Shown here: piece by piece, positions 1 to 64,000 of the stretch
How positions within the stretch are numbered: the stretch's first letter is position 1
Layout: the number at the start of each line of letters is the position of its first letter
DNA from: an uncultured Candidatus Actinomarinales bacterium
GTDB lineage: Bacteria; Actinomycetota; Acidimicrobiia; Actinomarinales; Actinomarinaceae
Direction: 5' to 3'
Length of the DNA stretch: 64,000 bases
Assembly: GCA_943840565.1 (NCBI GenBank)
Contig: CALSUY010000001.1
Span: forward strand, 1 to 64,000
The notes under the pieces: generated by a model
What the model saw: the letters and a program-made list of their open reading frames with translations, nothing else
Told to the model about the DNA's origin: nothing
The model's database searches: none
Program-made: the position numbers and the translations under genes

Positions 1-2
1 AA

Positions 3-935
3 ATGAGAATAATTATTGATACTGATCCAGGTACTGACGACGCTGTAGCTATATTAATCGCACTTGCACACTTCACGGATAAAGAAATACTTGGAATAAC
101 CACAGTAGCTGGAAATGTTGGAGTAAAAGTAGGAACTACTAATGCTCTAAGAATTCTTGAGCAAGCTGGAAGAAATAATATTAAAGTTTTCGAAGGAGAG
201 AGTGCTCCTTTAAAAAGAGAGCTTTTAACTGCTGAGTGGGTTCATGGTACGGATGGATTAGGAGGAGTTCCCTTTCCAGCACCATCAAAAACCGAGGAAG
301 GTCAAGATGCTGTAACTTTCCTAAAAGATGCTATTACAAATTCCGAAGAGAAAGTAACATTATGTGTTTTAGGTCCTATGACCAATATAGGAAAAGCTAT
401 ATTAGAGATGCCAGAAATTGTTGAGAATATTGAACAGATAGTTTTTATGGGAGGAAGTGCAACTGGTGGAAACACAACTCCTGCGGCAGAGTTTAATATA
501 CTCGTGGATCCAGATGCTACTCATATTGTTTTACACTCTGGTGTAAAGCTTGTAATGATGGGATTAGATGTCACCCATCAAGCAATTTCAACTTCGAATA
601 GAATAAAAAATATTTCTGACACTAAAACAAAAACTTCAGAACTACTTGTAGGACTAATGTCGCGTTTAGCAAATTTAGAGATTGTCAAAAAGAAATTTCC
701 AGATGGAACACCTGTTCACGATGCATTTGTGACAGCGTATCTTGTTGACAACTCTTTAACTACAGGAAATTTTGTAAATGTAGAAGTTGAAACTAATTCA
801 GAACTTACCCTCGGGCAAACAGTAGTAGATGTTAATGAAATATCTGGTAGAGATAAAAATGTTTATTGGATGAATGAAGTTGATGATGATAAATTATTTT
901 CAATCATAACAAAAAGTTCTTCGCTACTCCCTTAA
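3..935 (+). CDS. Inosine/uridine-preferring nucleoside hydrolase (IunH family)
   Basis: This 310-residue enzyme should hydrolyse ribonucleosides to free base and ribose in the cytoplasm. The N-terminus carries the family signature DTDPGTDDA (residues 7-15), whose aspartates bind Ca2+ and ribose, and a second family segment, GGSATGGN, lies near residue 150. Length matches the family. The ATG at position 3 gives the usual MxIIIDTDPG start, so the gene is probably complete although the window edge hides its upstream region. It precedes a nucleoside ABC importer and two purine-deaminase-type genes on the same strand, which suggests use of imported nucleosides. Substrate preference cannot be read from sequence. 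Confidence 0.93.
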   Translation: MRIIIDTDPGTDDAVAILIALAHFTDKEILGITTVAGNVGVKVGTTNALRILEQAGRNNIKVFEGESAPLKRELLTAEWVHGTDGLGGVPFPAPSKTEEGQDAVTFLKDAITNSEEKVTLCVLGPMTNIGKAILEMPEIVENIEQIVFMGGSATGGNTTPAAEFNILVDPDATHIVLHSGVKLVMMGLDVTHQAISTSNRIKNISDTKTKTSELLVGLMSRLANLEIVKKKFPDGTPVHDAFVTAYLVDNSLTTGNFVNVEVETNSELTLGQTVVDVNEISGRDKNVYWMNEVDDDKLFSIITKSSSLLP

Positions 936-1026
936 AAATAAAAATATAACCTATATTAATTCGGCAGTTTTTAAAATATGTTATAGAATTAATCCATCAT
1001 TATTTAAATAATGAAGGAGTAAATAA

Positions 1027-2145
1027 ATGATAACAAATAAAAAGAAATCATCTTTGATTTTGCTATCTCTGATGTTAGTTCTATCCGCCTGTGGTGGATC
1101 AGATACTGCAACAGAGGAAGTTGCTGAAGTCGTAGTTGAGGAAGAATCATTAGATTCACCTGCAACAACCGCAGCACCTGCAGCAGAACCAGATGGACTA
1201 AAAGTTGGTATCGTTCTTGGCGCATTAGGTGACCTTTCCTTCATGGACTCTGCTAAAAGAGGCTACGACAAAGCTGTAGCTGATCTTGGCATTCAAGGAG
1301 ACTATGTAGAAACAGAACCTAGCGAAAGAGCGGCTGCTATTCAAAACTTTCTTGCTGACGGAAAAGAAATGATCATTACGGTCGGTTTCTCAGAAGCAGA
1401 AATTACTAAAGAAGCAGCAGTAGCTAACCCAGACGTACAATTTGCAATTGTTGATATGGTTATTACAGCAGATAATGGTGATTTATTACCAAACGTCTCA
1501 AACCTTATCTTCAAAGAGCATGAGGGTTCTTTTGAAGTTGGATATATTGCTGGAAAACTTTCCAAAACTGGCCATGTAGCTTTCATGGGTGGAATGGACG
1601 TTCCAATAATTAGAAAATTTCAAACAGGTTGGGAAGAGGGTGCAAGATATGCAAACCCTGACATTAAACTTTGTGACGGTTATGCCGGTAGCTGGGGAGA
1701 TCCTGCTAAAGGTAAAGAAATCGCATTAAGTTGTTTTGAGCAAGGTGCAGATATTATATTTGCAGCTGGTGGCTCAACTGGTAATGGAGCATATGAAGCT
1801 GCAGCGGAAACAGGTAATTTCGCAGTAGGTGTTGACTCCAACCAGGACTTTATGCAACCTGGAACTATGATCACATCCATGATGAAGAATGTAGACTTCG
1901 CTGTCTATTCTGCAATTAAGAATAGAACTGAAGCTGGAATGGTAGTAAGCGAAATTGCTTCTTATGGTTCAGCTGAAAACGGTGTTGGTCCAACATGGTT
2001 AGTTGATGGAAGTTCATTATTTGCTGACGAAGGACCTGCTGATATGGCAGCCCAAGTCGCAGCTTTAACTGAAGAAGTAAAAGAAGTTAGAGCAAAAATT
2101 GTTTCTGGTGAAATTGTTGTTACTGATGTAACAGCTGGTGGTTAA
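1027..2145 (+). CDS. BMP-family nucleoside-binding lipoprotein (ABC importer)
   Basis: This is a 372-residue extracytoplasmic solute-binding lipoprotein of the BMP/PnrA/Med family. A type II signal peptide ends in the lipobox LSAC (Cys about 22). A low-complexity acidic and Thr/Ala/Pro-rich linker runs to about residue 58, followed by the BMP domain with the typical LGALGDLSFMDSA start. AAGGAG lies about 8 nt before the ATG. BMP proteins typically bind purine nucleosides. The ATPase and two permeases directly downstream complete the importer. A hairpin between this gene and the ATPase may keep the binding protein more abundant than the membrane parts. Confidence 0.93.
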   Translation: MITNKKKSSLILLSLMLVLSACGGSDTATEEVAEVVVEEESLDSPATTAAPAAEPDGLKVGIVLGALGDLSFMDSAKRGYDKAVADLGIQGDYVETEPSERAAAIQNFLADGKEMIITVGFSEAEITKEAAVANPDVQFAIVDMVITADNGDLLPNVSNLIFKEHEGSFEVGYIAGKLSKTGHVAFMGGMDVPIIRKFQTGWEEGARYANPDIKLCDGYAGSWGDPAKGKEIALSCFEQGADIIFAAGGSTGNGAYEAAAETGNFAVGVDSNQDFMQPGTMITSMMKNVDFAVYSAIKNRTEAGMVVSEIASYGSAENGVGPTWLVDGSSLFADEGPADMAAQVAALTEEVKEVRAKIVSGEIVVTDVTAGG

Positions 2146-2171
2146 TTTAACTAATTACTAGACAAAAAATT

Positions 2172-2203
2172 TAATTTAGCCCGACGTGAGTCGGGCTAAA
2201 TTA
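2172..2203 (+). terminator. Hairpin between binding protein and ATPase, terminator or attenuator
   Basis: The arms TAATTTAGCCCGAC (2172-2185) and GTCGGGCTAAATTA (2190-2203) form a perfect 14-bp stem with a GTGA loop. Only a short T-poor tract follows, and the next transporter gene begins 30 bp later. Partial termination or 3'-end protection of the lipoprotein mRNA is therefore more likely than a full operon end. Confidence 0.75.
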
Positions 2204-2233
2204 TTAAGATTAAGTAAATCTAAAAATTAAAAT

Positions 2234-3751
2234 ATGAATAAAGAAATAGCGATACATTTAAAAAATATTACAAAATCTTACCCCGGCGTTATAGCCAATA
2301 AAAATGTTGACTTTCAGGTAAACAAAGGTGAAATCCATGCCTTAGTTGGAGAAAATGGTGCTGGTAAATCAACCTTGATGAAGATTCTTTATGGAATCGA
2401 GCAACCAGATGAAGGCGAAATCGTAATTAATGGTTCAATGGAAACTATCAATAAAGTAGAAACGGCAATCAATCTTGGTATTGGAATGGTCCATCAAGAA
2501 TTCACGTTGGTACCAAGTTTTACAGCTCCTGAGAATATTGGTCTCGGTCAAGAACCTAAAAATTCTAAAGGATTGGTTGACTGGAAAGGTCTTAATAAGT
2601 CCGTTATGGATATTGCCGAGAAGTATGGTTTTAAAGTTGATCCCGGTTTAAAGATGATTGATGCCTCAGTAGGGGTTCAGCAAAGGACCGAAATTCTAAA
2701 AACTCTTTATAGGAATGCAAATATACTTATTCTTGATGAGCCTACTGCTGTTCTTACCCCACAAGAAACTGACGAATTATTTAATGTAATTAGGACACTT
2801 GTTAACGAGGGAAAGACAGTCATCTTCATCACTCATAAATTAAGAGAAGTTATGGAAATTGCGGATAGAGTGACAGTTATGAGGGCTGGCGAAGTCCAGG
2901 GAGTATCCGAAACCAAAAATACCTCTATTACAGAATTGGCCTCCCAAATGGTTGGAAGAGAAGTTTTTCTTCAGGTCAAAAAAGATGAAGCAGATCCAAA
3001 GGATGAAATCTTAAATGTAGAAAACTTATGGGTTCACGATGCTAGAGGACTTTTAGCTGTAAATGGTGTAGAGATGAGCATAAAAGAAGGTGAAATAGTT
3101 GGTATTGCAGGAGTTGAGGGTAACGGACAAACAGAGCTTGTTGAGGCTCTAACAGGCTTACGAAAGGCGAGTAGAGGCAAAATAATGTACTTAGGTGAAG
3201 ATATAGCCTCCTCAACACCAAAAAATATACGTAGAAAAAAAATTGCCCATATTCCTGAAGATCGAACAAATACTGGATTAAACACACAACTTAGTATTTG
3301 GGAAAATCTCATTGGTAATTCCTATTTCAGAAAACCACTTTCCTCAAAGGGAATATTTAACTTAAAAAAAGTCGCAAAACATGCAAATAAACTTAAAGAA
3401 GATTTTGATATTCGATCCCCCAACGTTTCTTTAAAAGTAAAATCACTTTCAGGTGGAAATCAACAAAAAGTTGTTGTCGCAAGGGAACTTTCTGAAGATC
3501 CAACGCTAACAATTGCATCGCAACCTACAAGAGGTGTAGATATTGGTAATATTGAAGCGATTCATGAACAATTAGTTCAAATGAGAGATGATGGAGGAGC
3601 TGTTCTCTTAGTGTCTGCAGAGCTTGATGAAGTAATGGCTGTAGCAGACCGAGTGGGTGTTATGTATGAAGGTCAGATTGTAAAATGGGTTAACCCCAAA
3701 GAAGTAGATCAATCACAGATGGGCCTATATATGGCGGGAGTTACAGAGTAA
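2234..3751 (+). CDS. Nucleoside ABC importer ATPase, two fused nucleotide-binding domains
   Basis: This 505-residue protein has two ABC domains, as in the NupA/YufO and sugar (RbsA-like) importers. Domain 1 has a canonical Walker A, GENGAGKST (39-47), and Walker B ILILDEPT. Domain 2 starts near residue 255. It has the degenerate Walker A GVEGNGQTEL, an intact LSGGNQQK signature and the altered Walker B region ASQPTRGVD. This asymmetry is normal for the family, where one ATP site is catalytically weak. The gene shares one base with the next permease (TAATG), implying translational coupling. It energises uptake through the two following permeases. Confidence 0.95.
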   Translation: MNKEIAIHLKNITKSYPGVIANKNVDFQVNKGEIHALVGENGAGKSTLMKILYGIEQPDEGEIVINGSMETINKVETAINLGIGMVHQEFTLVPSFTAPENIGLGQEPKNSKGLVDWKGLNKSVMDIAEKYGFKVDPGLKMIDASVGVQQRTEILKTLYRNANILILDEPTAVLTPQETDELFNVIRTLVNEGKTVIFITHKLREVMEIADRVTVMRAGEVQGVSETKNTSITELASQMVGREVFLQVKKDEADPKDEILNVENLWVHDARGLLAVNGVEMSIKEGEIVGIAGVEGNGQTELVEALTGLRKASRGKIMYLGEDIASSTPKNIRRKKIAHIPEDRTNTGLNTQLSIWENLIGNSYFRKPLSSKGIFNLKKVAKHANKLKEDFDIRSPNVSLKVKSLSGGNQQKVVVARELSEDPTLTIASQPTRGVDIGNIEAIHEQLVQMRDDGGAVLLVSAELDEVMAVADRVGVMYEGQIVKWVNPKEVDQSQMGLYMAGVTE

Positions 3752-4833
3752 TGGATAAGTTTTCTTTTAAGGATGTTTTAGTTACTTTTGCAGGATTATT
3801 TATAACTACTTTGGTTGCATGGGTGTTAATAACTTCAACTGGAAATAATCCGTCAGAAGTAGCAAAATATCTTTATGAGGGAGGATTCAAGGGAACAAGA
3901 AATATAGCTAACTCTCTTTATCAAGCTACTCCTCTAATACTAACTGCTACTGCAACACTAATTTCGTTTCGAGTTGGAATGTTTAACATTGGTATCAATG
4001 GATCTATGTATGTTGGGGCATTATATGCGGGCTGGGCTGGATATAGATTTACCAATTTAGGACATTTTAGCCATGTTACTCTCTGTATATTAATCGGTAT
4101 GACCGTAGGTGCACTCTGGATGTTATTACCAGCTTTACTAAGAGTGTATGCAGGTGTTAGTGAGATAATTTCAACGATTATATTAAATTTTGTGGCCGTG
4201 TTGTTTGTATCATATATGGCTAATGGTCCATTTAGAGCAGATCCCATTGCTCCGGCTACAGCCAGAATTTTAGAAACTGCAGAGCTTAAACAGATATTCC
4301 CCAACTCTCAATTCAATACAGGTTTTTTCATAGCTGTAATTGTTGCAATTCTTGCACATTTTGTTTTAAATAAAACTACCTTTGGCTATGAATTACGCTC
4401 TGGTGGAGACGGTCTCGTAGGTGTATACCCTTCAAGATTTAGTTCTTATCTTGGAATACCATCTGATAGATCAGCAATAATTGGGATGTTGATTTCAGGT
4501 GCTCTAGGTGGTCTTGCAGGAGCAATAGAAGTACTTGGAGCAGTAAGATACTTTTTTCAGGAACTCGAATTTAACCAAGGATTTGATGGAATATTAATTG
4601 GTATCTTAGGAAAGTTAGAGCCAATTGGAGCAATAATTGCATCTTTGTTCTACGGAGCAATTAAAAATGGTGGTTTCTTTGTTGATTATAAAACAGATGT
4701 AGCCAGAGAGATAATCATAGTTTTAATATCGATCTTAATTTTCTTTGTCAGTGCTCAAAAAATAGTAAAAGGATTAGAAAAGTATCCAATAGTTAAGAAA
4801 TTAGATAGTTTCTTTTCAAGAAAGAAGATGTAA
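3751..4833 (+). CDS. Nucleoside ABC importer permease 1 (BPD_transp_2 family)
   Basis: This 360-residue integral membrane protein has about eight to ten hydrophobic segments, starting at residue 8. It belongs to the permease family used by BMP-type and ribose importers. Typical elements are NIGINGSMYVGAL near residue 75 and the GLAGAIEVLGAVRYFF stretch around residue 250, close to the ATPase coupling region. The ATG overlaps the ATPase stop by one base, and the gene overlaps permease 2 the same way. It corresponds to the YufP/NupB-type subunit. Confidence 0.93.
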   Translation: MDKFSFKDVLVTFAGLFITTLVAWVLITSTGNNPSEVAKYLYEGGFKGTRNIANSLYQATPLILTATATLISFRVGMFNIGINGSMYVGALYAGWAGYRFTNLGHFSHVTLCILIGMTVGALWMLLPALLRVYAGVSEIISTIILNFVAVLFVSYMANGPFRADPIAPATARILETAELKQIFPNSQFNTGFFIAVIVAILAHFVLNKTTFGYELRSGGDGLVGVYPSRFSSYLGIPSDRSAIIGMLISGALGGLAGAIEVLGAVRYFFQELEFNQGFDGILIGILGKLEPIGAIIASLFYGAIKNGGFFVDYKTDVAREIIIVLISILIFFVSAQKIVKGLEKYPIVKKLDSFFSRKKM

Positions 4834-5759
4834 TGGAATGGATTGAAATATTTGATATATCACTATTAAGAAGTCTTCTCAGATCAACTGCACCAATAGC
4901 AATTGTTGGAATGGCTGCCGCAATTTGTTCAGCAGCTGGAGTATTAAATATTGGACTCGAGGGTAAGATGCTCAATGCTGCCTTTGCAGGCGTTGCAGCT
5001 AGTTACTATACAGAAAGTATGTGGGCTGGTTTAACTGCTGGAGTCATAGCAGGAATTATGACCGCGGTCTTGTTTGGGTTACTTTCATTTACGCTCGGTG
5101 CTGATGAAGTATTAGCGGGTCTTGCTATAAATATTTTCTCATTAGCTGGGACGACCTATCTAATGCGTACCCTTTGGGGGCAGGCAGGTTTCTTTTCAGA
5201 TCCAAAAATTGTAGGCGTAGAGCCAATACATTTCACATTTTTAGAGGGAACTTTTCTTGAACCATTTGTATCAGGCTTTACATATTCAGTATATTTAATG
5301 TTCTTTATCGCTGTTGGCCTACATATTCTCTACTACAGAACTCGTTTAGGAACAGCAATAAGAGCAACTGGAGAAAATCCAGAAGCAGCCGAAGATGCAG
5401 GAATTAATACTGTCAGGATTAAATGGTTAGTTACTGTTTTTTCAGGACTCCTAGCAGGAATATCTGGTTTGTTTCTTTCTCTTGAAAACCTCACGATGTT
5501 TACTGAGGGTATGTCAGCAGGTAAAGGATATATTGGACTTGTTGCATCATCTTTTGGTAACGCAACACCTTTAGGGACCTTTGGAGCTAGTGCCTTTTTT
5601 GGTTTAGGCGATGCAATTGGAATTAGACTACAGGGAGTTTATGAACTCGACTCTCGCTTAATTTTAATGATTCCTTATGCCTTGACAGTGGTTGTTCTAA
5701 TTTTAATTGGTATTAGACAGAGATTAAAAGTTAGACCAGTCGCAATTCCAGAGTCTTAA
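4833..5759 (+). CDS. Nucleoside ABC importer permease 2 (BPD_transp_2 family)
   Basis: This 308-residue membrane protein is the YufQ/NupC-type partner of the preceding permease. It has the family segment GVLNIGLEGKMLNAAF near residue 35 and RATGENPEAAEDAGI near residue 178, the cytoplasmic coupling region. The start shares one base with the upstream stop (TAATG). With the lipoprotein, ATPase and permease 1 it makes a complete importer. The next gene starts only 4 bp after its stop. Confidence 0.93.
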   Translation: MEWIEIFDISLLRSLLRSTAPIAIVGMAAAICSAAGVLNIGLEGKMLNAAFAGVAASYYTESMWAGLTAGVIAGIMTAVLFGLLSFTLGADEVLAGLAINIFSLAGTTYLMRTLWGQAGFFSDPKIVGVEPIHFTFLEGTFLEPFVSGFTYSVYLMFFIAVGLHILYYRTRLGTAIRATGENPEAAEDAGINTVRIKWLVTVFSGLLAGISGLFLSLENLTMFTEGMSAGKGYIGLVASSFGNATPLGTFGASAFFGLGDAIGIRLQGVYELDSRLILMIPYALTVVVLILIGIRQRLKVRPVAIPES

Positions 5760-5763
5760 CTCA

Positions 5764-7083
5764 TTGGTACAAAGACTTTATTTAGCAAAATATATTGTCG
5801 AAGATGTTAACACCATACATCATGATTCAGCACTAATAGTTGAAGATCAAAATATAAAAAAAATACAAAAAAAATCTGAACTCTCTTTTGAGCAACTTCA
5901 AAATAGTGAAGATTTGGGCGATGTGGTTATTTCACCAGGATTAACAAATGCCCACTCTCATGTAGCCCTAAACTCAGTTAAGGGATTAGGGTACGGTACT
6001 GCAAGTGCATTATATGATGTCATGTGGGGAGTTGAACCAGCACTCGATGAAGATTCAGTATATAAACTTTCTTTACTGGGAATGATAGATGCAATACGCT
6101 CTGGAACAACGAGTATTAATGATCACTATTTTTTTGCAGATTCTGTTGCTAAGGCTGCGTGTTCAATTGGCATCAGAGGGTTTATTGGCCACACAGTTAT
6201 GACAGAGTATGGACCATGGACAGGTAAAACAGAAATTACCAAGGCTAAGGAGTTTGTACAAAATTGGAAGGAATCCTCATTAGTACATCCTGTTGTAGCT
6301 CCTCATGAAACATCAACGGTTAGTCCAGAAATATTGATTGACCTTTATGAATACGCTCAAGAAGTAAATGTTCCTATACATATTCACTTAGCCCAAACCC
6401 AAAAAGAGATGAATTACATTAAGGAAAAATTTGAGACAAGTCCAATTAAACATGCAGCAAATCTTGGTATATTAGATAAAAACGTGATTGCTGCACACTG
6501 TAAAGTCATTGAAGAAGGAGATTTAGAAATTCTCTCAGCAAGCAACTGTTTTCCAATCTTTTGTCCTACAACGCATGGACTATCAGGGAAACCAATGGAT
6601 ACTAATTCTCTTACAAAAAATGAAACCAAATGGGGAATTGGTACTGATTGTTCTGGAGGTAATGACGACTATGATATGCTCGAAGAAATGAGAGCCGCAA
6701 TTTTAATTAATAATACTCACTCACAAGGAAATCTAATAACCCCAAAAGAGGTTTTTGATATTTCTACAAGACTAAATATTTCTCGAGTTTCCTTGAATGC
6801 CATGAAAGGGACTCTCGCAGAAGGACAAACTGCTGATTTCATTTCTATAGAAATCAATAATTCAAGAATGCAGCCTTTACACGATATAGTAAACAACATT
6901 GTAATGTGTGCATCTTCAAATGAAATCAAAGATGTATTTGTAAATGGCAAGGAAGTTTTGAGGAACAATCAGTTAGTGAACATCGATGAAGAAAAAATAA
7001 TTTTCGAAGGTACGGAAACAATAGATAAAATTTTTAAAGAGACTGGTTTTATAAAGAGAATTCAATCAGGAGATTTCAATTGA
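5764..7083 (+). CDS. Metal-dependent amidohydrolase, ATZ/TRZ or SAH/nucleoside-deaminase type
   Basis: This 439-residue member of the amidohydrolase superfamily belongs to the branch of chlorohydrolases and amino-purine or adenosine-derivative deaminases. Metal ligands are visible: NAHSH (H64 and H66), H208 in HIHLAQT, H245 in AAHCK and D295 in GTDC. The fold starts after a short N-terminal beta-sandwich part, and the protein is of normal family length. The start is TTG at 5764, 4 bp after the permease gene; no better start is in frame. Context (nucleoside importer before, adenosine deaminase after) argues for a purine or purine-nucleoside deaminase. The exact substrate (guanine, 8-oxoguanine, 5'-deoxyadenosine, S-adenosylhomocysteine) is not determinable here. 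Confidence 0.82.
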   Translation: MVQRLYLAKYIVEDVNTIHHDSALIVEDQNIKKIQKKSELSFEQLQNSEDLGDVVISPGLTNAHSHVALNSVKGLGYGTASALYDVMWGVEPALDEDSVYKLSLLGMIDAIRSGTTSINDHYFFADSVAKAACSIGIRGFIGHTVMTEYGPWTGKTEITKAKEFVQNWKESSLVHPVVAPHETSTVSPEILIDLYEYAQEVNVPIHIHLAQTQKEMNYIKEKFETSPIKHAANLGILDKNVIAAHCKVIEEGDLEILSASNCFPIFCPTTHGLSGKPMDTNSLTKNETKWGIGTDCSGGNDDYDMLEEMRAAILINNTHSQGNLITPKEVFDISTRLNISRVSLNAMKGTLAEGQTADFISIEINNSRMQPLHDIVNNIVMCASSNEIKDVFVNGKEVLRNNQLVNIDEEKIIFEGTETIDKIFKETGFIKRIQSGDFN

Positions 7084-8063
7084 AAGATAAGTCCGTACTT
7101 CATGATCACTTAGATGGAGGATTGAGACCAAGTACAATTATAGAGCTAGCTGAGCAATCAAGAATTGAACTTCCAACTACTGATCCACAACTTTTAGAAG
7201 ATTGGTTCTTTGAAAACATTTCATCAGAATTAAATCAAGTATTTAATAAATTTGAATTAACAATTTCACTCATGCAAGATGAAGAATCTTTAGAAAGAAT
7301 TGCTTATGAAGCAGTTGAAGACCTTACAAAGGATGGTGTTTCTAAAGGTGAATTAAGATATGCGCCATTGCAGCATCTAAGAGGGGAGTTGAATCCACAA
7401 AATGTTGTAGATTCAGTGTCTAGGGGAATTAAGAATGGAATGGCTGAATTTGGAGGTAATTTCAGTTCTATATTGTGCGCAATGAGACAAAATAATGATT
7501 CTTCTCAAGTAGCAGATTTAGCAATTAGTAATTATTTAAATGGCGTTGTCGGTTTTGATTTAGCAGGACCAGAGTACGGACACCCTCCGTCAAAGCATAT
7601 TGAAGCTTGTATGAAAATAAATAAAAGTGAGATTGGTTTAACAATTCATGCTGGAGAGGCAGCAAACTTCTCCTACATAGAGGATGCAGTATCTAATTGT
7701 AAGGCACAGAGAATTGGTCATGGCTGGCAAGTCATAGAAGGATGTGTTGAGATAGGTGGATTATTTGAACCAAATACTAAAGCTGCTGAATATATTCTTG
7801 AAGAGAAGATTCCATTGGAGATATGTATATCTTCAAATGTTAAATCTGGAGCAAGTGATGTAAACAAAGAAAACCACCCCGTATTAAAACTGTTTAAAAG
7901 TGGATTTAACGTGACTTTAAATCCGGATAATCGTTTGATGGCCTCCACCACACTTTCGAAAGAATACGAATTAGCTAAACAGGAATTTGGTTTAAGTGAA
8001 GATGAAGAAGATAAAATAATTCAAAATACTAATAATTCATTATTTGAAAATATAGGTTATTGA
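7080..8063 (+). CDS. add: Adenosine deaminase family protein
   Basis: This 327-residue protein should deaminate adenosine or deoxyadenosine to inosine. Zinc and catalytic residues fit the family: HDHLDGG (H8 and H10), HAGE (H190 and catalytic E193), RIGHG (H214) and LNPDN (D283). The usual TDDP is replaced by NPDNRLM, a variant related to the TDNRLM form common in actinobacterial enzymes. The TTG start overlaps the stop of the preceding deaminase-type gene by 4 bp. Product inosine could be cleaved by the nucleoside hydrolase at the start of the window. Confidence 0.9.
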   Translation: MKDKSVLHDHLDGGLRPSTIIELAEQSRIELPTTDPQLLEDWFFENISSELNQVFNKFELTISLMQDEESLERIAYEAVEDLTKDGVSKGELRYAPLQHLRGELNPQNVVDSVSRGIKNGMAEFGGNFSSILCAMRQNNDSSQVADLAISNYLNGVVGFDLAGPEYGHPPSKHIEACMKINKSEIGLTIHAGEAANFSYIEDAVSNCKAQRIGHGWQVIEGCVEIGGLFEPNTKAAEYILEEKIPLEICISSNVKSGASDVNKENHPVLKLFKSGFNVTLNPDNRLMASTTLSKEYELAKQEFGLSEDEEDKIIQNTNNSLFENIGY

Positions 8064-8078
8064 TAGCTAATTTTAGAG

Positions 8079-9242
8079 CTAGTCTTGTAATTTTAAAATT
8101 GTTGAAGCTAGCAAAACACTACCATTGCGTATTGCAATTTTTGCTTCATTTGTAATGGTTGCATGCGCGAATTCTGGTTGATGGTTTACAACACTTCCAT
8201 CATCAGGAACAATGGCGAGAAATGCATGTAGAGATGGAAATTTTTTTGATATATTTCCAAAGTCAGTTGATCCATTTTTAGATTGATCAAAATGTTTATT
8301 AGTTTTCATATCAATTCCAAGTTCTTTTGAATAATCCATAAAAATTTCAGCTAACTTACCATCTGTTACTAAATTTTCATAGGTTCCATTGCCCTCTATG
8401 AAATTTACCTTACAACCAGTTGCTGAGGCTGCACTTTTAAAGCAGTTCAATATCTTTTTTTCGAGAACCTTTAGACCAGATGTTTTTTGGGCTCTCATCA
8501 TCCAACTTGAGCGCGTGTAATCAGGGATAATATTTGCTGACTCTCCTCCATTCGTAATAATTCCATGAACTTTTTCTGTTGGAAGTAGCTGTTGTCTAAG
8601 TGCGCTTATGGAATTGTATGCTAAAACCTGTGCATCGAGTGCATTTTTACCTATATAGGGAGAACCTGAGGCATGGGCTGCCTTACCAATAAACTCAACA
8701 TCAATCTGTTTCACAGCAACCATAAGAGGATCTACCTCATTCCTTGTCGCAGGGTGAATCATTAGAACTGCTTTATTATCTTTGAATACCTCTTTTTCAA
8801 GAAGTTTAATTTTCCCACCTCCTCCACCATTTGGAAATGAAAGAGGAAGAATCTCTTCTGCAGGACACCCTACGATTTGTATTGCATCAGAAAGTTTATC
8901 AATTTTTTTAGAAAGAAGATAAAAAGCACCTATACCTATAGAGGAGATAATATTATGCCCACAAGCTTGTCCAACACCCGGAAGAGCATCATATTCAATA
9001 CATATTGAAATTGTTTTTTGATTGCCACCTTTTTTATTAATCAATCCAGTAAAAGCTGTAGGCATCTCGGATACTTTTTTAATTTTTGCAGACGAAATAT
9101 TATTTGAAATTAATTTAGTAATCTCTTTATGAGACTTTACTTCTTCATAACCTAGCTCTGGGTTTTTGTATAAAAAGTCATTTAAGGCGAAAATTTTTTT
9201 TTCAAATTTAGAGAAGTCACCTAATAATTCTTTAGTCAGCAT
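8079..9242 (-). CDS. M20 family amidohydrolase (AbgB / N-acyl amino acid hydrolase type)
   Basis: This 387-residue M20-family hydrolase likely cleaves an amide bond in N-acyl amino acids, peptides or aminobenzoyl-glutamate-like substrates. Seen in sequence are EYDALPGVGQACGHN near residue 86, carrying a metal-binding Cys/His pair typical of the M20D branch, and GCPAEE near residue 121, carrying the catalytic glutamate pair. A dimerisation insert sits in the middle (about 185-300). No signal peptide is visible, so it is cytoplasmic. It starts 2 bp after the upstream zinc-ribbon gene on the same strand and converges with add. True substrate unknown. Confidence 0.85.
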   Translation of the reverse strand: MLTKELLGDFSKFEKKIFALNDFLYKNPELGYEEVKSHKEITKLISNNISSAKIKKVSEMPTAFTGLINKKGGNQKTISICIEYDALPGVGQACGHNIISSIGIGAFYLLSKKIDKLSDAIQIVGCPAEEILPLSFPNGGGGGKIKLLEKEVFKDNKAVLMIHPATRNEVDPLMVAVKQIDVEFIGKAAHASGSPYIGKNALDAQVLAYNSISALRQQLLPTEKVHGIITNGGESANIIPDYTRSSWMMRAQKTSGLKVLEKKILNCFKSAASATGCKVNFIEGNGTYENLVTDGKLAEIFMDYSKELGIDMKTNKHFDQSKNGSTDFGNISKKFPSLHAFLAIVPDDGSVVNHQPEFAHATITNEAKIAIRNGSVLLASTILKLQD

Positions 9243-9244
9243 CT

Positions 9245-10117
9245 TTAACCTTTACCAAAGAATGTTAATTCCTGAATGGCACATTCTTTGAAGGCATTCG
9301 AGTTTCCGATATCTTCACCTGAGTATGCACTTAAAATATCAATCCTTAATGTTGCAGTAGTTGAATTTATATCAATCCATTGTTGGCCATTATTATTTTG
9401 TATTTCTTTTTCAATCAAGATGGAGGACTCATCTGTTGTAACCTGAATATCCCTTACCCTAAAATTTCTTTTGAAAGAATTGGTACTTTCAAGATTCTGA
9501 AATACTATAAATTCAAGATACATAGGCTCGTTAAAAGTAAATTCTAAATAGCCATCTACGCATTCAAGTTCGTTATCTTGCCATGATTTTAATGTTCCAT
9601 CATAAAGATTCTCACATGAATATTCCTGACTTAATTGACTTGAGGACGTACAGGAAACAGGGAACATTTTCTGGAGCACAGTTTGAATTGTTGAGGTACT
9701 ACTGGTGCTGGTAGTTTGTTCGACAGCAGCAATCTCTTCAATTACATCATCTGCAATTCTTGAGTTATAAAAAAAGCTAGCACCTGCAATCAATGGCACA
9801 ATGAGAGCAAGGAAAAATACAGCCCTTATTCCTGGCACTTCTTTTCTATTAGGAAGACTTGCAGCACCGTAACTTGAAAGTGGTTTAATTAAAGGATTAC
9901 CACATTCTTTACAGTTTTTTATAGATGGAATGTTGGGTGCATTACAGCTCGAACATTTTATCTGAGGTACTCTATTTCTCACTTCGGCAGTAGCTTTTGG
10001 GGCGTCATTTTCCTTGAGATTTTCCACTTTTAACCCAAGCCACTCACCACAACTTGAGCAAAATTCAAGATCTTGATCTATGCTTGCTGAACAAGCTTTG
10101 CATGTAATATTTTCCAC
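9245..10117 (-). CDS. Membrane protein with two zinc ribbons and a discoidin-like C-terminal domain
   Basis: This 290-residue protein has three visible parts. Two short zinc ribbons (CKAC...CSSC at 6-22 and CSSC...CKEC at about 55-72) face the cytoplasm. One transmembrane segment lies at about 98-120. After an extracytoplasmic Thr/Ser-rich linker comes a beta-rich domain (about 150-290) beginning with SCTSSSQL. The last part resembles the NADase-type glycan-binding or F5/8-type-C-like domains found on actinobacterial zinc-ribbon proteins. The resemblance is by pattern only. It may sense or bind a cell-surface glycan. It forms an operon with the M20 hydrolase and is divergent from disA across about 90 bp. 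Confidence 0.7.
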   Translation of the reverse strand: MENITCKACSASIDQDLEFCSSCGEWLGLKVENLKENDAPKATAEVRNRVPQIKCSSCNAPNIPSIKNCKECGNPLIKPLSSYGAASLPNRKEVPGIRAVFFLALIVPLIAGASFFYNSRIADDVIEEIAAVEQTTSTSSTSTIQTVLQKMFPVSCTSSSQLSQEYSCENLYDGTLKSWQDNELECVDGYLEFTFNEPMYLEFIVFQNLESTNSFKRNFRVRDIQVTTDESSILIEKEIQNNNGQQWIDINSTTATLRIDILSAYSGEDIGNSNAFKECAIQELTFFGKG

Positions 10118-10208
10118 TTCTATACCTTAGAAACTAAATTAATAATAAAATAATACAGTAACATTCGAATAAATAAAATACTCAAATAATAAAAGAATAA
10201 ATATATAT

Positions 10209-11249
10209 ATGAATAAAAATTACTTACTTCCAGGAGAGCCTTTACGAAAAGGTGTTGATCTAATAGCTGATAAAAAAAGTGGAGCCCTGATTGTAATTGG
10301 ATCATCAAATAAATTAGATAAAATTTCTAGCGGCGGTATCAATCTTAAAAATTGTGAATACTCACCAGAGATGCTTAGTGAACTTGCAAAGATGGACGGC
10401 GCAATTATTGTTGATGAAAGTGTTTCAACGATATTAAAAGCTAATGTTCATTTAAATCCATCCGACAGTCTACAAACTTCTGAAACGGGTACTAGACACA
10501 GAACTGCCGAGAGGGTGTCTATTGAGACTAACCTCAAGGTTATTGCAGTTTCAGAGGAGTCATCAGCTATAAAAGTATTTCACAACATGAAAGTTAATGA
10601 ACTTGAAGCACCAGCGATGATACTTGGAAGAGTCAATGAGTCTTTGCAATCTGTTGACAGAATGAGGAGACGTTTTGACGAAGTGTTACTTGAACTTAGT
10701 GAGCTTGAGATTGAAGATACTATTACCAATCAACAAGTTTTAACTGTAATACAAAGAGGAGAGCTTTTAACAAGATTGGCTAATCAGGTTAAAAATGAAG
10801 CTGAAAATTTGGGTGAAGAGGCTGGCATTGTCATGATTCAAATTGAATCTTTGGAGTCAGGGGTTGAAAATACATTGTCCCTGGTTCTTAAAGACCACCT
10901 CCCATCTAAAAAATATAGAAATATTAAAAAAGTGAAGAGCGAAATCTCAAATTTAAGTTACGAAGAGCTTAATACAATCTCTCATTTGGGCTCTGTACTT
11001 TTAATGGAGCCCCTAGATGAAATTTCTACACCGAGAGGGTTTAGGGTGTTAGCAAGACTACCCGGACTACCAGAAAACCTTCACGACTCTCTAATTCAGA
11101 AATTTAAAACTTTACCACGATTACTAGGTGCTCCTACTGAGAAATTATTTCAAGTTGATGGTATTGGAAGGAATAGGGCACAACAATTGCGGGATTATTT
11201 TGATACTTTACTGAAAAATATTGGATTTTCTTATATAAATGGACACTAG
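10209..11249 (+). CDS. disA: Diadenylate cyclase DisA
   Basis: This 346-residue c-di-AMP synthase with DNA-scanning function has the DAC domain motifs DGA (63-65) and RHRTAERVS (96-104). A helical spine follows, and a C-terminal helix-hairpin-helix domain shows GIGRNRAQQL near the end. Two ATP are condensed to c-di-AMP in a homo-octamer. The N-terminal LRKGVDLI is typical. In many actinobacteria disA sits beside radA; here radA is not adjacent, but carD follows directly on the same strand, consistent with actinobacterial order. The promoter probably lies in the AT-rich 90 bp shared with the minus-strand zinc-ribbon gene. Confidence 0.96.
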   Translation: MNKNYLLPGEPLRKGVDLIADKKSGALIVIGSSNKLDKISSGGINLKNCEYSPEMLSELAKMDGAIIVDESVSTILKANVHLNPSDSLQTSETGTRHRTAERVSIETNLKVIAVSEESSAIKVFHNMKVNELEAPAMILGRVNESLQSVDRMRRRFDEVLLELSELEIEDTITNQQVLTVIQRGELLTRLANQVKNEAENLGEEAGIVMIQIESLESGVENTLSLVLKDHLPSKKYRNIKKVKSEISNLSYEELNTISHLGSVLLMEPLDEISTPRGFRVLARLPGLPENLHDSLIQKFKTLPRLLGAPTEKLFQVDGIGRNRAQQLRDYFDTLLKNIGFSYINGH

Positions 11250-11281
11250 ATAGTACAGAAAATATAGTATCGTTTAGTTTT

Positions 11282-11836
11282 ATGGCTACAAAAACAAAAA
11301 AAATTGAAGATAAATATAAACCAAATCAGTTCGTTGTTCACCCCCATCATGGTGCAGCAAAAGTTGTTAGAAAAGTAAATAAAAATGTTGAAGTATTTGT
11401 TGAAGGGGAACCAAAATCAAAAAGAATTCAATACTTTGAAATAGAAGTTTTAATGGACGGACTTACAGTGATGGTTCCTGTAGATACCGTAGACGAGGTA
11501 ATCAGGCCAGTAATATCAAAAAGTGCAGTTTCTAGAAAAGTATTTCCAATATTCAAAGAAAAGCCTGAGGAAGCGGGAACAAATTGGAGCCGTTGGTATA
11601 AGGTTCTAACTGAAAAAATGACATCTGGCGATGTAATGCAAGTTGCTGAAGTCGTTAGAGACCTCACTCATGCCCAGATTAATAAAGGAATATCTCCCGC
11701 ACTCAAGAGGATGCTTGCAAAGGCTAGGACAACTTTAGCAAGTGAAGTTGCTTGTGCTTTAGACATTGACGAGGAAGCTGCAGTAGAAAAAATTAATCAG
11801 TATCTTCCTGAAGAAGATCCTGACGACGGATTGTAA
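11282..11836 (+). CDS. carD: CarD family RNA polymerase-binding transcription factor
   Basis: This 184-residue regulator binds the RNA polymerase beta subunit and stabilises open complexes, especially at rRNA promoters. The N-terminal Tudor-like RNAP-interaction domain contains FVVHPHHGAAKV (about 18-29). A helical C-terminal DNA-binding region follows, with the conserved SRWYKVLTEKM stretch. It is about 20 residues longer than the mycobacterial protein because of short acidic ends. A TATAGT hexamer at 11263-11268 leaves a leader of only about 7 nt. It lies upstream of ispF as in many actinobacteria, except that no ispD lies between them. Confidence 0.94.
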   Translation: MATKTKKIEDKYKPNQFVVHPHHGAAKVVRKVNKNVEVFVEGEPKSKRIQYFEIEVLMDGLTVMVPVDTVDEVIRPVISKSAVSRKVFPIFKEKPEEAGTNWSRWYKVLTEKMTSGDVMQVAEVVRDLTHAQINKGISPALKRMLAKARTTLASEVACALDIDEEAAVEKINQYLPEEDPDDGL

Positions 11837-11873
11837 TCCAGATAAAAAATCTTTTATTAGACTGGAATTAGAT

Positions 11874-12344
11874 ATGTTTATTGGTACTGGTTGGGATATA
11901 CACAAACACTCTAATTCAAAACCACTCACTTTAGGTGGAGTAGCTTTTGATGAAGATGGTTTTGAAGCACACTCAGATGGCGATATTTTATTACATGCTT
12001 TAATAGATGCAATTCTAGGTGCTACCTCCAATAAAGATATCGGCCACTACTTTCCATCGAACGAAAAGACTCCTTTAAATATTGCGAGTACTGAAATGCT
12101 TAAATCCATTCTTGAAGAAATTAATTTTTCGATATTTAAAATAAATAATATTGACATGACGATAATTTCTCAAAAAATTAATATTTCCTCTAAAAGTGAA
12201 GTTATCGAAGAAAATATATCAAAACTATTGAGTTTTGATAAAAACAGAATAAATCTTAAAGGTAAATCAGTTGATAAATTAGGAATTATTGGCAACAACG
12301 AAGCATCAGCTGCTTTTGTTTCAATATCTTTGACAGATGCTTAA
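11874..12344 (+). CDS. ispF: 2-C-methyl-D-erythritol 2,4-cyclodiphosphate synthase
   Basis: This 156-residue MEP-pathway enzyme converts CDP-ME 2-phosphate to the cyclic diphosphate during isoprenoid synthesis. Zinc ligands are visible: D8 and H10 in GWDIH, and H41 in DILLHALIDA. The SDGD motif and the C-terminal NNEASAAFVSISL match the family. Length is normal. The stop overlaps the start of cysS by 8 bp. Elsewhere in actinobacteria ispD normally precedes ispF or is fused to it; here neither occurs, so ispD must lie outside the window or be missing. Confidence 0.95.
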   Translation: MFIGTGWDIHKHSNSKPLTLGGVAFDEDGFEAHSDGDILLHALIDAILGATSNKDIGHYFPSNEKTPLNIASTEMLKSILEEINFSIFKINNIDMTIISQKINISSKSEVIEENISKLLSFDKNRINLKGKSVDKLGIIGNNEASAAFVSISLTDA

Positions 12345-13734
12345 TTTATATAATTCATACACAAAATCGCTTGAAGAGGTTGAGTTGTCTCAAGATGAAA
12401 TCAAAATTTATCTTTGTGGGCCAACTGTTCAATCTTCGCCACATATTGGGCATGGACGATCTTCAGTAGTTTTCGATTTCCTTATTAGATATTTAAAGTA
12501 TCTAAACCATAAAGTTTTATTCGTTAGAAACATTACTGATATTGACGATAAAATTATTTCCAAATCATCAGAACAGGGTATTGAATTTCAAGAATTAGCT
12601 AATAAAGTTATGACAGAATTTGGAGATGTTTATTCAAGCTTAAACTGCCTCACTCCAGACAAAGAGCCAAAGGCAACAGAGTATATCGATGAGATAAAAG
12701 AGTATATAACTCAAATTCTTAATAAAGATATGGCATATATTTCAGAGTCTGGGGTTTATTTTGAGACCTCAAATTTTACGGACTACTTAAAGCTTTCGGG
12801 AAGAAAGCTGGATGAAGTTATTTCTGGAACAAGAGTTGAACTTCAAGATGATAAAAACGCACCAGAAGATTTTGCATTGTGGAAATTTGCCAAAGAGGGA
12901 GAGCCGTACTGGGATTCGGATTGGGGTAAAGGACGACCAGGATGGCATATAGAATGTTCTGCTATGATCAATGCGCTACTTGGTGAAGAAATTGATTTTC
13001 ATTGTGGTGGTAATGATTTAATATTTCCTCACCATGAAAATGAACTAGCACAATCAAAAGCAGCTAAGCCAAATAAAAATTTTGTTAAATACTGGCTACA
13101 TAATGGAATGATCAATTTATCCGGTAAAAAAATGTCAAAGTCTGAAGGTAATGTAAAAATTCTCAAGGATTACATTGATGAATACAGTGGCGATGTAATG
13201 AGATTTTATTTCTTAAGAGCACAATACAGAAGTCCGCAAGAGTTTACTGAAGATTTATTAATTGAATCCAGAACTACATTCAAAAAAATATCAGAGTTTG
13301 TTGAAGAATCAAAGTCAGCACCCATTGACAAGAATCTTTTGAATATTTTTGAAGCATGTATGGGAGATGATTTAAACACACCAAAACTTATTGGAGAAAT
13401 TTTTATTCAAATTAATCATTCAGTAACCCTTGAAGAGGAAGAGTTACAAAACTTAAGGTCAACTGTTAGGTTTATTTTTGATATATTAGGTTTCACTTTT
13501 ACAAAAGTAGAAAATGAGAAATTACCTAAGGATAAGCTGATAAAATTTTTCGAAGAGTACAAAATAATCTTCGAAACTATAGAACAAGCTATGGGTGAAT
13601 TTATAAGTATTAGAGAAAAATATCGTTTAGAGCGAGAGTATAAAATTGCGGATGAAATGCGAAATAAACTTCTAGAAATTGGAATAAAGATCGAAGATGG
13701 GAAAAAAGATGGCTGGTCTTGGAACAATAATTGA
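12337..13734 (+). CDS. cysS: Cysteinyl-tRNA synthetase
   Basis: This 465-residue class I aminoacyl-tRNA synthetase attaches cysteine to tRNA-Cys. Zinc ligand C27 lies in YLCGPTV, and the HIGH motif is at 36-39 (HIGHGRSS). Further zinc ligands sit in HIECSAM and HHENE, and KMSKSEGN lies near residue 264. It overlaps ispF by 8 bp and rlmB by 38 bp, so translation of the three genes is probably coupled. Gene order ispF-cysS-rlmB is an actinobacterial hallmark. Confidence 0.97.
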   Translation: MLNLYNSYTKSLEEVELSQDEIKIYLCGPTVQSSPHIGHGRSSVVFDFLIRYLKYLNHKVLFVRNITDIDDKIISKSSEQGIEFQELANKVMTEFGDVYSSLNCLTPDKEPKATEYIDEIKEYITQILNKDMAYISESGVYFETSNFTDYLKLSGRKLDEVISGTRVELQDDKNAPEDFALWKFAKEGEPYWDSDWGKGRPGWHIECSAMINALLGEEIDFHCGGNDLIFPHHENELAQSKAAKPNKNFVKYWLHNGMINLSGKKMSKSEGNVKILKDYIDEYSGDVMRFYFLRAQYRSPQEFTEDLLIESRTTFKKISEFVEESKSAPIDKNLLNIFEACMGDDLNTPKLIGEIFIQINHSVTLEEEELQNLRSTVRFIFDILGFTFTKVENEKLPKDKLIKFFEEYKIIFETIEQAMGEFISIREKYRLEREYKIADEMRNKLLEIGIKIEDGKKDGWSWNNN

Positions 13735-14425
13735 AGGAAAGAATGCTGTTCTATCAGTTTTAGAATCTGGAAGGGCAATAAAAATAAGCTATCTTCATCA
13801 AGAAACTAAATCAGAGAATTTTGAAACAATATTAAATTTAGCAAAAATAAACAAAGTAGAAATTTCAGCGATCAAATCAAAAGAGGAATGGCCTTATCAC
13901 CCTAGACACTCAATTGTTGCACTTTGTAATCCGAAGAAAACTTTTAAAGAGAAAGATATGAATAAATTTGCAAATAAAAATTTTATTGTCTGCGACCACA
14001 TTCAGGACACAAATAATATCGGAGCTATCGCACGCAGTGCCGCAGCATTTAATTTTGAAGTCATAGCAATACCTCTTAAAAGATCAGTAAAAATAACTGA
14101 AAGAACCTTTTCAATAGCTAGTGGAGGATTAGAAAAGGTCGAAATTGTATTTTATAACTCAATATTCTCACTGATTAAGAAATTTAATTCTTTAGATATC
14201 TGGACTTTAGGCTTAGATATGAGCGGTGAAACTGAAATCAGTGATATTGATCTTAAAACTCAAAAATATGCACTTTTTGTTGGCTCAGAAGAAAATGGTC
14301 TTAGCGGTGAGGTCCAAAAAAAATTAGACCTAATTTCACGTATCAACATGGATAATGATATTGAGTCACTAAACGTCTCAGTATCAGCTGCAGTGGCAAT
14401 GTATCAATTATTTATTAAAAAATAA
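13697..14425 (+). CDS. rlmB: 23S rRNA 2'-O-methyltransferase RlmB (SpoU/TrmH family)
   Basis: This 242-residue SPOUT methyltransferase probably makes Gm2251 in 23S rRNA. It has an N-terminal substrate-binding domain (to about 85) and then the three knot motifs: DTNNIGAIARSAAAF, FVGSEENGLSGE and SLNVSVSAAVAMYQL. ATG 13697 lies inside cysS; ATG 13709 (giving MAGLGTIIEGKN) is an equally credible start and would shorten the overlap to 26 bp. A SpoU-family tRNA methylase is a weaker alternative, but position after cysS favours RlmB. Confidence 0.9.
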   Translation: MGKKMAGLGTIIEGKNAVLSVLESGRAIKISYLHQETKSENFETILNLAKINKVEISAIKSKEEWPYHPRHSIVALCNPKKTFKEKDMNKFANKNFIVCDHIQDTNNIGAIARSAAAFNFEVIAIPLKRSVKITERTFSIASGGLEKVEIVFYNSIFSLIKKFNSLDIWTLGLDMSGETEISDIDLKTQKYALFVGSEENGLSGEVQKKLDLISRINMDNDIESLNVSVSAAVAMYQLFIKK

Positions 14426-14445
14426 ATTAACTCAAAATATATGTT

Positions 14446-14454
14446 TGCTATCAT
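14446..14454 (+). promoter_or_regulatory. Extended -10 promoter for tRNA-Thr
   Basis: TGC followed by TATCAT (hexamer 14449-14454) is an extended -10 element. Start of transcription about 7 nt downstream would fall about 4 nt before the mature tRNA 5' end. No convincing -35 is visible. Inference from spacing only. Confidence 0.5.
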
Positions 14455-14464
14455 TTTAATATTC

Positions 14465-14536
14465 GCCGGAGTAGCTCAGTGGTAGAGCAACGCACTTGTA
14501 ATGCGTAGGTCAGGGGTTCAACTCCCCTCTCCGGCT
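14465..14536 (+). tRNA. tRNA-Thr (anticodon TGT)
   Basis: A full cloverleaf can be drawn. The acceptor GCCGGAG (14465-14471) pairs with CTCCGGC (14529-14535). The anticodon stem ACGCA/TGCGT encloses loop CTTGTAA with TGT at 14497-14499, and the T arm AGGGG/CCCCT carries TTCAACT. The discriminator base is T14536 and CCA is not encoded. It reads ACA and, by wobble, other Thr codons. Location after cysS-rlmB matches the tRNA-Thr position in many actinobacteria. Confidence 0.97.
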
Positions 14537-14540
14537 CTCA

Positions 14541-15386
14541 GTGAAAAACTACTATTCAACATTACGAGCGATATTCTTTATTCTTATTGGTTTACATGTC
14601 TCTCTCTATCTTTTTGGACTTCTTAGACTTTCTATAATTTATGATTATCTTGATTACTGGCCGTTTACTATTTTTCTAATCTTTCTAGTTTTACTTCCAA
14701 GATCAGCCCTCATTACTGAATCAATTAAATTTTATTCATATGCAGTTTTGATTACGATAATGGTTATTTTTTTACTTGGACATTTTACAAAAGCTTCTTT
14801 TCTAGGAACTTATTCTTATGAGTCATCTTTTAGCAACTCAACACTCAACGAATCAGAAACTTATAGAGTCATAATAAATGAAAATAACTCCATCAATTTA
14901 AAATCCTTTCCAGGAACTGGTTACAAAGTGGATATTCTCAACAAACCAGGATCTTCTGGTTACCCTGAGGCGGTAGAATCTTTAGTTGGGACACCCCATG
15001 TACTAGTTTTGAGGGCTGTAGAGACAAGCCCACTATTACAAGTTAAAGGTTGGGATTTAGAATTAGGTGATGAATCCAAATGGGAATTAGACATTTTTGC
15101 AGTTGATTCACAGTTCAGTCTTGATAATTTAGAACTTAATAATGCAAGTTTATCTGGGACAGGTGAAATCTACCTCGGTAAGAATCTTAAATTAGAAAAA
15201 TTAGTGCTGAATGGAGTTTATGAAATCACTGTATCGAAAAATTTACCTATCGTGATATCTGGAAATGCGGAAACTCCTAGTTCGTGGATAAATGCTACTA
15301 TTGGAACACTCAATCAAGTAAACGAATCATATAGATTATTAGTTGAAGTTATCGATGGTTCCGAAGTAATATTTAATGATGAATGA
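14541..15386 (+). CDS. Membrane protein with N-terminal helices and toast-rack-like C-terminus
   Basis: This 281-residue protein has no assigned function. Three hydrophobic segments lie at about 8-30, 40-57 and 65-85. A beta-rich exported domain (about 95-281) has repeated short hydrophobic strands and N/S/G turns, resembling the toast-rack fold of LiaF or DUF4097-type proteins. That resemblance is by pattern only. The GTG start is 4 nt after the tRNA-Thr 3' end, no other start is close, and no Shine-Dalgarno is possible outside the tRNA. It ends 9 bp before livH, so it may be co-transcribed with the liv genes. Confidence 0.7.
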   Translation: MKNYYSTLRAIFFILIGLHVSLYLFGLLRLSIIYDYLDYWPFTIFLIFLVLLPRSALITESIKFYSYAVLITIMVIFLLGHFTKASFLGTYSYESSFSNSTLNESETYRVIINENNSINLKSFPGTGYKVDILNKPGSSGYPEAVESLVGTPHVLVLRAVETSPLLQVKGWDLELGDESKWELDIFAVDSQFSLDNLELNNASLSGTGEIYLGKNLKLEKLVLNGVYEITVSKNLPIVISGNAETPSSWINATIGTLNQVNESYRLLVEVIDGSEVIFNDE

Positions 15387-15395
15387 AAGCAGTCG

Positions 15396-16313
15396 ATGAT
15401 TGAACAGTTAGGAAATGGTCTTTTACTAGGCTTAATAGTGGCAATTGCTTCAGTGTCGTTATCACTTCTTTATGGCGTCACAAGAATTGTAAATTTTGCT
15501 CATGGAGAAATAATTGCACTGGGAGCTGTATTAACATTATTCTTCTCTTCATCCCCAGAATCAAGTTTTCTATACTTAGACCGGTTTAGTCCTTTGGGTA
15601 GTAGTTTCATAGTTTCATCAATTGCAAGTATCTTACTGTGTGGATTATTTGGTGCGCTGTTGGAGTTGTGCTTATTTAGACCTTTAAGAAAGAATAACTA
15701 TGGAAATGTTGCAGTTTTAGTGATTACTATTGGTCTTTCAATATTCTTGAGACATATATTTTTATTGTTTGCCTCTGCTAAGCCTGCATCGTATGCACTA
15801 GATCTTCAAAAACGAGAAGACTACTTTGGAATTCAACTCACTCCTAGAAATGTTCAAGTTCTAATTATTGGAAGTGTTGTTATGATTTTAGTTGGTTTAT
15901 TTTTAACCTATACCAAAACTGGTAGAGCTATGAGAGCAGTAAGAGATTCTTCAGAGTTAGCAAGCGTATCTGGAATAAACTCAGATTATATAATTACATT
16001 GACTTGGATCTTTTCAAGTATGCTTGCAGGGTTTACTGGGATTATCCAAGGAGTTATCAATAATGTTCGTTGGAATATGGGTTTTCTAATTCTGCTTCTA
16101 ATATTTGCAGGTTCAATTCTTGGTGGAATTGGAACTTCTTTTGGAGCAATGTTTGGTGGTTTTATCATAGGTATGCTTGTTCAATTAAGTGTGGGACTAA
16201 GTTTTATGGATGGACACACCGAAGCTAAAAATGCTATTGCGCTTGCCCTTATGATCCTCATTTTGCTTATCAGGCCACAGGGAATATTTGGAAGTAAAGA
16301 AAGAATCTCATGA
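15396..16313 (+). CDS. livH: Branched-chain amino acid-type ABC permease LivH
   Basis: This 305-residue inner-membrane permease of the LivH family has about eight hydrophobic spans. Typical family stretches are GVTRIVNFAHGE near residue 27 and the coupling-loop sequence GRAMRAVRDSSELA near residue 175. It overlaps livM by 4 bp (ATGA). The substrate class is predicted from family (branched-chain amino acids, but amides or urea are also transported by this family). The binding lipoprotein is encoded convergently after livF. Confidence 0.93.
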   Translation: MIEQLGNGLLLGLIVAIASVSLSLLYGVTRIVNFAHGEIIALGAVLTLFFSSSPESSFLYLDRFSPLGSSFIVSSIASILLCGLFGALLELCLFRPLRKNNYGNVAVLVITIGLSIFLRHIFLLFASAKPASYALDLQKREDYFGIQLTPRNVQVLIIGSVVMILVGLFLTYTKTGRAMRAVRDSSELASVSGINSDYIITLTWIFSSMLAGFTGIIQGVINNVRWNMGFLILLLIFAGSILGGIGTSFGAMFGGFIIGMLVQLSVGLSFMDGHTEAKNAIALALMILILLIRPQGIFGSKERIS

Positions 16314-17365
16314 AGGACTATAAAAGATATATCATCGCCGTAAGTTTATTGACAGTATCGTTTCTCTACATTTTTACATCTAACGAAACAGGTGTTGCCC
16401 GCATCTTTGTAAACTTATTAACCTTTGCAGGCATTTATGGTCTTGCTGCAATAGGTATTAACGTACATTTTGGATGGACTGGTTTATTGAACTTTGGACA
16501 TGCAGCATTTATGGGTATAGGCGCATACACAACTATTTTACTAATACCTCATGCTTTAGGTAGAGAAGGTGTTGTCATTGAGACGGGACTTCCGCTGCCT
16601 TTAGCTGTAATAATTGGAATGTTAGCTGCTGCATTACTAGGTCTCATATTAGGGCTTCCAACACTTCGGTTAAGAGGAGATTATCTAGCAATTGTTACAA
16701 TTGCAGCTGCAGAAATATTCAGATTGTTAATTAGAGATTTCGAGGACATAACAGGAGGTGTATACGGTGTAATCCAGTTTTCAGAGGCCCTTCAAAGCTT
16801 AAGACCCAATTTTATTACCAACTTGGCTACAAGTATTGAGGTATCTTCTTCACAGTTGTGGGTGGGGGTAATTACGTGGATATTAATAATTTTCACTTTA
16901 CTGTTTTTAAATAGACTACAAAAATCACCTTGGGGTAGAGCCTTAAGAGCAGTAAGAGAAGATGAAGATGCTGTAAGAGCTCTTGGTAAGAATGCTGTAT
17001 GGCTCAAATTACAAAGTTTTATGTTGGGGGCATCAATAGGGGGTTTATCTGGAATTCTTCTCGCTTTCAACTACGGAACATTACAGGTATCCACCTTTGT
17101 TCCAGTTTTAACCTTTTACCTCTGGGCCGCTTTGATTCTGGGTGGAGTCGGAAGTTTAGCTGGACCTGCATTAGGTGCTGTTATTTTCTGGGTCATAATC
17201 TCAGGTACAGATAGTCTTGCAGAAATATTTTTTGAAAATGCGAATGGACAACAACTTGCAGGCGTTCGCTTTGTTTTTGTTGGTTTGCTGATAATGTTTA
17301 CAATGATTTTTACACCTAGTGGTATATTGGGCAAAAAAGAGGAGCTTCTTCTTGACATCAAATAA
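16310..17365 (+). CDS. livM: Branched-chain amino acid-type ABC permease LivM
   Basis: This 351-residue permease pairs with LivH. Diagnostic stretches include GWTGLLNFGHAAFMGIGAY near residue 62 and the coupling loop GRALRAVREDEDAVRALG near residue 209. About nine to ten hydrophobic spans are visible. The start overlaps livH by 4 bp, and its 3' end overlaps the preferred livG start by 14 bp. Confidence 0.93.
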   Translation: MKDYKRYIIAVSLLTVSFLYIFTSNETGVARIFVNLLTFAGIYGLAAIGINVHFGWTGLLNFGHAAFMGIGAYTTILLIPHALGREGVVIETGLPLPLAVIIGMLAAALLGLILGLPTLRLRGDYLAIVTIAAAEIFRLLIRDFEDITGGVYGVIQFSEALQSLRPNFITNLATSIEVSSSQLWVGVITWILIIFTLLFLNRLQKSPWGRALRAVREDEDAVRALGKNAVWLKLQSFMLGASIGGLSGILLAFNYGTLQVSTFVPVLTFYLWAALILGGVGSLAGPALGAVIFWVIISGTDSLAEIFFENANGQQLAGVRFVFVGLLIMFTMIFTPSGILGKKEELLLDIK

Positions 17366-18125
17366 ACTTTTATCAGTAAGTTCGCTAAAGAAAAGCTTTG
17401 GAGGCTTACAAGCAGTAAATGTAGATTCCTTAGAGTTTTCAGAAAATGAAATAACTAGTTTGATTGGCCCAAATGGAGCTGGAAAAACAACTTTTTTTGA
17501 TTTATTAACAAAATTTCAAAATCCTGACCAAGGCAATATTTTCTTTGAAGGTGAAAATGTCACGTCTTTTCAGTCTTATAAATTAGCCAGATTAGGTATG
17601 ACTAGAACATTTCAACTTACCAGGGTTTTTGAAAAGATGTCTGTATTAGAAAACATGCAGTTTTCTGGTAGTAGCGTTAAAAATGAATCAATTTCAAGAT
17701 CTTTAATAAAGGGTAAATCATTAAATAATTTTGAAAAAGAACTTGAAATCGAAGTTGATAAGATTTTGGAGTTACTAAACCTATCGCACATGAAATATTC
17801 TTATGCTAGAGAATTGTCAGGAGGACAAAAAAAATTACTTGAGCTTGGAAGAGCATTAATTAGAAAACCAAAACTGTTACTTCTCGATGAGCCACTGGCA
17901 GGTGTAAACCCTAAGCTTGCTGAAGAGATATTAGATATCATAAAAAATCTGAGTATTGAGGGAATCAATATCATCATGGTTGAGCACAATATTAATGCTG
18001 TTATGAAAATTTCGGAAAGAGTAGTTGTGATGGCAGAAGGTAAAATTATTGCAGATGGTGAGCCTGAAGCTATTAGAAATAATGAAAATGTTATTGAAGC
18101 ATACCTGGGTAAAGTTAATGAATAA
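17352..18125 (+). CDS. livG: Branched-chain amino acid-type ABC ATPase LivG
   Basis: This ATPase of about 257 residues in the LivG subfamily has Walker A GPNGAGKTT, signature LSGGQKK, Walker B LLLLDEPLAGVNP and the long switch region of LivG proteins. The frame opens at ATG 17319, but TTG at 17352 is preferred: AGAGGAG (17338-17344) sits about 7 nt before it, and the protein then begins MTSNKLLSV, as family members do. It overlaps livM by 14 bp and livF by 8 bp. Confidence 0.92.
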   Translation: MTSNKLLSVSSLKKSFGGLQAVNVDSLEFSENEITSLIGPNGAGKTTFFDLLTKFQNPDQGNIFFEGENVTSFQSYKLARLGMTRTFQLTRVFEKMSVLENMQFSGSSVKNESISRSLIKGKSLNNFEKELEIEVDKILELLNLSHMKYSYARELSGGQKKLLELGRALIRKPKLLLLDEPLAGVNPKLAEEILDIIKNLSIEGINIIMVEHNINAVMKISERVVVMAEGKIIADGEPEAIRNNENVIEAYLGKVNE

Positions 18126-18834
18126 AGCAATAATTGAAGTAAACGGATTAGCTGCTGGTTATGTTAAGGGTTTAAATATTCTTCAGGGAATAGACTTAGT
18201 AATAAAAGAGAATGAAATAATCTCAATAATTGGTCCAAATGGTGCAGGGAAGTCCACCTTATTAAAGGCTATTATGGGCCTGATTCCAATATCAGGTGGG
18301 AGACTATATATTAGTGGTAATGAACTTACTAATTTTAAAAGTCATGAATTAATTAAAAAAGGGATTGGCTATGTTCCCCAAGTTGCAAATGTTTTTCCAA
18401 GCCTTACGATTGAGGAAAATTTAGAAATAGGTCTTTGGACAAAAACAAAAAATTCTAAAGAAGGTAAAAAAGAAATTTTTGAAATGTTCCCAATTTTGTC
18501 TGAAAAAAAACGAGAGAAAGCTGGTAACTTATCAGGCGGTCAAAGGCAGTTATTAGCGCTTGGTAGAGCTCTAATAACTAAACCAGATGTGCTACTACTT
18601 GACGAACCTTCAGCTGGCCTATCTCCGATAGCTATTGATGAGGTTTTTAAATCTATAAGTGAAATCAATAATAAAGGTGTATCTATTCTTTTAGTAGAGC
18701 AGAATGCAAAAAGAGCTCTTACCTTTTGTGATAGAGGATATGTTTTAGACCAAGGAAAAAATTCCTACACTGGCACTGGCAGAGATTTATTGGATGATCC
18801 TAACGTAATAGATTTGTATTTAGGAAAGCTATAA
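18118..18834 (+). CDS. livF: Branched-chain amino acid-type ABC ATPase LivF
   Basis: This ATPase of about 238 residues in the LivF subfamily has Walker A GPNGAGKST, the LivF-typical GYVPQVANVFPSLTIEENL, signature LSGGQRQLLALGRAL and Walker B LLLLDEPSAGLSP. ATG 18118 is chosen because it gives the normal short N-terminus MNKAIIEVNGL. The frame is open upstream inside livG, but those residues are not family-like. Last gene of the liv operon, followed by a strong terminator. Confidence 0.93.
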   Translation: MNKAIIEVNGLAAGYVKGLNILQGIDLVIKENEIISIIGPNGAGKSTLLKAIMGLIPISGGRLYISGNELTNFKSHELIKKGIGYVPQVANVFPSLTIEENLEIGLWTKTKNSKEGKKEIFEMFPILSEKKREKAGNLSGGQRQLLALGRALITKPDVLLLDEPSAGLSPIAIDEVFKSISEINNKGVSILLVEQNAKRALTFCDRGYVLDQGKNSYTGTGRDLLDDPNVIDLYLGKL

Positions 18835-18836
18835 AA

Positions 18837-18864
18837 AAAAGGCCCGAAATTAATCGGGCCTTTT
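18837..18864. terminator. Bidirectional Rho-independent terminator
   Basis: The arms AAAAGGCCCGA (18837-18847) and TCGGGCCTTTT (18854-18864) form a perfect stem with loop AATTAA, flanked by A-runs on the left and T-runs on the right. It ends both livF (+) and the convergent Liv-type lipoprotein gene (-). Confidence 0.92.
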
Positions 18865-18883
18865 AAATTTAGTAAGTTATGAA

Positions 18884-20164
18884 TTAAGATCCAAAATCTA
18901 TTGATTTAAGAACTTCTTCTTCATCACCTGTAGTGATCGCCCATACATCGTATGTACTTGCTGTTGGATCACCTTGTTCATCAAGATTTATATCTCCGGA
19001 TGCACCTTTGTAGTCTACATTTTCTCCTGCAGCTACTAAAGCCCAACATTCGACACCGATACATGCAGTACCGTTACCTGATGCTTCAACTAATCCTGAC
19101 GCAATGTCAGCACCTGTTACTCCATTAGCAGCAGCAGATATTGCCATTATCATAATGGCATCATAAGCTTGAGCTGAATATGGAGCTGGAGCTTCACCAA
19201 ATTTTTCCTGGTAAGCAGCTGTGAATGCATCTAATGCAACACCAGCTGTTGATCCTGGAGCGGTTCCTTTGAAACCATCCAAGGCGTTACCTAGTCCACA
19301 TTCTGAACTGAGGTTTGCACCTCTTACACCATCTGTAAAGTACCAAGGTGTGCTTAGGTAATCTTGCTCGAAAGCTGATTTAAGAACACCACAACCAGTT
19401 TCTGGAAACAATATTCCGACAATTGAGTCAGAACCATTTTTACCAGCTTGGGTTACTTCAGATGCAAATTCTGTCGCTTCTTGTGAGTGATAAACAATAG
19501 TGTCTACACTTCCACCAAGTGCTTCAAAAGAGGAAGCAGTAGCTTCTGCTAAACCTCTACCGTATGAATCTGCTCTTGAAATAATTGAAACGGAAGTATG
19601 TCCATCATCAATTAAAACTTGAGCCAATACAGCACCTTGCAATAAATCTGAAGGAGCGGTTCTTGCATAAAATCCACCATTCTTTATTTTTGTAAATTGT
19701 GGGGATGTGTTTGAAGGGGAGACCATAACGACTTCTGCAGCAATAGCAGTATCGATAATTGCTAGTGATATACCACTAGCTGCAGCACCCATAACTCCTT
19801 GTGCACCATCGGCAATAAGAGAGTTCAAACTTGCTAAAGCTACGTCTGGAGCTGTTCCAGAGTCACCTTGTACCCAGACAATAGGTTGTCCGTTTACACC
19901 ACCGGCTGCATTAATTTGCTCTACAGCAAGAATCGCACCTGATTCAATACCAGGTCCTAAGAATGCTAAATCACCTGTTAATGGCATTAATGTACCAAGA
20001 ACTAATGGGTCAGCTACAGGAGCAGCGACAGTGGTTGCAGGTGCTTCGGTAGTTGCAGGAGCTTCAGTTGCTACTGGCTCTTCAACTACTTCATCAGCTG
20101 TTCCACAAGCTGCGGCGAAAATTGCAAGTACTGCGATTAATGCAATAAGTTTGCGATTTTTCAT
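18884..20164 (-). CDS. Liv-type periplasmic-binding-protein lipoprotein (ABC importer)
   Basis: This solute-binding lipoprotein of about 426 residues belongs to the Leu/Ile/Val (Peripla_BP_6) family. The start is ATG 20164: AAAGGAAA lies just upstream, and the product begins MKNRKLIALIAV, a lipoprotein signal ending in AAAC. The frame is open to 20284, but that extension would precede the signal peptide. After an acidic Thr/Ala/Pro linker the mature domain starts with LVLGTLMPLTGDLAFLGPG. It is convergent with livHMGF and shares their terminator, so it has its own promoter and can be expressed independently. Confidence 0.92.
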   Translation of the reverse strand: MKNRKLIALIAVLAIFAAACGTADEVVEEPVATEAPATTEAPATTVAAPVADPLVLGTLMPLTGDLAFLGPGIESGAILAVEQINAAGGVNGQPIVWVQGDSGTAPDVALASLNSLIADGAQGVMGAAASGISLAIIDTAIAAEVVMVSPSNTSPQFTKIKNGGFYARTAPSDLLQGAVLAQVLIDDGHTSVSIISRADSYGRGLAEATASSFEALGGSVDTIVYHSQEATEFASEVTQAGKNGSDSIVGILFPETGCGVLKSAFEQDYLSTPWYFTDGVRGANLSSECGLGNALDGFKGTAPGSTAGVALDAFTAAYQEKFGEAPAPYSAQAYDAIMIMAISAAANGVTGADIASGLVEASGNGTACIGVECWALVAAGENVDYKGASGDINLDEQGDPTASTYDVWAITTGDEEEVLKSIDFGS

Positions 20165-20287
20165 ATTTTTTAATTTCCTTTCAGTCACTGAAAATAAAAA
20201 TTCCCACATAATTTGTAGGAATGTATTACAACAATAGCGTGTTTTTACTACTCTACAAATAGCATATTTAAATAATTTATACATAAC

Positions 20288-21298
20288 ATGACTGAAATAC
20301 TTGAAAACATATTAAACACACTAAATAATCAAGAATATGTTGATATTTTGCTATATTTATTCATTTTTTACTTTTTATATTTTGGTTGGAAAAATGGCTC
20401 AATTATGGTTATTTTTTATATTTCAGCCTTATTACTTGCTATTTTTTCAAGTTTTAGATACTCAGAACAAGTAGGAACATATATAAGTAATTGGCTTAAC
20501 TCTGGAAGGCAATTATCTGAATTATTTGCCGGGGTAATTATTTTTATCGGAGTAATTACTATTTCATCGTTAATTCAGAATATTATTCTTTCTATCAAAG
20601 GAAAAAATGATACAGGAAGCAAGCTATTAGGCTCTGTACTTTCATTGCTGTTAAGTAACCTCATGCTGACTTTTGCTTTCACCATTGTTTCTTTAATTAA
20701 CACAACTCCGCTTATAGAGAATTACCTTGAACGATCAGAGTTGGTGTCATTTTATACAGATGCTGATGGAACACCACAACAAGCACTTGAAGTAGTCATA
20801 GGCAATGACCTGTTAAAAGTCGTATCAAGAATTAAGGATTTAACAGGTCAATCATCAGTTGTAGTAGATGAGTTTGGTTGTTTAGAGATACCGAAAGTTT
20901 CAAGACCAAAACTTCTTGCTAAAAATAGTGAATCAAGAGAGATGTTTGAAATCATTAATATTGAAAGGATTAATGAGAATGTTGACCCAGTTGAATTTTC
21001 TCAAAGACTTTCAGACATAGCTAACGAGTATGCCTTTTTGATGTATGAAGAAGGATTTTGGTGTCATAAAAATCCACTCAACGGACAACAAGTTGGAGAC
21101 AGGCTCAGTGAGGTAGGTCTTCCATACAAAACTGTTGCAGAAAATCTAGCTATTTCTTCAACCTTAGTTTCTGGTCATGAAAGTTTAATGAGCTCCGAAA
21201 CACACAAAAATACAATATTGGATCGTGAATTTAAAAGAGTAGGTGTCGGAATAGTTTCCGGTCCACTCGGTCTAATTATCGTGCAAATATTTCAATGA
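20288..21298 (+). CDS. CvpA-like membrane domain fused to a CAP/SCP domain
   Basis: This 336-residue protein has an N-terminal region with about four hydrophobic helices (16-160) like CvpA/colicin-V-production proteins, including the early FGWKNGS turn. A linker follows, then a C-terminal CAP (SCP/YkwD-like) domain. Visible CAP features are the helix around EMFEIINIERIN, then VAENLAISS, SGHESLMSSETHKNTIL and the terminal VGVGIV strand. The CAP domain should lie outside the membrane, as in bacterial CAP-domain surface proteins. The biochemical role is unknown. It is divergent from the Liv-type lipoprotein and overlaps the next gene by 4 bp. Confidence 0.78.
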   Translation: MTEILENILNTLNNQEYVDILLYLFIFYFLYFGWKNGSIMVIFYISALLLAIFSSFRYSEQVGTYISNWLNSGRQLSELFAGVIIFIGVITISSLIQNIILSIKGKNDTGSKLLGSVLSLLLSNLMLTFAFTIVSLINTTPLIENYLERSELVSFYTDADGTPQQALEVVIGNDLLKVVSRIKDLTGQSSVVVDEFGCLEIPKVSRPKLLAKNSESREMFEIINIERINENVDPVEFSQRLSDIANEYAFLMYEEGFWCHKNPLNGQQVGDRLSEVGLPYKTVAENLAISSTLVSGHESLMSSETHKNTILDREFKRVGVGIVSGPLGLIIVQIFQ

Positions 21299-21588
21299 GT
21301 TATTCACCAGTACCTTTAATTAATGGATTAATAGCTGATACACAAGAATATTTAATCTCACTAGATATTAAAATCGCCAAAAAAGAAATAGACTTATTAC
21401 AACAAACATTATCAAGTGAATTAAATAAAAACGTACGTCTCCAAACGAATACACCAACACAAATAGTAAATACTTTTTTGTTAGAAAATTATGAATTGTC
21501 TAACAAACTCACTCCAAGAAGTTTTTCCGAGGAAACTTTTTATCTAATAATGCAATGGGGAGTCCATAAGGCTTCCAAGGTTTCTTAA
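21295..21588 (+). CDS. Small hypothetical protein
   Basis: This 97-residue soluble-looking protein has no recognised domain. It is predicted mainly helical, with a Lys/Gln/Leu-rich middle and no Cys. The ATG overlaps the CvpA-CAP stop by 4 bp, and the next gene starts 4 bp after its stop. The tight packing and in-frame conservation of a full ORF argue that it is real. It could be a DUF-type accessory to its neighbours; no function is proposed. Confidence 0.6.
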   Translation: MSYSPVPLINGLIADTQEYLISLDIKIAKKEIDLLQQTLSSELNKNVRLQTNTPTQIVNTFLLENYELSNKLTPRSFSEETFYLIMQWGVHKASKVS

Positions 21589-21592
21589 AAAA

Positions 21593-22876
21593 GTGAATAA
21601 GGTCAAAATAGATATATGGAATAATTCCTATCCAATTTTTATCTGGTTAGTAACAGAACCTATTGTCGGACTTGTAGACTCGAAAATCGCAGGTCTTTTA
21701 GGAGAGCGTTCACTATCAGGAGTGGGTATCGGGGAAACAATTTACTTTGTCTTAGTTTGGGTGTTTATCTTTTTGGCCTATGGCACGACCCCCCTAGTAG
21801 CTAAATTAAATACTCAGCAAAAATTTAGAAGCCTTGCATATTTTGTTAATTACGGAAAAAATATGTCCCTTTTGCTGGGTGTATTAGGAACAGTGCTTAT
21901 ATTTATTTTTTCAGAATACTTAATAGGATCTTTTGACCCATCTTCAGAGGTTGGTGAAGAAGCAAGAATCTATCTATGGATTAGAAGTATTGGGATTACT
22001 TTTTACCTAGTAAATATGCATTCAACTGCTGTTTTGAGAGGTTTAAGGCATCCTAAAATAACTTTACAAAGTGCCCTTCTTGTTTCTACACTGAATATCT
22101 TTTTTAGCTATTGTTTTGCAATCATACTTGATTATGGAATTCTAGGTATTGGCTTAGCTAGTACCCTCTCTTTTCTTATCACTTCTATCTACTCATCATC
22201 AGTGCAAAGAAGTAAGTTACAATTATTAACCCAATCAAATGAAAATGTTAATAAAAGTTATTTAAGAAAAAAATTCTTTTCTATTGGATTTCAAATTCTC
22301 CTAAGGTCCATGTTTTTAACTGGATTTATGACAGTATTGAGAAACCAAGCTTCATTGTTGTCCATGAAGGACATCGCAATTCAACATGTTTTATTGCAAC
22401 TCTGGTCATTTGGCTATGTGGCAATTGATTCAATAGCAATAGCATCCCAAACTCTAATATCAGAACACATATCAAAAGGAATCAAATACTATAAATCTGA
22501 GTTGTATTCAAACTTAATACAGTTAACTGCAATCATTTCTATATTTCTCTTAACAACAAGCTATTTGTTTTTAGATAAATTAATAATCTTTTTTGCTGGA
22601 GAATCTTTTTCTCAACTTAGTAATACTCAATTGAGACTCTTATTTTCTATAAGCTTATTATTTGGAAGCTTTGCTTTTCTTTGGGACGGAGTGCTACTGG
22701 GCCTAGATAAAGTTTATGAATTTGCATTTATAACTGTTTGGTCTTCAATTATAGGGATCGTATTAGCCATCTATTTAATACAAAGAGATCCATCAATAAT
22801 CTCCCTCTGGGTTGCTTTGGTGGCATCACTAGTTGTAAGAAGTTTTTTAGGTTTTAAATATCAACGCAGTGAATAG
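21593..22876 (+). CDS. MATE family efflux transporter (DinF-like)
   Basis: This 427-residue membrane protein has about twelve hydrophobic spans in two homologous halves. The N-terminal TEPIVGLVDSKIAGLLGE is typical of the DinF branch of MATE exporters, which use Na+ or H+ gradients to export cationic compounds. GTG start at 21593. It ends 1 bp before the convergent rex stop, so the two genes share a 3' boundary with no room for a separate terminator. Confidence 0.88.
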   Translation: MNKVKIDIWNNSYPIFIWLVTEPIVGLVDSKIAGLLGERSLSGVGIGETIYFVLVWVFIFLAYGTTPLVAKLNTQQKFRSLAYFVNYGKNMSLLLGVLGTVLIFIFSEYLIGSFDPSSEVGEEARIYLWIRSIGITFYLVNMHSTAVLRGLRHPKITLQSALLVSTLNIFFSYCFAIILDYGILGIGLASTLSFLITSIYSSSVQRSKLQLLTQSNENVNKSYLRKKFFSIGFQILLRSMFLTGFMTVLRNQASLLSMKDIAIQHVLLQLWSFGYVAIDSIAIASQTLISEHISKGIKYYKSELYSNLIQLTAIISIFLLTTSYLFLDKLIIFFAGESFSQLSNTQLRLLFSISLLFGSFAFLWDGVLLGLDKVYEFAFITVWSSIIGIVLAIYLIQRDPSIISLWVALVASLVVRSFLGFKYQRSE

Positions 22877-22877
22877 A

Positions 22878-23522
22878 CTATTTCACTGCTTTTAATACAG
22901 GTCTATCTAGGTAATAACTTAATATCTGAAGTTCTTGGGAAAGATCAACAGATCTAATCTGTACATCTGGAGTATTTTTTAGCAATACAGGTGCAAAGTT
23001 TAATATCGACCTAACACCACACTCAATTAACTGGTCTGCAACTGATTGAGCATATTCACCAGGAGTGGCGATTATTCCAATTGCTACGCTGTACTTATCA
23101 CAAACTTCTTTTAATTCAGAACTTGGTTTAACGACTAAGCCGGCTATTTGCTTATTTATTTTTTTGGGATCATCATCAAAAAGGGCAACTACACCAAATC
23201 CTCTTTCTTTAAAGCCTCCATAGTGGGCTAACGCTGAACCAAGGTTTCCAACCCCAACTATTACGGCACTCCATCCTTCTACTAAACCAAGCTCAAGTTG
23301 AATTTGATTTCTAAGAGTTGAAATATCATAACCAACACCTCTAGTTCCTAATGTTCCTAAATAAGAAAGATCTCTTCTGACCTGTGCATCATTGACTTTT
23401 GCAAGTTCAGCTAAAGTTTTTGATGATATACCTACTTCTGTTGAGCCAACTTGCTCTAGGCACTGTAAATAAAGAGGAAGTCTCTTTACAGTTGCTGGTG
23501 GTATTTTTCCATTTTCTTTCAC
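22878..23522 (-). CDS. rex: Redox-sensing transcriptional repressor Rex
   Basis: This 214-residue repressor responds to the NADH/NAD+ ratio. It has an N-terminal winged helix (about 10-75, containing AQVRRDLSYLGTLGTRGVGY) and a Rossmann domain with GVGNLG (90-95). The C-terminal domain-swapped helix ends in LQILSYYL. Start is GTG 23522. A perfect Rex operator lies 1.4 kb away in front of nuoA, so the first complex I operon is its probable main target here. No such operator is visible at rex itself. Confidence 0.96.
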   Translation of the reverse strand: MKENGKIPPATVKRLPLYLQCLEQVGSTEVGISSKTLAELAKVNDAQVRRDLSYLGTLGTRGVGYDISTLRNQIQLELGLVEGWSAVIVGVGNLGSALAHYGGFKERGFGVVALFDDDPKKINKQIAGLVVKPSSELKEVCDKYSVAIGIIATPGEYAQSVADQLIECGVRSILNFAPVLLKNTPDVQIRSVDLSQELQILSYYLDRPVLKAVK

Positions 23523-23639
23523 TAATGCACAATCTAATGAACTAATAAATTTAAGCTAAATTACTACTGGATATTTTATTACAGATTGGGAGTATAAATT
23601 AACGTTTTATCCCCATTTGAGTTAACTTAATAATATCTA

Positions 23640-24908
23640 ATGAAACAAGAAGAAATATATGACGTAATTATTGTTGGAGCTGGTCCAGCCGGAGCTAATA
23701 CAGCTATTTCATATAAAAAATTAAATCCTCAATTAAAAATTGGAATTTTTGACAAAGCACTATTTCCCAGAGATAAATCTTGCGGCGATGCCATTGGTCC
23801 GGGAGTAATAAATGCTTTAAAGAGATTTGGGAATGAACACATACTAGATTCTGAACCAGAAGTGGTTTCAACAACTTTATTTGGGCCTAAAAACATAGGT
23901 ATTCAGAACTATATTCCAGAGGTTCAAAATAAAGAGGATTCTGTAGTTTATGTAATTCCAAGATTAGATCTGGACAATAGAATTTTCAACCTCGCAAAAT
24001 CTTTAGACGTAGATTCTTTCGAGGAGTATAGATATTCTGGATTCACAAGAAATTACGATGAGTCGTTAAACGTTAGTTTTAAAAATGCATCAGGAGAAAG
24101 TGAGACCTTTAAAACAACAATTCTGGTTGGCGCTGATGGGGCTAATTCGAGAGTCAGAAAAGACTTGAACCTAAGCCAAAACACAGATTGGCATAAAGCA
24201 ATTGCTATTAGAGCCTATATTGACAGTCCTAACTATCTGGAAATTTTTAAAGAAAGATCATTAATGTTTGAGATTAACGTATCTGCTTTAAGAGGTTATG
24301 CTTGGGCATTTCCGAGTAAGGGTACGTTAATTAATATTGGGATTGGTATGCCTTTAAGTCTTTTTAAGAAAGAGAATAAAAACATTAATGAAATGCTGGA
24401 TGATTTTGTTCAAACTTTGGAGAGCAGGGGGGTGATAGTTGAAGATATCAGATTAGAAAAAAGCTACATGCTTCCCTTTGCTTCCTCTAGGCCAAAATTA
24501 GCTCATGATAAAGTAGCTTTAGTTGGTGATGCAGGTTCAATGATTAATCCAATGAGTGGCGAAGGTATATTTTATGGCATGGAATCTGGCTTTTTACTTG
24601 CTGAAAACACCCATGAATTAATTCAAAACAATAGAGGAGATATCAACAAGGGTATAAAGTCGTATGAAAAAAGTTTTAATAAACGCTTTTCGAAACATTA
24701 TCTGAGCTGCGCGCTTGCCAGGCTAGTACTTCAAAGTCCCTATATGACTCAACGATTATTGTCGGTTGCATCAATTGATCAGCACACAATAGATTTCGTA
24801 GTGGAACTATTATTCGACGAAGCAAGGCTGACAATAAAAGAAGTTTTTCTTTTAGGTATAAAGTTTTTATCCCCACTTTGGCTTCTAAGAATCATTAAAA
24901 ACAAGTAA
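23640..24908 (+). CDS. Geranylgeranyl-reductase-family FAD oxidoreductase (possible menaquinone reductase)
   Basis: This 422-residue flavoprotein has an N-terminal dinucleotide fold, VGAGPAGANTA (about 12-22), the family motif DKSCGDAIGPG and a second FAD motif, VGDAGSMINPMSGEGI, near residue 300. The family reduces isoprenoid double bonds. In actinobacteria such genes lie beside nuo, and MenJ saturates one isoprene unit of menaquinone. Reduction of the menaquinone tail is therefore the favoured role, inferred from family and position. An archaeal-type lipid reductase role is less likely in this context. It lies 79 bp upstream of nuoA but before the Rex operator, so it is transcribed separately. 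Confidence 0.82.
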   Translation: MKQEEIYDVIIVGAGPAGANTAISYKKLNPQLKIGIFDKALFPRDKSCGDAIGPGVINALKRFGNEHILDSEPEVVSTTLFGPKNIGIQNYIPEVQNKEDSVVYVIPRLDLDNRIFNLAKSLDVDSFEEYRYSGFTRNYDESLNVSFKNASGESETFKTTILVGADGANSRVRKDLNLSQNTDWHKAIAIRAYIDSPNYLEIFKERSLMFEINVSALRGYAWAFPSKGTLINIGIGMPLSLFKKENKNINEMLDDFVQTLESRGVIVEDIRLEKSYMLPFASSRPKLAHDKVALVGDAGSMINPMSGEGIFYGMESGFLLAENTHELIQNNRGDINKGIKSYEKSFNKRFSKHYLSCALARLVLQSPYMTQRLLSVASIDQHTIDFVVELLFDEARLTIKEVFLLGIKFLSPLWLLRIIKNK

Positions 24909-24956
24909 TTAAGTATTAGACATTAATCTTGATTTCCTAGTAAAATAAAACTAACT

Positions 24957-24974
24957 TTGTGAAAACTTTCACAA
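24957..24974 (+). promoter_or_regulatory. Rex operator upstream of nuoA1
   Basis: TTGTGAAAACTTTCACAA is a perfect inverted repeat (arms TTGTGA and TCACAA, 6-bp spacer, extended by A/T pairs) and equals the well-known Rex consensus. It ends 13 bp before the nuoA ATG and just before the AAAGGAG ribosome site, so bound Rex should block transcription. The rex gene lies 1.4 kb upstream. Confidence 0.93.
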
Positions 24975-24987
24975 TTAAAGGAGAGAC

Positions 24988-25404
24988 ATGGTTGATTGGA
25001 CCCCTATCTTAATAATGCTAATAATAGCTGTAGGCTTTGCCCTTGTTTCCTTAGGAGTTAGCTATCTTTTATCTCCAAAAAATCCAACTGCTGAAAAACT
25101 AGCACCTTACGAGTGTGGAATTTTCCCTGAAGAAGAACCCTCCCAAAGGTTTCCAGTAAAGTTTTATATGGTGGCAATGTTATATATTGTCTTTGATATT
25201 GAAATAATTTTTCTACTTGCTTGGGCTACAAGATTTAATGAACTTGGGTGGTACGGCATTCTTGTCATTGCTATTTTTAGTTTTTTTGTGCTTGAGACAC
25301 TTTACTACGTATGGAAAAAGGGTGTTCTCGATTGGAATACACCAAGAAGAAAAAGATATTTTGAAAAAACATTATTTGAACCTCAAACTGAAAAGGTTGC
25401 TTAA
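24988..25404 (+). CDS. nuoA: Complex I subunit A (14-subunit operon)
   Basis: This 138-residue membrane subunit has three hydrophobic helices (about 5-30, 60-85, 90-115) and the conserved loop [13 protein letters not shown], whose Cys lies at the quinone-site loop. AAAGGAGAG precedes the ATG. It opens the first nuo operon and shares one base with nuoB (TAATG). The operon order A-N is canonical. Confidence 0.97.
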
Positions 25405-25865
25405 TGTATTCACCAGATAATATTTTTACAACAACAATTGATAAAGCGGTTAGATGGTCACGCACTCAGTCAATGTGGCCAGTAACATTCGGCCTCGCAT
25501 GCTGTGCGATCGAAATGATGGCTGCTGGTTCAGCCAAGTATGATCTTGCTAGATATGGTATGGAAGTATTTAGAGCTTCTCCTCGTCAAGCTGATTTAAT
25601 GATTGTTGCTGGAAGAGTTTCCCAGAAAATGGCTCCAGTATTAAGACAAGTATATGACCAGATGGCAGAACCAAAATGGGTAATTGCTATGGGGGCATGT
25701 TCATCAACAGGTGGAATGTTTAACAATTATGCATTAGTACAAGGAGTTGATCATATTGTACCTGTAGACATCTATGTGCCAGGTTGTCCTCCAGGGCCAC
25801 AATCCTTAATGCACGGAATATTAACCCTTCATGACAAGATTATGGCTGGAGAAATTAATAGATGA
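25404..25865 (+). CDS. nuoB: Complex I subunit B (cluster N2)
   Basis: This 153-residue peripheral subunit binds the terminal [4Fe-4S] cluster N2, which passes electrons to quinone. The four ligands are visible: tandem C33 and C34 (GLACCAIE), C99 (MGACSSTGG) and C128 (VPGCPPGPQ). ATG overlaps the nuoA stop by one base; the 3' end overlaps nuoC by 4 bp. Confidence 0.97.
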
Positions 25866-26272
25866 ACGAAGTGCAACACATAGAGGTAAATGAATACCAC
25901 GATCACATTAAGTCCCTACTTGAAGAGGGGTACGAAATGATGATGGACCTTACTGCTGTTGATTGGTTTAGAAAAAAAGAACCAAGATTTGAAGTAGTAA
26001 TTAATCTTTTATCTCTTTCTAAGAACCTTAGAAAGACAATTAAGGTTCAAGTCCCTGATGAAAATCTCACCATTCCCTCAATTACAGATATATATCCAGG
26101 AGCCAATTTTTACGAGAGAGAAGTGTTTGATATGTTTGGGATAGTCTTTGAAAATCATCCTGAACTAACCAGAATTTTGATGCCGGATGACTGGATAGGG
26201 CACCCTCTCAGAAAAGACTATGGATCTGGAAGAATTCCTGTCCAATTTAAAAATGCTCCGAGTGTGGATTAA
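25862..26272 (+). CDS. nuoC: Complex I subunit C
   Basis: This 136-residue subunit of the connecting module has the signature [17 protein letters not shown] and the C-terminal [15 protein letters not shown]. It is clearly shorter than usual actinobacterial NuoC proteins because the N-terminal part is reduced to about 15 residues before the core. Overlaps nuoB by 4 bp, so the start is well fixed. Confidence 0.94.
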
Positions 26273-26274
26273 TT

Positions 26275-27630
26275 ATGGTTAAAAATAAAGAAAACTCAGA
26301 AGATTTAGACTTTTGGGCAACAAATTCGGAAGAAGGTGGATGGAACATTTCATCTACAGATGAAGGCTCTCAAAAAATGAATGATGAGGAGTCCGAACAA
26401 CAGATAAAAATCCAGACTGGATCTGATGTCGTAGATGATTATTTTATTGAAGAAGAAACCTCTGAAGATGAGAGAATGATTGTTAATATGGGTCCTCAGC
26501 ATCCGTCAACTCATGGAGTTTTAAGACTTCAAGTTGAACTTGAGGGTGAAGCCGTCAGAAGAGTAAAGCCTATCATTGGATATTTACACACTGGCATGGA
26601 GAAAACTGGCGAAGAGCTAACTTATCTTCAGGGACCTACGAACACAACTAGAATGGACTATCTCTCACCTTTTTTTAATGAACTAGTTTTTTCACTTACC
26701 ACTGAGAAGCTTTTAGACATTGAAGTTCCAGCTAGAGCAGAAACAATAAGAATATTAATGACTGAGTTAAATAGAGTTTCATCACATCTAGTTGCCCTTG
26801 CAACCGGAGGCATGGACATAGGGGCACTTTCTATGATGATATTTGGGTTTAGAGAAAGAGAATTAGTATTAAATTTTTTTGAAAAGACAACAGGACTAAG
26901 AATGAATCATAACTACATCCGACCAGGAGGTGTAGCAGCAGACTTACCTGATAATTGGCAAAAAGATGTTAAAGAAATATTAAAAATTATCCCTGAAAAG
27001 CTTAAAGACTATGACGAAATGTTACTTGATAATCCGATATGGCAGGGACGACTCCAAAATGTAGGAATTATAACTCCTGAGGAATGTCTGGCTTATGGCA
27101 TTACTGGCCCAAGTTTAAGAGCATCTGGTCAGGGATGGGACCTTAGGAAAATGCAGCCTTATTCTGGAATTGAAAAATTTGATTTTGATGTACCTGTCTT
27201 ACAAGAAAGTGATGTTTTTGCTCGTTGGAGAATTAAAGTACTTGAAATTCTAGAGAGTCTAAAAATTGTAGAGCAAGCAATGGACAATATGCCTAAAGGA
27301 CCATATAAAATTCAAGATAAAAAAGTCACACCCCCACCAAGGAAAAGACTTGATGAATCTATGGAAGCACTGATTCATCATTTTAAAATTTATACAGAGG
27401 GATTCAAAGTTCCTGAAGGAGATGCATATGTTGCTGTTGAGTCCCCAAGAGGAGAATTAGGTTGCTATATAGTTTCAGATGGTTCTTCTAAACCATTTCG
27501 AATGCACGTAAGGGGTCCATCATTTTGCAACTTACAAGCTCTACCGATTGTTATGGCCGATAGTCCAATAGCAGATGCTGTTGCAGCAATAGCATCTTTA
27601 GATCCTGTAATTGGAGATGTTGATAGATGA
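26275..27630 (+). CDS. nuoD: Complex I subunit D with acidic N-terminal extension
   Basis: This 451-residue subunit forms the quinone site with NuoB. The core starts near residue 66 with MIVNMGPQHPSTHG and ends VIGDVDR. A Glu/Asp/Ser-rich, Cys-free extension of about 65 residues precedes it; ATG 26275 is 2 bp after nuoC, and an internal Met35 is an alternative start. At the position of human NDUFS2 Arg118 (precursor numbering) this protein has Thr106 (YLHTGMEK), as in mycobacterial NuoD. The absence of N- and C-terminal CxxC pairs separates it from [NiFe] hydrogenases. Confidence 0.95.
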   Translation: MVKNKENSEDLDFWATNSEEGGWNISSTDEGSQKMNDEESEQQIKIQTGSDVVDDYFIEEETSEDERMIVNMGPQHPSTHGVLRLQVELEGEAVRRVKPIIGYLHTGMEKTGEELTYLQGPTNTTRMDYLSPFFNELVFSLTTEKLLDIEVPARAETIRILMTELNRVSSHLVALATGGMDIGALSMMIFGFRERELVLNFFEKTTGLRMNHNYIRPGGVAADLPDNWQKDVKEILKIIPEKLKDYDEMLLDNPIWQGRLQNVGIITPEECLAYGITGPSLRASGQGWDLRKMQPYSGIEKFDFDVPVLQESDVFARWRIKVLEILESLKIVEQAMDNMPKGPYKIQDKKVTPPPRKRLDESMEALIHHFKIYTEGFKVPEGDAYVAVESPRGELGCYIVSDGSSKPFRMHVRGPSFCNLQALPIVMADSPIADAVAAIASLDPVIGDVDR

Positions 27631-28241
27631 GCTGGGAAACAGAAAGATTAGAAAAAGCTAAACAAATTATTGAAATGTATCCTCAAAAGAGATCTGCTCT
27701 AGGACCATTGCTTTATTTAGCTCAAGATAAAGATGGATATATCTCAAATGAATCAATTGTTGAAATTAGCGGACTTATTGGGATAACAGAAGTCCAAGTC
27801 CAATCGGTTGCGTCTTTTTATTCAATGTACAAACAGGAGCCAACAGGTAAATATTTACTCAGTGTTTGTAAATCAATTTCTTGTGAGATAAGTAACTCAA
27901 GTGATGTAATTAATAGTGTTAAAAATTTTACAGGGCTAAGTAACAATGAAACAGATGATGAAAATTTCTTTACTTATGAGTCTGTTGAATGCATTGGCGC
28001 GTGTGGTGGAGCACCTGCAATTCAAATTAATTATGAGACTGTCGAAGGCCTAACACCTGATAAAGCTGTAGATTTGTGCAAGTGGCTTAAAGAAGAAGAA
28101 CCTGAAATAGTAGTTGCAGATGAGCTTCAAGATAAATTTGGTGGAGTGAAGTCTTTTGACTGGGCTATCGCAGATAACAATGGAGCAACTAGCCCTGTTC
28201 CAGGTTTTCAAACTTATGACACATCAAAGGAGAAAAAATGA
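27627..28241 (+). CDS. nuoE: Complex I subunit E (NADH module, [2Fe-2S])
   Basis: This 204-residue, thioredoxin-fold [2Fe-2S] subunit of the NADH-oxidising module has cluster ligands in CKSISC (C-x4-C) and CIGACGG (C-x3-C). A C-terminal tail of about 40 residues after the fold is rich in Asp/Glu and looks flexible. The start overlaps nuoD by 4 bp, and the stop overlaps nuoF by 4 bp after an AAAGGAG site. Confidence 0.95.
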   Translation: MSWETERLEKAKQIIEMYPQKRSALGPLLYLAQDKDGYISNESIVEISGLIGITEVQVQSVASFYSMYKQEPTGKYLLSVCKSISCEISNSSDVINSVKNFTGLSNNETDDENFFTYESVECIGACGGAPAIQINYETVEGLTPDKAVDLCKWLKEEEPEIVVADELQDKFGGVKSFDWAIADNNGATSPVPGFQTYDTSKEKK

Positions 28242-29527
28242 AAGAAACCCTTCTTCTGACCAAACATATGAGAGAAAATCCTGAAGACAGCCACTCTCTG
28301 AAATCCTATGAAAAAAATGGAGGATATGAATCTGTTAAAAAAGTACTTAAGTCTGGTACCCCTGAAGAAGTACTCCAAGAGATAAAAGATTCTAACATTA
28401 GAGGTAGAGGAGGAGCTGGTTTTCCTACAGGAGTCAAATGGGGCTTTTTAGCTGAAGATGAAGAAAGATACCTTGTTATAAACGGTGATGAATCTGAGCC
28501 CGGAACTTTTAAAGATCGAATTCTTCTTGAAAGAGATCCACATCAATTAATTGAAGGAATGATAATCACATGTTTTGCCGCAAATATTTCAAAGGCTTTC
28601 ATATATATAAGAGGTGAATACGCAAAGCCGGCAAGAAGAGTTCAAAGTGCTATTGAGGAAGCTTATGAAAAGGGATATTTAGGAAAGAATATATTTGGAT
28701 CTTCTATGAACTTGGACATTGTGGTGCACCTTGGTGCAGGAGCCTATATATGTGGAGAAGAAACCGCTTTACTAAACTCACTAGAAGGTAGAAGAGGTGA
28801 GCCTAGATTAAAACCACCATTTTTTCCAGCAGTAAAAGGTCTATATAACAAACCAACGCTTGTAAATAATGTTGAGACTATCTCTTCTGTTCCATGGATA
28901 ATGAGTAACTCTGGAAAAGATTATTCAAGCTTAGGAGTTGAAGGTTCAACAGGGACTAGAATTTTCAGTCTTTCTGGACACATAAACAATCCTGGAAACT
29001 ACGAAATAGAGATGGGGTCTTCATTTGGAGAGTTCGTAGACACTTTAGGCAAAGGTGTTAAAAATAAAGCCATTAAAGCATACATTCCTGGTGGAGCGTC
29101 AGCTCCATGGTTACGTGGAGATCAACTCGACGTCAAAATGACAATTGATGACGTTGCAAACGAGGGGTCCATGCTTGGTTCTGGAGCAGTCGTAATGATG
29201 GATGAAGATACAAATTTAGTTTTAGCAGCAAAAAGCTTAGTAAGCTTTTTTGCGCATGAGTCTTGTGGACAATGCACTCCATGTAGAGAGGGAACTACTT
29301 GGCTTGAAAATATACTTGAAAGAGTTGCTTCCGGCAGGGGACGACTTTCAGATATAGACCTACTACTTGATGTCTGTGATAATATTTCACCAGGACTTAG
29401 CTGGCCACCAAAGATGACAACTATATGTCCGCTTGGACCTTCTGCTACTGCATCGATTGTGTCTTTAATGAAAGACTTTAGATCAGAAGTTGAAGTTTTA
29501 CTACCAAAGAAAGTAGTAATAGGTTGA
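28238..29527 (+). CDS. nuoF: Complex I subunit F (NADH- and FMN-binding)
   Basis: This 429-residue flavoprotein oxidises NADH. The glycine-rich FMN/NADH site GRGGAGFPTGVKWGF lies near residue 54, and YICGEETALLNSLEG follows near residue 170. The N3 cluster ligands are in SCGQCTPCREGT plus a later Cys in TTICPLGPSA. Normal length. It overlaps nuoE and nuoG by 4 bp each. This gene is what the second operon lacks. Confidence 0.97.
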   Translation: MKETLLLTKHMRENPEDSHSLKSYEKNGGYESVKKVLKSGTPEEVLQEIKDSNIRGRGGAGFPTGVKWGFLAEDEERYLVINGDESEPGTFKDRILLERDPHQLIEGMIITCFAANISKAFIYIRGEYAKPARRVQSAIEEAYEKGYLGKNIFGSSMNLDIVVHLGAGAYICGEETALLNSLEGRRGEPRLKPPFFPAVKGLYNKPTLVNNVETISSVPWIMSNSGKDYSSLGVEGSTGTRIFSLSGHINNPGNYEIEMGSSFGEFVDTLGKGVKNKAIKAYIPGGASAPWLRGDQLDVKMTIDDVANEGSMLGSGAVVMMDEDTNLVLAAKSLVSFFAHESCGQCTPCREGTTWLENILERVASGRGRLSDIDLLLDVCDNISPGLSWPPKMTTICPLGPSATASIVSLMKDFRSEVEVLLPKKVVIG

Positions 29528-31857
29528 ACGAAAAAGTAACTTTTACCGTTGATGGAAAACAGCTTGAAGGAAAACAGGGGCAACTCCTAATTGAGGCATG
29601 TGAGGATTCTGGTATTCACATACCAAGGTTTTGTTGGCATAAAAGATTAGATCCAGTCGGTATGTGTCGAATGTGTCTGGTTGAAATTGATACACCTAGA
29701 GGAAAAGCTTTAGTACCTTCTTGTACAACACAAGTAAGTGAAGAATTAATTGTCGAAACAGAGTCTGATACTGTTAAAAAAGCGCAAGAAGGCGTTCTAG
29801 AGTTTTTACTCATCAACCACCCCCTTGACTGTCCTATCTGTGACAAAGCTGGAGAATGCCCCCTTCAAGATCAGACAATGGCTTATGGACCAGGCGAATC
29901 AAGATTTATTGAGGAAAAAAGACATTTTGAGAAACCAATTCCTGTTTCAGACATCGTATTACTTGACAGAGAGAGGTGTATTTTATGTGCGAGATGTACC
30001 AGGTTTTCTGATGAAATTTCCGGAGATCCTTTAATTGAATTCATCCAAAGGGGAAATAAAACACAAGTTAATACTTTTCCTGATGAACCTTTTAAATCTT
30101 ACTTTTCAGGAAATACTGTTCAAATTTGCCCAGTTGGGGCACTAACTGCAACTAGTTACAGATTTAAAGCAAGACCATGGGATTTAAAAAAAGTGTCTTC
30201 AACATGTAATTGTTGTTCGTTAGGATGTTCCGTTGAGTTAAATGTATCTCAAAATAAAATGTTAAGAATACTTGGTGAAGATAATGAATTTACTAATCAA
30301 GGATGGCTTTCAGATAAAGGAAGATATAATTTTGAATATTTGCACTCAGAAAATAGATTATTAAATATTCATTCAAGAGAAAATGAAGACTATCAGACTA
30401 TCAATATCTCAGATGCAATTGAAAAGATCAAAAATAAGATTAAGGACTTAGACAACCCAGATATAAAGTTTATCATTGGAGCAAACAGCACAAATGAAGA
30501 ATATTTTGCAATCAACAAATTTGCTAACTCCCTAAATAGAAATGAATTTTTAAGTAAGGATAAATCTAATGTCTACTTTGCTGATGATCATATTTATAAC
30601 GGATATTTTAGTGAGGAATATACAAGTGCTACTTTCGAAGATCTGGATAATTCTGATGCAATCGTTGTGTGGGCAGAGGATATTAAAGATAACCTACCAG
30701 TACTATTTCTTAGAATCAAAAAAGCAGTTAAAAACGGAGTTAAGCTCGTTGTATTCGGACACACCAATACAGCTTTAGAGAGTCTTGCAGACCTCTATCT
30801 TGGTGCTGAAATTGTTTCCAATAATTTTGAATTAAAAACAAGTCTAAGCAATATTCAAGAATTGAAAGATATTATCGATAGTAAAAAAGTAACTACAATT
30901 ATTGGAAAATCTACTCCTTTACAAAAAAAAGATTCACTAGATACTCTTATAAATCATTTACAAAAGGTTTCCGACCTGAAGGTATTTAACTGTTTTAGTA
31001 AAGCGAATACTTTTGGAGCAATACAACACATTGACCAGATAAAGGGATTAAATGAATTCTGCACTGAATATGAAAATTCAAATAAAAATATTGTATTCAC
31101 TATAGGTGCAAACCCTGTTAACTCATCATTTTTTGGATCAAAAATTAAAAATCTTCTTGAAGATACAGACTATGTTATTTCACTTGATATTTTTAAAAAT
31201 GAAACAACAGAATTAGCTGATTTGATATTACCAACAACTGCTTTTGGTGAAAAAGAGGGGACGATAACAAATATGGAAATGAGGGTTATGAAGCAAAATA
31301 AAATCCTTCCGGACCCCGGCTCAACTCTTTCTGAATGGGAATATTTAATAATGATTGCTCAATCGCTTGGAAAAGATATTAACTATGACAGTGTAAACGA
31401 TTTAAACAGTGAGTTAGCAAGTCAATTTACAATGACAGAAGCATTACCCACATTTGATAATCTTAATAAACCATCAAATCTTTTTGGAATACTAAATCAA
31501 AAAGAAATTAATTTAAATATCAGGGATATAGATCAAGACAGTTCGTCTCTTTTGATGGTAAAAAGACTCTATGGAGATTCAAGTACTCAAATTAATTCAC
31601 CATCAATTTCAATGTTAGGTTCTGAAAGGTTCATTGAGTTGAGTGAATTTACTTTAGACAAATATGGGATAAAGTCCAATGTTGCTACTTTAACTCAAGG
31701 CTCATCATCTATTTTTGTGAATATAAAATTGAATAATCTTTTGCCAGACAATCTTGTTTTAGCTCCAATTAATAGAAGAGGATTCGAAAAATTAGACTCT
31801 ACTAAAGATTTTGATCTCAAAGAGACAAAAAACATGAAGGATTTAAGTGTCAATTGA
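29524..31857 (+). CDS. nuoG: Complex I subunit G (iron-sulfur chain)
   Basis: This 777-residue subunit carries several clusters. The [2Fe-2S] ligands are C37, C48, C51 and C67. A His-Cys3 cluster follows at CPICDKAGECPLQ, with further [4Fe-4S] ligands in CILCARCTRF. A molybdopterin-oxidoreductase-like domain starts with CNCCSLGC near residue 225. TTG start at 29524 overlaps the nuoF stop (GGTTGA). The C-terminal half is poorly conserved and very Asn/Ser/Lys-rich, as expected for a catalytically inactive domain. Confidence 0.95.
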   Translation: MNEKVTFTVDGKQLEGKQGQLLIEACEDSGIHIPRFCWHKRLDPVGMCRMCLVEIDTPRGKALVPSCTTQVSEELIVETESDTVKKAQEGVLEFLLINHPLDCPICDKAGECPLQDQTMAYGPGESRFIEEKRHFEKPIPVSDIVLLDRERCILCARCTRFSDEISGDPLIEFIQRGNKTQVNTFPDEPFKSYFSGNTVQICPVGALTATSYRFKARPWDLKKVSSTCNCCSLGCSVELNVSQNKMLRILGEDNEFTNQGWLSDKGRYNFEYLHSENRLLNIHSRENEDYQTINISDAIEKIKNKIKDLDNPDIKFIIGANSTNEEYFAINKFANSLNRNEFLSKDKSNVYFADDHIYNGYFSEEYTSATFEDLDNSDAIVVWAEDIKDNLPVLFLRIKKAVKNGVKLVVFGHTNTALESLADLYLGAEIVSNNFELKTSLSNIQELKDIIDSKKVTTIIGKSTPLQKKDSLDTLINHLQKVSDLKVFNCFSKANTFGAIQHIDQIKGLNEFCTEYENSNKNIVFTIGANPVNSSFFGSKIKNLLEDTDYVISLDIFKNETTELADLILPTTAFGEKEGTITNMEMRVMKQNKILPDPGSTLSEWEYLIMIAQSLGKDINYDSVNDLNSELASQFTMTEALPTFDNLNKPSNLFGILNQKEINLNIRDIDQDSSSLLMVKRLYGDSSTQINSPSISMLGSERFIELSEFTLDKYGIKSNVATLTQGSSSIFVNIKLNNLLPDNLVLAPINRRGFEKLDSTKDFDLKETKNMKDLSVN

Positions 31858-32944
31858 TTTAATAATTGGAGTAACAAAAGCAGCTTTGATTTTAGGGCTT
31901 TTATTAACCAACACAATTTTACTTATATGGCTCGAAAGAAAGTTAGTAGCTGGTATGCAATCGAGAGTTGGACCAGATAGGGCAGGACCTTTTGGAATTT
32001 TGCAAACAGTTGCTGATGCAGTAAAACTACTTCTAAAAGAGCAAATACTTCCCTTAAAAGCTGACAGAGCAATGTATTTATTAGCTCCTATCCTTGCATT
32101 GGTACCATCATTTTTAATATTTATGATTATTCCTCTTGGGCCAAGCATCGATTTAGTTATACAGGGAGAAGCCGTAAATGTAGATTTGGTTGGAGCAAAT
32201 ATTAACGTAGGAGTCTTATTCTTCTTAGCTCTATCATCAATAGCCGTATATAGTGTTGTTCTTGCCGGTTGGTCTTCAGGATCGAAATACCCATTACTTG
32301 GTGGAGTCAGAGCTTCTGCACAGATGATCTCTTATGAAGCCGCTATGGGGTTAGCCTTAGTTCCAGTAATACTTTATTCAGGATCTATGTCAATGACTGA
32401 TATAGTTCAAAGTCAATCAGGATTTCTATCAAGCCCTATTCCTATACTAGATTCAATTGTTGGCTTTATTCCTAAGTGGAATATATTTCCACAGTTTGTA
32501 GCATTTGCAATATTTTTTATAGCATCTGTTGCAGAGGTAAATAGAGCTCCATTTGACTTAGTTGAAGCCGAACAAGAGTTGGTAGGAGGATTTCATACTG
32601 AGTATTCCGGATTTCGCTTTGCAATGTTTTTTCTTGCCGAATATATAAACATGTTTAACATGTGTGCAATAACAGCTACATTCTTTTTAGGCGGATGGCT
32701 AGGCCCAACTTTTTCAGGATTCTTACCACCATTCATTTCAGCATTTATGCCAGCCGTTTGGCTCGGGGTTAAAACTTTTTCTTTGTTATTTATATATGTT
32801 TGGATAAGAGCAACCCTACCTAGATTGAGATATGATCAATTGATGGAACTAGGCTGGAAAAGACTAATTCCGATTTCACTAGTATGGCTATTATTATCTT
32901 CAATTGTTTTAGGAGTTAGAGAGTTTGGCTTACCATGGAGTTAA
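31847..32944 (+). CDS. nuoH: Complex I subunit H (quinone-site membrane subunit)
   Basis: This 365-residue membrane subunit has about eight helices. Conserved elements are GMQSRVGPDRAGPFG near residue 40 and the quinone-channel stretch NRAPFDLVEAEQELVGGFHTEYSG near residue 230 (given only in part by families). GTG start at 31847 overlaps nuoG by 11 bp. It docks the peripheral arm and couples quinone reduction to pumping. Confidence 0.96.
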   Translation: MSIDLIIGVTKAALILGLLLTNTILLIWLERKLVAGMQSRVGPDRAGPFGILQTVADAVKLLLKEQILPLKADRAMYLLAPILALVPSFLIFMIIPLGPSIDLVIQGEAVNVDLVGANINVGVLFFLALSSIAVYSVVLAGWSSGSKYPLLGGVRASAQMISYEAAMGLALVPVILYSGSMSMTDIVQSQSGFLSSPIPILDSIVGFIPKWNIFPQFVAFAIFFIASVAEVNRAPFDLVEAEQELVGGFHTEYSGFRFAMFFLAEYINMFNMCAITATFFLGGWLGPTFSGFLPPFISAFMPAVWLGVKTFSLLFIYVWIRATLPRLRYDQLMELGWKRLIPISLVWLLLSSIVLGVREFGLPWS

Positions 32945-32947
32945 AAG

Positions 32948-33562
32948 ATGAGTAGTGGATACGACTTACTAAAAGGATTAAAAGTAACATTTAAAGAGTT
33001 ATTTAAAAAATCTGTAACTGATAAATACCCGAAAGAGTTTAGAGACAAACCCCAACGTTTTCATGGAAGACATGTTCTTAACAAATATGAAGATGGTATG
33101 GAAAAGTGTATTGGTTGTGAACTTTGTGCTGGAGCATGCCCTGCACAATGTATATATGTAAGAGGTGAGGATAATCCTGAGGAAAACCCAGTAAGTCCAG
33201 GGGAGAGATATGGCTTCATATATGAAATAAATATGTTGAGGTGTATATATTGTGGTCTTTGTGTAGAGGCTTGCCCTACAGAGGCAATAACAATGACTTC
33301 ACTTTTTGAAATGAGCGTTGCAGATCGATCTGAGGCAGTATTTGATAAATCTGTATTGCTTGTTAAAGACGATGGTTCAGCCAATACTCACGAAGAACAA
33401 ACAAATTTAACTAACCCAGAAGAGTTAACAAAAATTGATGGTTGGATGAGAGCAACAGCTCCTAATGGTAATCCAGATTTTGAAAATGTTATTGGATGGA
33501 CTAATTCCCTGGGCTATGGGGAAAGAGAACCAGAAAAAGGCCAAACAATGGAAGAAGAGTAA
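32948..33562 (+). CDS. nuoI: Complex I subunit I (two [4Fe-4S] clusters)
   Basis: This 204-residue ferredoxin-like subunit carries clusters N6a and N6b. One motif spans C54, C57, C60 and C64 (CIGCELCAGAC), and the second spans C99, C102, C105 and C109 (CIYCGLCVEAC). The tail of about 60 residues after the fold is acidic and typical of actinobacterial NuoI. Three bp separate it from nuoH. Confidence 0.96.
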   Translation: MSSGYDLLKGLKVTFKELFKKSVTDKYPKEFRDKPQRFHGRHVLNKYEDGMEKCIGCELCAGACPAQCIYVRGEDNPEENPVSPGERYGFIYEINMLRCIYCGLCVEACPTEAITMTSLFEMSVADRSEAVFDKSVLLVKDDGSANTHEEQTNLTNPEELTKIDGWMRATAPNGNPDFENVIGWTNSLGYGEREPEKGQTMEEE

Positions 33563-33567
33563 AAAAA

Positions 33568-34092
33568 GTGTTAGAACTACTACTTTTTGCAGTACCAGCA
33601 GGTCTAGTAATTCTAGGAGCTTTAATAGTTATATTTGCTAAAAATCCTGTTCACAATTCAATGGGTTTAGTCTTAACACTCGCATCACTTGCAATAATTT
33701 ATATCACTCTGAATGCAACCTTTGTGGCTATGGTCCAAATGCTAGTTTACGCCGGGGCTGTAATGACTTTATTTTTATTTGTGATAATGATGATTGGTGT
33801 TGATAAGCCTGAACAAACAAGAGAAGAAATTAAAGGTCAAACCCTTCTGGTATCAGGAACCCTTTTTATTTTGATTGGTTTAGTTTCATTTATTGTTGTA
33901 AATTCTGGTTTTAAGTGGGATCTCTACTTTCCTGCAGTTGAGTATAGCCTAGAGGGTACACCGGATTTAATTGCTGCAAGTCTATTTACTGAATGGGTTC
34001 TCCCATTTGAGATAATTTCATTATTACTTATCGTTGCTACAGCTGCAGCTATTGCCTTAGCTTATGATACAAAAGTAAGGAAACCAAAATGA
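33568..34092 (+). CDS. nuoJ: Complex I subunit J
   Basis: This 174-residue membrane subunit has five hydrophobic helices and the conserved [17 protein letters not shown] helix (about residue 56), which contains the pi-bulge region involved in coupling. GTG start at 33568, 5 bp after nuoI; overlaps nuoK by 4 bp. Confidence 0.95.
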
Positions 34093-34397
34093 TAGAGGTT
34101 TCAACGGACTGGTATTTAACATTAGCCGCTATCTTATTTTCAATCGGCTTCCTGGGGATGATGATTAGAAAAAATGCATTGATTATGTTTATGTGTATAG
34201 AGCTTATGCTTAATTCTGTAAATTTAACATTCATAACTGCATCAAAACATTTTGGAACAATAGAAGGACAAATCTCCGTATTTTTTGTTCTAGTGGTGGC
34301 TGCTGCTGAAGTAGTTGTAGGTTTGGCCATAATAGTTTCAATATTTAAAAAACAATCTTCAGCATCTGTAGATTTACTAAGAACTTCCAGAGGTTAG
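34089..34397 (+). CDS. nuoK: Complex I subunit K
   Basis: This 102-residue, three-helix membrane subunit has the conserved glutamates of the proton path in [13 protein letters not shown] and [11 protein letters not shown]. Overlaps nuoJ by 4 bp and precedes nuoL by 3 bp. Confidence 0.95.
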
Positions 34398-34400
34398 TTA

Positions 34401-36290
34401 GTGGAAAATTTACTTTTAGTAATTATATTTTTACCATTGTTAACAGCCCTTGGGATTAAGATTATTTCAAATTTAGTAAATGAACTTTTACTAAATTTTT
34501 TAACAATTAACTCAGCACTTCTGTCTTTTGCAACAGCATGCGGAATGTTTGGTCTACTTCTTACAGATAAGTTTAAGCCTATTCACTTAGAATTATTTAC
34601 ATGGATTCCAAGCCCAGAAATATTATTTGAATTTACTTTGGATGGTCTTTCTGGAATCATGATGCTTCTTGTAACAGGGCTATCAGTTGTTATTCAAATC
34701 TTTTCAACATCGTACATGAGTAAAGATGAGAATTACTCCAAATATTTTATATATTTTAATGTATTTGTATTTTCTATGTTGCTATTGGTTATGTCGGGAA
34801 ATTTTTTAGTGATGTTTTTTGGCTGGGAGTTAGTTGGACTGAGTTCCTATCTCTTGATATCATTCTGGTCAAAAAAACAGTCAGCTGCAAAAGCTGGAAA
34901 CAAAGCCTTCATACTTAATCGTATAGGAGATTTTGGGTTCCTAGTTGGATTAATGCTGACGTTGAACACCTTTGGAACGTTCAACTACGAAAAAGTTTTT
35001 TCTGAAGTCTTAAATGGGAATCGTGAAAGTTTAAGCATTATTGTAATTTGTTTTATTATTGGAGCATTTGGTAAGTCTGCACAGTTTCCACTTTTTAGTT
35101 GGTTACCAGATGCAATGGAAGGACCCACACCGGCTAGTGCTTTAATACACGCAGCGACAATGGTTACGGCAGGTGTCTTCATGCTTGTAAGAATCTCACC
35201 AATATTACAGTTTTCGGAAACGGGAAAACTTATCATCATTACAGCAGGACTGTTGACTGCTTTGATCGCAGCTTTTTCTGCAATTAATCAAGATGATATA
35301 AAAAAGGTCTTGGCTTACTCCACAATTTCTCAATTAGGGTTCATGTTTATTGCTATAGGTTCAGGTGCATATGTTGCAGCAATTTTCCATTTGGTAACTC
35401 ACGCATTTTTTAAAGCTCTCCTATTCCTAGGGGCAGGTGCTGTAATTCACGAGATGCATCACGAGCAAAATATTCATAAAATGGGGAACCTCAAAACAAA
35501 AATGCCTATTACCGCTGCAATGATGGGTATAGGTACATTAGCAATATCAGGAATCCCTCCACTTGCAGGTTTTTGGTCAAAAGACGAAATACTCGCTTCC
35601 ACTTTTGCAAATGGTGGCTTCTATTACGGGTATTGGGCTCTCTCATTATTGGCTGCTTTTATGACAGCTTTCTATATGGGAAGACACTGGTTATTAATAT
35701 TTCACAAAGAAACTGGAAACGACATCAGTGAAGTTCATGAGGCACCAAAAGCGATGGTAAGGCCCCTTATTGTATTGGGCATATTTTCATTCTTTATTGG
35801 ATTTATTAATACTCCTTTTTTCCACGGATTAGAAAAAGTCCTAGAGGAAACACTACATTATGTAGACATAACGCATCTTCCTGAGGGGATTACATTGATT
35901 ATCCTCGCAGTAGTTTCGATAGGTGCTGGATTTACAGGTTTATTGCTTGCTTATCTGATATATATTGTTGATATACTTGCATATTTTAAAGTCAAGATTC
36001 CACTCAAAGAAGAAATAAAAGAGCTGTCTTCAAATACCCTATATTTAAACAAATTTGGTGAAGTCATATTTGTAAAGGGTATGAAATCATTTTCTAGAAA
36101 AACCGCTGTTGTTGTTGATGGGCTCTTGATTGATGGCTTAGTTAACAAAATATCTAGTTTGTTTTACAACTCCTCACAAAAAGTCTCAAGATCACAGAAT
36201 GGTCTCGTAAGAAGCTATGTTGTTTATTTTGGATTTTTTATGCTTCTACTAATTGGGCTGTTTATTGCTACACCATGGGTATTAAATTGA
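34401..36290 (+). CDS. nuoL: Complex I subunit L (antiporter-like)
   Basis: This 629-residue proton-pumping subunit has the antiporter-like core with GWELVGLSSYLLISFW, KSAQFPLFSWLPDAMEGPTP and the HAFFKALLFLGAG stretch. The long lateral helix and final anchoring helix lie in the last 130 residues. GTG start at 34401. It overlaps nuoM by 16 bp. Confidence 0.95.
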   Translation: MENLLLVIIFLPLLTALGIKIISNLVNELLLNFLTINSALLSFATACGMFGLLLTDKFKPIHLELFTWIPSPEILFEFTLDGLSGIMMLLVTGLSVVIQIFSTSYMSKDENYSKYFIYFNVFVFSMLLLVMSGNFLVMFFGWELVGLSSYLLISFWSKKQSAAKAGNKAFILNRIGDFGFLVGLMLTLNTFGTFNYEKVFSEVLNGNRESLSIIVICFIIGAFGKSAQFPLFSWLPDAMEGPTPASALIHAATMVTAGVFMLVRISPILQFSETGKLIIITAGLLTALIAAFSAINQDDIKKVLAYSTISQLGFMFIAIGSGAYVAAIFHLVTHAFFKALLFLGAGAVIHEMHHEQNIHKMGNLKTKMPITAAMMGIGTLAISGIPPLAGFWSKDEILASTFANGGFYYGYWALSLLAAFMTAFYMGRHWLLIFHKETGNDISEVHEAPKAMVRPLIVLGIFSFFIGFINTPFFHGLEKVLEETLHYVDITHLPEGITLIILAVVSIGAGFTGLLLAYLIYIVDILAYFKVKIPLKEEIKELSSNTLYLNKFGEVIFVKGMKSFSRKTAVVVDGLLIDGLVNKISSLFYNSSQKVSRSQNGLVRSYVVYFGFFMLLLIGLFIATPWVLN

Positions 36291-37777
36291 GTGGCTTAAT
36301 TTATACTCTTATTTTGTTTCCACTATTTGGAGCAGTGGTCATTTTTCTAATGCCAAAAAAGAGATTTGAGCTATTTCAACCTTTAGCAATATTTCTTTCA
36401 ATCATTCCATTTAGCGTGTGCTTATATTTATTTTCAAATGAGAATAGCAAGGGTTCCTACCAACAATTTGATTCTATAAACTGGATAAGTTCTTATGGAA
36501 TAAAGATTAGTTTAGGTTTTTCAGGAATGTCCCATCTTTTATTGTCGTTAACATCAATATTGGTTCTTCTATCCTTTCTTTCGGTTACAGAAAATTATTC
36601 AAAAAGTAAGGGTTTTATTGGTTCTATATTAGTTTTACACTTTGCTGTTAATGGTGTTTTCTTGAGTGGAGATTTACTCTCTCTGTTCATATTTTTTGAG
36701 GCAATATTGATCCCTATGTATTTTTTAATGGGTATTTGGGGTGGAGACAATAGAAGATATGCAACAATTAAATTTATTATTTATACAGTTTTTGGTTCCA
36801 TATTTATATTTATAGGGACTGTTTATACCGGAGTTATAAGTTACTCACAGACCGGTACATTAGCTTTAGATTATGTAACTTTATCTAATTTAAATTTTAC
36901 TTCCCAACAATCTAAAGCACTTTTTCTGTTATTCACATTTGGATTTTTAGTTAAAGTTCCTCTTTTTCCTTTGCATACTTGGCTTCCAGATGCGCACGTC
37001 GAAGCCCCAACAGCTGGAAGTATATTATTAGCTGGAGTGTTATTAAAAGTGGGCGCATTCGGAATTTTAAGAGTATCAATACCATTTTTCACAGAAGGAT
37101 TCTTAGAGTACAGAGACATAATTGCTATCTTGTCTGTCATTGGAATTATATATGGAGCTGTTGTAGCGATTGCACAGATAGATATCAAAAAACTGATAGC
37201 ATACTCATCAATTAGTCACATGGGATTTGTAATGCTTGGAATATCCTCAGGTAATCTTTTAAGCCTTGAGGGCGCAATTATTCAAATGGTAAATCATGGA
37301 TTAACATCTGGAGCGCTTTTCATGCTAGTTGGCTTTGTTTACGAAAGACGTCACACCAGACGAATTTCTGATTTTGGAGGTCTCAAAATTACAATGCCTA
37401 AATACGCTGCAATTTTTCTATTTACATCTTTTGCATCTATTGGACTTCCCGGATTAAATGGTTTTGTAGGAGAATTTATGATTCTAATGGGAAGTTTTGG
37501 TACGTATAAATTATTATCAGCCATTTCTGCCTTCGGTGTGGTTCTTGCGGCAATTTACATGTTATGGGCATATCAAAGGATGTTTACAGGTGAAATTAAT
37601 AATGAAGAAAACGAAAACTTACATGATTTAGATACTAGAGAGCTGGTTTCAGTGATACCACTTTTGGTTTTAATGCTATTTATTGGTGTATACCCATCTT
37701 TTATTGAAAGTTATGTATTAAATGATGCACAAATAATTACGAATGTAGTTGAATTATTTAGCGGAGGTTTAAATTGA
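36275..37777 (+). CDS. nuoM: Complex I subunit M (antiporter-like)
   Basis: This 500-residue proton-pumping subunit has about fourteen helices. Typical stretches are FFEAILIPMYFLMGIWGG near residue 145, VKVPLFPLHTWLPDAHVEAP near residue 230 and AYSSISHMGFVMLG near residue 310. It starts inside the nuoL end and overlaps nuoN by 4 bp. Confidence 0.95.
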   Translation: MGIKLSGLIYTLILFPLFGAVVIFLMPKKRFELFQPLAIFLSIIPFSVCLYLFSNENSKGSYQQFDSINWISSYGIKISLGFSGMSHLLLSLTSILVLLSFLSVTENYSKSKGFIGSILVLHFAVNGVFLSGDLLSLFIFFEAILIPMYFLMGIWGGDNRRYATIKFIIYTVFGSIFIFIGTVYTGVISYSQTGTLALDYVTLSNLNFTSQQSKALFLLFTFGFLVKVPLFPLHTWLPDAHVEAPTAGSILLAGVLLKVGAFGILRVSIPFFTEGFLEYRDIIAILSVIGIIYGAVVAIAQIDIKKLIAYSSISHMGFVMLGISSGNLLSLEGAIIQMVNHGLTSGALFMLVGFVYERRHTRRISDFGGLKITMPKYAAIFLFTSFASIGLPGLNGFVGEFMILMGSFGTYKLLSAISAFGVVLAAIYMLWAYQRMFTGEINNEENENLHDLDTRELVSVIPLLVLMLFIGVYPSFIESYVLNDAQIITNVVELFSGGLN

Positions 37778-39247
37778 ACACAGTCTCACAGATTATTGGT
37801 CTTAACTGGATAGTTATCGGACCAACATTGGCTTTAGTGGGAACAGCTCTGGTATTGTTGTTTTGCACTATAACCATTACTACTTCTGACAATGTTAAAA
37901 AAGTAGTGACTATTAGTGGAATATTTATGACACTATTTACTATATTTTTAAAATTTGGATTATTTTCAACAGCGGGTCCCTTCATCATACTTCTCAGAAA
38001 AAATTCTTCTCGACGAATTTTCACTTTTTGGTAATGTTTTACTTGGCTTAGTTCTTTTATTAAATTTTTATCCAATTTGGAATTCCTCTTTTGAACTAAA
38101 GGACAAAACAACAGAAGCTATAATTCTCACCTTAATGAGTACCGCAGGATTTATGCTCATGGTTGATTCTGAAAATTTCATGATGCTTTTTATTGGACTT
38201 GAGATTGGGTCAATTAGTTTATACGCTTTAGCTGGGATCAACAAAGGTAGTTTATTAAGTAATGAAGCCTCTCTTAAATATTTCCTCCTAGGTTCTTTAG
38301 CATCCTGTGTCTTGGTATATGGAATCTCTTTAATGTATGTATCCCTCTCAATTACTGGAGTCTACGAAACAACTATTGCTATCTCCTTCATTGGGATTGA
38401 AAACATTCCCTTAACAACACTCGTTGGTATTTTATTACTCATAATTGGTCTGTTATTTAAAGTAGCAGCAGCCCCTTTCCAGTCATGGGCCCCAGATGTG
38501 TACCAAGGATCACCCACAGGCTATGTAGGGTTTATGGCCGCTACAGCAAAAGTTGCATCTTTTGTTGTACTAGCAAGGCTATGTATAGTTTCTCTTGGTT
38601 TGGTAATGGATAAGTTCGAATTATTTTTCTCTGCAATAATAATACTCTCAATTCTTATAGGCTCACTATTTGCAACTGTCCAAACGGACATGAAAAGATT
38701 GATTGCTTACAGTGGAGTAATTCAATCTGGATTTATTCTTTCAGGAATAACTTCTGGAGTAAATGGAACAAGTGCTTCATTATTTTATCTTGCTGCTTAT
38801 ATTGTTCAGTTAATTGGAATCTTCCTTATATTCTCAGTAATTACTGGTGAGCTATCATCAGATTTCTCTATGGAAAATCTTTCTGGCCTGTTTATAGAAA
38901 ATAAATATTTGAGTATATGCTTTAGTATTTTTATGTTAGGCCTTGCTGGACTGCCTCTAACAAGTGGATTTGTATCGAAATTTATTCTTATCACCAATCT
39001 GTGGTCATATGAAAAATATATTCTAGTTTTTGCACTGATGCTATCAACTGTTGCAGGTTTTTACTTTTATTTGAAGCCAATATGGATTGCCGCAATAGAT
39101 AAACCTGAGAACAGCGTTCCACCGATTCAATTGAAATTGAATGATAAAATTTCCGTTGGTGTACTTGCTGGCTTAACCATTACATTAGGATTGTTTCCAA
39201 ATATCCTCATAAACATTTCCCGATGGGTAGTTCAAAATTACCTCTAA
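37774..39247 (+). pseudogene. nuoN: Complex I subunit N, interrupted by a single frameshift
   Basis: The gene starts at ATG 37774 (4-bp overlap with nuoM), and the frame reads through two N-terminal helices until a stop at 38034. From about residue 70 the homologous reading continues in the +1 frame to 39247, beginning KILLDEFSLFGNVLLG and including APFQSWAPDVYQGSPTG. The two frames overlap around 37955-38034. Removal of one base, for example from the A6 run at 37998-38003 or from the GGG/CCC at 37974-37980, would restore a normal gene of about 490 codons. The rest of the gene looks fully constrained, so a sequencing error or a very recent mutation is likely. NuoN is required for pumping by this complex. 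Confidence 0.88.
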
Positions 39248-39381
39248 TGTTAGTAAAAATAATACCACCCCCAAACTTTCATCATCAAGGGGGTTGGGAT
39301 GAGCTTCTTTTCTTTTTAGTTCCAGCTTTGCTTTTAACTTGGTTAAGAAATAAACAAAAGAATCAAAATTCAGAAGAATAA
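39247..39381 (+). CDS. 44-residue single-helix membrane protein coupled to nuoN
   Basis: A short ORF begins at ATG 39247, sharing one base with the nuoN stop (TAATG), the same junction as nuoA/nuoB. It encodes a soluble start of about 18 residues containing FHHQGGWDEL, one hydrophobic helix (about 20-33, LLFFLVPALLLTWL) and a basic/polar tail (RNKQKNQNSEE). The coupling and the membrane topology suggest a real small protein, possibly an accessory subunit of the respiratory complex. I do not recognise the family. Confidence 0.6.
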   Translation: MLVKIIPPPNFHHQGGWDELLFFLVPALLLTWLRNKQKNQNSEE

Positions 39382-39447
39382 TTTCAATTGTTTGAAAACT
39401 TAGTATTCCAATTTAAGTAAATATTTAATTATGTATAAAATAAAGTT

Positions 39448-40165
39448 GTGATTGAAATCCAACATCTCACAATGAGATACAAAAATGGAAAAGGTGTAGA
39501 AGATATAAATATCTCTGTTGATAATGGTGAGGTTAAAGGTCTTCTTGGACCAAATGGAGCAGGAAAATCTACAACTATGAGAAGCTTAATGGGTTTTTTA
39601 AAGTCCCTCAGATGGGCATCTTTCAGTTGAGGGAATTAGTACACTTGAAAACCCCGTTGAAGCAAAGAAAATTATTGGCTACCTACCAGGAGATCCACAG
39701 CTTCCTCAAAATCTAAACTCTAAGTCATTATTTAAGCTTGGTGCAGACATGAGAGGTCATGTCTACTAGATTATGCAATGGAATTGGCTGAAAAATTTGA
39801 TTTAGACGTAAATTTAACAATTAAAGAACTCTCAAAAGGAAATAGACAAAAAGCTGCAATTATCTTATCTGTTCTTCACAAACCAAAAGCTTTAATCCTC
39901 GATGAGCCTACATCAGGTTTAGATCCCTTTCATCAGAGAACATTTTTTGAAATAGTTGACGAATTTAAAAAGAATGGTGCTGCTATTCTTGTTATCTTCT
40001 CATATAATTTCTGAAATTGAAAAAATATCAGACTCTATGGCTGTACTTAAAGATGGTGAAAAAATTTATGATGAGTCATATAAAACTTTTGTTAACAAAG
40101 CAAAAGAAGATGGTGTTGAATTAGAAGATGCATTTTTTGCCTTTTATGATAGGAGTGATGGTTAA
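39448..40165 (+). pseudogene. ABC exporter ATPase with three frameshifts
   Basis: The remains of an ABC-2-type ATPase read GTG 39448 with Walker A GPNGAGKST in one frame. Next come DGHLSVEGISTLENP and GYLPGDPQLPQNL in the +1 frame, then MELAEKFDL to Walker B LILDEPTSGLDP back in the first frame, then SSHIISEIEKISD in the +1 frame. Shifts fall near 39605 (CCC run), 39757-39765 and 39990. Rejoined, it is a normal ATPase of about 240 residues. The stop overlaps the permease ATG (TAATG), showing an originally intact two-gene exporter. Sequence error is as likely as true decay. Confidence 0.85.
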
Positions 40166-41004
40166 TGTTAAGTTATTTAAAATATATGTTGAGTGTTCCG
40201 AGAAAATTTATAATGACATGGGCTATAGCTCCAGCCTTATATTTCACAATTTTACCCTTAGCTTTTGCAAATGAAAGTGTTGAAGGTTTAATGATTGATA
40301 CTCAAAAAGAAGCATTTAGGGGAATGTCTGAAAATGACACAATGATGAATTTTTTTGGAATAGATGATTGGGATAATGTTTTTACACTTGAAGGTATGGT
40401 CACGACTTACTTTTTAAGTTCCTATTTGGGGTTATCTTTGTTGCCTTAGCCACTATTGTTCTTATTAAATAAGACTGAGTGCAAAAGCTGAAGAAGATGG
40501 AACATTTCGAATTTGTTGCTTCTCTACCAATGACTCGCAGCGACTGTTTATCTTAACACATTCACTGTGTAGCTGTGTTTCTTTGGTCTTGTTCGTATGC
40601 CTTTGCATGGACGAATATTATGTTCATTCCAATTGCAACCATGGAGCTTACTCAAACACTTGATTACATTCCCCTTTATGAGCGCAACACTACAGGGCAG
40701 CGTTAGCTGGGGTTAGTTTTGGCGTTTTAGGCTTTGCCCTTGGTGCATATACTGGTAAATCATCAATGGCATGGGCTTTTGGTGGCGGTCTTATGGCAAT
40801 TGAATATCTAGCAAATTCATTAAAAGGCACAAATGACTTCTTTTTGTGGATCGATGACAATATCTCTTCCTTTGGTGCTTATGGTAATCCTTATCAAGAT
40901 GGTTTAATTGGAGGGGATGTACTTCTTGTAAGCAGGAAAGATAGCTATTATTTTTGGCTATCGGTTTTATAGGATTTAGAAATAGATCACTAAATCTAAG
41001 ATAG
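40165..41004 (+). pseudogene. ABC-2 exporter permease with multiple frameshifts
   Basis: The permease partner of the preceding ATPase reads openly from ATG 40165 through the first helix and an extracellular part, then breaks. Homologous-looking segments continue in changing frames: FGVIFVALATIVLIK, RLSAKAEEDGT, EFVASLPMTRSD, SYAFAWTNIMFIPIATMEL, then a long open piece from about 40709 (GFALGAYTGKSSMAWAFGGG). The last piece, FLAIGFIGFRNRS, ends at TAG 41002-41004. At least six indels are needed. The EFVASLPMTRS element is typical of ABC-2 exporter permeases. Confidence 0.78.
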
Positions 41005-41035
41005 TTTTTGATTTAGTAAAGATTCTATTTTCCCT

Positions 41036-41041
41036 TACAAT
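41036..41041 (+). promoter_or_regulatory. -10 element TACAAT of a leaderless mRNA
   Basis: TACAAT ends 6 nt before the ATG of the SRPBCC gene at 41048, so transcription should start at or next to the start codon. No Shine-Dalgarno is present. No clear -35. Confidence 0.5.
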
Positions 41042-41047
41042 TAAATC

Positions 41048-41476
41048 ATGCCAACGTACTCAAAAACAATAACTGTTAAAGAAGATATAAAAACATGTTT
41101 TGATTTTGTGGCAGATTTTAGAAATTTAAACAAATGGAATCCCCATGATGAGGCTGAGTTAATTACTAAAGAACCACTTCGTGAAGGGAGTATTTTTAAA
41201 GTAAATACTGTTTTCAACAATAGAACTATGTTGCTTAAATATGAAATCATTGAGTGGGGGGAGCCACTAAGAGCATCATTAAAGACTGAGACAAAAGGGT
41301 TTGAAATTATTGATACCTTATTCTTTTCAGCAACTTCAAAAGGGACTGAAATAACTTACTCAGTCAATATAAAATATAAGGGTTTATACATAATCCTTGG
41401 ATTATTTTTAGGAAGAGTATTTAAAAAACTTATGGATAATATTTACAACCTTGAAGAAATCCTTGGAACGCCGTAA
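41048..41476 (+). CDS. SRPBCC-superfamily (polyketide cyclase/START-like) protein
   Basis: This 142-residue protein has the helix-grip pattern of the SRPBCC superfamily. The start CFDFVADFRNLNKWNP is characteristic, followed by alternating strands and a C-terminal amphipathic helix (FKKLMDNIYNLEEIL). Such proteins bind hydrophobic ligands; the ligand is unknown. The mRNA appears leaderless. It overlaps the following lipoprotein gene by 26 bp. Confidence 0.8.
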   Translation: MPTYSKTITVKEDIKTCFDFVADFRNLNKWNPHDEAELITKEPLREGSIFKVNTVFNNRTMLLKYEIIEWGEPLRASLKTETKGFEIIDTLFFSATSKGTEITYSVNIKYKGLYIILGLFLGRVFKKLMDNIYNLEEILGTP

Positions 41477-42002
41477 TTTAGTATGGCTATGTCTTGTTTT
41501 CCTATTAATTATGGGATGTCAATCTAGTGAAAGTTCGCCAATGATCTCTTCAGAGGGAATATTTCCATCCGTACAGGGAAACAACTTGAATAAAAAAAGT
41601 AAAACTGTTCCAGACGATTTTGTCGACAAAGATTTAATAGTCATTGTAGCTTTTCAACAATGGCATCAAGCAATTGTTGATGAAACTATAGATTCTTTGG
41701 AGGAAAGTGGTATTGGAGATACTCATAATATAATAGAAGTACCAACAATTCAAAAATCATCCAAATTAAGTGAAATCTATCTCGATGGAATAATGAGAGC
41801 AGGAATCAGAGATGATAGAATCAGAAACAGAACGATAACTGCTTACATAAACAAAGAAGAGTTCAAAAATGCATTAAACATTCCAGATGAACAAACTATA
41901 TATTGGTATCTCATTAAAAAGGGAACTAATGAGATTCAAAAAAAGGGATATGGAGTTATTTCCAAAGAAGAGATAACAGATATAAAGAGTTTAAGTAGCT
42001 AA
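41451..42002 (+). CDS. Hypothetical lipoprotein
   Basis: This 183-residue protein has an N-terminal lipoprotein signal (LVFLLIMGC, Cys about 23) and an exported domain of unknown type containing IVAFQQWHQAIVDETIDSL. TTG 41451 or TTG 41463 could be the start; both lie inside the preceding gene and neither has a clear ribosome site. No conserved enzymatic motif recognised. Confidence 0.6.
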   Translation: MKKSLERRNLVWLCLVFLLIMGCQSSESSPMISSEGIFPSVQGNNLNKKSKTVPDDFVDKDLIVIVAFQQWHQAIVDETIDSLEESGIGDTHNIIEVPTIQKSSKLSEIYLDGIMRAGIRDDRIRNRTITAYINKEEFKNALNIPDEQTIYWYLIKKGTNEIQKKGYGVISKEEITDIKSLSS

Positions 42003-42038
42003 AGACTTCAGTTTCGTAATTATTCTAAATTTATGGGT

Positions 42039-42419
42039 TTATATGTAGCTTATTGATAAGTAAAGCACAATTAAGCCAAGCAATAACATAGCACCGTTAA
42101 TCATACCCTTTATAGCTGAACTCAAATTTGGAACATAGCTATGAAGAAATATTATTAACCCAGCTAAAACTAATAAGCCAAGTGACAAAGCCCAGTTAGA
42201 AGAAGACTCTTCAGATAATATTAATATGCCAATTCCAGAAATTAAAGCAAGTCCGAAGGAGCTCCATGAAAGCTTAGTAAATATTTCACGTAAAGTGTTC
42301 GTAGTATTTTTAGTCGGATCGAGTGTTGAAAGCTTGGGAGCAAACATGGCCCAAGTCACCATAGAACCAAGCCAAATTGCAAGACCTAATATATGTGAAA
42401 AATTTAAAATGTTGATCAT
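42039..42419 (-). CDS. Small four-helix membrane protein (CopD/DUF4149-like)
   Basis: This protein of about 126 residues has four hydrophobic helices. The start [19 protein letters not shown], with a His in helix 1 followed by WxGS, resembles CopD- and DUF4149-type membrane proteins. ATG 42419 is preferred over the upstream TTG 42434, because TATGAT sits 6 nt before it in the leaderless geometry used by its neighbours. It is divergent from tdk. Function not known. Confidence 0.62.
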
Positions 42420-42460
42420 ACATCTATCATACAAAAAGAAAAAAGATATCTATAAATGAC

Positions 42461-42466
42461 TATTAT
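42461..42466 (+). promoter_or_regulatory. -10 element TATTAT for tdk (leaderless)
   Basis: TATTAT ends 6 nt before the tdk ATG at 42473, with an overlapping TATAAA 3 nt later. No Shine-Dalgarno lies between. The minus-strand neighbour's TATGAT (42431-42426) lies within 40 bp, so the two promoters are back to back. Confidence 0.5.
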
Positions 42467-42472
42467 AAAATC

Positions 42473-43075
42473 ATGGCAAAATTTTATTTTTACTACGCAG
42501 CAATGAATGCTGGAAAAAGTACGAACCTCCTACAATCAGCGCACAACTATGAGGAGCGCTACATGAAAACAATTATTTTTACTCCAAAACTTGATGATAG
42601 ATACGGCGTTGGCAAGGTAGCTTCAAGAATTGGCTTAGATAGAGAAGCTGAAATATTTGAAGGTGAGGATGATTTATATGTTTGGACCGCTCACGAACAC
42701 CAAAGAGAAAAATTATCTTGTGTTTTAGTTGATGAAGCACAATTTCTTTCACCAAAACAAGTGCTCCAATTAACCCTTATTGTTGATAAGTTGAAAATTC
42801 CAGTTTTATGTTATGGATTAAGAACAGATTTTAGAGGTGAGCCTTTTCCAGGTAGTGTATATCTCATGGCCTGGGCTGATGAGCTAGTAGAACTTAAAAC
42901 AATTTGTAAGTCGGGTAAAAAGGCTACATTTAATGCAAGGTTAGATGAAGATGGAAATAGAGTTACAGAGGGAGATCAGGTCTCTATCGGATTGAATTAT
43001 GAGGCTCAAGCTCGAGATATTTTTGAACTAGATAAAGTTTCTCCAATAGATTATAAAATTCCTGAAGCTAATTAG
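42473..43075 (+). CDS. tdk: Thymidine kinase
   Basis: This 200-residue type II thymidine kinase phosphorylates thymidine for salvage. It aligns closely to E. coli Tdk in the P-loop [17 protein letters not shown], the Walker B-like VLVDEAQFL and the lasso segment [17 protein letters not shown]. The structural zinc site is largely lost: the first Cys of TIC remains, but the second is Ser (ICKSGKK), and the distal Cys/His pair is replaced by QARDIF. It extends the nucleoside-salvage theme of the window. Its last 8 bp overlap the convergent DUF454 gene. Confidence 0.93.
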
Positions 43076-43550
43076 AATTTTTTACTGGTGGTTCTGGCCT
43101 AGTTGCAAGCCACGTACATAAAGCTATTCCAAAGAATCCAAATATTAAATCTCCAATCATTGAAAATGCAATAAAAATTGTAAAAGCAAAAGTTGGAATG
43201 ATAGTCAAAATTGCAACTTTCTTTGCTCTTCTAGATAGACCTCTGTATTGCTGCCAATTTAATACCATTGGACCAAATAATCTGTGATTTTCTATCCAGT
43301 ATGTAAATTTTGTTGAACATTTTGAAAAAGCCCATGCAGCTATCAAAATAAATACTGTTGTTGGTAATCCTGGTACAACTATGCCTACGTAACCTAAAGA
43401 TAATGACAAAATTCCAATTATAAAAAATACAGGCTTGTGAATTTTTAGAAATAAGTTTGGAAAAAACTTGTAAAGAATAACAAAAAATAATATAAAACCG
43501 CCAACATAAGAAAATGTTTCGTAAGGTATGTTTTTAATTAAATTTTCCAT
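43068..43550 (-). CDS. DUF454 (YbaN-like) membrane protein
   Basis: This 160-residue membrane protein has about four hydrophobic helices. It carries the DUF454 signature: [16 protein letters not shown], followed by [13 protein letters not shown] and [14 protein letters not shown], a conserved cytoplasmic loop. An extra N-terminal helix of about 30 residues precedes the core. Function of the family is unknown. It converges on tdk with an 8-bp overlap. Confidence 0.85.
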
Positions 43551-43585
43551 AATTATATTATAATTTCTTCATTTATAATCATAAA

Positions 43586-44263
43586 TTAGTTCACGAAAAC
43601 TCTTTCAGCTATATATTGGTCTAAACCAAAAAATTTTTTGTTATCAGTACTTACAGTAATTGAGAATTCATTTGCATCAGCAATAATAATTTTTGAACCT
43701 GGGACTATTTTATTTTCTTGTAAAAAACTAATCATGGAAGCATCTCTTTTTAATTCTTCCGTTATTTTATTAATTGAATAATTTCTGTCCTTTTGTACAT
43801 TTAAAAGATTTGTAGTTTCTAGTTTCTTGTATTTAGAGTAGGGTATAGGATTCCCAAAAAGTCCAGTAGTTGGATTGCCGAGTATAGAAAGCATTGCTTT
43901 TTCAGTAACTGGACTGAGTATATTCTCCCATTTAGAAGTCTCCGCATAAACTTTTTCCCATGGGAGTTTTAATACTTCTGATAGAAATCTTTCAACAATT
44001 CTATGTCTCCTGGCAACAGTTTTGGCTAAATATAAACCCTTATCTGTAAGTTGAAGATCGTCCTCAAATTTTATTAGGCCACTATTTTGCATTCTTCCTG
44101 TAATTTGCGAAACGTTAGCTCTGCTGACGTCAAGCCACTCAGCAACTCTTGTCTGCTTAACTTCAATACCCACTTCATTAAGATGAAAAATTGCAACTGC
44201 TTGTTTATAAAAAGATTCCGGCAGTTTTTCCATTTCTTTTTGAGTGAGCATATGTTTAATCAT
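43586..44263 (-). CDS. DtxR/IdeR-family transcriptional regulator with altered metal sites
   Basis: This 225-residue regulator has an N-terminal winged helix (about 15-80, VAEWLDVSRANVSQITGRM), a dimerisation/metal domain with FGNPIPYSKY, and a C-terminal FeoA-like SH3 domain. Against C. diphtheriae DtxR the ungapped stretch KVYAETSKWEN replaces KVHDEACRWEH, so H98, C102 and H106 become Tyr106, Ser110 and Asn114. M10 aligns with Ser17. H87, E91 and E113 remain. Iron sensing may therefore be changed or lost. It is divergent from a ferric-type ABC importer, its likely target. Confidence 0.88.
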   Translation of the reverse strand: MIKHMLTQKEMEKLPESFYKQAVAIFHLNEVGIEVKQTRVAEWLDVSRANVSQITGRMQNSGLIKFEDDLQLTDKGLYLAKTVARRHRIVERFLSEVLKLPWEKVYAETSKWENILSPVTEKAMLSILGNPTTGLFGNPIPYSKYKKLETTNLLNVQKDRNYSINKITEELKRDASMISFLQENKIVPGSKIIIADANEFSITVSTDNKKFFGLDQYIAERVFVN

Positions 44264-44273
44264 CCTAGGTGTA

Positions 44274-44291
44274 TGTTAACAACAATTAACA
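44274..44291. promoter_or_regulatory. Inverted repeat upstream of the DtxR-family gene
   Basis: TGTTAA and TTAACA are separated by 6 bp, 10 bp upstream of the regulator ATG. The half-site word TTAACA recurs in the larger palindrome before the transporter, so both may be operators of the same regulator. Weak on its own in AT-rich DNA. Confidence 0.35.
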
Positions 44292-44308
44292 ATCAATGAA
44301 CTTTAAAA

Positions 44309-44404
44309 TTAAAATAGGGGACAGCCAACAACAGCAGTGAGTGCAATAAATAAAACCCACGCTAGTGGTTCATACTTTGTTATGATTTTAGGATTTTTTT
44401 CCAT
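44309..44404 (-). CDS. 31-residue membrane peptide, leaderless
   Basis: ATG 44404 opens a 31-codon ORF with a charged start (MEKNPKIITKYEP) and one hydrophobic helix (LAWVLFIALTAVVGC) ending CPLF. A perfect TATAAT on the minus strand (44417-44412) ends 7 nt before the ATG, so the mRNA would start at the initiation codon. It runs toward the DtxR-family gene, 45 bp away, and may share its transcript. No family recognised; not proven to be expressed. Confidence 0.5.
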   Translation of the reverse strand: MEKNPKIITKYEPLAWVLFIALTAVVGCPLF

Positions 44405-44411
44405 TTTTATT

Positions 44412-44432
44412 ATTATAAACGTTTGGTATAAT
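44412..44432. promoter_or_regulatory. Back-to-back TATAAT promoters
   Basis: Two perfect TATAAT hexamers face apart within 21 bp: minus strand at 44417-44412, and plus strand at 44427-44432 with an upstream TG (extended -10, TTTGG before it). Each lies 7-8 nt before the ATG of a tiny membrane ORF. The initiating polymerases would compete for the same DNA. Confidence 0.6.
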
Positions 44433-44440
44433 AAGTCTAT

Positions 44441-44545
44441 ATGATGTGTCCATTTGCTTACTTACTTTTTGGGTTTATGTGGGTTGTTCGCACAGGCGGA
44501 AAAATTATTCCTTTTTCATTAAAAAAAGTAAAAGTTTCAAAATAA
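44441..44545 (+). CDS. 34-residue membrane peptide, leaderless
   Basis: ATG 44441 (or 44444) opens a 34-codon ORF with a short hydrophobic segment (FAYLLFGFMWVV) followed by a basic tail (KKVKVSK). An extended -10 TATAAT lies 8 nt before the ATG, with no ribosome site. The stop is 5 bp before the palindrome that precedes the ferric-type binding lipoprotein. No family recognised; could be a leader peptide or a small membrane regulator. Confidence 0.5.
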   Translation: MMCPFAYLLFGFMWVVRTGGKIIPFSLKKVKVSK

Positions 44546-44549
44546 TTTT

Positions 44550-44570
44550 ACTTAACATTTAATGTTAAGT
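44550..44570. promoter_or_regulatory. 21-bp perfect palindrome, probable operator of the iron-type importer
   Basis: Arms ACTTAACATT (44550-44559) and AATGTTAAGT (44561-44570) are exact reverse complements around a single T. It lies 40 bp before the lipoprotein ATG and 287 bp from the start of the DtxR-family gene. Size and symmetry fit a DtxR-type operator, although the sequence is not the classical iron box. Confidence 0.7.
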
Positions 44571-44609
44571 ATGGTTAACAATAATAAGCAAATAAAAGGA
44601 ATATATTTT

Positions 44610-45722
44610 ATGAATAAGAAATCAATTTCCCTTCTTGTTGCTTGCTTAATGGTCTTTACTGCATGTGCAGGTGGAGATGCCGGAGAAGCAGGCCCTCAAG
44701 GAGAACAAGGTGAAAAGGGTGAGGCTGGCGAAATAAGCCAAGCTGCTTTGGATGCTGCAGTAGAAGCTGCTTTAGCTGAAGAAGAAGCTGCAGTCGAAGG
44801 ATCTCTAGTTATTTATAGTGGTAGAAAAGAAAGCTTAGTCGCTGACGTCATAGCTGCATTCGCAGCTGAGACTGGAGTAGCAGTTGAAGTTCGTTATGAC
44901 AAGAGTGCTGCGTTAGCAGGTACTTTAGCCCTTGAGGGTGCAATAAGCCCAGCTGACGTTTTCTTATCACAAGATCCAATAAGTCTTGGTGTTGTAGCCA
45001 AGGAAGGACTTTTCGATGTCTTACCAGCTGAGGTATTAGACAACGTTCCAGCATGGGCAGTAGACCAAAGAGGGTACTGGGTTGGAACTTCTGGAAGATC
45101 ACGTTCACTTGTTGTTGACACCAGAGATACAACTGATGCAGAAATGCCTTCAGATATTTATGGTTTAAATGATGAAAAATTTAGAGGAAGACTTGGTCTT
45201 GCACCTGGTAACTCATCTTTCATAGCTATGGTTGCTTGCATGATTGAGTCAGATGGTGAAGAAAAAGTCGCCGAATGGTTAAAAGCCATCAATGGTCTTG
45301 GATATACAGAATATCCAAAGAACTCCCCTCAAGTTGCTGCTGCAGATGCAGGTGAGTTAGACATTGGAATGATTAATCACTACTACACATTAAGAGTATT
45401 AGCTGAAAATGGCGATAGCCCAGTTAAAAATATATATCTTGATGGCGGTTGTGGCGCAATGGTCATGCCAGCTGGAGCAGGAGTTTTATCTTCGAGCCAA
45501 AATAAACCAGCAGCTATAGCATTTATTGAGTATCTACACTCAACAAGCGCACAAGAGCATTTCACAAATACTGTATTTGAGTTCCCACTCGTTCCAGGTA
45601 TTACGCCAAATGCCCTTTTACCAGAAATCGATAGTTTGAACTCTCCTGAGGATTTGAACTGGTCTGCATTAGCTTTATGGCAAGAAAAAGCAGTAGAACT
45701 TATAGCAAAGGCAGGTTTCTAA
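44610..45722 (+). CDS. Ferric-type ABC binding lipoprotein with collagen-like linker
   Basis: This 370-residue FbpA/FutA-type solute-binding protein starts at ATG 44610, preceded by AAAAGGA at about 9 nt; the upstream in-frame ATG 44562 lies inside the palindrome and would displace the signal peptide. The lipobox is FTAC. Directly after it come about seven Gly-x-y triplets (GEAGPQGEQGEKGEAGE), a collagen-like spacer, then an Ala/Glu helix and the binding domain starting SLVIYSGRKE. The paired tyrosines in INHYYTLR match those that bind Fe3+ in FbpA. Iron as substrate is inferred from these and the linked regulator. Confidence 0.9.
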   Translation: MNKKSISLLVACLMVFTACAGGDAGEAGPQGEQGEKGEAGEISQAALDAAVEAALAEEEAAVEGSLVIYSGRKESLVADVIAAFAAETGVAVEVRYDKSAALAGTLALEGAISPADVFLSQDPISLGVVAKEGLFDVLPAEVLDNVPAWAVDQRGYWVGTSGRSRSLVVDTRDTTDAEMPSDIYGLNDEKFRGRLGLAPGNSSFIAMVACMIESDGEEKVAEWLKAINGLGYTEYPKNSPQVAAADAGELDIGMINHYYTLRVLAENGDSPVKNIYLDGGCGAMVMPAGAGVLSSSQNKPAAIAFIEYLHSTSAQEHFTNTVFEFPLVPGITPNALLPEIDSLNSPEDLNWSALALWQEKAVELIAKAGF

Positions 45723-45750
45723 CAGTCATTAGATACTAATGCTATATACA

Positions 45751-45795
45751 AAAGAAAAAAATCTGGTCACATCAACCTGGCCAGATTTTTTCTTT
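45751..45795 (+). terminator. Rho-independent terminator after the binding lipoprotein
   Basis: AAAGAAAAAAATCTGG (45751-45766) pairs with CCAGATTTTTTCTTT (45781-45795) around a loop of about 14 nt, ending in a T-rich tract. It separates the binding protein from the permease gene, which has its own promoter-like sequence. Confidence 0.82.
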
Positions 45796-45815
45796 ATATA
45801 ACTCATTAACATAGA

Positions 45816-45821
45816 TATTCT
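45816..45821 (+). promoter_or_regulatory. -10-like TATTCT before the ferric permease (leaderless)
   Basis: TATTCT ends 6 nt before GTG 45828, the same spacing as at tdk and nuoA of the second operon. No Shine-Dalgarno is visible. TAGATA at 45812 is an alternative hexamer. Confidence 0.4.
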
Positions 45822-45827
45822 TATATT

Positions 45828-47384
45828 GTGAAAACTCCAAAAGCACTCATAATCACCAACTTCATTATTCTTATTACCTTCTTGCTCCCTACATTTTATT
45901 TAATCTGGAGATTTCTAACTTTTACTAAATCTTATGTAAGTTTTTTTAGATCTTGGAATGTCTTTGACTTACTTTTAAATACAATTCTTTTATTTATTTT
46001 TGTTGTTATTTCAAGTTTAATTTTAGGTCTATTGATATCAATAATCCTTGTTCGCTTTAATATACCTGGTTCCAAAATCTTATTTACCCTATCTGTGCTT
46101 CCTTTGGTTATCCCTTCTTACATTGGAGCATTAACTTATGTTTCAGCTTTCTCTCCTAAAGGTCTATTCGTACAATTATTTTCCAGTCTTGGAATAAATG
46201 AAATAGCTGGAATTGATGGCTTTTTTGGTAGTTGGTTAGTTTTGACATTATTTACATATCCTTACGTCCTATTAATTTGTAGTAGCGCACTTCGAAATCT
46301 CGATTCTACTGTTGAAGATGCTGCACGATCATTAGGTAAAAACAGATTTAATGTTTACACACAAGTTGTAATACCAAGATTAAAAAAACCAATTATCTTC
46401 TCTGGTCTCCTGGTTGGCTTGTATGTGATATCAGATTTCGGTGCAGTTTCATTGATGAGATATTCAACTCTTACAAAGGCTATTTATAGTTATTATGAAT
46501 TTAATATAAACGGCGATCCAGTTATTTTTTACTCAAGTATCTTAATAGTTTTGGCACTGCTAATAAGTTTTATACAAAGAGGATCGGAAGAGGCAAGATC
46601 AGCGAAAGTCAGTGGAACTCCAAAAATATCTGAAAAAACTAATCTAAGTCCAAGGTCTAAAGTACTAATTTATACCTTTCTGAGTTTAGTTATTTTTTCA
46701 GGACTCATTTTGCCGATATCAGTTTTAAGCTATTGGCTCATTAGGGGACTCTCAGCTGGGAATAGTGTTAGAGCTGTATTTGGAGGAGTTGTAGGATCTC
46801 TAAGTGTATCTCTATTGGCAGCACTTTTTTCTGTGATTGTTTCGACACCTATTATTATTATGGTTTCACAATATCGTTCAAAATTTGGAAACGTTTTAGA
46901 GAGAATCATGCTTGCACTTTATGGCTTACCTCATATATCTGTCGGGGTTGCCATCTTATTTATTACAATTAAAATCTTCCCGTCTATATATCAAAGTTTT
47001 ACAGCTTTAATTATCTCCTACCTAATAGTCTTTCTTCCTCAAGCGATTGGAGCAGGCCAGGCGTCCATGGAGCAGGTAAAATCTAATTACTTAGATGCAA
47101 GTTCTGGATTAGGCATGTCAAAGTTAAAAAGTTTTTACAGAATTACTCTTCCATTAATATATAGAGGCTTGTTTGCAGGTGGAGCACTCGTTTTCTTATC
47201 AACGATGAAAGAATTACCACAAACATTACTACTTAGGCCTACAGGTCTAAATACTATGGCTATTGATATTTGGTCATATGCATCTGAAGGATTATTCACT
47301 CAAGCAGCATTTTCTTCATTTATTTTGTTGGCAATAAGTGCAATTCCTACTTATATATTAAGTACAAGGAATTTAACAACATAA
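45828..47384 (+). CDS. Ferric-type ABC permease (FbpB-like, two fused halves)
   Basis: This 518-residue permease has about twelve hydrophobic spans in two homologous halves, as in FbpB/SfuB. Both halves show the EAA-type coupling motif: EDAARSLGKNRFNVYTQVVIPRL near residue 165 (shown by families in part) and LDASSGLGMSKLKSFYRITLPL near residue 425. GTG start at 45828. It shares one base with the ATPase start (TAATG). It works with the upstream binding lipoprotein. Confidence 0.9.
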   Translation: MKTPKALIITNFIILITFLLPTFYLIWRFLTFTKSYVSFFRSWNVFDLLLNTILLFIFVVISSLILGLLISIILVRFNIPGSKILFTLSVLPLVIPSYIGALTYVSAFSPKGLFVQLFSSLGINEIAGIDGFFGSWLVLTLFTYPYVLLICSSALRNLDSTVEDAARSLGKNRFNVYTQVVIPRLKKPIIFSGLLVGLYVISDFGAVSLMRYSTLTKAIYSYYEFNINGDPVIFYSSILIVLALLISFIQRGSEEARSAKVSGTPKISEKTNLSPRSKVLIYTFLSLVIFSGLILPISVLSYWLIRGLSAGNSVRAVFGGVVGSLSVSLLAALFSVIVSTPIIIMVSQYRSKFGNVLERIMLALYGLPHISVGVAILFITIKIFPSIYQSFTALIISYLIVFLPQAIGAGQASMEQVKSNYLDASSGLGMSKLKSFYRITLPLIYRGLFAGGALVFLSTMKELPQTLLLRPTGLNTMAIDIWSYASEGLFTQAAFSSFILLAISAIPTYILSTRNLTT

Positions 47385-48409
47385 TGGTATTTGACAGTCT
47401 TATTTTGAGAGCTAGAAGCCTATCTAAGTCATATGGGGCTGAATCTGTTCTTTCCAATTTCAATATTGATATATGGGAGGGTTCAATTTTCGGAATACTA
47501 GGGACCTCTGGATCAGGAAAAACTACAGCTTTAAGAATGCTTGCGGGGTTTGAATTACCAGATTCAGGAAGCATCGAAATGTATAACAAAGTAATTTTTG
47601 ATCACGAAACAAACACACCGCCTGAAAACAGAAACATAGGAATGGTTTTTCAAGATTATGCATTATTTCCCCACCTAAACGTTGAAAAAAATATAGCTTT
47701 TGGCCTTAGTAAAGAAGAGCAAAATAGTGGGCGATTGCAAGAAGTAATAGATATGTGTAATTTGACACAATATAAAAATAAATTTCCTCAAAAACTTTCA
47801 GGAGGTCAACAACAAAGAGTGGCTTTAGCTAGAGCACTTGCCCCAAAACCAGAAATGATTCTCCTTGACGAACCTTTTACAAGTTTAGATGCCCAAATGG
47901 CGAGAGTCCTTAGAGATGAGGTTGTGTCTCTTTTAAGAGAGACTCAGACTACTGCAATAATTGTTACACATGATCAAGAGGAAGCCTTGTCGGTATGCGA
48001 TATTGTTAGTGTTTTGGAAAATGGAAATGTTATACAAAGTGCAACTCCTCAAGAGATTTACTTGAATCCAATCAGTCAATCTGTAGCAAATTCAGTTGGG
48101 GATCCAAATATTCTTAAGGGATTTTCAGTAGATGGAAGAGTAGAAACATCCCTTGGAAGTTTCACCTCAGCATATGAGGGTGCTCTAGATGTATCAATAC
48201 GTCCGGAGTGTATCGAAATCAATTTAGACTCTATGGGACCTTATACGGTTAAAGAGTGCACTTTTTACGGACATGATCAAGTTATCTCTTTTCAGAACAA
48301 CAAAGGTGAGATATTCCGATCAAGATCTCTCCCGTCTGTTATATATGAACCAGGGGATAAGATTTGTATTGAAGTTTCGGAAGTAACTACTTTTCCTTCA
48401 AATAAGTAG
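47384..48409 (+). CDS. Ferric-type ABC ATPase (FbpC-like)
   Basis: This 341-residue ATPase of the FbpC/PotA class has Walker A GTSGSGKTT, Q-loop MVFQDYALFPHL, signature LSGGQQQRVALARALAP, Walker B ILLDEPFTSLD and a switch His in VTHDQEEALS. The C-terminal TOBE-like domain (about 240-341) contains VSIRPECIEI. It is coupled to the permease by a TAATG overlap and overlaps the convergent small gene by 12 bp. Confidence 0.92.
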   Translation: MVFDSLILRARSLSKSYGAESVLSNFNIDIWEGSIFGILGTSGSGKTTALRMLAGFELPDSGSIEMYNKVIFDHETNTPPENRNIGMVFQDYALFPHLNVEKNIAFGLSKEEQNSGRLQEVIDMCNLTQYKNKFPQKLSGGQQQRVALARALAPKPEMILLDEPFTSLDAQMARVLRDEVVSLLRETQTTAIIVTHDQEEALSVCDIVSVLENGNVIQSATPQEIYLNPISQSVANSVGDPNILKGFSVDGRVETSLGSFTSAYEGALDVSIRPECIEINLDSMGPYTVKECTFYGHDQVISFQNNKGEIFRSRSLPSVIYEPGDKICIEVSEVTTFPSNK

Positions 48410-48592
48410 TTTAATCTTAGATACTTTTCCTGCGATTGCTTGAAGTGCTATTTCAGTCTCAGAAAGATAGTTTGTAGCTCTTTTAAAATTATCCTCTGCA
48501 ATAAGCTCTCTTGAATTTGCTAGTGACTTAACTAAAGTGTTTAATTCACGAATTAAGTTATCTAACTCATTATTAATTTCATTAATATCCAT
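48398..48592 (-). CDS. 64-residue helical (coiled-coil) hypothetical protein
   Basis: This short protein is predicted all-helical with heptad-like spacing (INNELDNLIRELNTLVKSL) and no membrane segment or Cys. Its stop overlaps the ABC ATPase stop by 12 bp in convergent orientation, and it is divergent from the heliorhodopsin gene by 48 bp. No Shine-Dalgarno is visible. It resembles small exonuclease-VII-subunit-like coiled coils only superficially. Confidence 0.5.
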   Translation of the reverse strand: MDINEINNELDNLIRELNTLVKSLANSRELIAEDNFKRATNYLSETEIALQAIAGKVSKIKLLI

Positions 48593-48640
48593 ATCTGTAA
48601 TAATAGGGTTTAGAGTATTTAATAAAAAAGGTAAAAAATA

Positions 48641-49444
48641 ATGGAAGTAAAAATTCAGAAGCTTAAGAAATTTAATTTAAGAATGGGATTAGTACACCTT
48701 ATCCAAGGAGCAGGTTTATTTTATTTGGGAACCGTAGTAAATACAGGTTTCACAGTACCCTTAACAATTACTCAACTTATTGGAGTTGGAACTCCTGAAG
48801 ATCCATCAAGCTTCGCTTTAGTTCCCGAACTACAAATCTGGAGAGAGGTATCAAACTTCGGACCTGCAGTTGCAACATTTTTGTTGGCATCAGCACTCGC
48901 ACATTTTCTTATATCGGGCCCTTTCTATAACAGGTATAAAGCAGATTTAATGAAAGGTATTAATAAAGTCCGCTGGATCGAGTACTCAATTAGTGCTTCA
49001 GTAATGATTGTGTTGATAGCTTTACTTGTAGGAATTTATGATGTTTGGGCACTAGCTGGAATTTTTGTCATGAATGCTGCGATGTGTTGGTTTGGTTGGA
49101 TGATGGAAGTACACAATCAATATACTGAAAAAGTTGATTGGACTGCTTATATCATGGGTTGTTTAGCTGGTATTGCACCGTGGATTTTTATTTTTATCAA
49201 TTTAATAGGTGATGGAGTTGCTACAGATGCAAATCCTCAAGGGGTTCCCCAATTCGTAGTCTGGATATTTGTTAGTATATTTTTCTTTTTTAACACTTTT
49301 TCAATAAATATGATTCTTCAATATAAAGGTGTAGGAAAGTGGAAAGACTATTTATACGGTGAAAGAGCCTATATATGGTTGAGTCTACTTGCTAAAACTT
49401 GTCTAGCATGGCAAGTATTTGCTGGAACATATCAGCCAAACTAA
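48641..49444 (+). CDS. Heliorhodopsin
   Basis: This 267-residue protein has seven transmembrane helices and strong similarity to the described heliorhodopsin 48C12. The retinal lysine is K252 in SLLAKTCLAWQVF, and the counterion is E114 in RWIEYSISASVMIVLIA (E107 in 48C12). H19 and H88 match the two conserved internal histidines, and the loop before helix 7 reads GKWKDYLYGERAYIWLSL. Heliorhodopsins have inverted topology and a light-sensing or enzyme-modulating rather than established pumping role. No retinal-synthesis gene lies in the window. Neighbours are a small coiled-coil gene and a DUF4349 lipoprotein, both on the other strand. Confidence 0.96.
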   Translation: MEVKIQKLKKFNLRMGLVHLIQGAGLFYLGTVVNTGFTVPLTITQLIGVGTPEDPSSFALVPELQIWREVSNFGPAVATFLLASALAHFLISGPFYNRYKADLMKGINKVRWIEYSISASVMIVLIALLVGIYDVWALAGIFVMNAAMCWFGWMMEVHNQYTEKVDWTAYIMGCLAGIAPWIFIFINLIGDGVATDANPQGVPQFVVWIFVSIFFFFNTFSINMILQYKGVGKWKDYLYGERAYIWLSLLAKTCLAWQVFAGTYQPN

Positions 49445-49451
49445 TTGAGGA

Positions 49452-49523
49452 TTATTTAATCTTTCTTCCAAAGAAGATTACTAAAAGGATTATTAAGAAA
49501 AGCCCAATGTAGGAAAAGGCCAT
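49452..49523 (-). CDS. 23-residue membrane peptide coupled to the DUF4349 lipoprotein
   Basis: ATG 49523 shares one base with the stop of the DUF4349 gene (TAATG), the junction used by real gene pairs in this window. It encodes one hydrophobic helix, AFSYIGLFLIILLVIFFG, with a basic end (RKIK). It resembles the C-terminal helix and basic tail of the upstream protein (FPIFLIFLLIKKLKKRE). It may be a small partner protein. Evidence is positional; no homologue recognised. Confidence 0.5.
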   Translation of the reverse strand: MAFSYIGLFLIILLVIFFGRKIK

Positions 49524-50308
49524 TATTCTCTTTTTTTCAGTTTCTTAATTAATAAGAATATTAAGAAAATTGGGAAAGCGATTATCCCGATTGAAAAAGT
49601 AATTCCAACGATGCTCTCAATCCAATTAAGGCTTCTCTCAAAATAATAATTCCAGGAAAATAATGAAATTCCAGAACCTTCCCTGATGTTTAATGTGAGT
49701 TTTGAGTATGAAACAGCATTTGTGTAATATTCTTTTTGACCCTTAAGCATCTCAATATCCTGATTGATATAACGAAGTTGATTTTGAACCTCTAAGCGGT
49801 CAGATGTTGTTTTCGCTTCAAGTTTGATCTCCTCAAGTGCTTCCTTTTCATTCACCAATGAAGATAACCTTGAGTCAATATCTAAAACATAAGTTGTAAC
49901 ATCGTTTGCATTGATGCTGATATCTGAAAAGTCTTTAATATTTTCAACGTCGAGTATAAATTGATCAAAATCTGCGGCAGGTATGTTTGATGTGATACTA
50001 AAACTCTTTAATCCTTGGTAATTAGTAGATAAATATGAGTCAGAAATATTGCCATTGTATTGAGTTACAAGATTTTTGAATTCATCCACTTTCTTCTCAA
50101 AATTAGACGTACTAACATCCATGCTTCCATAGGCAGATTTGATTATGTACTCTCCTGGAGATAGTGAACTACTTTCTATTGAGTCAGATGCCATTCTATA
50201 TGGCTCAATAGATGGCTCAATGCCTATCTCAGCAAAACCCTCTTCTGTTATGTTTGTCTGGCATGCACTAAGGATTACTAATATAAATAAAGTTTTTAAA
50301 AATTTCAT
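49523..50308 (-). CDS. DUF4349-domain lipoprotein
   Basis: This 261-residue protein has a lipoprotein signal (ILSAC, Cys16), an exported DUF4349 domain (about 55-215) and a C-terminal transmembrane helix (about 232-255) with a basic tail KKLKKRE. Typical family features are the SYLSTNYQG strand, the repeated NIPAADFDQFILDV helix and a central coiled-coil hairpin rich in Glu/Lys (LSSLVNEKEALEEIKLEA). Anchored at both ends, it may span the cell wall. Function of the family is unknown. Confidence 0.85.
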   Translation of the reverse strand: MKFLKTLFILVILSACQTNITEEGFAEIGIEPSIEPYRMASDSIESSSLSPGEYIIKSAYGSMDVSTSNFEKKVDEFKNLVTQYNGNISDSYLSTNYQGLKSFSITSNIPAADFDQFILDVENIKDFSDISINANDVTTYVLDIDSRLSSLVNEKEALEEIKLEAKTTSDRLEVQNQLRYINQDIEMLKGQKEYYTNAVSYSKLTLNIREGSGISLFSWNYYFERSLNWIESIVGITFSIGIIAFPIFLIFLLIKKLKKRE

Positions 50309-50324
50309 TTATACAGTCTAACCA

Positions 50325-51419
50325 TTAAAAGTTAATAATTTCTATAACAGGTACCCGCATTTCTTCTTCTGTAATTCCTCCATGGTATCCAACCAAGTTG
50401 GCCTTTAAATGTTTTGGAAAAATAATGTATCCATCATCTACAAGGAAACAGTGGTCAGGGTAAAGCCTTTTGTTTAGATTATTTGTAGGTTCTCCAATTA
50501 AGTGTCTTATTTCTACACTGTTAAGAAAACGTCCAGGGACATTCTTAAATATTTTTTTAACTTTCGTTTCGTCACCATTGATATAAACACTTCTCTGATC
50601 TCCGTAGACAACAACATCCTCCTCATAATCTAGATGAATCCGATTCTCATTAGAGATGTTTGTGAGACCGTGATCTGCCGTTATCAAGGTGTACATTTTT
50701 TTGGATTGAGTACTGTTTAAATTCTTTATAAACATTTCAAAAATACCAACTTCTTCATGCCACTGATCACTACCTACTCCAAAAACATGGGCTGAGATAT
50801 CAATATTCGGATAGTAAATAAAATTAAAGCGATTATCCAATACTGAAGAGTCACTAACTATTTCATTTAATTCTTCTGTGTCTTTATATGCAATCTGATG
50901 GGAGTCTTTATAGATGTATTCAGACAATGCACTATCTACTAAGTCGCGAGGTTGTAGGTTATTGGAGGTAATACCTTTATTTCTTAAAAGAGTCCATATG
51001 GTTTGTCGGTCTTTAATATCTGGATGTTTTAATAAAGATTTGTTTTCTTTGTTCCAGTTTAAGGCATTAATAAGTCCGTGCTCTTCTCTATCAAAGAGAT
51101 AATAACCTAAAATTGATGTCTCCACAGGCTTAGATACATAGTTAATAGTGCTTAAAGCAACATTAGTTGAGCTAGGAAAAGTTGAATTTACAGAAAAAGA
51201 ATTTGAATCCTTTAAATAATCAGACTTAGCTAGTTTTAAGTTTTCACTTCCAAGACCATCGGCTAAAACAAAATTTATGGTTTCTGCTTGAAGAATTTTA
51301 GAATCAAGATTTATTTCATGTTCTTCATGAAAGTCAACTGTCTTTGTAACTACATTAAATAGTTTTTTTGATAGGTCGAGTAAGCTACTTTTTCCTAAAA
51401 TATTTTCAAGATTGCTCAT
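50325..51419 (-). CDS. Alkaline-phosphatase-superfamily phosphodiesterase/nucleotide pyrophosphatase-like protein
   Basis: This 364-residue cytoplasmic-looking enzyme has metal ligand D54 in VLADGLG and a candidate nucleophile Ser/Thr in FPSSTNVAL (about 81-89). Later metal motifs are DISAHVFG, TADHG and GYHGG. The order matches type I phosphodiesterase/nucleotide pyrophosphatase members of the AlkP superfamily. No signal peptide. It ends 16 bp from the DUF4349 start on the same strand and is divergent from the second nuoA across 76 bp. Substrate unknown. Confidence 0.82.
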   Translation of the reverse strand: MSNLENILGKSSLLDLSKKLFNVVTKTVDFHEEHEINLDSKILQAETINFVLADGLGSENLKLAKSDYLKDSNSFSVNSTFPSSTNVALSTINYVSKPVETSILGYYLFDREEHGLINALNWNKENKSLLKHPDIKDRQTIWTLLRNKGITSNNLQPRDLVDSALSEYIYKDSHQIAYKDTEELNEIVSDSSVLDNRFNFIYYPNIDISAHVFGVGSDQWHEEVGIFEMFIKNLNSTQSKKMYTLITADHGLTNISNENRIHLDYEEDVVVYGDQRSVYINGDETKVKKIFKNVPGRFLNSVEIRHLIGEPTNNLNKRLYPDHCFLVDDGYIIFPKHLKANLVGYHGGITEEEMRVPVIEIINF

Positions 51420-51483
51420 AAAAAAAGTTTACAAACAATTACGCTCAACTTTCAAATAAAACTAAAATTTCCTACAGGTTGGT

Positions 51484-51489
51484 TAAAAT
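51484..51489 (+). promoter_or_regulatory. -10 element TAAAAT of the second nuo operon (leaderless)
   Basis: TAAAAT ends 6 nt before the nuoA ATG at 51496, with no Shine-Dalgarno between. In the 76 bp between the divergent genes there is no TTGTGA/TCACAA pair, so Rex control as at the first operon is not indicated. Confidence 0.5.
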
Positions 51490-51495
51490 CAAATT

Positions 51496-51861
51496 ATGAA
51501 TTCTTATTTTCAGGAGTACGCAACAGTAGCAGTATTGTTAGCAGTGGGCATTATATTTATGCTCATTTTGACATCTATTGCAGCTATCCTCAGGCCGAAT
51601 AATCCCTCTCCTGAAAAACTTACAACCTACGAGTCAGGTGTTGACCCCGTCGGGACAGGTTGGAGTCAGACTTACATTCGATACTATATTTTTGGCCTAT
51701 TGTTCGTAATTTTTGATGTTGAAGCAGTATTCATATTCCCATGGGCAATTAATCTTGAGAAGTTAGGTTATTTTGGTTTAGTGGAAATGCTAGTTTTTAT
51801 TTTTATTTTGTTAATCGGATTAATTTATGCAATTAGAAAGGATGTATTGAAATGGGAGTAG
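51496..51861 (+). CDS. nuoA: Complex I subunit A, second operon
   Basis: This 121-residue, three-helix subunit has the loop [13 protein letters not shown], in which the usual Cys of YECG is Ser. That change is known in several NuoA lineages and distinguishes this copy from the first. It opens an 11-gene operon with very tight spacing and overlaps nuoB by 10 bp. Confidence 0.95.
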
Positions 51862-52349
51862 TTGATAAATTCGGATTACCAAAACCGATATCGTCAGTTT
51901 TAAACTGGGCTAGGTCATACTCTTTGTGGTATTTCCAATTTGGATTAGCTTGCTGTGCAATAGAAGTTATGGCAGTAAGTGGACCCAGACATGATTTTAT
52001 GAGACTTGGAATTATCCCACTACCTGCATCACCAAGACAAGCTGATTTAATGGTTGTCGCTGGAACAGTCACAGACAAAATGGCACCAGCAGTAAAAAGA
52101 CTATATGATCAAATGCCAGAGCCAAAATATGTCATATCTATGGGTTCCTGTTCAAATAGCGGTGGTCCATATTGGGATTCATACTCTGTTACAAAAGGTG
52201 TGGATCAACTTATCCCTGTTGACGTATACGTTCCAGGATGTCCTCCAAGACCTGAAGCTTTACAAGAGGGAATTATTCTCCTACAAGAAAAAATAAGAGG
52301 AGAAGACATGAAAGAAAAATGGAAAGCAGATCAAAATGAACCTGTCTAG
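51852..52349 (+). CDS. nuoB: Complex I subunit B, second operon
   Basis: This 165-residue N2-cluster subunit has ligands C34, C35 (GLACCAIE), C100 (MGSCSNSGG) and C130 (VPGCPPRPE). It lies in a distinct branch from the first copy, with the insert [11 protein letters not shown]. Overlaps nuoA by 10 bp and nuoC by 14 bp. Confidence 0.96.
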
Positions 52350-52887
52350 CAATGCAGAGTTTATTGAGTCAATATCTACAAAATTTTCTAGTGTAGAAAA
52401 TGAATTTGATACCCTAAAAATAAAAGTAAAACCAGAAGAATGGGTAGAAACAGCAAAAATTCTTAAAGAAGAATTTCAACTTACTTACTTTTCATGGCTA
52501 AGCGCCATTGATTGGGAAAATGAAGTTTCAGTAGGAGACCCCCCGAAAGAATCAGTATCACCACATTTTGAAATAGTTTTTTGCTTGTCAGAGTCAATTG
52601 AAGGAAATGTTGTTTTAGTATCTACTGAAATAGAAAAAGAAGATGCAATGATTCCATCCTTAATTGAGGTTTTTGCAGGTTCTAATTGGCACGAACGAGA
52701 AGCATACGAAATGTTTGGTATCGAGTTCAATAATCATCCAAACCTCACAAAAATGTATCTTCCAGATGACTACGAGGGAAATCCAATGCTCAAATCATTT
52801 GAGTTGATCAGTAGAGAAGTTAAGCCATGGCCTGGTGAAGTAGATGTCGAAGGTATGCCAGAAAACGGTTCAAAGGAAGATAATTAA
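52336..52887 (+). CDS. nuoC: Complex I subunit C, second operon
   Basis: This 183-residue, full-length NuoC, longer than the first copy, has the signature [17 protein letters not shown] and the tail [16 protein letters not shown]. The N-terminal beta/alpha domain is intact. One base separates its stop from the nuoD start. Confidence 0.94.
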
Positions 52888-52888
52888 A

Positions 52889-54085
52889 ATGGATGATATT
52901 TTAAATACAGGAAATGTTCCTTATGTTTCAGAAGCTTCGGTCTCAGTTGAAATAGAAACTGAAGACATGACTCTAAACATTGGCCCACAACATCCCTCAA
53001 CACATGGTGTATTAAGACTGGTTGCCAAAGTAGATGGAGAAAAAATTTCAAGTGTCGAGCCTGTTCTAGGTTATATGCACAGAGGCTATGAAAAATTAGC
53101 TGAGGTCAGAACATATCCCCAAATTACAACACTTGTTAATAGAATTGATTGGGTATCAGGTTTTGCTAATGAGATACCTTTCATTGCTGCAACTGAAAAG
53201 CTAATGGAGATAGAAGCACCTGAAAGAGCAAAGCACATCAGGTTGATTCTCACAGAGATGGCAAGAATTGCTTCTCATTTTGTATTCAATGGAGCTTATG
53301 CATTAGAGATCGGGGCGTTAACTCCTATATTTTTAGCAATGGAGGATAGAGAAAGAATACTTGATTTAATAGAATCAGTAACAGGTGGTAGGTTTCATCC
53401 AAATTTTAATAGAATAGGTGGAGTAAAACCAGCAGCAGGTTCGGGCCCCACAACCAAAAAAAATGTACAAGATCTACCAGCAGGTTTCTATCAAGAAACT
53501 AGAGACGCAATGGAGAAGGTTCTAGAAGCTGTTGAGAGAATGGAAGATTTAGTTGGTGGCAACGAAGTCTTTAAGGCTAGGACTAAAGGAGTTGGGATAA
53601 TATCCAAAGAACTTGCTGAAGAATATGGAGTCTCTGGACCGATATTGAGAGCATCTGGAGTAAAGTTTGATTTAAGGACTCAAACCGATTTCTTACCGTA
53701 TGACAAATTTGAATACGAGATTCCTGTTGGAGAAAATGGAGATTGTTATGATCGTTGGTATGTTCGACTACTAGAGATGAGAGAGTCAGCTAAAATTATA
53801 CTTCAAGCTATTGACTCCATGCCAAGTGGACCCCTACAGACAAAAGTTCCAAAGGTTATAAAAGTACCTAAGGGACGATCTTATGTAAGGACAGAAAATC
53901 CAAAAGGTGAAATGGGATACTATGTAATTTCTGAGGGTGGTCTAGGTCCATACCGACTAAAAATTAGAACACCGTCCTTTAGTAATATTTCCATCCTCCC
54001 AGTACTGCTTGAAGGTCAATTGTTACCTGATCTGATTGCAATCATGGGCAGTCTAGATTTTGTTTTAGGGGATGTTGATAGATGA
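52889..54085 (+). CDS. nuoD: Complex I subunit D, second operon, with the MidA target arginine
   Basis: This 398-residue quinone-site subunit starts at ATG 52889, preceded by GGAAG; the frame is open from 52844, but that would overlap nuoC. The core begins LNIGPQHPSTHG and ends VLGDVDR. The sequence YMHRGYEKL places Arg65 (codon 53081-53083) exactly at human NDUFS2 Arg118 (Arg85 mature), the residue dimethylated by NDUFAF7. It also has GDCYDRW, as in mitochondrial proteins. No hydrogenase CxxC pairs. Confidence 0.95.
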   Translation: MDDILNTGNVPYVSEASVSVEIETEDMTLNIGPQHPSTHGVLRLVAKVDGEKISSVEPVLGYMHRGYEKLAEVRTYPQITTLVNRIDWVSGFANEIPFIAATEKLMEIEAPERAKHIRLILTEMARIASHFVFNGAYALEIGALTPIFLAMEDRERILDLIESVTGGRFHPNFNRIGGVKPAAGSGPTTKKNVQDLPAGFYQETRDAMEKVLEAVERMEDLVGGNEVFKARTKGVGIISKELAEEYGVSGPILRASGVKFDLRTQTDFLPYDKFEYEIPVGENGDCYDRWYVRLLEMRESAKIILQAIDSMPSGPLQTKVPKVIKVPKGRSYVRTENPKGEMGYYVISEGGLGPYRLKIRTPSFSNISILPVLLEGQLLPDLIAIMGSLDFVLGDVDR

Positions 54086-55062
54086 TTGATGGATCTCAGA
54101 TATTAGTAACTGCAGGTATCGTTTTAGCTTTTGCACTAAACGGAGCAGTAATATTTACAATTCTCGATGTTAAAGGAGCATCATGGATGCAAAGAAGACC
54201 GGGCCCCCTTCATGTTGGATTAAGAGGATTCATTTTTCCACTAGCTGAAATAATTAAATTTTTCCAAAAAGAAGACATCACACCGACTAATGTTGACGCT
54301 CCTGTCTTTAAATGGGCACCAGCTTATGTACTTGCATCAGTCTTCGGTTTATTCGTTGTTGTACCAATTAGCCCAACTTTAGTTGGGAGTGATTTAGATT
54401 TAGGAGTCTTCTATTTGCTAGCGATAAGTTCGCTATCAACACTAGGGGTTCTTACTGCAGGTTGGTCCTCAGCAAACAAGTACTCTTTAATGGGTGGAAT
54501 ACGTGCTGCAGGACAGTTAATTGCATATGAACTTCCATTAATTCTTGCAGTAGTTGGAGTTGTCATCCAGGCAGAAACCATGTCACTTGTTGGGATAGTT
54601 GAGAAACAAATAGAATTTGGACTTCCATTTGCACTTTCTGGCCAAGGTCTTGCCTTCCTAATTTTTATGATAGCTGCAACAGCTGAAATGATGAGAGTAC
54701 CATTCGATATGCCAATTGGTGAGTCCGAACTTGTTAGTGGATTTTTAACAGAATATTCTGGCGTAAGATTTTTAATATTTTATATTGCTGAATACATGAA
54801 CATGTTTGTATTATGTGCAGTTGCTTCCACATTATTTCTAGGTGGATATCATGTCCCACTTCTCCCACCTGAATGGGTCAACTTTTATGGACCAGTTGTC
54901 TTAATTACTAAAACAGTTTTGCTGGGCTTCATATTAGTTTTAGTGAGATGGTCATTTCCTAGATTCAGAGAAGATCAGCTACAAAACTTAGCATGGAAGG
55001 TTTTAATTCCGCTTTCTTTACTCAACATATTGATAACATCCATAATGAAAGTTGTATTTTAA
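54082..55062 (+). CDS. nuoH: Complex I subunit H, second operon
   Basis: This 326-residue, eight-helix subunit at the quinone entrance has WMQRRPGPLHVGLRG near residue 35 and the acidic quinone-channel segment RVPFDMPIGESELVSGF near residue 210. It overlaps nuoD by 4 bp and directly abuts nuoI. Confidence 0.95.
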   Translation: MIDGSQILVTAGIVLAFALNGAVIFTILDVKGASWMQRRPGPLHVGLRGFIFPLAEIIKFFQKEDITPTNVDAPVFKWAPAYVLASVFGLFVVVPISPTLVGSDLDLGVFYLLAISSLSTLGVLTAGWSSANKYSLMGGIRAAGQLIAYELPLILAVVGVVIQAETMSLVGIVEKQIEFGLPFALSGQGLAFLIFMIAATAEMMRVPFDMPIGESELVSGFLTEYSGVRFLIFYIAEYMNMFVLCAVASTLFLGGYHVPLLPPEWVNFYGPVVLITKTVLLGFILVLVRWSFPRFREDQLQNLAWKVLIPLSLLNILITSIMKVVF

Positions 55063-55548
55063 ATGAAAAAATTTAGACCTAAATTACCTGGCTTTTTGAC
55101 TGGAATGAAAATTCTTTTATTTAATATGTTCAAGACATTATCTCCACTAAGTCCAAATCCAAATGTTAATTACCCATTTGAAAAAGAAATTGTTGCACCC
55201 AGAGCAAGGGGAGTCATAGCACTTGATACAGATGCTTGCACTAGCTGCATGCTTTGTGCGAGACAATGCCCAGATTGGTGTATTTACATAGAAGGACATA
55301 AAGAATTACAACCCCCTGCAAAACCTGGTGGTAGGGAACGCAGTAGAGCAGTTCTTGACAGGTTCGATATTGACTATGCTCTCTGCATGTATTGCGGAAT
55401 TTGTGTTGAGGTATGTCCTTTTGATGCATTGTTTTGGACACCAGAGTACGAATATTCAGAATACAATATGGGGGATATGCTTCATGATAAAAATAGACTC
55501 GATCAATGGCTAAACACAGTTCCTGAAGTGGAAGGTTTAGAGAGTTAA
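55063..55548 (+). CDS. nuoI: Complex I subunit I, second operon
   Basis: This 161-residue ferredoxin-like subunit carries two [4Fe-4S] clusters: C59, C62, C65, C69 (CTSCMLCARQC) and C108, C111, C114, C118 (CMYCGICVEVC). Without NuoEFG this is the most exposed Fe-S subunit, and a likely entry point for electrons from ferredoxin. Starts immediately after nuoH. Confidence 0.95.
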   Translation: MKKFRPKLPGFLTGMKILLFNMFKTLSPLSPNPNVNYPFEKEIVAPRARGVIALDTDACTSCMLCARQCPDWCIYIEGHKELQPPAKPGGRERSRAVLDRFDIDYALCMYCGICVEVCPFDALFWTPEYEYSEYNMGDMLHDKNRLDQWLNTVPEVEGLES

Positions 55549-55549
55549 A

Positions 55550-56068
55550 ATGGAAGCACTGGACATCATCAGTTATTTTTTACTTTTAGGACTTTTATTA
55601 GTTTCTGTAAAAGTTGTCACAACTTCAAACGTTATTCATGCAGCAATATCTTTAGTTTTCACATTAGCTATAACAGCTGCAACTTTTTTACTACTGTCCG
55701 CGGAATTTGTTGCACTGGTGATAGTTCTTGTATACATAGGTGCTGTAATAGTTCTTTTCTTATTTGGAATAATGATCACTAGAGCGCCATTAGGTCAAAA
55801 TGCGGAACTAGATAATGATAAGAACAAAAGTTTAGCATTAGTTGTCTCTCTATCAATTTTTGTAATTTTTTCATATGTGATGTTTAACACATTCGATTCG
55901 CAAATTATTGTTACAACCGGAACCTCAACAGAATTACTGGGTGAGATTTTATTAAGCAGGTTTGTATTTCCTTTTGAAGTAGTCTCTTTCGTTTTACTAG
56001 CCGCTTTAATTGGTGGAATCACCTTGGCAAGGCAAGATAATGCCTTAGTTGACGAGAATCAAATATGA
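55550..56068 (+). CDS. nuoJ: Complex I subunit J, second operon
   Basis: This 172-residue, five-helix subunit has the conserved helix LVYIGAVIVLFLFGIMI near residue 62. One base separates it from nuoI, and it overlaps nuoK by 4 bp. Confidence 0.93.
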   Translation: MEALDIISYFLLLGLLLVSVKVVTTSNVIHAAISLVFTLAITAATFLLLSAEFVALVIVLVYIGAVIVLFLFGIMITRAPLGQNAELDNDKNKSLALVVSLSIFVIFSYVMFNTFDSQIIVTTGTSTELLGEILLSRFVFPFEVVSFVLLAALIGGITLARQDNALVDENQI

Positions 56069-56370
56069 GTGCTCAGCCTTTTTTAATTGCAGCAGCAGGA
56101 TTATTTTCAATTGGGATTTATGGAATTTTAGTTAGAAGGAATGTTGTTATGGTGTTGTTGTCTATCGAGTTAATCCTCAATGCTGTGAATATAAACTTTG
56201 TAGTCTTCAATGCAATGTTAGGAGATGCATTATTACAGGGTCAAATTTTTACTATTTTCATTATCACCATAGCCGCTGCTGAAGTAGGGATTGGTTTGGC
56301 GATTGTTTTAATGTTGTTTAGAAATAGAAAAACTGCAAATATTGATGAATTTGATTTGTTGAAATGGTAA
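56065..56370 (+). CDS. nuoK: Complex I subunit K, second operon
   Basis: This 101-residue, three-helix subunit has conserved glutamates in SIELILNAVNINF and AAAEVGIGLAIVLML. Overlaps nuoJ by 4 bp and nuoL by 7 bp. Confidence 0.94.
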   Translation: MSAQPFLIAAAGLFSIGIYGILVRRNVVMVLLSIELILNAVNINFVVFNAMLGDALLQGQIFTIFIITIAAAEVGIGLAIVLMLFRNRKTANIDEFDLLKW

Positions 56371-58382
56371 ATAGTAATTTAATCACCTTTCTAGCTGAAG
56401 GAAAAGTTACATACACTGATGGTGGAACTTTCGCTGAGTACACTTGGTTGATTGTTGTTCTCCCATTTATAGCTGCTCTTCTAATTACTTTCTTTGGAAA
56501 ATATCTACCACTTAAGGGTGCTGAAATTGCGCTTGCTACGATAGGTTTCATCTTTGCTTTCAGTTCATACCTACTCTATTTAAATGTGACAGAAGGAGTA
56601 GCTTCAGAATTTTTTATCAATGTGGGAAGCATTGGTTCATTTGATCTTGAATTTGGTTGGGTGGTAGACGGTCTTTCTATAATGATGTATTTTGTTGTAG
56701 GGACAGTGGCTAGTTTAGTTTTCATTTACGCCACAAATTATATGCAGGGAGAAGTCAGATATACTTTTTTCTTCACCTCTCTAACTTTGTTTGCTGGAAG
56801 TATGTTAGTTTTGGTTTCCTCACCAACATTATTACAACTTTTAATTGGTTGGGAGCTAGTAGGTGTTTGCTCCTATTTGTTAATTGGTCATTATTGGGAA
56901 AAGAAAGAAAACTCATCTGCTGCTATGAAGGCTTTTATAACCAACAAAATTGCAGATGTTGGATTAATGATTGGAATAATTGTGCTGGCGCTTTCTACAG
57001 GTACGATGAGAATAAGTGAAATTTTATATCAATCAACTCATGATTATGAGTCACTTAAATCAGTTGCCTATCTGGCTGGAGTTTTACTATTTATAGGGGC
57101 TATGGGTAAAAGTGCTCAGTTCCCGCTTCATGTCTGGCTACCTGATGCAATGGCAGGTCCAACACCAGTCTCAGCACTAATGCACGCAGCAACAATGGTC
57201 ACAGCAGGTGTTTATTTACTAGCAAGAATGTTTCCTTTTTATGAAGGTATGGCAAGCGAAGCATTGGACGTGGTCTTGCTGTTTGGAGTTATAACCCTTT
57301 TTGCAGCTGGAATGATAGCCATAGTTCAAGATGATCTCAAAAAAGTTCTCGCATATTCAACTGTCAGTCAGCTTGGTTATATGGTGGCTGCTATTGGATC
57401 TGGAGCCTATACAGCTGCATTATTTCACCTTTGGACACATGCTTTTTTTAAAGCCCTACTGTTTCTTGGTGCAGGATCAGTAATTCATGCCGTACATACA
57501 AACAGCATGAAAGAAATGGGTGGGCTCAAAAAAGAGATGCCCAGAACATATACAACATTTATTCTGGGAACAATTGCTCTTACAGGACTGCCCCCTCTTG
57601 CTGGCTTTTTCTCAAAAGACGAGATACTCGCCTCTTTAAATCACGGAGGATATAACACCTATTTTGCTATTGCTGTAGCAGGTGCTTTTATCACTGCTTT
57701 TTATATGACTAGAGCCGTGGTTCTGACATTCTTTGGGGAATATAGAGGTAATGGTCATCCACACGAGTCAGACTCTATGATGACGACACCTCTTATTGTA
57801 CTTGCAGGCTTCGCAGTAACTGCTGGGTGGGTAAACATTCCAGGAATATATACGGGCTTTACTGATTGGGTGACCACAAGGAAAAACCCTATAGTCGAGT
57901 ATCATCCTGAATCTTTTGACTACTTTGCATTAACAAGTGGCTTACTCGCCGGGCTAGCTGGTATTGGACTTGCTTACTATGTCTATCAAATTTTAGGTAG
58001 ACCAGAAGATGGAGATGAAAAGATTAAAGTTGAGCCAATATGGAATCTTCTTGAAAATAAATATTACTTAGATGATTTTTATTTCAAATACATCATAAAT
58101 CCAACTAAATCCACACTTGCAAATACTGTTGATAGATTTAACACAAATATTCTAGACAAAGCTGTGAATCTATTTGGAGTTGCTGCTATATTCCTTGGAA
58201 ATATCGTGTACAACAAATTTGACCAAGGGGGGATAGATAAAGCATTAAACATATCATCTTCATCTACTGACGCATTGGGTGCAAGAGTAAAACTTCTTCA
58301 GACTGGAAAAGCTCAACAGTATATTATGTATTTTTTAAGCGGAGTAATAGTAATTAGCTTATTAATTTTGTTAGTGTTATAG
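56364..58382 (+). CDS. nuoL: Complex I subunit L, second operon
   Basis: This 672-residue antiporter-like pump subunit is about 40 residues longer than the first copy, mainly in the C-terminal region around the lateral helix. Core motifs are GWELVGVCSYLLIGHYW, KSAQFPLHVWLPDAMAGPTP and HAFFKALLFLGAGSVIH. It ends 8 bp before the nuoM start. Confidence 0.94.
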   Translation: MVNSNLITFLAEGKVTYTDGGTFAEYTWLIVVLPFIAALLITFFGKYLPLKGAEIALATIGFIFAFSSYLLYLNVTEGVASEFFINVGSIGSFDLEFGWVVDGLSIMMYFVVGTVASLVFIYATNYMQGEVRYTFFFTSLTLFAGSMLVLVSSPTLLQLLIGWELVGVCSYLLIGHYWEKKENSSAAMKAFITNKIADVGLMIGIIVLALSTGTMRISEILYQSTHDYESLKSVAYLAGVLLFIGAMGKSAQFPLHVWLPDAMAGPTPVSALMHAATMVTAGVYLLARMFPFYEGMASEALDVVLLFGVITLFAAGMIAIVQDDLKKVLAYSTVSQLGYMVAAIGSGAYTAALFHLWTHAFFKALLFLGAGSVIHAVHTNSMKEMGGLKKEMPRTYTTFILGTIALTGLPPLAGFFSKDEILASLNHGGYNTYFAIAVAGAFITAFYMTRAVVLTFFGEYRGNGHPHESDSMMTTPLIVLAGFAVTAGWVNIPGIYTGFTDWVTTRKNPIVEYHPESFDYFALTSGLLAGLAGIGLAYYVYQILGRPEDGDEKIKVEPIWNLLENKYYLDDFYFKYIINPTKSTLANTVDRFNTNILDKAVNLFGVAAIFLGNIVYNKFDQGGIDKALNISSSSTDALGARVKLLQTGKAQQYIMYFLSGVIVISLLILLVL

Positions 58383-58390
58383 GAGGAAAA

Positions 58391-59980
58391 GTGGAAATAG
58401 TAACTAATAATTTTGAATTTTTAGAGAATGGACTGGGTATAACTTTGGTTGTATTCCTCCCTCTATTAAGTGCTTTAGTCGTTGCACTATTGCCAAAAAA
58501 ACAAGAGTTATTGATAAAGTTAACAGCACTTGGTTCTTCACTAATCACTTTCATATTAAGCGTAATTGTTGCTATTCAGTTTGATTACTCCAAAGCAGAA
58601 CAGTTTCAGTTGGGAAATAAACTTTCTTGGATAGAGGCAATAAATTCTAATTATGAAATTGGTATTGATGGCATATCCCTACCCATGCTGCTTCTTTCAA
58701 CCTTTATTACAGTATTAGCAATAATTTATTCCTTCGAGCATTTACCTGAGCCAAAAAGTCCAAAGGGAATGATGGCGCTTATTTTAATCTTAGAAACTGG
58801 AATGAATGGTACTTTCGTAGCTTTAGATTTAATACTCTTCTTTGTATTCTTTGAACTTGTCCTACTACCTATGTATTTCATGATTGGAATTTGGGGAGAT
58901 AAAACAATGAGGAGTGTTGCTGGTCTTAAAAATGAGGTTGAGACTCGCTTATATGCAAGTATTAAGTTTTTTGTTTTTACACTTTTCGGTTCTGCTTTTA
59001 TGCTGCTTGGATTTTTAGGACTTTATTTCAGAGGAGCCAAAACTTTCAGTATTCCTGAGTTAATAGAATTAGGAACAAGTGGGGCATTTACTGGAACTTT
59101 TGCAACACTCGTTTTTGCAGTTCTATTTCTGGGCTTCGCAGTTAAGGTTCCAATGTGGCCTCTCCATACTTGGCTTCCAGATGCTCATACGGCAGCACCA
59201 ACAGTTGGATCAGTATTACTTGCCGCAATACTTCTAAAATTAGGTTCCTATGGATTTGTAAGAATTGCTTTACCAATTTTACCTGAGCAAGCACAAGCTT
59301 GGGCACCAGCGATTGCAATACTGTCAGCTATTGGAATAATTTATGGTTCGTTAGCATGTCTAGCACAAACTGACCTCAAAAGGCTAATAGCTTTTTCATC
59401 AGTGGGTCACATGGGTTTTGTAATGCTAGGAATCTCCTCTTTGACATCTATTGGTATTAATGCTGCAATAATTGGCATGGTTGCACACGGTGTAATTACG
59501 GGTTTACTTTTCTTCTTATCTGGATCGATGGCTCACACTTATCACACCAGAGATATGGGAAGACTTGGTGGAAATATGAAACTTTTGCCCAAAACTGGTG
59601 GATTACTGGCATTTACAGCAATGGCCTCACTTGGACTACCTGGACTAGCAGGCTTCTGGGGAGAATTTATGGCTCTATTAGGAGCATACAATCCATTACC
59701 AGGACTAAATATCACAATATTCAGAACATCCATGGTTGCTGGGGCAATAGGTACAGTTCTGACTGCTGGCTATTTACTCTGGATGCTTCAAAGAGTTAAT
59801 TTAGGAGAGCCAAATGACGAATGGAAAGATAAAAAACTCCATGATGCGGATGCATACGAATTAGCAGCTTGGATACCCCTCGTTATTTTAACAATCTTAA
59901 TTGGAGTATTTCCTAAGTTAATTTTCGGATCTACAAATGATGCTGTAATCAGTTTGGTTACTAAAGCATTCGGAGGCTAA
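58391..59980 (+). CDS. nuoM: Complex I subunit M, second operon
   Basis: This 529-residue antiporter-like pump subunit has FFELVLLPMYFMIGIWGD near residue 155, VKVPMWPLHTWLPDAHTAAP near residue 253 and AFSSVGHMGFVMLG. The GTG start has a perfect AGGAGG site (58381-58386). Its last codons contain GGAGG, which appears to serve as the ribosome site for nuoN. Confidence 0.94.
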   Translation: MEIVTNNFEFLENGLGITLVVFLPLLSALVVALLPKKQELLIKLTALGSSLITFILSVIVAIQFDYSKAEQFQLGNKLSWIEAINSNYEIGIDGISLPMLLLSTFITVLAIIYSFEHLPEPKSPKGMMALILILETGMNGTFVALDLILFFVFFELVLLPMYFMIGIWGDKTMRSVAGLKNEVETRLYASIKFFVFTLFGSAFMLLGFLGLYFRGAKTFSIPELIELGTSGAFTGTFATLVFAVLFLGFAVKVPMWPLHTWLPDAHTAAPTVGSVLLAAILLKLGSYGFVRIALPILPEQAQAWAPAIAILSAIGIIYGSLACLAQTDLKRLIAFSSVGHMGFVMLGISSLTSIGINAAIIGMVAHGVITGLLFFLSGSMAHTYHTRDMGRLGGNMKLLPKTGGLLAFTAMASLGLPGLAGFWGEFMALLGAYNPLPGLNITIFRTSMVAGAIGTVLTAGYLLWMLQRVNLGEPNDEWKDKKLHDADAYELAAWIPLVILTILIGVFPKLIFGSTNDAVISLVTKAFGG

Positions 59981-59981
59981 T

Positions 59982-61463
59982 ATTTCCATTAATTACCTTG
60001 CAATTTCTAGTGAATTAATTGTTGTTTTTACAATTATAGCTACAATATTTTTCGATCTCATTTTGCCAAGAAGGTCAAAATTTTACATTGCATTAGTTGC
60101 ACTACTGGGATCATTGATTTCCTTCCTACCTCTAATTTTTCAGTGGGTAAATTACGAAAATCCAATAATCCTTTTTGAAGGAAGCTATGTTATTGATAAA
60201 TTTTCTATTATTTTAAAAGGCCTTTTTATCTTGGTGACCTATCTTACATTCCTGCTTTCAATTAACTTTATAGAAAGTGACAGATATTACCAGGGGGAGT
60301 ATTACTACCTACTATTAAGCTCACTACTCGGAGCGCTGGTTGTTACATCATCAAGAGATATGCTGACACTTTTTATTGGTATTGAATTAGCTTCTGCACC
60401 TATGTTTTTATTGTCTGGCTGGAAAAAAGGAGATCAAAAGTCTAACGAGGGAGCAATTAAATTTTTCTTGTTAGGAGTATTATCTGCATCACTCATTTTG
60501 TATGGATTCTCTTTACTTTACGGATTGACCGGAGAATTAATCTTTTCTGAAATTTCTAAAATCTTATTAGTAAACAATCTGTCAACATCACCAGCGGCGT
60601 TATTGAGCGTAATGTTAATACTGGCTGGTATAGGTTTTAAAATTTCGGTTGTCCCCTTTCATTCATGGGCACCAGACACATATGAGGGATCACCGCTTCC
60701 AGTAACAGCTTATTTATCAGTTAGTTCTAAAGCGACTGGTTTCGTAGCATTAATGATTATCCTTACAAAGGTCTTCCCAGATTCAGGTTCAAGTTGGGGT
60801 ATTGTATTGGTCTTTATTTCAGGTCTAACAATGTTCATCGGAAATTTATCTGCCCTTCAACAATCAAATCCAGTAAGGCTTTTAGCATATTCGTCAATAG
60901 CTCAAGCGGGATTTATTTTAGCTCCACTTGCAGTAGCTGGAATTTCAGGAGACTATGCTGATGGAATTTATGCCAGCGTCACTTATTTAATTATTTATGC
61001 ATTCATGAACTTGGGCGCATTTCTTGTCGTAAATGTTCTTATAAATACTAGTGGCAGTAACGATATCTATGAATGGGGAGGCCTAGCAAAACATCAACCA
61101 TTAACAGCTATTTTTGCAACTGTATTTTTCTTCTCACTTGCTGGAATACCACCACTAGGTGGTTGGTTTGCAAAGTTCGTTGTATTTAGAAGCTTGCTAA
61201 GTACCGGTGAAGTCTATGGAATAACGTTGGCGATTATTGGAGCGATTAATGCAGTCATTGGTCTTGTTTTCTACGCAAGAATTTCAAAAATAATTTGGAT
61301 GGATTCTCCATCTGAAAATATAACAATTAATACTAAACCTGTACTGTTGAGCCCCTTAAAAGTAGTTGGTTTCATAAGTCTAGTGATTACATTTCTTGCA
61401 GGAATTTTTCCAAATATTTTTTCAAATCTAGGTAATGCTTCGGCATTATTCTTTAATAGTTAA
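59982..61463 (+). CDS. nuoN: Complex I subunit N, second operon, with probable ATT start
   Basis: This antiporter-like pump subunit of about 493 residues has intact core motifs, including VVPFHSWAPDTYEGSPLP and AYSSIAQAGFILAP. The first ATG/GTG/TTG in frame (TTG 60063) would delete helix 1. The frame upstream encodes NYLAISSELIVV and FFDLILPRRSKF, exactly what NuoN N-termini look like, and reaches back to ATT 59982 or ATT 59988. GGAGG (59972-59976) sits 5 or 11 nt before these, just ahead of the nuoM stop. A non-canonical ATT start (or an ATG-to-ATT base change) is therefore inferred. Confidence 0.88.
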   Translation: MSINYLAISSELIVVFTIIATIFFDLILPRRSKFYIALVALLGSLISFLPLIFQWVNYENPIILFEGSYVIDKFSIILKGLFILVTYLTFLLSINFIESDRYYQGEYYYLLLSSLLGALVVTSSRDMLTLFIGIELASAPMFLLSGWKKGDQKSNEGAIKFFLLGVLSASLILYGFSLLYGLTGELIFSEISKILLVNNLSTSPAALLSVMLILAGIGFKISVVPFHSWAPDTYEGSPLPVTAYLSVSSKATGFVALMIILTKVFPDSGSSWGIVLVFISGLTMFIGNLSALQQSNPVRLLAYSSIAQAGFILAPLAVAGISGDYADGIYASVTYLIIYAFMNLGAFLVVNVLINTSGSNDIYEWGGLAKHQPLTAIFATVFFFSLAGIPPLGGWFAKFVVFRSLLSTGEVYGITLAIIGAINAVIGLVFYARISKIIWMDSPSENITINTKPVLLSPLKVVGFISLVITFLAGIFPNIFSNLGNASALFFNS

Positions 61464-61468
61464 TAAGG

Positions 61469-62494
61469 TTGTCTAGCTTTAATTTTATAAAACATCTTCA
61501 AGAAAAATATCAACGCAACGACATATTTTTTGATGAATACATGGAAGAAAGTCTTTATTCAGAATCTGGGTTCTTCAATACTACAAAAGTTCGATCTAAC
61601 ATAGAAGGTGATTTCCTAACGTCACCTGAAGTATCTAAATACTTTGGAAAGTTTATTTCACACTGGATGAATGAAAATAAAATTAAATCTAATGTAGTAG
61701 AAATTGGGGCGGGTACTGGCTCATTGGCTACGCAGATTCAAGAATATTCAACAAATAATCTTTTTCTTGTCGAAAAATCAAATACCGCATTCAGAATTCT
61801 GAAACAAAAAGAATTTAATGTTTTTGAAACTTTGGATTTGATTCCAGTTGATAAAGTTAATTTAGTATACATGAATGAAGTCCTCGATAATATACCATGC
61901 TCTGTTGGTGTATATAAAGATGGTGTATGGCTCGAAAAAATTATTAAAATAGAATCTGATTCACTAAGTTATGAATTAGCGCCCATGAGGCCTGAAAATT
62001 TAACTTGGATAGAATCTAACAATATTGAGCCCTTAGATGACATTGAGATTGAGATTCAGAGAAATGCAACAAAATATCTTGAAGGTATCGTATCAAGATT
62101 TAATCCTAATTATCTTCTCATAATTGATTACGGTTATGAATTTCATGAAAGGTCAAGCATCCCCTATAAGTCACTTATAAGAACCTATAAAAATCATCAT
62201 CTTGCAGGTGAAACATTGCTTCAACCAACAACAACTGATATAACCTATGATGTAAATTTTTCTAGTATAAAGAACTGTTTATCAAGATTAGATTACGCAG
62301 TCGAACTCCACACACAAAAAGAATTTTTACAATTGAACGGCTTTGAAGCTTTTTATAAAAAAATTCAAACCAAATTTCAAAATGCTGACGGATTAGATAA
62401 ATTAAAAATCAAGTCTGATCTTGTTGGTTTAGAGGCAATTAACAATAATCGTGGTCTAGGTGGGTTCAAGATGCTTATTGCAAAAAAAATATAA
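61469..62494 (+). CDS. MidA/NDUFAF7-family SAM-dependent methyltransferase
   Basis: This 341-residue methyltransferase of the MidA (NDUFAF7, PF02636-type) family has GDFLTSPE (47-54), SAM motif VEIGAGTGSL (77-86), NEVLDNIP and IIDYGYE. The C-terminal motif TDITYDVNFSS completes the family pattern. NDUFAF7 dimethylates an arginine of NDUFS2 (NuoD) and is needed for complex I assembly. TTG start at 61469, 5 bp after nuoN, places it as the last gene of the second nuo operon. The matching arginine is present only in NuoD of this operon. Target assignment is inference. Confidence 0.88.
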   Translation: MSSFNFIKHLQEKYQRNDIFFDEYMEESLYSESGFFNTTKVRSNIEGDFLTSPEVSKYFGKFISHWMNENKIKSNVVEIGAGTGSLATQIQEYSTNNLFLVEKSNTAFRILKQKEFNVFETLDLIPVDKVNLVYMNEVLDNIPCSVGVYKDGVWLEKIIKIESDSLSYELAPMRPENLTWIESNNIEPLDDIEIEIQRNATKYLEGIVSRFNPNYLLIIDYGYEFHERSSIPYKSLIRTYKNHHLAGETLLQPTTTDITYDVNFSSIKNCLSRLDYAVELHTQKEFLQLNGFEAFYKKIQTKFQNADGLDKLKIKSDLVGLEAINNNRGLGGFKMLIAKKI

Positions 62495-62505
62495 ACTACA
62501 CCATT

Positions 62506-62511
62506 TATAAT
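62506..62511 (+). promoter_or_regulatory. -10 element TATAAT for htpX-like gene (leaderless)
   Basis: A perfect TATAAT ends 7 nt before the ATG at 62519, with no ribosome site between. It marks the start of a new transcription unit after the second nuo operon. Confidence 0.6.
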
Positions 62512-62518
62512 TAATAAC

Positions 62519-63358
62519 ATGAATCAAGTAAAAACAACTGCTCTGTTAACCCTAATGAGTCTTGTTGTTCTTTTTACAGCACAAACACTTGGTTATAACT
62601 TAATTTTTTCTATTGCTTTGGCTGGTATTTTCAACTTTTTAATATATTTCTATTCTGGCAAGATTGCACTCTCCTCCACTAAGGCAATAGAAATTGGAGA
62701 TGGGGAGTATGAAGAGGTAAGAGGAATTGTTAAATATCTTATCCAAAAAGAAAAAATGCCCATGCCTCGATTGTACATTATTCAAAATGACCAACCTAAT
62801 GCATTTGCGACTGGAAGAAATCCTAAAAATGCAAGTATCGCTGTTACGACTGGTATTTTAAAGGTATTAAATAATGATGAACTCGAAGGGGTATTGGCAC
62901 ATGAAATTTCACATATCAAAAATAGAGATATTTTAGTATCGAGTATTGCAGCAATGTTAGCTTCAACGATATCTTTTATGTCAAGGAGTGTTCTGTGGGG
63001 TGGAGGTAACAGAAATAGAAATACTCATCCATTGTTTTTTATTATTGCTCTCATAGCAGCTCCATTAGCATCAATAATAATACGTATGGCAATCTCAAGA
63101 ACTAGGGAGTTTGGAGCTGACAGAACAGGATCGGAAATTTCTGGTAACCCATTAGCACTAGCTTCAGCACTAGAAAAAATTGAGGCATACGCAAAACTGC
63201 CAATGAATATAAATCCTGCTGTAAGTCAGTTATTTATATCAGATCCGTTAAAAGCATTATCTGGAGGAGGAATGCGAAAACTTTTTTCTACACACCCACC
63301 AACAGCAGAAAGAGTACGAAGACTTAGGGAGGATGCAAGTGGTATTCGATATGGATAA
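62519..63358 (+). CDS. htpX: HtpX-type M48 membrane metalloprotease
   Basis: This 279-residue zinc protease for membrane-protein quality control has two N-terminal helices (about 8-24 and 26-46) and the zinc motif HEISH (128-132, within VLAHEISHIKNRD). The third ligand region is SRTREFGADRTG, with a helix before it at about 170-190. The C-terminal FSTHPPTAERVRRL is diagnostic of HtpX. The leaderless promoter lies directly upstream. The 3' end overlaps the rhodanese gene by 8 bp. Confidence 0.94.
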   Translation: MNQVKTTALLTLMSLVVLFTAQTLGYNLIFSIALAGIFNFLIYFYSGKIALSSTKAIEIGDGEYEEVRGIVKYLIQKEKMPMPRLYIIQNDQPNAFATGRNPKNASIAVTTGILKVLNNDELEGVLAHEISHIKNRDILVSSIAAMLASTISFMSRSVLWGGGNRNRNTHPLFFIIALIAAPLASIIIRMAISRTREFGADRTGSEISGNPLALASALEKIEAYAKLPMNINPAVSQLFISDPLKALSGGGMRKLFSTHPPTAERVRRLREDASGIRYG

Positions 63359-63692
63359 TAAAAATGAAGAAGTTATGCCGGAAAAGTTAGAAGATTTACT
63401 AAAGGCAGGCTATAAACTAATTGATGTTCGAGAACAAGATGAATGGGATGCGGGGCATCACTCAGAGGCTGAGCATATTCCTATGGGTACAATCCCTGAA
63501 AATATCGAAAATTTCTCAACAGCCGAAAACTACATTATCATTTGTCGGTCCGGAGGAAGATCTGGACGTGTCTGTTCTTTTCTAGAAAAAGAAGGTATTA
63601 ACTCTTTCAACTTAAATGGAGGTATGAACAAGCTATCCCTAACTTCTGAAAAAATAATAGATTTACACGACAATATTGGCACGGTCATCTAA
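63351..63692 (+). CDS. Rhodanese-domain sulfurtransferase-like protein
   Basis: This 113-residue single rhodanese domain has IDVREQDEWDAGH and the active-site loop CRSGGRS with Cys65. The six-residue loop fits a sulfurtransferase rather than a Cdc25-like phosphatase. ATG 63351 is preferred to an earlier in-frame ATG at 63333, which would lie deeper inside htpX. Sulfur acceptor unknown. Confidence 0.85.
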   Translation: MDNKNEEVMPEKLEDLLKAGYKLIDVREQDEWDAGHHSEAEHIPMGTIPENIENFSTAENYIIICRSGGRSGRVCSFLEKEGINSFNLNGGMNKLSLTSEKIIDLHDNIGTVI

Positions 63693-63701
63693 CATTTATT
63701 T

Positions 63702-64000
63702 GTGATAATTTGTATTGGAAATGCAATGGTCGACTCTCTTCAGAAAATTGAAGAAGAGGTCATTGATGAACTTGAATTAAATAAAGCAAGGATGACACTA
63801 GTTGATAAAGATAGATCAAATGTTTTGCTGGATTCAATGACTAGTCCAATTCGTGCTGCAGGCGGTTCAGCGGCAAACACTGCATATTGGGCTGCACAGT
63901 TAGGTGGAAATGTAGGGTTTATCGGAAAAATTTCTGAGGATGAACTTGGCGAACAATTCAAAGCAAGTGTTAAAGACTCTGGACTTAAGGATTTTACAGT
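63702..64000 (+). CDS. PfkB-family sugar/adenosine kinase, 5' part
   Basis: The first 99 codons of a PfkB-family kinase run off the window end. GTG 63702 gives IICIGNAMVDSL, the typical first strand of the family; ATG 63726 is inside it and would remove that strand. The stretch TLVDKDRSNVLL and the substrate-binding motif AGGSAANTAYWAAQLGG follow, then GFIGKISEDELGEQF. This pattern is typical of the adenosine-kinase-like branch common in actinobacteria, which would fit the nucleoside salvage genes. It starts 9 bp after the rhodanese stop. Confidence 0.87.
   Translation, partial: MIICIGNAMVDSLQKIEEEVIDELELNKARMTLVDKDRSNVLLDSMTSPIRAAGGSAANTAYWAAQLGGNVGFIGKISEDELGEQFKASVKDSGLKDFT

Follow-up and report, generated by a model that had tools for sequence, protein, structure and literature searches.

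Organization of the nuo locus

The window, i.e., the whole stretch of 64,000 nucleotides analyzed here, harbors a gene encoding the redox-sensing repressor Rex and two nuo operons, the features of which are listed in Table 1. The rex gene is separated from nuoA1, the first gene of the first nuo operon, by a single gene belonging to the geranylgeranyl-reductase family. The first operon encodes all 14 subunits of complex I, including the NADH module, while the second encodes 11 subunits. According to previous work on Ca. Actinomarinales, these genomes hold one full and one EFG-less nuo cluster with heliorhodopsin and iron genes in between (PMC7771536), and the window displays the same layout. 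The gene nuoN2 (60063 to 61463) was assigned by its position and on the basis of that work, which has no mention of Rex (0 occurrences). The heliorhodopsin gene of the window (PF18761; 48641 to 49444) lies in the interval between the first and second nuo operons, in agreement with what has been published for the order, and is without a Rex-type site, since the window contains no site at zero to two mismatches other than the one upstream of nuoA1.

The product of rex scores above the curated cutoff of its family model and shows both the winged helix and the Rossmann GxGxxG motif. It could be aligned over its whole length to the solved Rex structures 5zz5, 3ikv, and 3ikt, which match it in the stretch QVRRDLSYLGTLGTRGVGY, which we take to be part of the winged helix, and in GxGxxG, which is presumably the Rossmann motif of Rex.

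Table 1. Positions of the features discussed in the text, with the basis of each assignment
Feature	Position	Strand	Basis
rex, redox-sensing transcriptional repressor	22878..23522	-	NCBIfam NF003992, 279.9 bits (cutoff 226); alignment to solved Rex structures
Geranylgeranyl-reductase-family flavoprotein gene, between rex and nuoA	23640..24908	+	TIGR02032, 171.2 bits (cutoff 158.8)
Candidate nuo1 promoter, TAGACA - 18 nt - TAAAAT	24917..24946	+	Consensus scan; TAnAAT beside the operator conserved in the genus alignment
Predicted Rex operator, TTGTGAAAACTTTCACAA	24957..24974	.	No variation at 16 of 18 positions among 38 genus genomes
nuoA1 ribosome-binding site, AAAGGAG	24977..24983	+	Sequence; purine-rich GGAG/GGGA box retained in the genus alignment
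First nuo operon, nuoA-N with E, F, and G (NADH module); 14-subunit complex I	24988..39247	+	NCBIfam
DtxR/IdeR-type iron repressor gene	43586..44263	-	PF02742, 67.3 bits
Second nuo operon, 11-subunit, without nuoEFG and without a Rex site upstream	51496..61463	+	See text (listed for comparison)

A predicted Rex operator upstream of nuoA1

The palindrome preceding nuoA1 reads TTGTGAAA-AC-TTTCACAA, with arms that are perfect over 8 bp and no mismatch at any of the 14 positions of the Rex consensus TTGTGAA-N4-TTCACAA; it ends 13 nt upstream of the ATG at 24988. A preliminary description of this DNA had reported a perfect Rex operator before the first nuo operon, which proved exact in both sequence and coordinates. 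It had also described the operator as overlapping the region immediately preceding the nuoA ribosome-binding site; the operator stands directly before AAAGGAG, abutting this element and not overlapping it. Within the window, the 14-position consensus is matched once without mismatches and never with one or two. A site at 55605 was discarded, as it lies within nuoJ2 and carries three mismatches. The full-genome scan for TTGTGA-N6-TCACAA which the description had proposed was carried out, like all our genome-wide scans, as a pattern search. In the genome to which the window belongs (640,326 bp, 70.6% complete), it returned a single exact match, at nuoA1, and none for the reversed control pattern, while 0.13 exact matches per genome are expected under a first-order Markov model. 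The sole one-mismatch site over these 12 positions elsewhere in this genome (C1:184660) was rejected: it falls within a coding frame and has three mismatches to the 14-position consensus. Genus wide, we counted 125 exact matches versus 16 for the reversed pattern in 42 genomes.

NuoB was located in 99 genomes, including that of the window, and upstream DNA was retrieved for most of them. A perfect TTGTGAA-N4-TTCACAA was present 13 to 18 nt before nuoA1 in all 38 loci of the genus Ca. Actinomarina that hold the region (that of the window included; one genome, G033, was left out since a contig end cuts the region), although these do not amount to 38 independent events because the genomes are related. 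When the 38 distinct genus sequences were aligned, the central two bases alone varied within the operator. The surroundings have diverged, with the TAnAAT box and the ribosome-binding site being almost all else that is shared. This -10-like box ends 10 nt upstream of the operator, an arrangement which fits repression at the promoter. The site thus adjoins the conserved -10-like box of the candidate promoter of a respiratory operon, and it is retained in a genus where 38 of 42 genomes bear rex. By its position, the operator would lie a few bases past the transcription start. The predicted geometry is like that of cydA1 in Streptomyces avermitilis, where the Rex footprint extends from -3 to +25 (PMC5355995); more generally, the Rex operators of S. 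avermitilis overlap or just follow the promoter, and the Actinomarina nuo1 site is alike.

The second nuo operon and the question of electron donors

Upstream of nuoA2 (51496) in the window, the best match within 200 nt has mismatches at 5 of the 14 positions, and nothing at zero to two mismatches was found in the 2.7 kb before nuoA2 in 20 further genus loci. The earlier claim that the second operon lacks such a site therefore holds in the 21 genus genomes checked, that of the window included, and within the genus the two operons do differ in this respect. When upstream regions were compared across relatives, neither an equally good site before the second operon (0 of 21) nor loss of the site before the first (present in 38 of 38) was encountered within the genus. 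Outside it, one genome of the class (G046; L135:2029-2046) has a Rex-like palindrome, TTGTGCAAAGATGCACAA, 51 nt before nuoA2.

The same description took the split as support for different electron donors of the two complexes, a step for which we find weak support. No site at zero to two mismatches was detected near nuoA1 in 39 of the 40 other class genomes, the exception being G052, with two mismatches 31 nt upstream of nuoA1, and most other class members carry the site on neither operon. Since most of these genomes nevertheless keep both operons, the site does not track the type of donor. The operator would therefore tell when complex I is made, not which substrate the other complex oxidizes. 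The donor argument rests on the absence of nuoEFG and on the published proposal of F420 for the EFG-less complex (PMC7771536).

Rex-type sites across the class and comparison with Streptomyces

In S. avermitilis, binding of Rex to nuoA1-N1 was established by EMSA, ChIP, and footprinting, and wblE was reported to be under direct Rex control through the consensus TTGTGAA-N4-TTCACAA (PMC5355995). The Actinomarina system resembles this regulon in Rex itself, in the consensus, in nuoA1-N1, and in a WhiB-type target, corresponding to wblE. It differs in that no site was found before atp or rex and in that a Cys-protein/CopZ/CopA cluster and a rhodopsin are new predicted targets. In other genomes of the class, Rex-type sites are found before rex itself, as in Streptomyces, and exact sites in the outgroup precede AtpI/AtpB genes and a WhiB gene; the motif is therefore tied to Rex across the class. 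In many of these genomes (L341-L360), rex is preceded by an asymmetric site with the sequence TTGTGAA-N4-TGCACAA or one close to this. Read on the opposite strand, TTGTGAA-N4-TGCACAA corresponds to the S. avermitilis rex site defined by footprinting, TTGTGCACGCGTTCACAA.

Rex control of atp is known in Streptomyces. For the genus studied here it was rejected, as no site at zero or one mismatch was present up to 1.5 kb before atpB in 27 loci, with a single two-mismatch match falling inside the gene start. Autoregulation of rex in the genus was rejected as well, given that no site at zero to two mismatches was detected besides the nuo one. Three further sites were observed in individual genomes. 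An exact TTGTGA-N6-TCACAA lies about 60 nt before an RNA polymerase sigma factor-like gene in G060 (L240:1501), and in G002 a small lipoprotein-like gene has an exact Rex-type site about 100 nt upstream (L167:2377-2394). A similar exact site occurs in G025 (G025:C22:17051), which, like G002, is a close relative of the window.

Other predicted members of the regulon

Perfect sites precede two further genes of the genus in every locus inspected. The WhiB gene (PF02467) has one in 29 of 29 loci, invariably 13 nt before its start, and a gene encoding a 64-amino-acid Cys protein has one in 30 of 30 loci, 13 to 23 nt before the start. The latter protein (L281-L310; about 2340-2535 in L156) contains conserved Cys and His residues, shares 89 to 100% identity among genus members, has a paralogue with about 55% identity, and is matched by no Pfam or NCBIfam model; its gene is followed by CopZ-like and CopA-like genes. 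In the genome of the window itself, we detected no match to the rhodopsin discussed below or to the Cys protein, and for WhiB a 41% paralogue at best, probably because this genome is only about 70% complete. The regulon of the window's species is therefore deduced from close relatives.

The proton-pumping rhodopsin (PF01036) could be inspected in 29 loci with an upstream region, and all matches from the contig search were Actinomarinales-type records. A repeat with the 4-bp spacer of Rex sites and zero to two mismatches is present in 18 of these loci. In 10 loci, all from one clade, these arms flank a spacer of 3 bp, and one locus has neither arrangement. All members of the 3-bp-spacer clade (L186-L195) carry TGTGAA-CGT-TTCACA 25 to 26 nt before the rhodopsin start, which suggests that Rex control may be altered or lost there. 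Two exact Rex-type sites spaced 41 bp apart were seen in each of three genomes (G041, L152:2083-2141; G013:C26; G014:C33); in G041, they lie between the rhodopsin gene and a divergent photolyase gene. In a tree of rex, ggr, and nuoA, the genomes with a rhodopsin site are spread over three separate regions of the genus, one of which is the clade of the window. A rhodopsin with a photolyase neighbor was reported for the order without mention of Rex (PMC7771536), and we found no published link between Rex and rhodopsin in the literature.

Alternative explanations

The consensus of Crp has the core TGTGA-N6-TCACA, with a spacing identical to that of the Rex site. The pattern by itself cannot separate the two, and a regulator of the Crp/Fnr/GlxR type could in principle be the binder. 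However, the outer T and inner AAA/TTT that are typical of Rex sites are among the conserved positions of the operator, so that its flanks are of the Rex type, and the predicted targets coincide with those of Rex in Streptomyces. Furthermore, searches for the Crp-type helix-turn-helix across the genus gave no match or one to three weak partial matches per genome, covering approximately positions 18 to 56 of 70 and in some cases just exceeding the cutoff. In the genome of the window, the lone match (PF13545; 22.7 bits, below the cutoff) is the DtxR protein of Table 1, which also argues against a Crp binder; this genome is incomplete, no Crp/Fnr regulator was recognized in it, and its relatives give similar weak partial matches. 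Because the genus yielded no genuine Crp/Fnr gene, the protein that binds the site is likely Rex, and we regard a Crp-type regulator as extremely unlikely. Scarcely more plausible is an action of the inverted repeat in mRNA, as a 5'-leader hairpin controlling translation or mRNA stability. The repeat does sit in the predicted leader, 2 nt upstream of AAAGGAG, but the same palindrome precedes rhodopsin by 29 to 70 nt and stands at yet other distances from the outgroup genes. In addition, the operator arms are invariant in sequence and do not co-vary, and Rfam models gave no match over the window apart from a tRNA. Taken as a whole, the conserved site upstream of nuoA1 very probably serves as an operator for Rex.

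The repeats upstream of rhodopsin call for a more cautious reading. They might be leftovers or serve a different regulator, perhaps one related to light: 10 genomes have a spacer of 3 bp and not 4, one has no repeat, and in one clade each member carries one or two mismatches. Yet 18 of the 29 loci keep the Rex spacing with zero to two mismatches, against a background of approximately 1.3e-5 per nt for two mismatches, and three genomes hold two exact copies; moreover, sites with two mismatches are bound by Rex of Streptomyces (PMC5355995). On balance, we deem leftovers or a different regulator the less probable origin of these repeats, albeit one to be taken seriously, and membership of rhodopsin in the Rex regulon reasonably probable, with less certainty than for nuo1.

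Proposed control circuit and its significance

The sequence comparisons make it highly likely that the Rex protein encoded one gene away uses the 18-bp palindrome as its operator and that Rex represses nuo1 and runs a small regulon in the genus. Binding, repression, and the direction of the response are predicted by analogy with tested Rex proteins (PMC5355995). When the NADH/NAD+ ratio is low, Rex would occupy the operator, immediately past the -10 box, and block transcription of nuo1. A rise in NADH would release Rex and allow expression of nuo1, by which NADH would be lowered again, in a plain negative feedback. The predicted regulon comprises nuo1, the WhiB gene, and the small Cys-protein/CopZ/CopA cluster, joined in most lineages by rhodopsin. 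Low NADH would thus mean little complex I, WhiB, and rhodopsin, whereas at high NADH, for instance when oxygen or quinone is short, all of them would be on, and light-driven pumping would be offered when respiration lags. We lean slightly toward the view that Rex directly represses the light-driven rhodopsin together with the NADH-oxidizing complex I, with light capture being set by redox state and not, or not only, by light.

Taken on nuo alone, the site is what the known Rex regulon of actinobacteria would lead one to expect; what is added here is a compact predicted regulon containing a rhodopsin. A single redox sensor may govern both respiration and the capture of light energy, and a Rex site on rhodopsin would link the respiratory redox state to photoheterotrophy. 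The usual idea is that starving cells switch rhodopsin on. The circuit proposed here predicts the opposite, namely that, if it is true, rhodopsin expression would be low at low NADH, for example, during carbon starvation. Actinomarina are tiny, uncultured planktonic bacteria of the sea whose genomes are very streamlined and encode few regulators, and a defined redox regulon would provide a testable control circuit for them.

Follow-up and report, generated by a model that had tools for sequence, protein, structure and literature searches.

Heliorhodopsins are non-pumping, retinal-binding membrane photoreceptors with an inverted topology, in which the N-terminus lies inside, and with a long, slow photocycle. 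They occur widely, and what they do is under debate. What does such a protein do in Candidatus Actinomarina, and do the genes that surround it there point to a partner? The window considered here, meaning the whole stretch of 64,000 nucleotides, belongs to an Actinomarina genome of 640,326 bases in 4 contigs that is 70.57% complete. The locus offers a clean, testable case, with a streamlined ocean bacterium, strong selection on the heliorhodopsin and no pigment-synthesis genes found among the families searched.

The Heliorhodopsin Gene

The gene at 48641..49444 (+) encodes a protein of 267 amino acids that a first-pass annotation, made from the sequence letters, had identified as a heliorhodopsin. 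Family models and structural alignments confirm the assignment. The protein passes both family cut-offs at full length, those of PF18761 (294.8 bits, cut-off 26.7; 5.5e-88, profile positions 1-241 of 242) and NF038020 (HeR; 312.8 bits, cut-off 100; 1.5e-93). Its best match among solved structures is TaHeR (6is6; 7.8e-67, 228.7 bits), a heliorhodopsin of archaeal origin, and it scores higher there than against the actinobacterial 48C12 (6su3; 3.6e-58, 200.3 bits). Both alignments run almost end to end. The retinal lysine K252, the counterion E114 and the two inner histidines H19 and H88 are present. The same annotation had correctly listed these four as in place, and they are invariant in 68/68 aligned heliorhodopsins.

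The best matches to the protein come from Candidatus Actinomarina/OCS155 assemblies, one locus (L031) at 100% identity and 35 loci (L032-L066) at 80-96%. The assembly that holds L066 is labelled Proteobacteria. These heliorhodopsin matches supplied the Actinomarina loci compared below; locus counts for DUF4349 and mp23 (n=36) include the window and leave out L066, which is truncated, and the locus count for CC64 (n=37) includes L066. Purifying selection on the Actinomarina heliorhodopsin is very strong (pN/pS 0.077 across 36 distinct sequences), and the gene is carried by 30/35 genus genomes and by 11/24 other genomes of the class. Judged by its sequence, it is a conserved heliorhodopsin of Candidatus Actinomarina.

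Retinal Supply

The first-pass annotation saw no retinal biosynthesis gene in the window and proposed a search of the genome for carotenoid and retinal-cleavage genes. Four families were searched, in genomes that are incomplete. Among 20 genus genomes there was no match to SQS_PSY phytoene synthase (PF00494; 7/14 control genomes positive), to CarR lycopene cyclase (TIGR03462; 3/14 controls positive), to RPE65-type carotenoid oxygenase (PF03055; 2/14 controls positive) or to Blh (PF15461), which also matched 0/14 controls and hence has no positive control. The window's own genome, at 70.6% completeness, likewise holds none of the four, in agreement with what the annotation had seen. A self-sufficient retinal photosystem, with genes for both the synthesis and the cleavage of beta-carotene, was thus not found with these four families in the 20 genus genomes.

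Excerpts of López-Pérez et al. (PMC7771536) also describe Actinomarinales without retinal synthesis genes, and they report that a same-group relative pumps protons. Of 20 genus genomes, 16 carry a type 1 rhodopsin (PF01036), with none in the window's own incomplete genome. The missing synthesis genes are consistent with uptake of retinal from outside, and we know of no transporter for retinal. The heliorhodopsin had been expected to be photoactive. With its retinal site intact this is plausible, but it would hold only with retinal from outside, since the search of the genus turned up no gene for its synthesis.

Gene Order Around the Heliorhodopsin

The neighbours that had been named for the gene (the ORF at 48398-48592, a DUF4349 protein, a coupled ORF of 23 codons and an ABC importer) are all present. 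The importer (44562..48409, +) consists of a binding protein, a fused permease and an ATPase; its genes end 231 nt upstream of the heliorhodopsin on the same strand, with the small gene CC64 between them on the opposite strand. Its earlier description as iron-type did not find support in a family model, since no NCBIfam cut-off was reached, but the adjacent gene for a DtxR-family metal-dependent repressor (43586..44263, -; PF02742, 1.2e-18) and excerpts of PMC7771536 favor iron, and the substrate is probably ferric iron. On the other side, the microprotein gene mp23 is followed by the DUF4349 protein gene (49523..50308, -; PF14257, 7.9e-32), whose product has an N-terminus that looks lipobox-like by eye, and by a gene for a type I phosphodiesterase/nucleotide pyrophosphatase family protein (50325..51419, -; PF01663, 3.1e-10). 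Beyond these lies a second nuo-type cluster (51496..61463, +), its ORFs named by eye and from excerpts of PMC7771536. According to the same excerpts, the second nuo cluster is of the F420H2 type, has no EFG and is similar to the F420-linked complex found in Methanosarcina mazei.

In loci that are long enough, the recurring order is DtxR, importer, CC64, heliorhodopsin, mp23, (DUF4349), phosphodiesterase and nuoABCD. Some loci depart from it: L065 lacks a scored match for DtxR, the nuo genes are inverted in L056, and short contigs cut some loci. The phosphodiesterase gene is found in every untruncated locus. The DUF4349 gene is present in 23/36 loci and absent from 13 (L038, L050-L060 and L063), and the distance from the heliorhodopsin start to the nearer end of the phosphodiesterase gene is 1,672-1,704 nt with DUF4349 and 869-901 nt without. 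Placed by eye on the heliorhodopsin tree, DUF4349 is missing at at least three places, with the gene order otherwise fixed.

Several genes farther upstream deserve mention. A thymidine kinase gene (42473-43075, +; PF00265, 3.1e-45) is interspersed with the genes for iron and respiration and shows high conservation across the loci of the genus. A DUF454 protein gene (43068-43550, -; PF04304, 2.6e-31) adjoins that of the DtxR-family repressor, and both are kept in most loci that are long enough. An ABC transporter at 39448-40980 (+) is split over several frames, with ATPase pieces at 39448-39630 and 39778-40014 followed by broken membrane-protein pieces, and represents either base errors in the assembly or a decaying gene.

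Much of this context had been presented as fresh, and most of it was published in 2020. Excerpts of López-Pérez et al. place the heliorhodopsin of Actinomarinales between two nuo clusters and beside an Fe3+ importer; the gene, the site, the importer, the iron-dependent repressor and the missing retinal synthesis are the same as here (PMC7771536). The identification of the heliorhodopsin, its nuo and iron-importer context and the missing pathway are therefore already known. What seems unreported is that CC64 and mp23 flank the heliorhodopsin on the opposite strand. Neither was found mentioned in the excerpts of PMC7771536, and no title or abstract opening in the heliorhodopsin papers searched, which took in all those since 2024, names either.

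Two Small Proteins

CC64 (48398..48592, -) is a predicted helical hairpin of 64 amino acids, encoded head-to-head with the heliorhodopsin. In the window 48 nt separate the two start codons, and among the 23 loci listed the spacing is 44-69 nt; at its other end, the CC64 gene shares 12 nt with the gene for the ABC ATPase. A divergent control region common to CC64 and the heliorhodopsin is possible. A promoter and terminator scan returned fewer promoter-like sites than in shuffles and no terminator-like site. The ORF is intact in 37/37 Actinomarina loci, its pN/pS is 0.47 (minimum among column permutations, 0.72), and a profile search detects it in 36/42 genus genomes and in 0/254 other genomes of the class. 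AlphaFold2 models it as a helical hairpin (mean pLDDT 95.9) with helices at 3-32 and 36-63. Foldseek against the PDB found nothing at E <= 0.001, and what matched weakly is mostly helical hairpins and bundles; no Pfam family scored above cut-off in a search at E <= 10, and no relatives were found in viral contigs.

mp23 (49452..49523, -) is a microprotein of 23 amino acids with a single transmembrane (TM) helix, MAFSYIGLFLIILLVIFFGRKIK. Its gene stands tail-to-tail with the heliorhodopsin, with 7 nt between the stops in the window, and its start overlaps the DUF4349 stop (TAATG). In 36/36 untruncated loci it is intact, exactly 23 codons long and ends 0-7 nt past the heliorhodopsin stop, and in some a later in-frame start also exists. 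M1, S4, Y5, G7 and K23 are invariant in 15 aligned rows, and L032 has T4. A profile search finds mp23 at E <= 1.3e-9 in 30/35 genus genomes, with only partial matches, at E 0.0025 or worse, outside the genus. The basic C-terminus and the positive-inside rule would place that end inside the cell.

The idea that mp23 is a chance ORF was rejected. The pN/pS ratio of mp23 (pS 0.67, pN 0.20, ratio 0.295) lies below the minimum of 60 column permutations (0.55), and its constant ends are unlike those of spurious ORFs; for eight other ORFs of 18-70 codons within the heliorhodopsin gene, the ends are conserved in 1, 5, 7, 23, 1, 7, 3 and 1 of 35 loci. Both small proteins, mp23 and CC64, are real, specific to this lineage and under purifying selection. 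Recurrence together with such selection shows the small genes to be real; it does not follow that they serve the heliorhodopsin, and a link to it is possible only.

mp23 matches no Pfam family above cut-off. In TatA, a conserved FG hinge leads into an amphipathic helix, and a motif of the form FG-R/K-K, seen by eye, made mp23 a candidate. The candidate was rejected: only 4 residues follow FG, FG is missing in L050-L060, and there is no TatA Pfam match at E <= 10. A kinship with PsbL, the single Pfam family listed for mp23, was likewise set aside, the match (E 0.012) being below cut-off and found with one of three sequences only. KdpF and CydX are small single-TM subunits that mp23 resembles in being very short, in its one TM helix and in its conserved length. 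Nor is mp23 an appendage of DUF4349 only: it is retained in the 13/36 loci without DUF4349, directly after the phosphodiesterase gene, and in L050, L053, L055 and L058, for example, it starts about 2 nt past the apparent phosphodiesterase stop, as judged by eye. The mp23 gene thus closes an operon of the form phosphodiesterase-(DUF4349)-mp23. For this reason its partner is to be sought first within the operon, with the heliorhodopsin as second choice.

Neighbors Outside the Genus

The first-pass annotation had proposed, to good effect, a search for recurrent neighbours among relatives, the coiled-coil ORF (CC64) above all, and held that their absence would remove the argument from context but leave the identification intact. 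Within Actinomarina both small genes recur throughout (CC64 in 37/37 loci, mp23 in 36/36). Beyond the genus they do not. With Blast, 17 neighbour proteins were compared with 55 heliorhodopsin loci from elsewhere, some only 3-6 kb long, and at E <= 1e-4 none of CC64, mp23, DtxR, binding protein, permease, DUF4349, phosphodiesterase or nuo was found near the heliorhodopsin. A short-query search with mp23 in these loci gave weak partial matches only, the best two within ORFs of 557 amino acids. The importer ATPase has generic ABC-ATPase matches in 14/55 loci, and these are all that remains of a heliorhodopsin context common to other lineages. The argument from context thus fails beyond the genus (0/55 loci; CC64 in 0/254 genomes) and stands within it, where recurrence alone is no proof of a functional link because the genus is highly syntenic.

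Possible Functions

A close known parallel is OcHeR, for which excerpts of PMC11109279 describe how light modulates an ABC exporter next to it. Because of that precedent, a photoreceptor that modulates another protein is by analogy the likeliest kind of function for the Actinomarina protein. The full reading that we prefer, to which we give about an even chance, is of a photoreceptor with an intact retinal site that scavenges its retinal and modulates a partner from a fixed locus, the small proteins being real and mp23 belonging to the phosphodiesterase operon. The cell would load the heliorhodopsin with retinal scavenged from the photic zone, which the type 1 rhodopsin would use as well. Light would then drive the slow photocycle and change the shape of the protein, and the shape change would modulate a bound partner membrane protein, as with OcHeR and its ABC exporter. 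Candidates for that partner are the importer next to the heliorhodopsin, the F420H2-type complex I, and mp23 and CC64.

As in the OcHeR/OmrDE system, a heliorhodopsin gene lies near an ABC transporter gene; in that system the transporter is a drug exporter, which a survey grouped with the heliorhodopsin by a shared operon, whereas in Actinomarina it is an importer with a divergent gene in between (excerpts of PMC11109279). The importer and the heliorhodopsin share a strand but do not form one operon of that type, CC64 standing between them on the opposite strand. A further objection to partner modulation is that the near genes, except for generic ABC ATPases, do not recur at heliorhodopsin loci elsewhere. 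mp23 and CC64 are concrete partner candidates that context surveys could miss, since Bulzu et al. counted only same-strand genes as operon candidates (excerpts of PMC8612252).

A serious contender, which we place somewhat short of an even chance, is that the neighbourhood is frozen gene order in a streamlined genome, with heliorhodopsin, importer, nuo and small genes functionally unrelated. It would account for an order kept across the genus loci that takes in the clearly unrelated thymidine kinase, and for the lack of any specific neighbour that recurs outside the genus. The order is not wholly frozen, however, as DUF4349 has come and gone within the genus.

We consider it unlikely that mp23, CC64 or both are dedicated subunits or regulators of the heliorhodopsin, forming a lineage-specific light-signalling module in which mp23 would pack against it as an extra helix and CC64 would supply a soluble relay. 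Both genes flank the heliorhodopsin directly wherever a locus reaches them, the spacing is tight (44-69 nt head-to-head in the 23 loci listed and 0-7 nt tail-to-tail), and mp23 outlasts the loss of DUF4349. The presence of mp23 also equals that of the heliorhodopsin in 35/35 genus genomes, but this match is uninformative, as the negative genomes are without the whole region. Six genus genomes have no CC64 (G002, G014, G016, G027, G030 and G149), and the five of them scored for heliorhodopsin are all negative. Because a phosphodiesterase match and a full permease match are absent from all six as well, the region is most likely missing from the assemblies rather than the gene lost, and co-occurrence was discarded as evidence for a link. 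Against dedicated subunits also stand the high synteny of the genus and the gathering of loci through the heliorhodopsin itself, the opposite strand of both genes, the place of mp23 in the phosphodiesterase operon and the lack of mp23 or CC64 relatives near heliorhodopsins outside the genus. The stronger form of the idea, in which a light-signalling complex specific to the lineage would be built around the heliorhodopsin, with mp23 as single-helix membrane subunit, CC64 as soluble helical-hairpin relay and scavenged retinal, is quite improbable. If true, it would be, to our knowledge, the first heliorhodopsin with small dedicated subunits.

That the protein works here without retinal, whether as a scaffold in its apoprotein form or in a role that needs no light, would fit the absence of the four retinal-synthesis families from 20 genus genomes, but it is very improbable given the invariant K252, E114, H19 and H88, the type 1 rhodopsin that the genus keeps and the proton pumping reported for a same-group relative (excerpts of PMC7771536).

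Origin of the Gene

A tree of 68 heliorhodopsins unites the 13 Actinomarina rows in a single clade (100/100). A strongly supported branch (100/99) divides this clade from 11 heliorhodopsins that belong to other genomes of the class, which is probably Acidimicrobiia, and the clade falls on the same side as a mixed set drawn from archaea, Chloroflexota and candidate phyla. Horizontal acquisition of the Actinomarina heliorhodopsin is a fair suggestion from this topology, and a suggestion only, because resemblance to the query governed the choice of the mixed set, the rooting is arbitrary and a number of long branches come together. Excerpts of PMC7771536 call the tree position of the Actinomarinales heliorhodopsin equidistant. 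No relatives of the heliorhodopsin were found in phage records. Two viral contigs (L182 and L183) encode heliorhodopsins that are 47-48% identical to that of Actinomarina.
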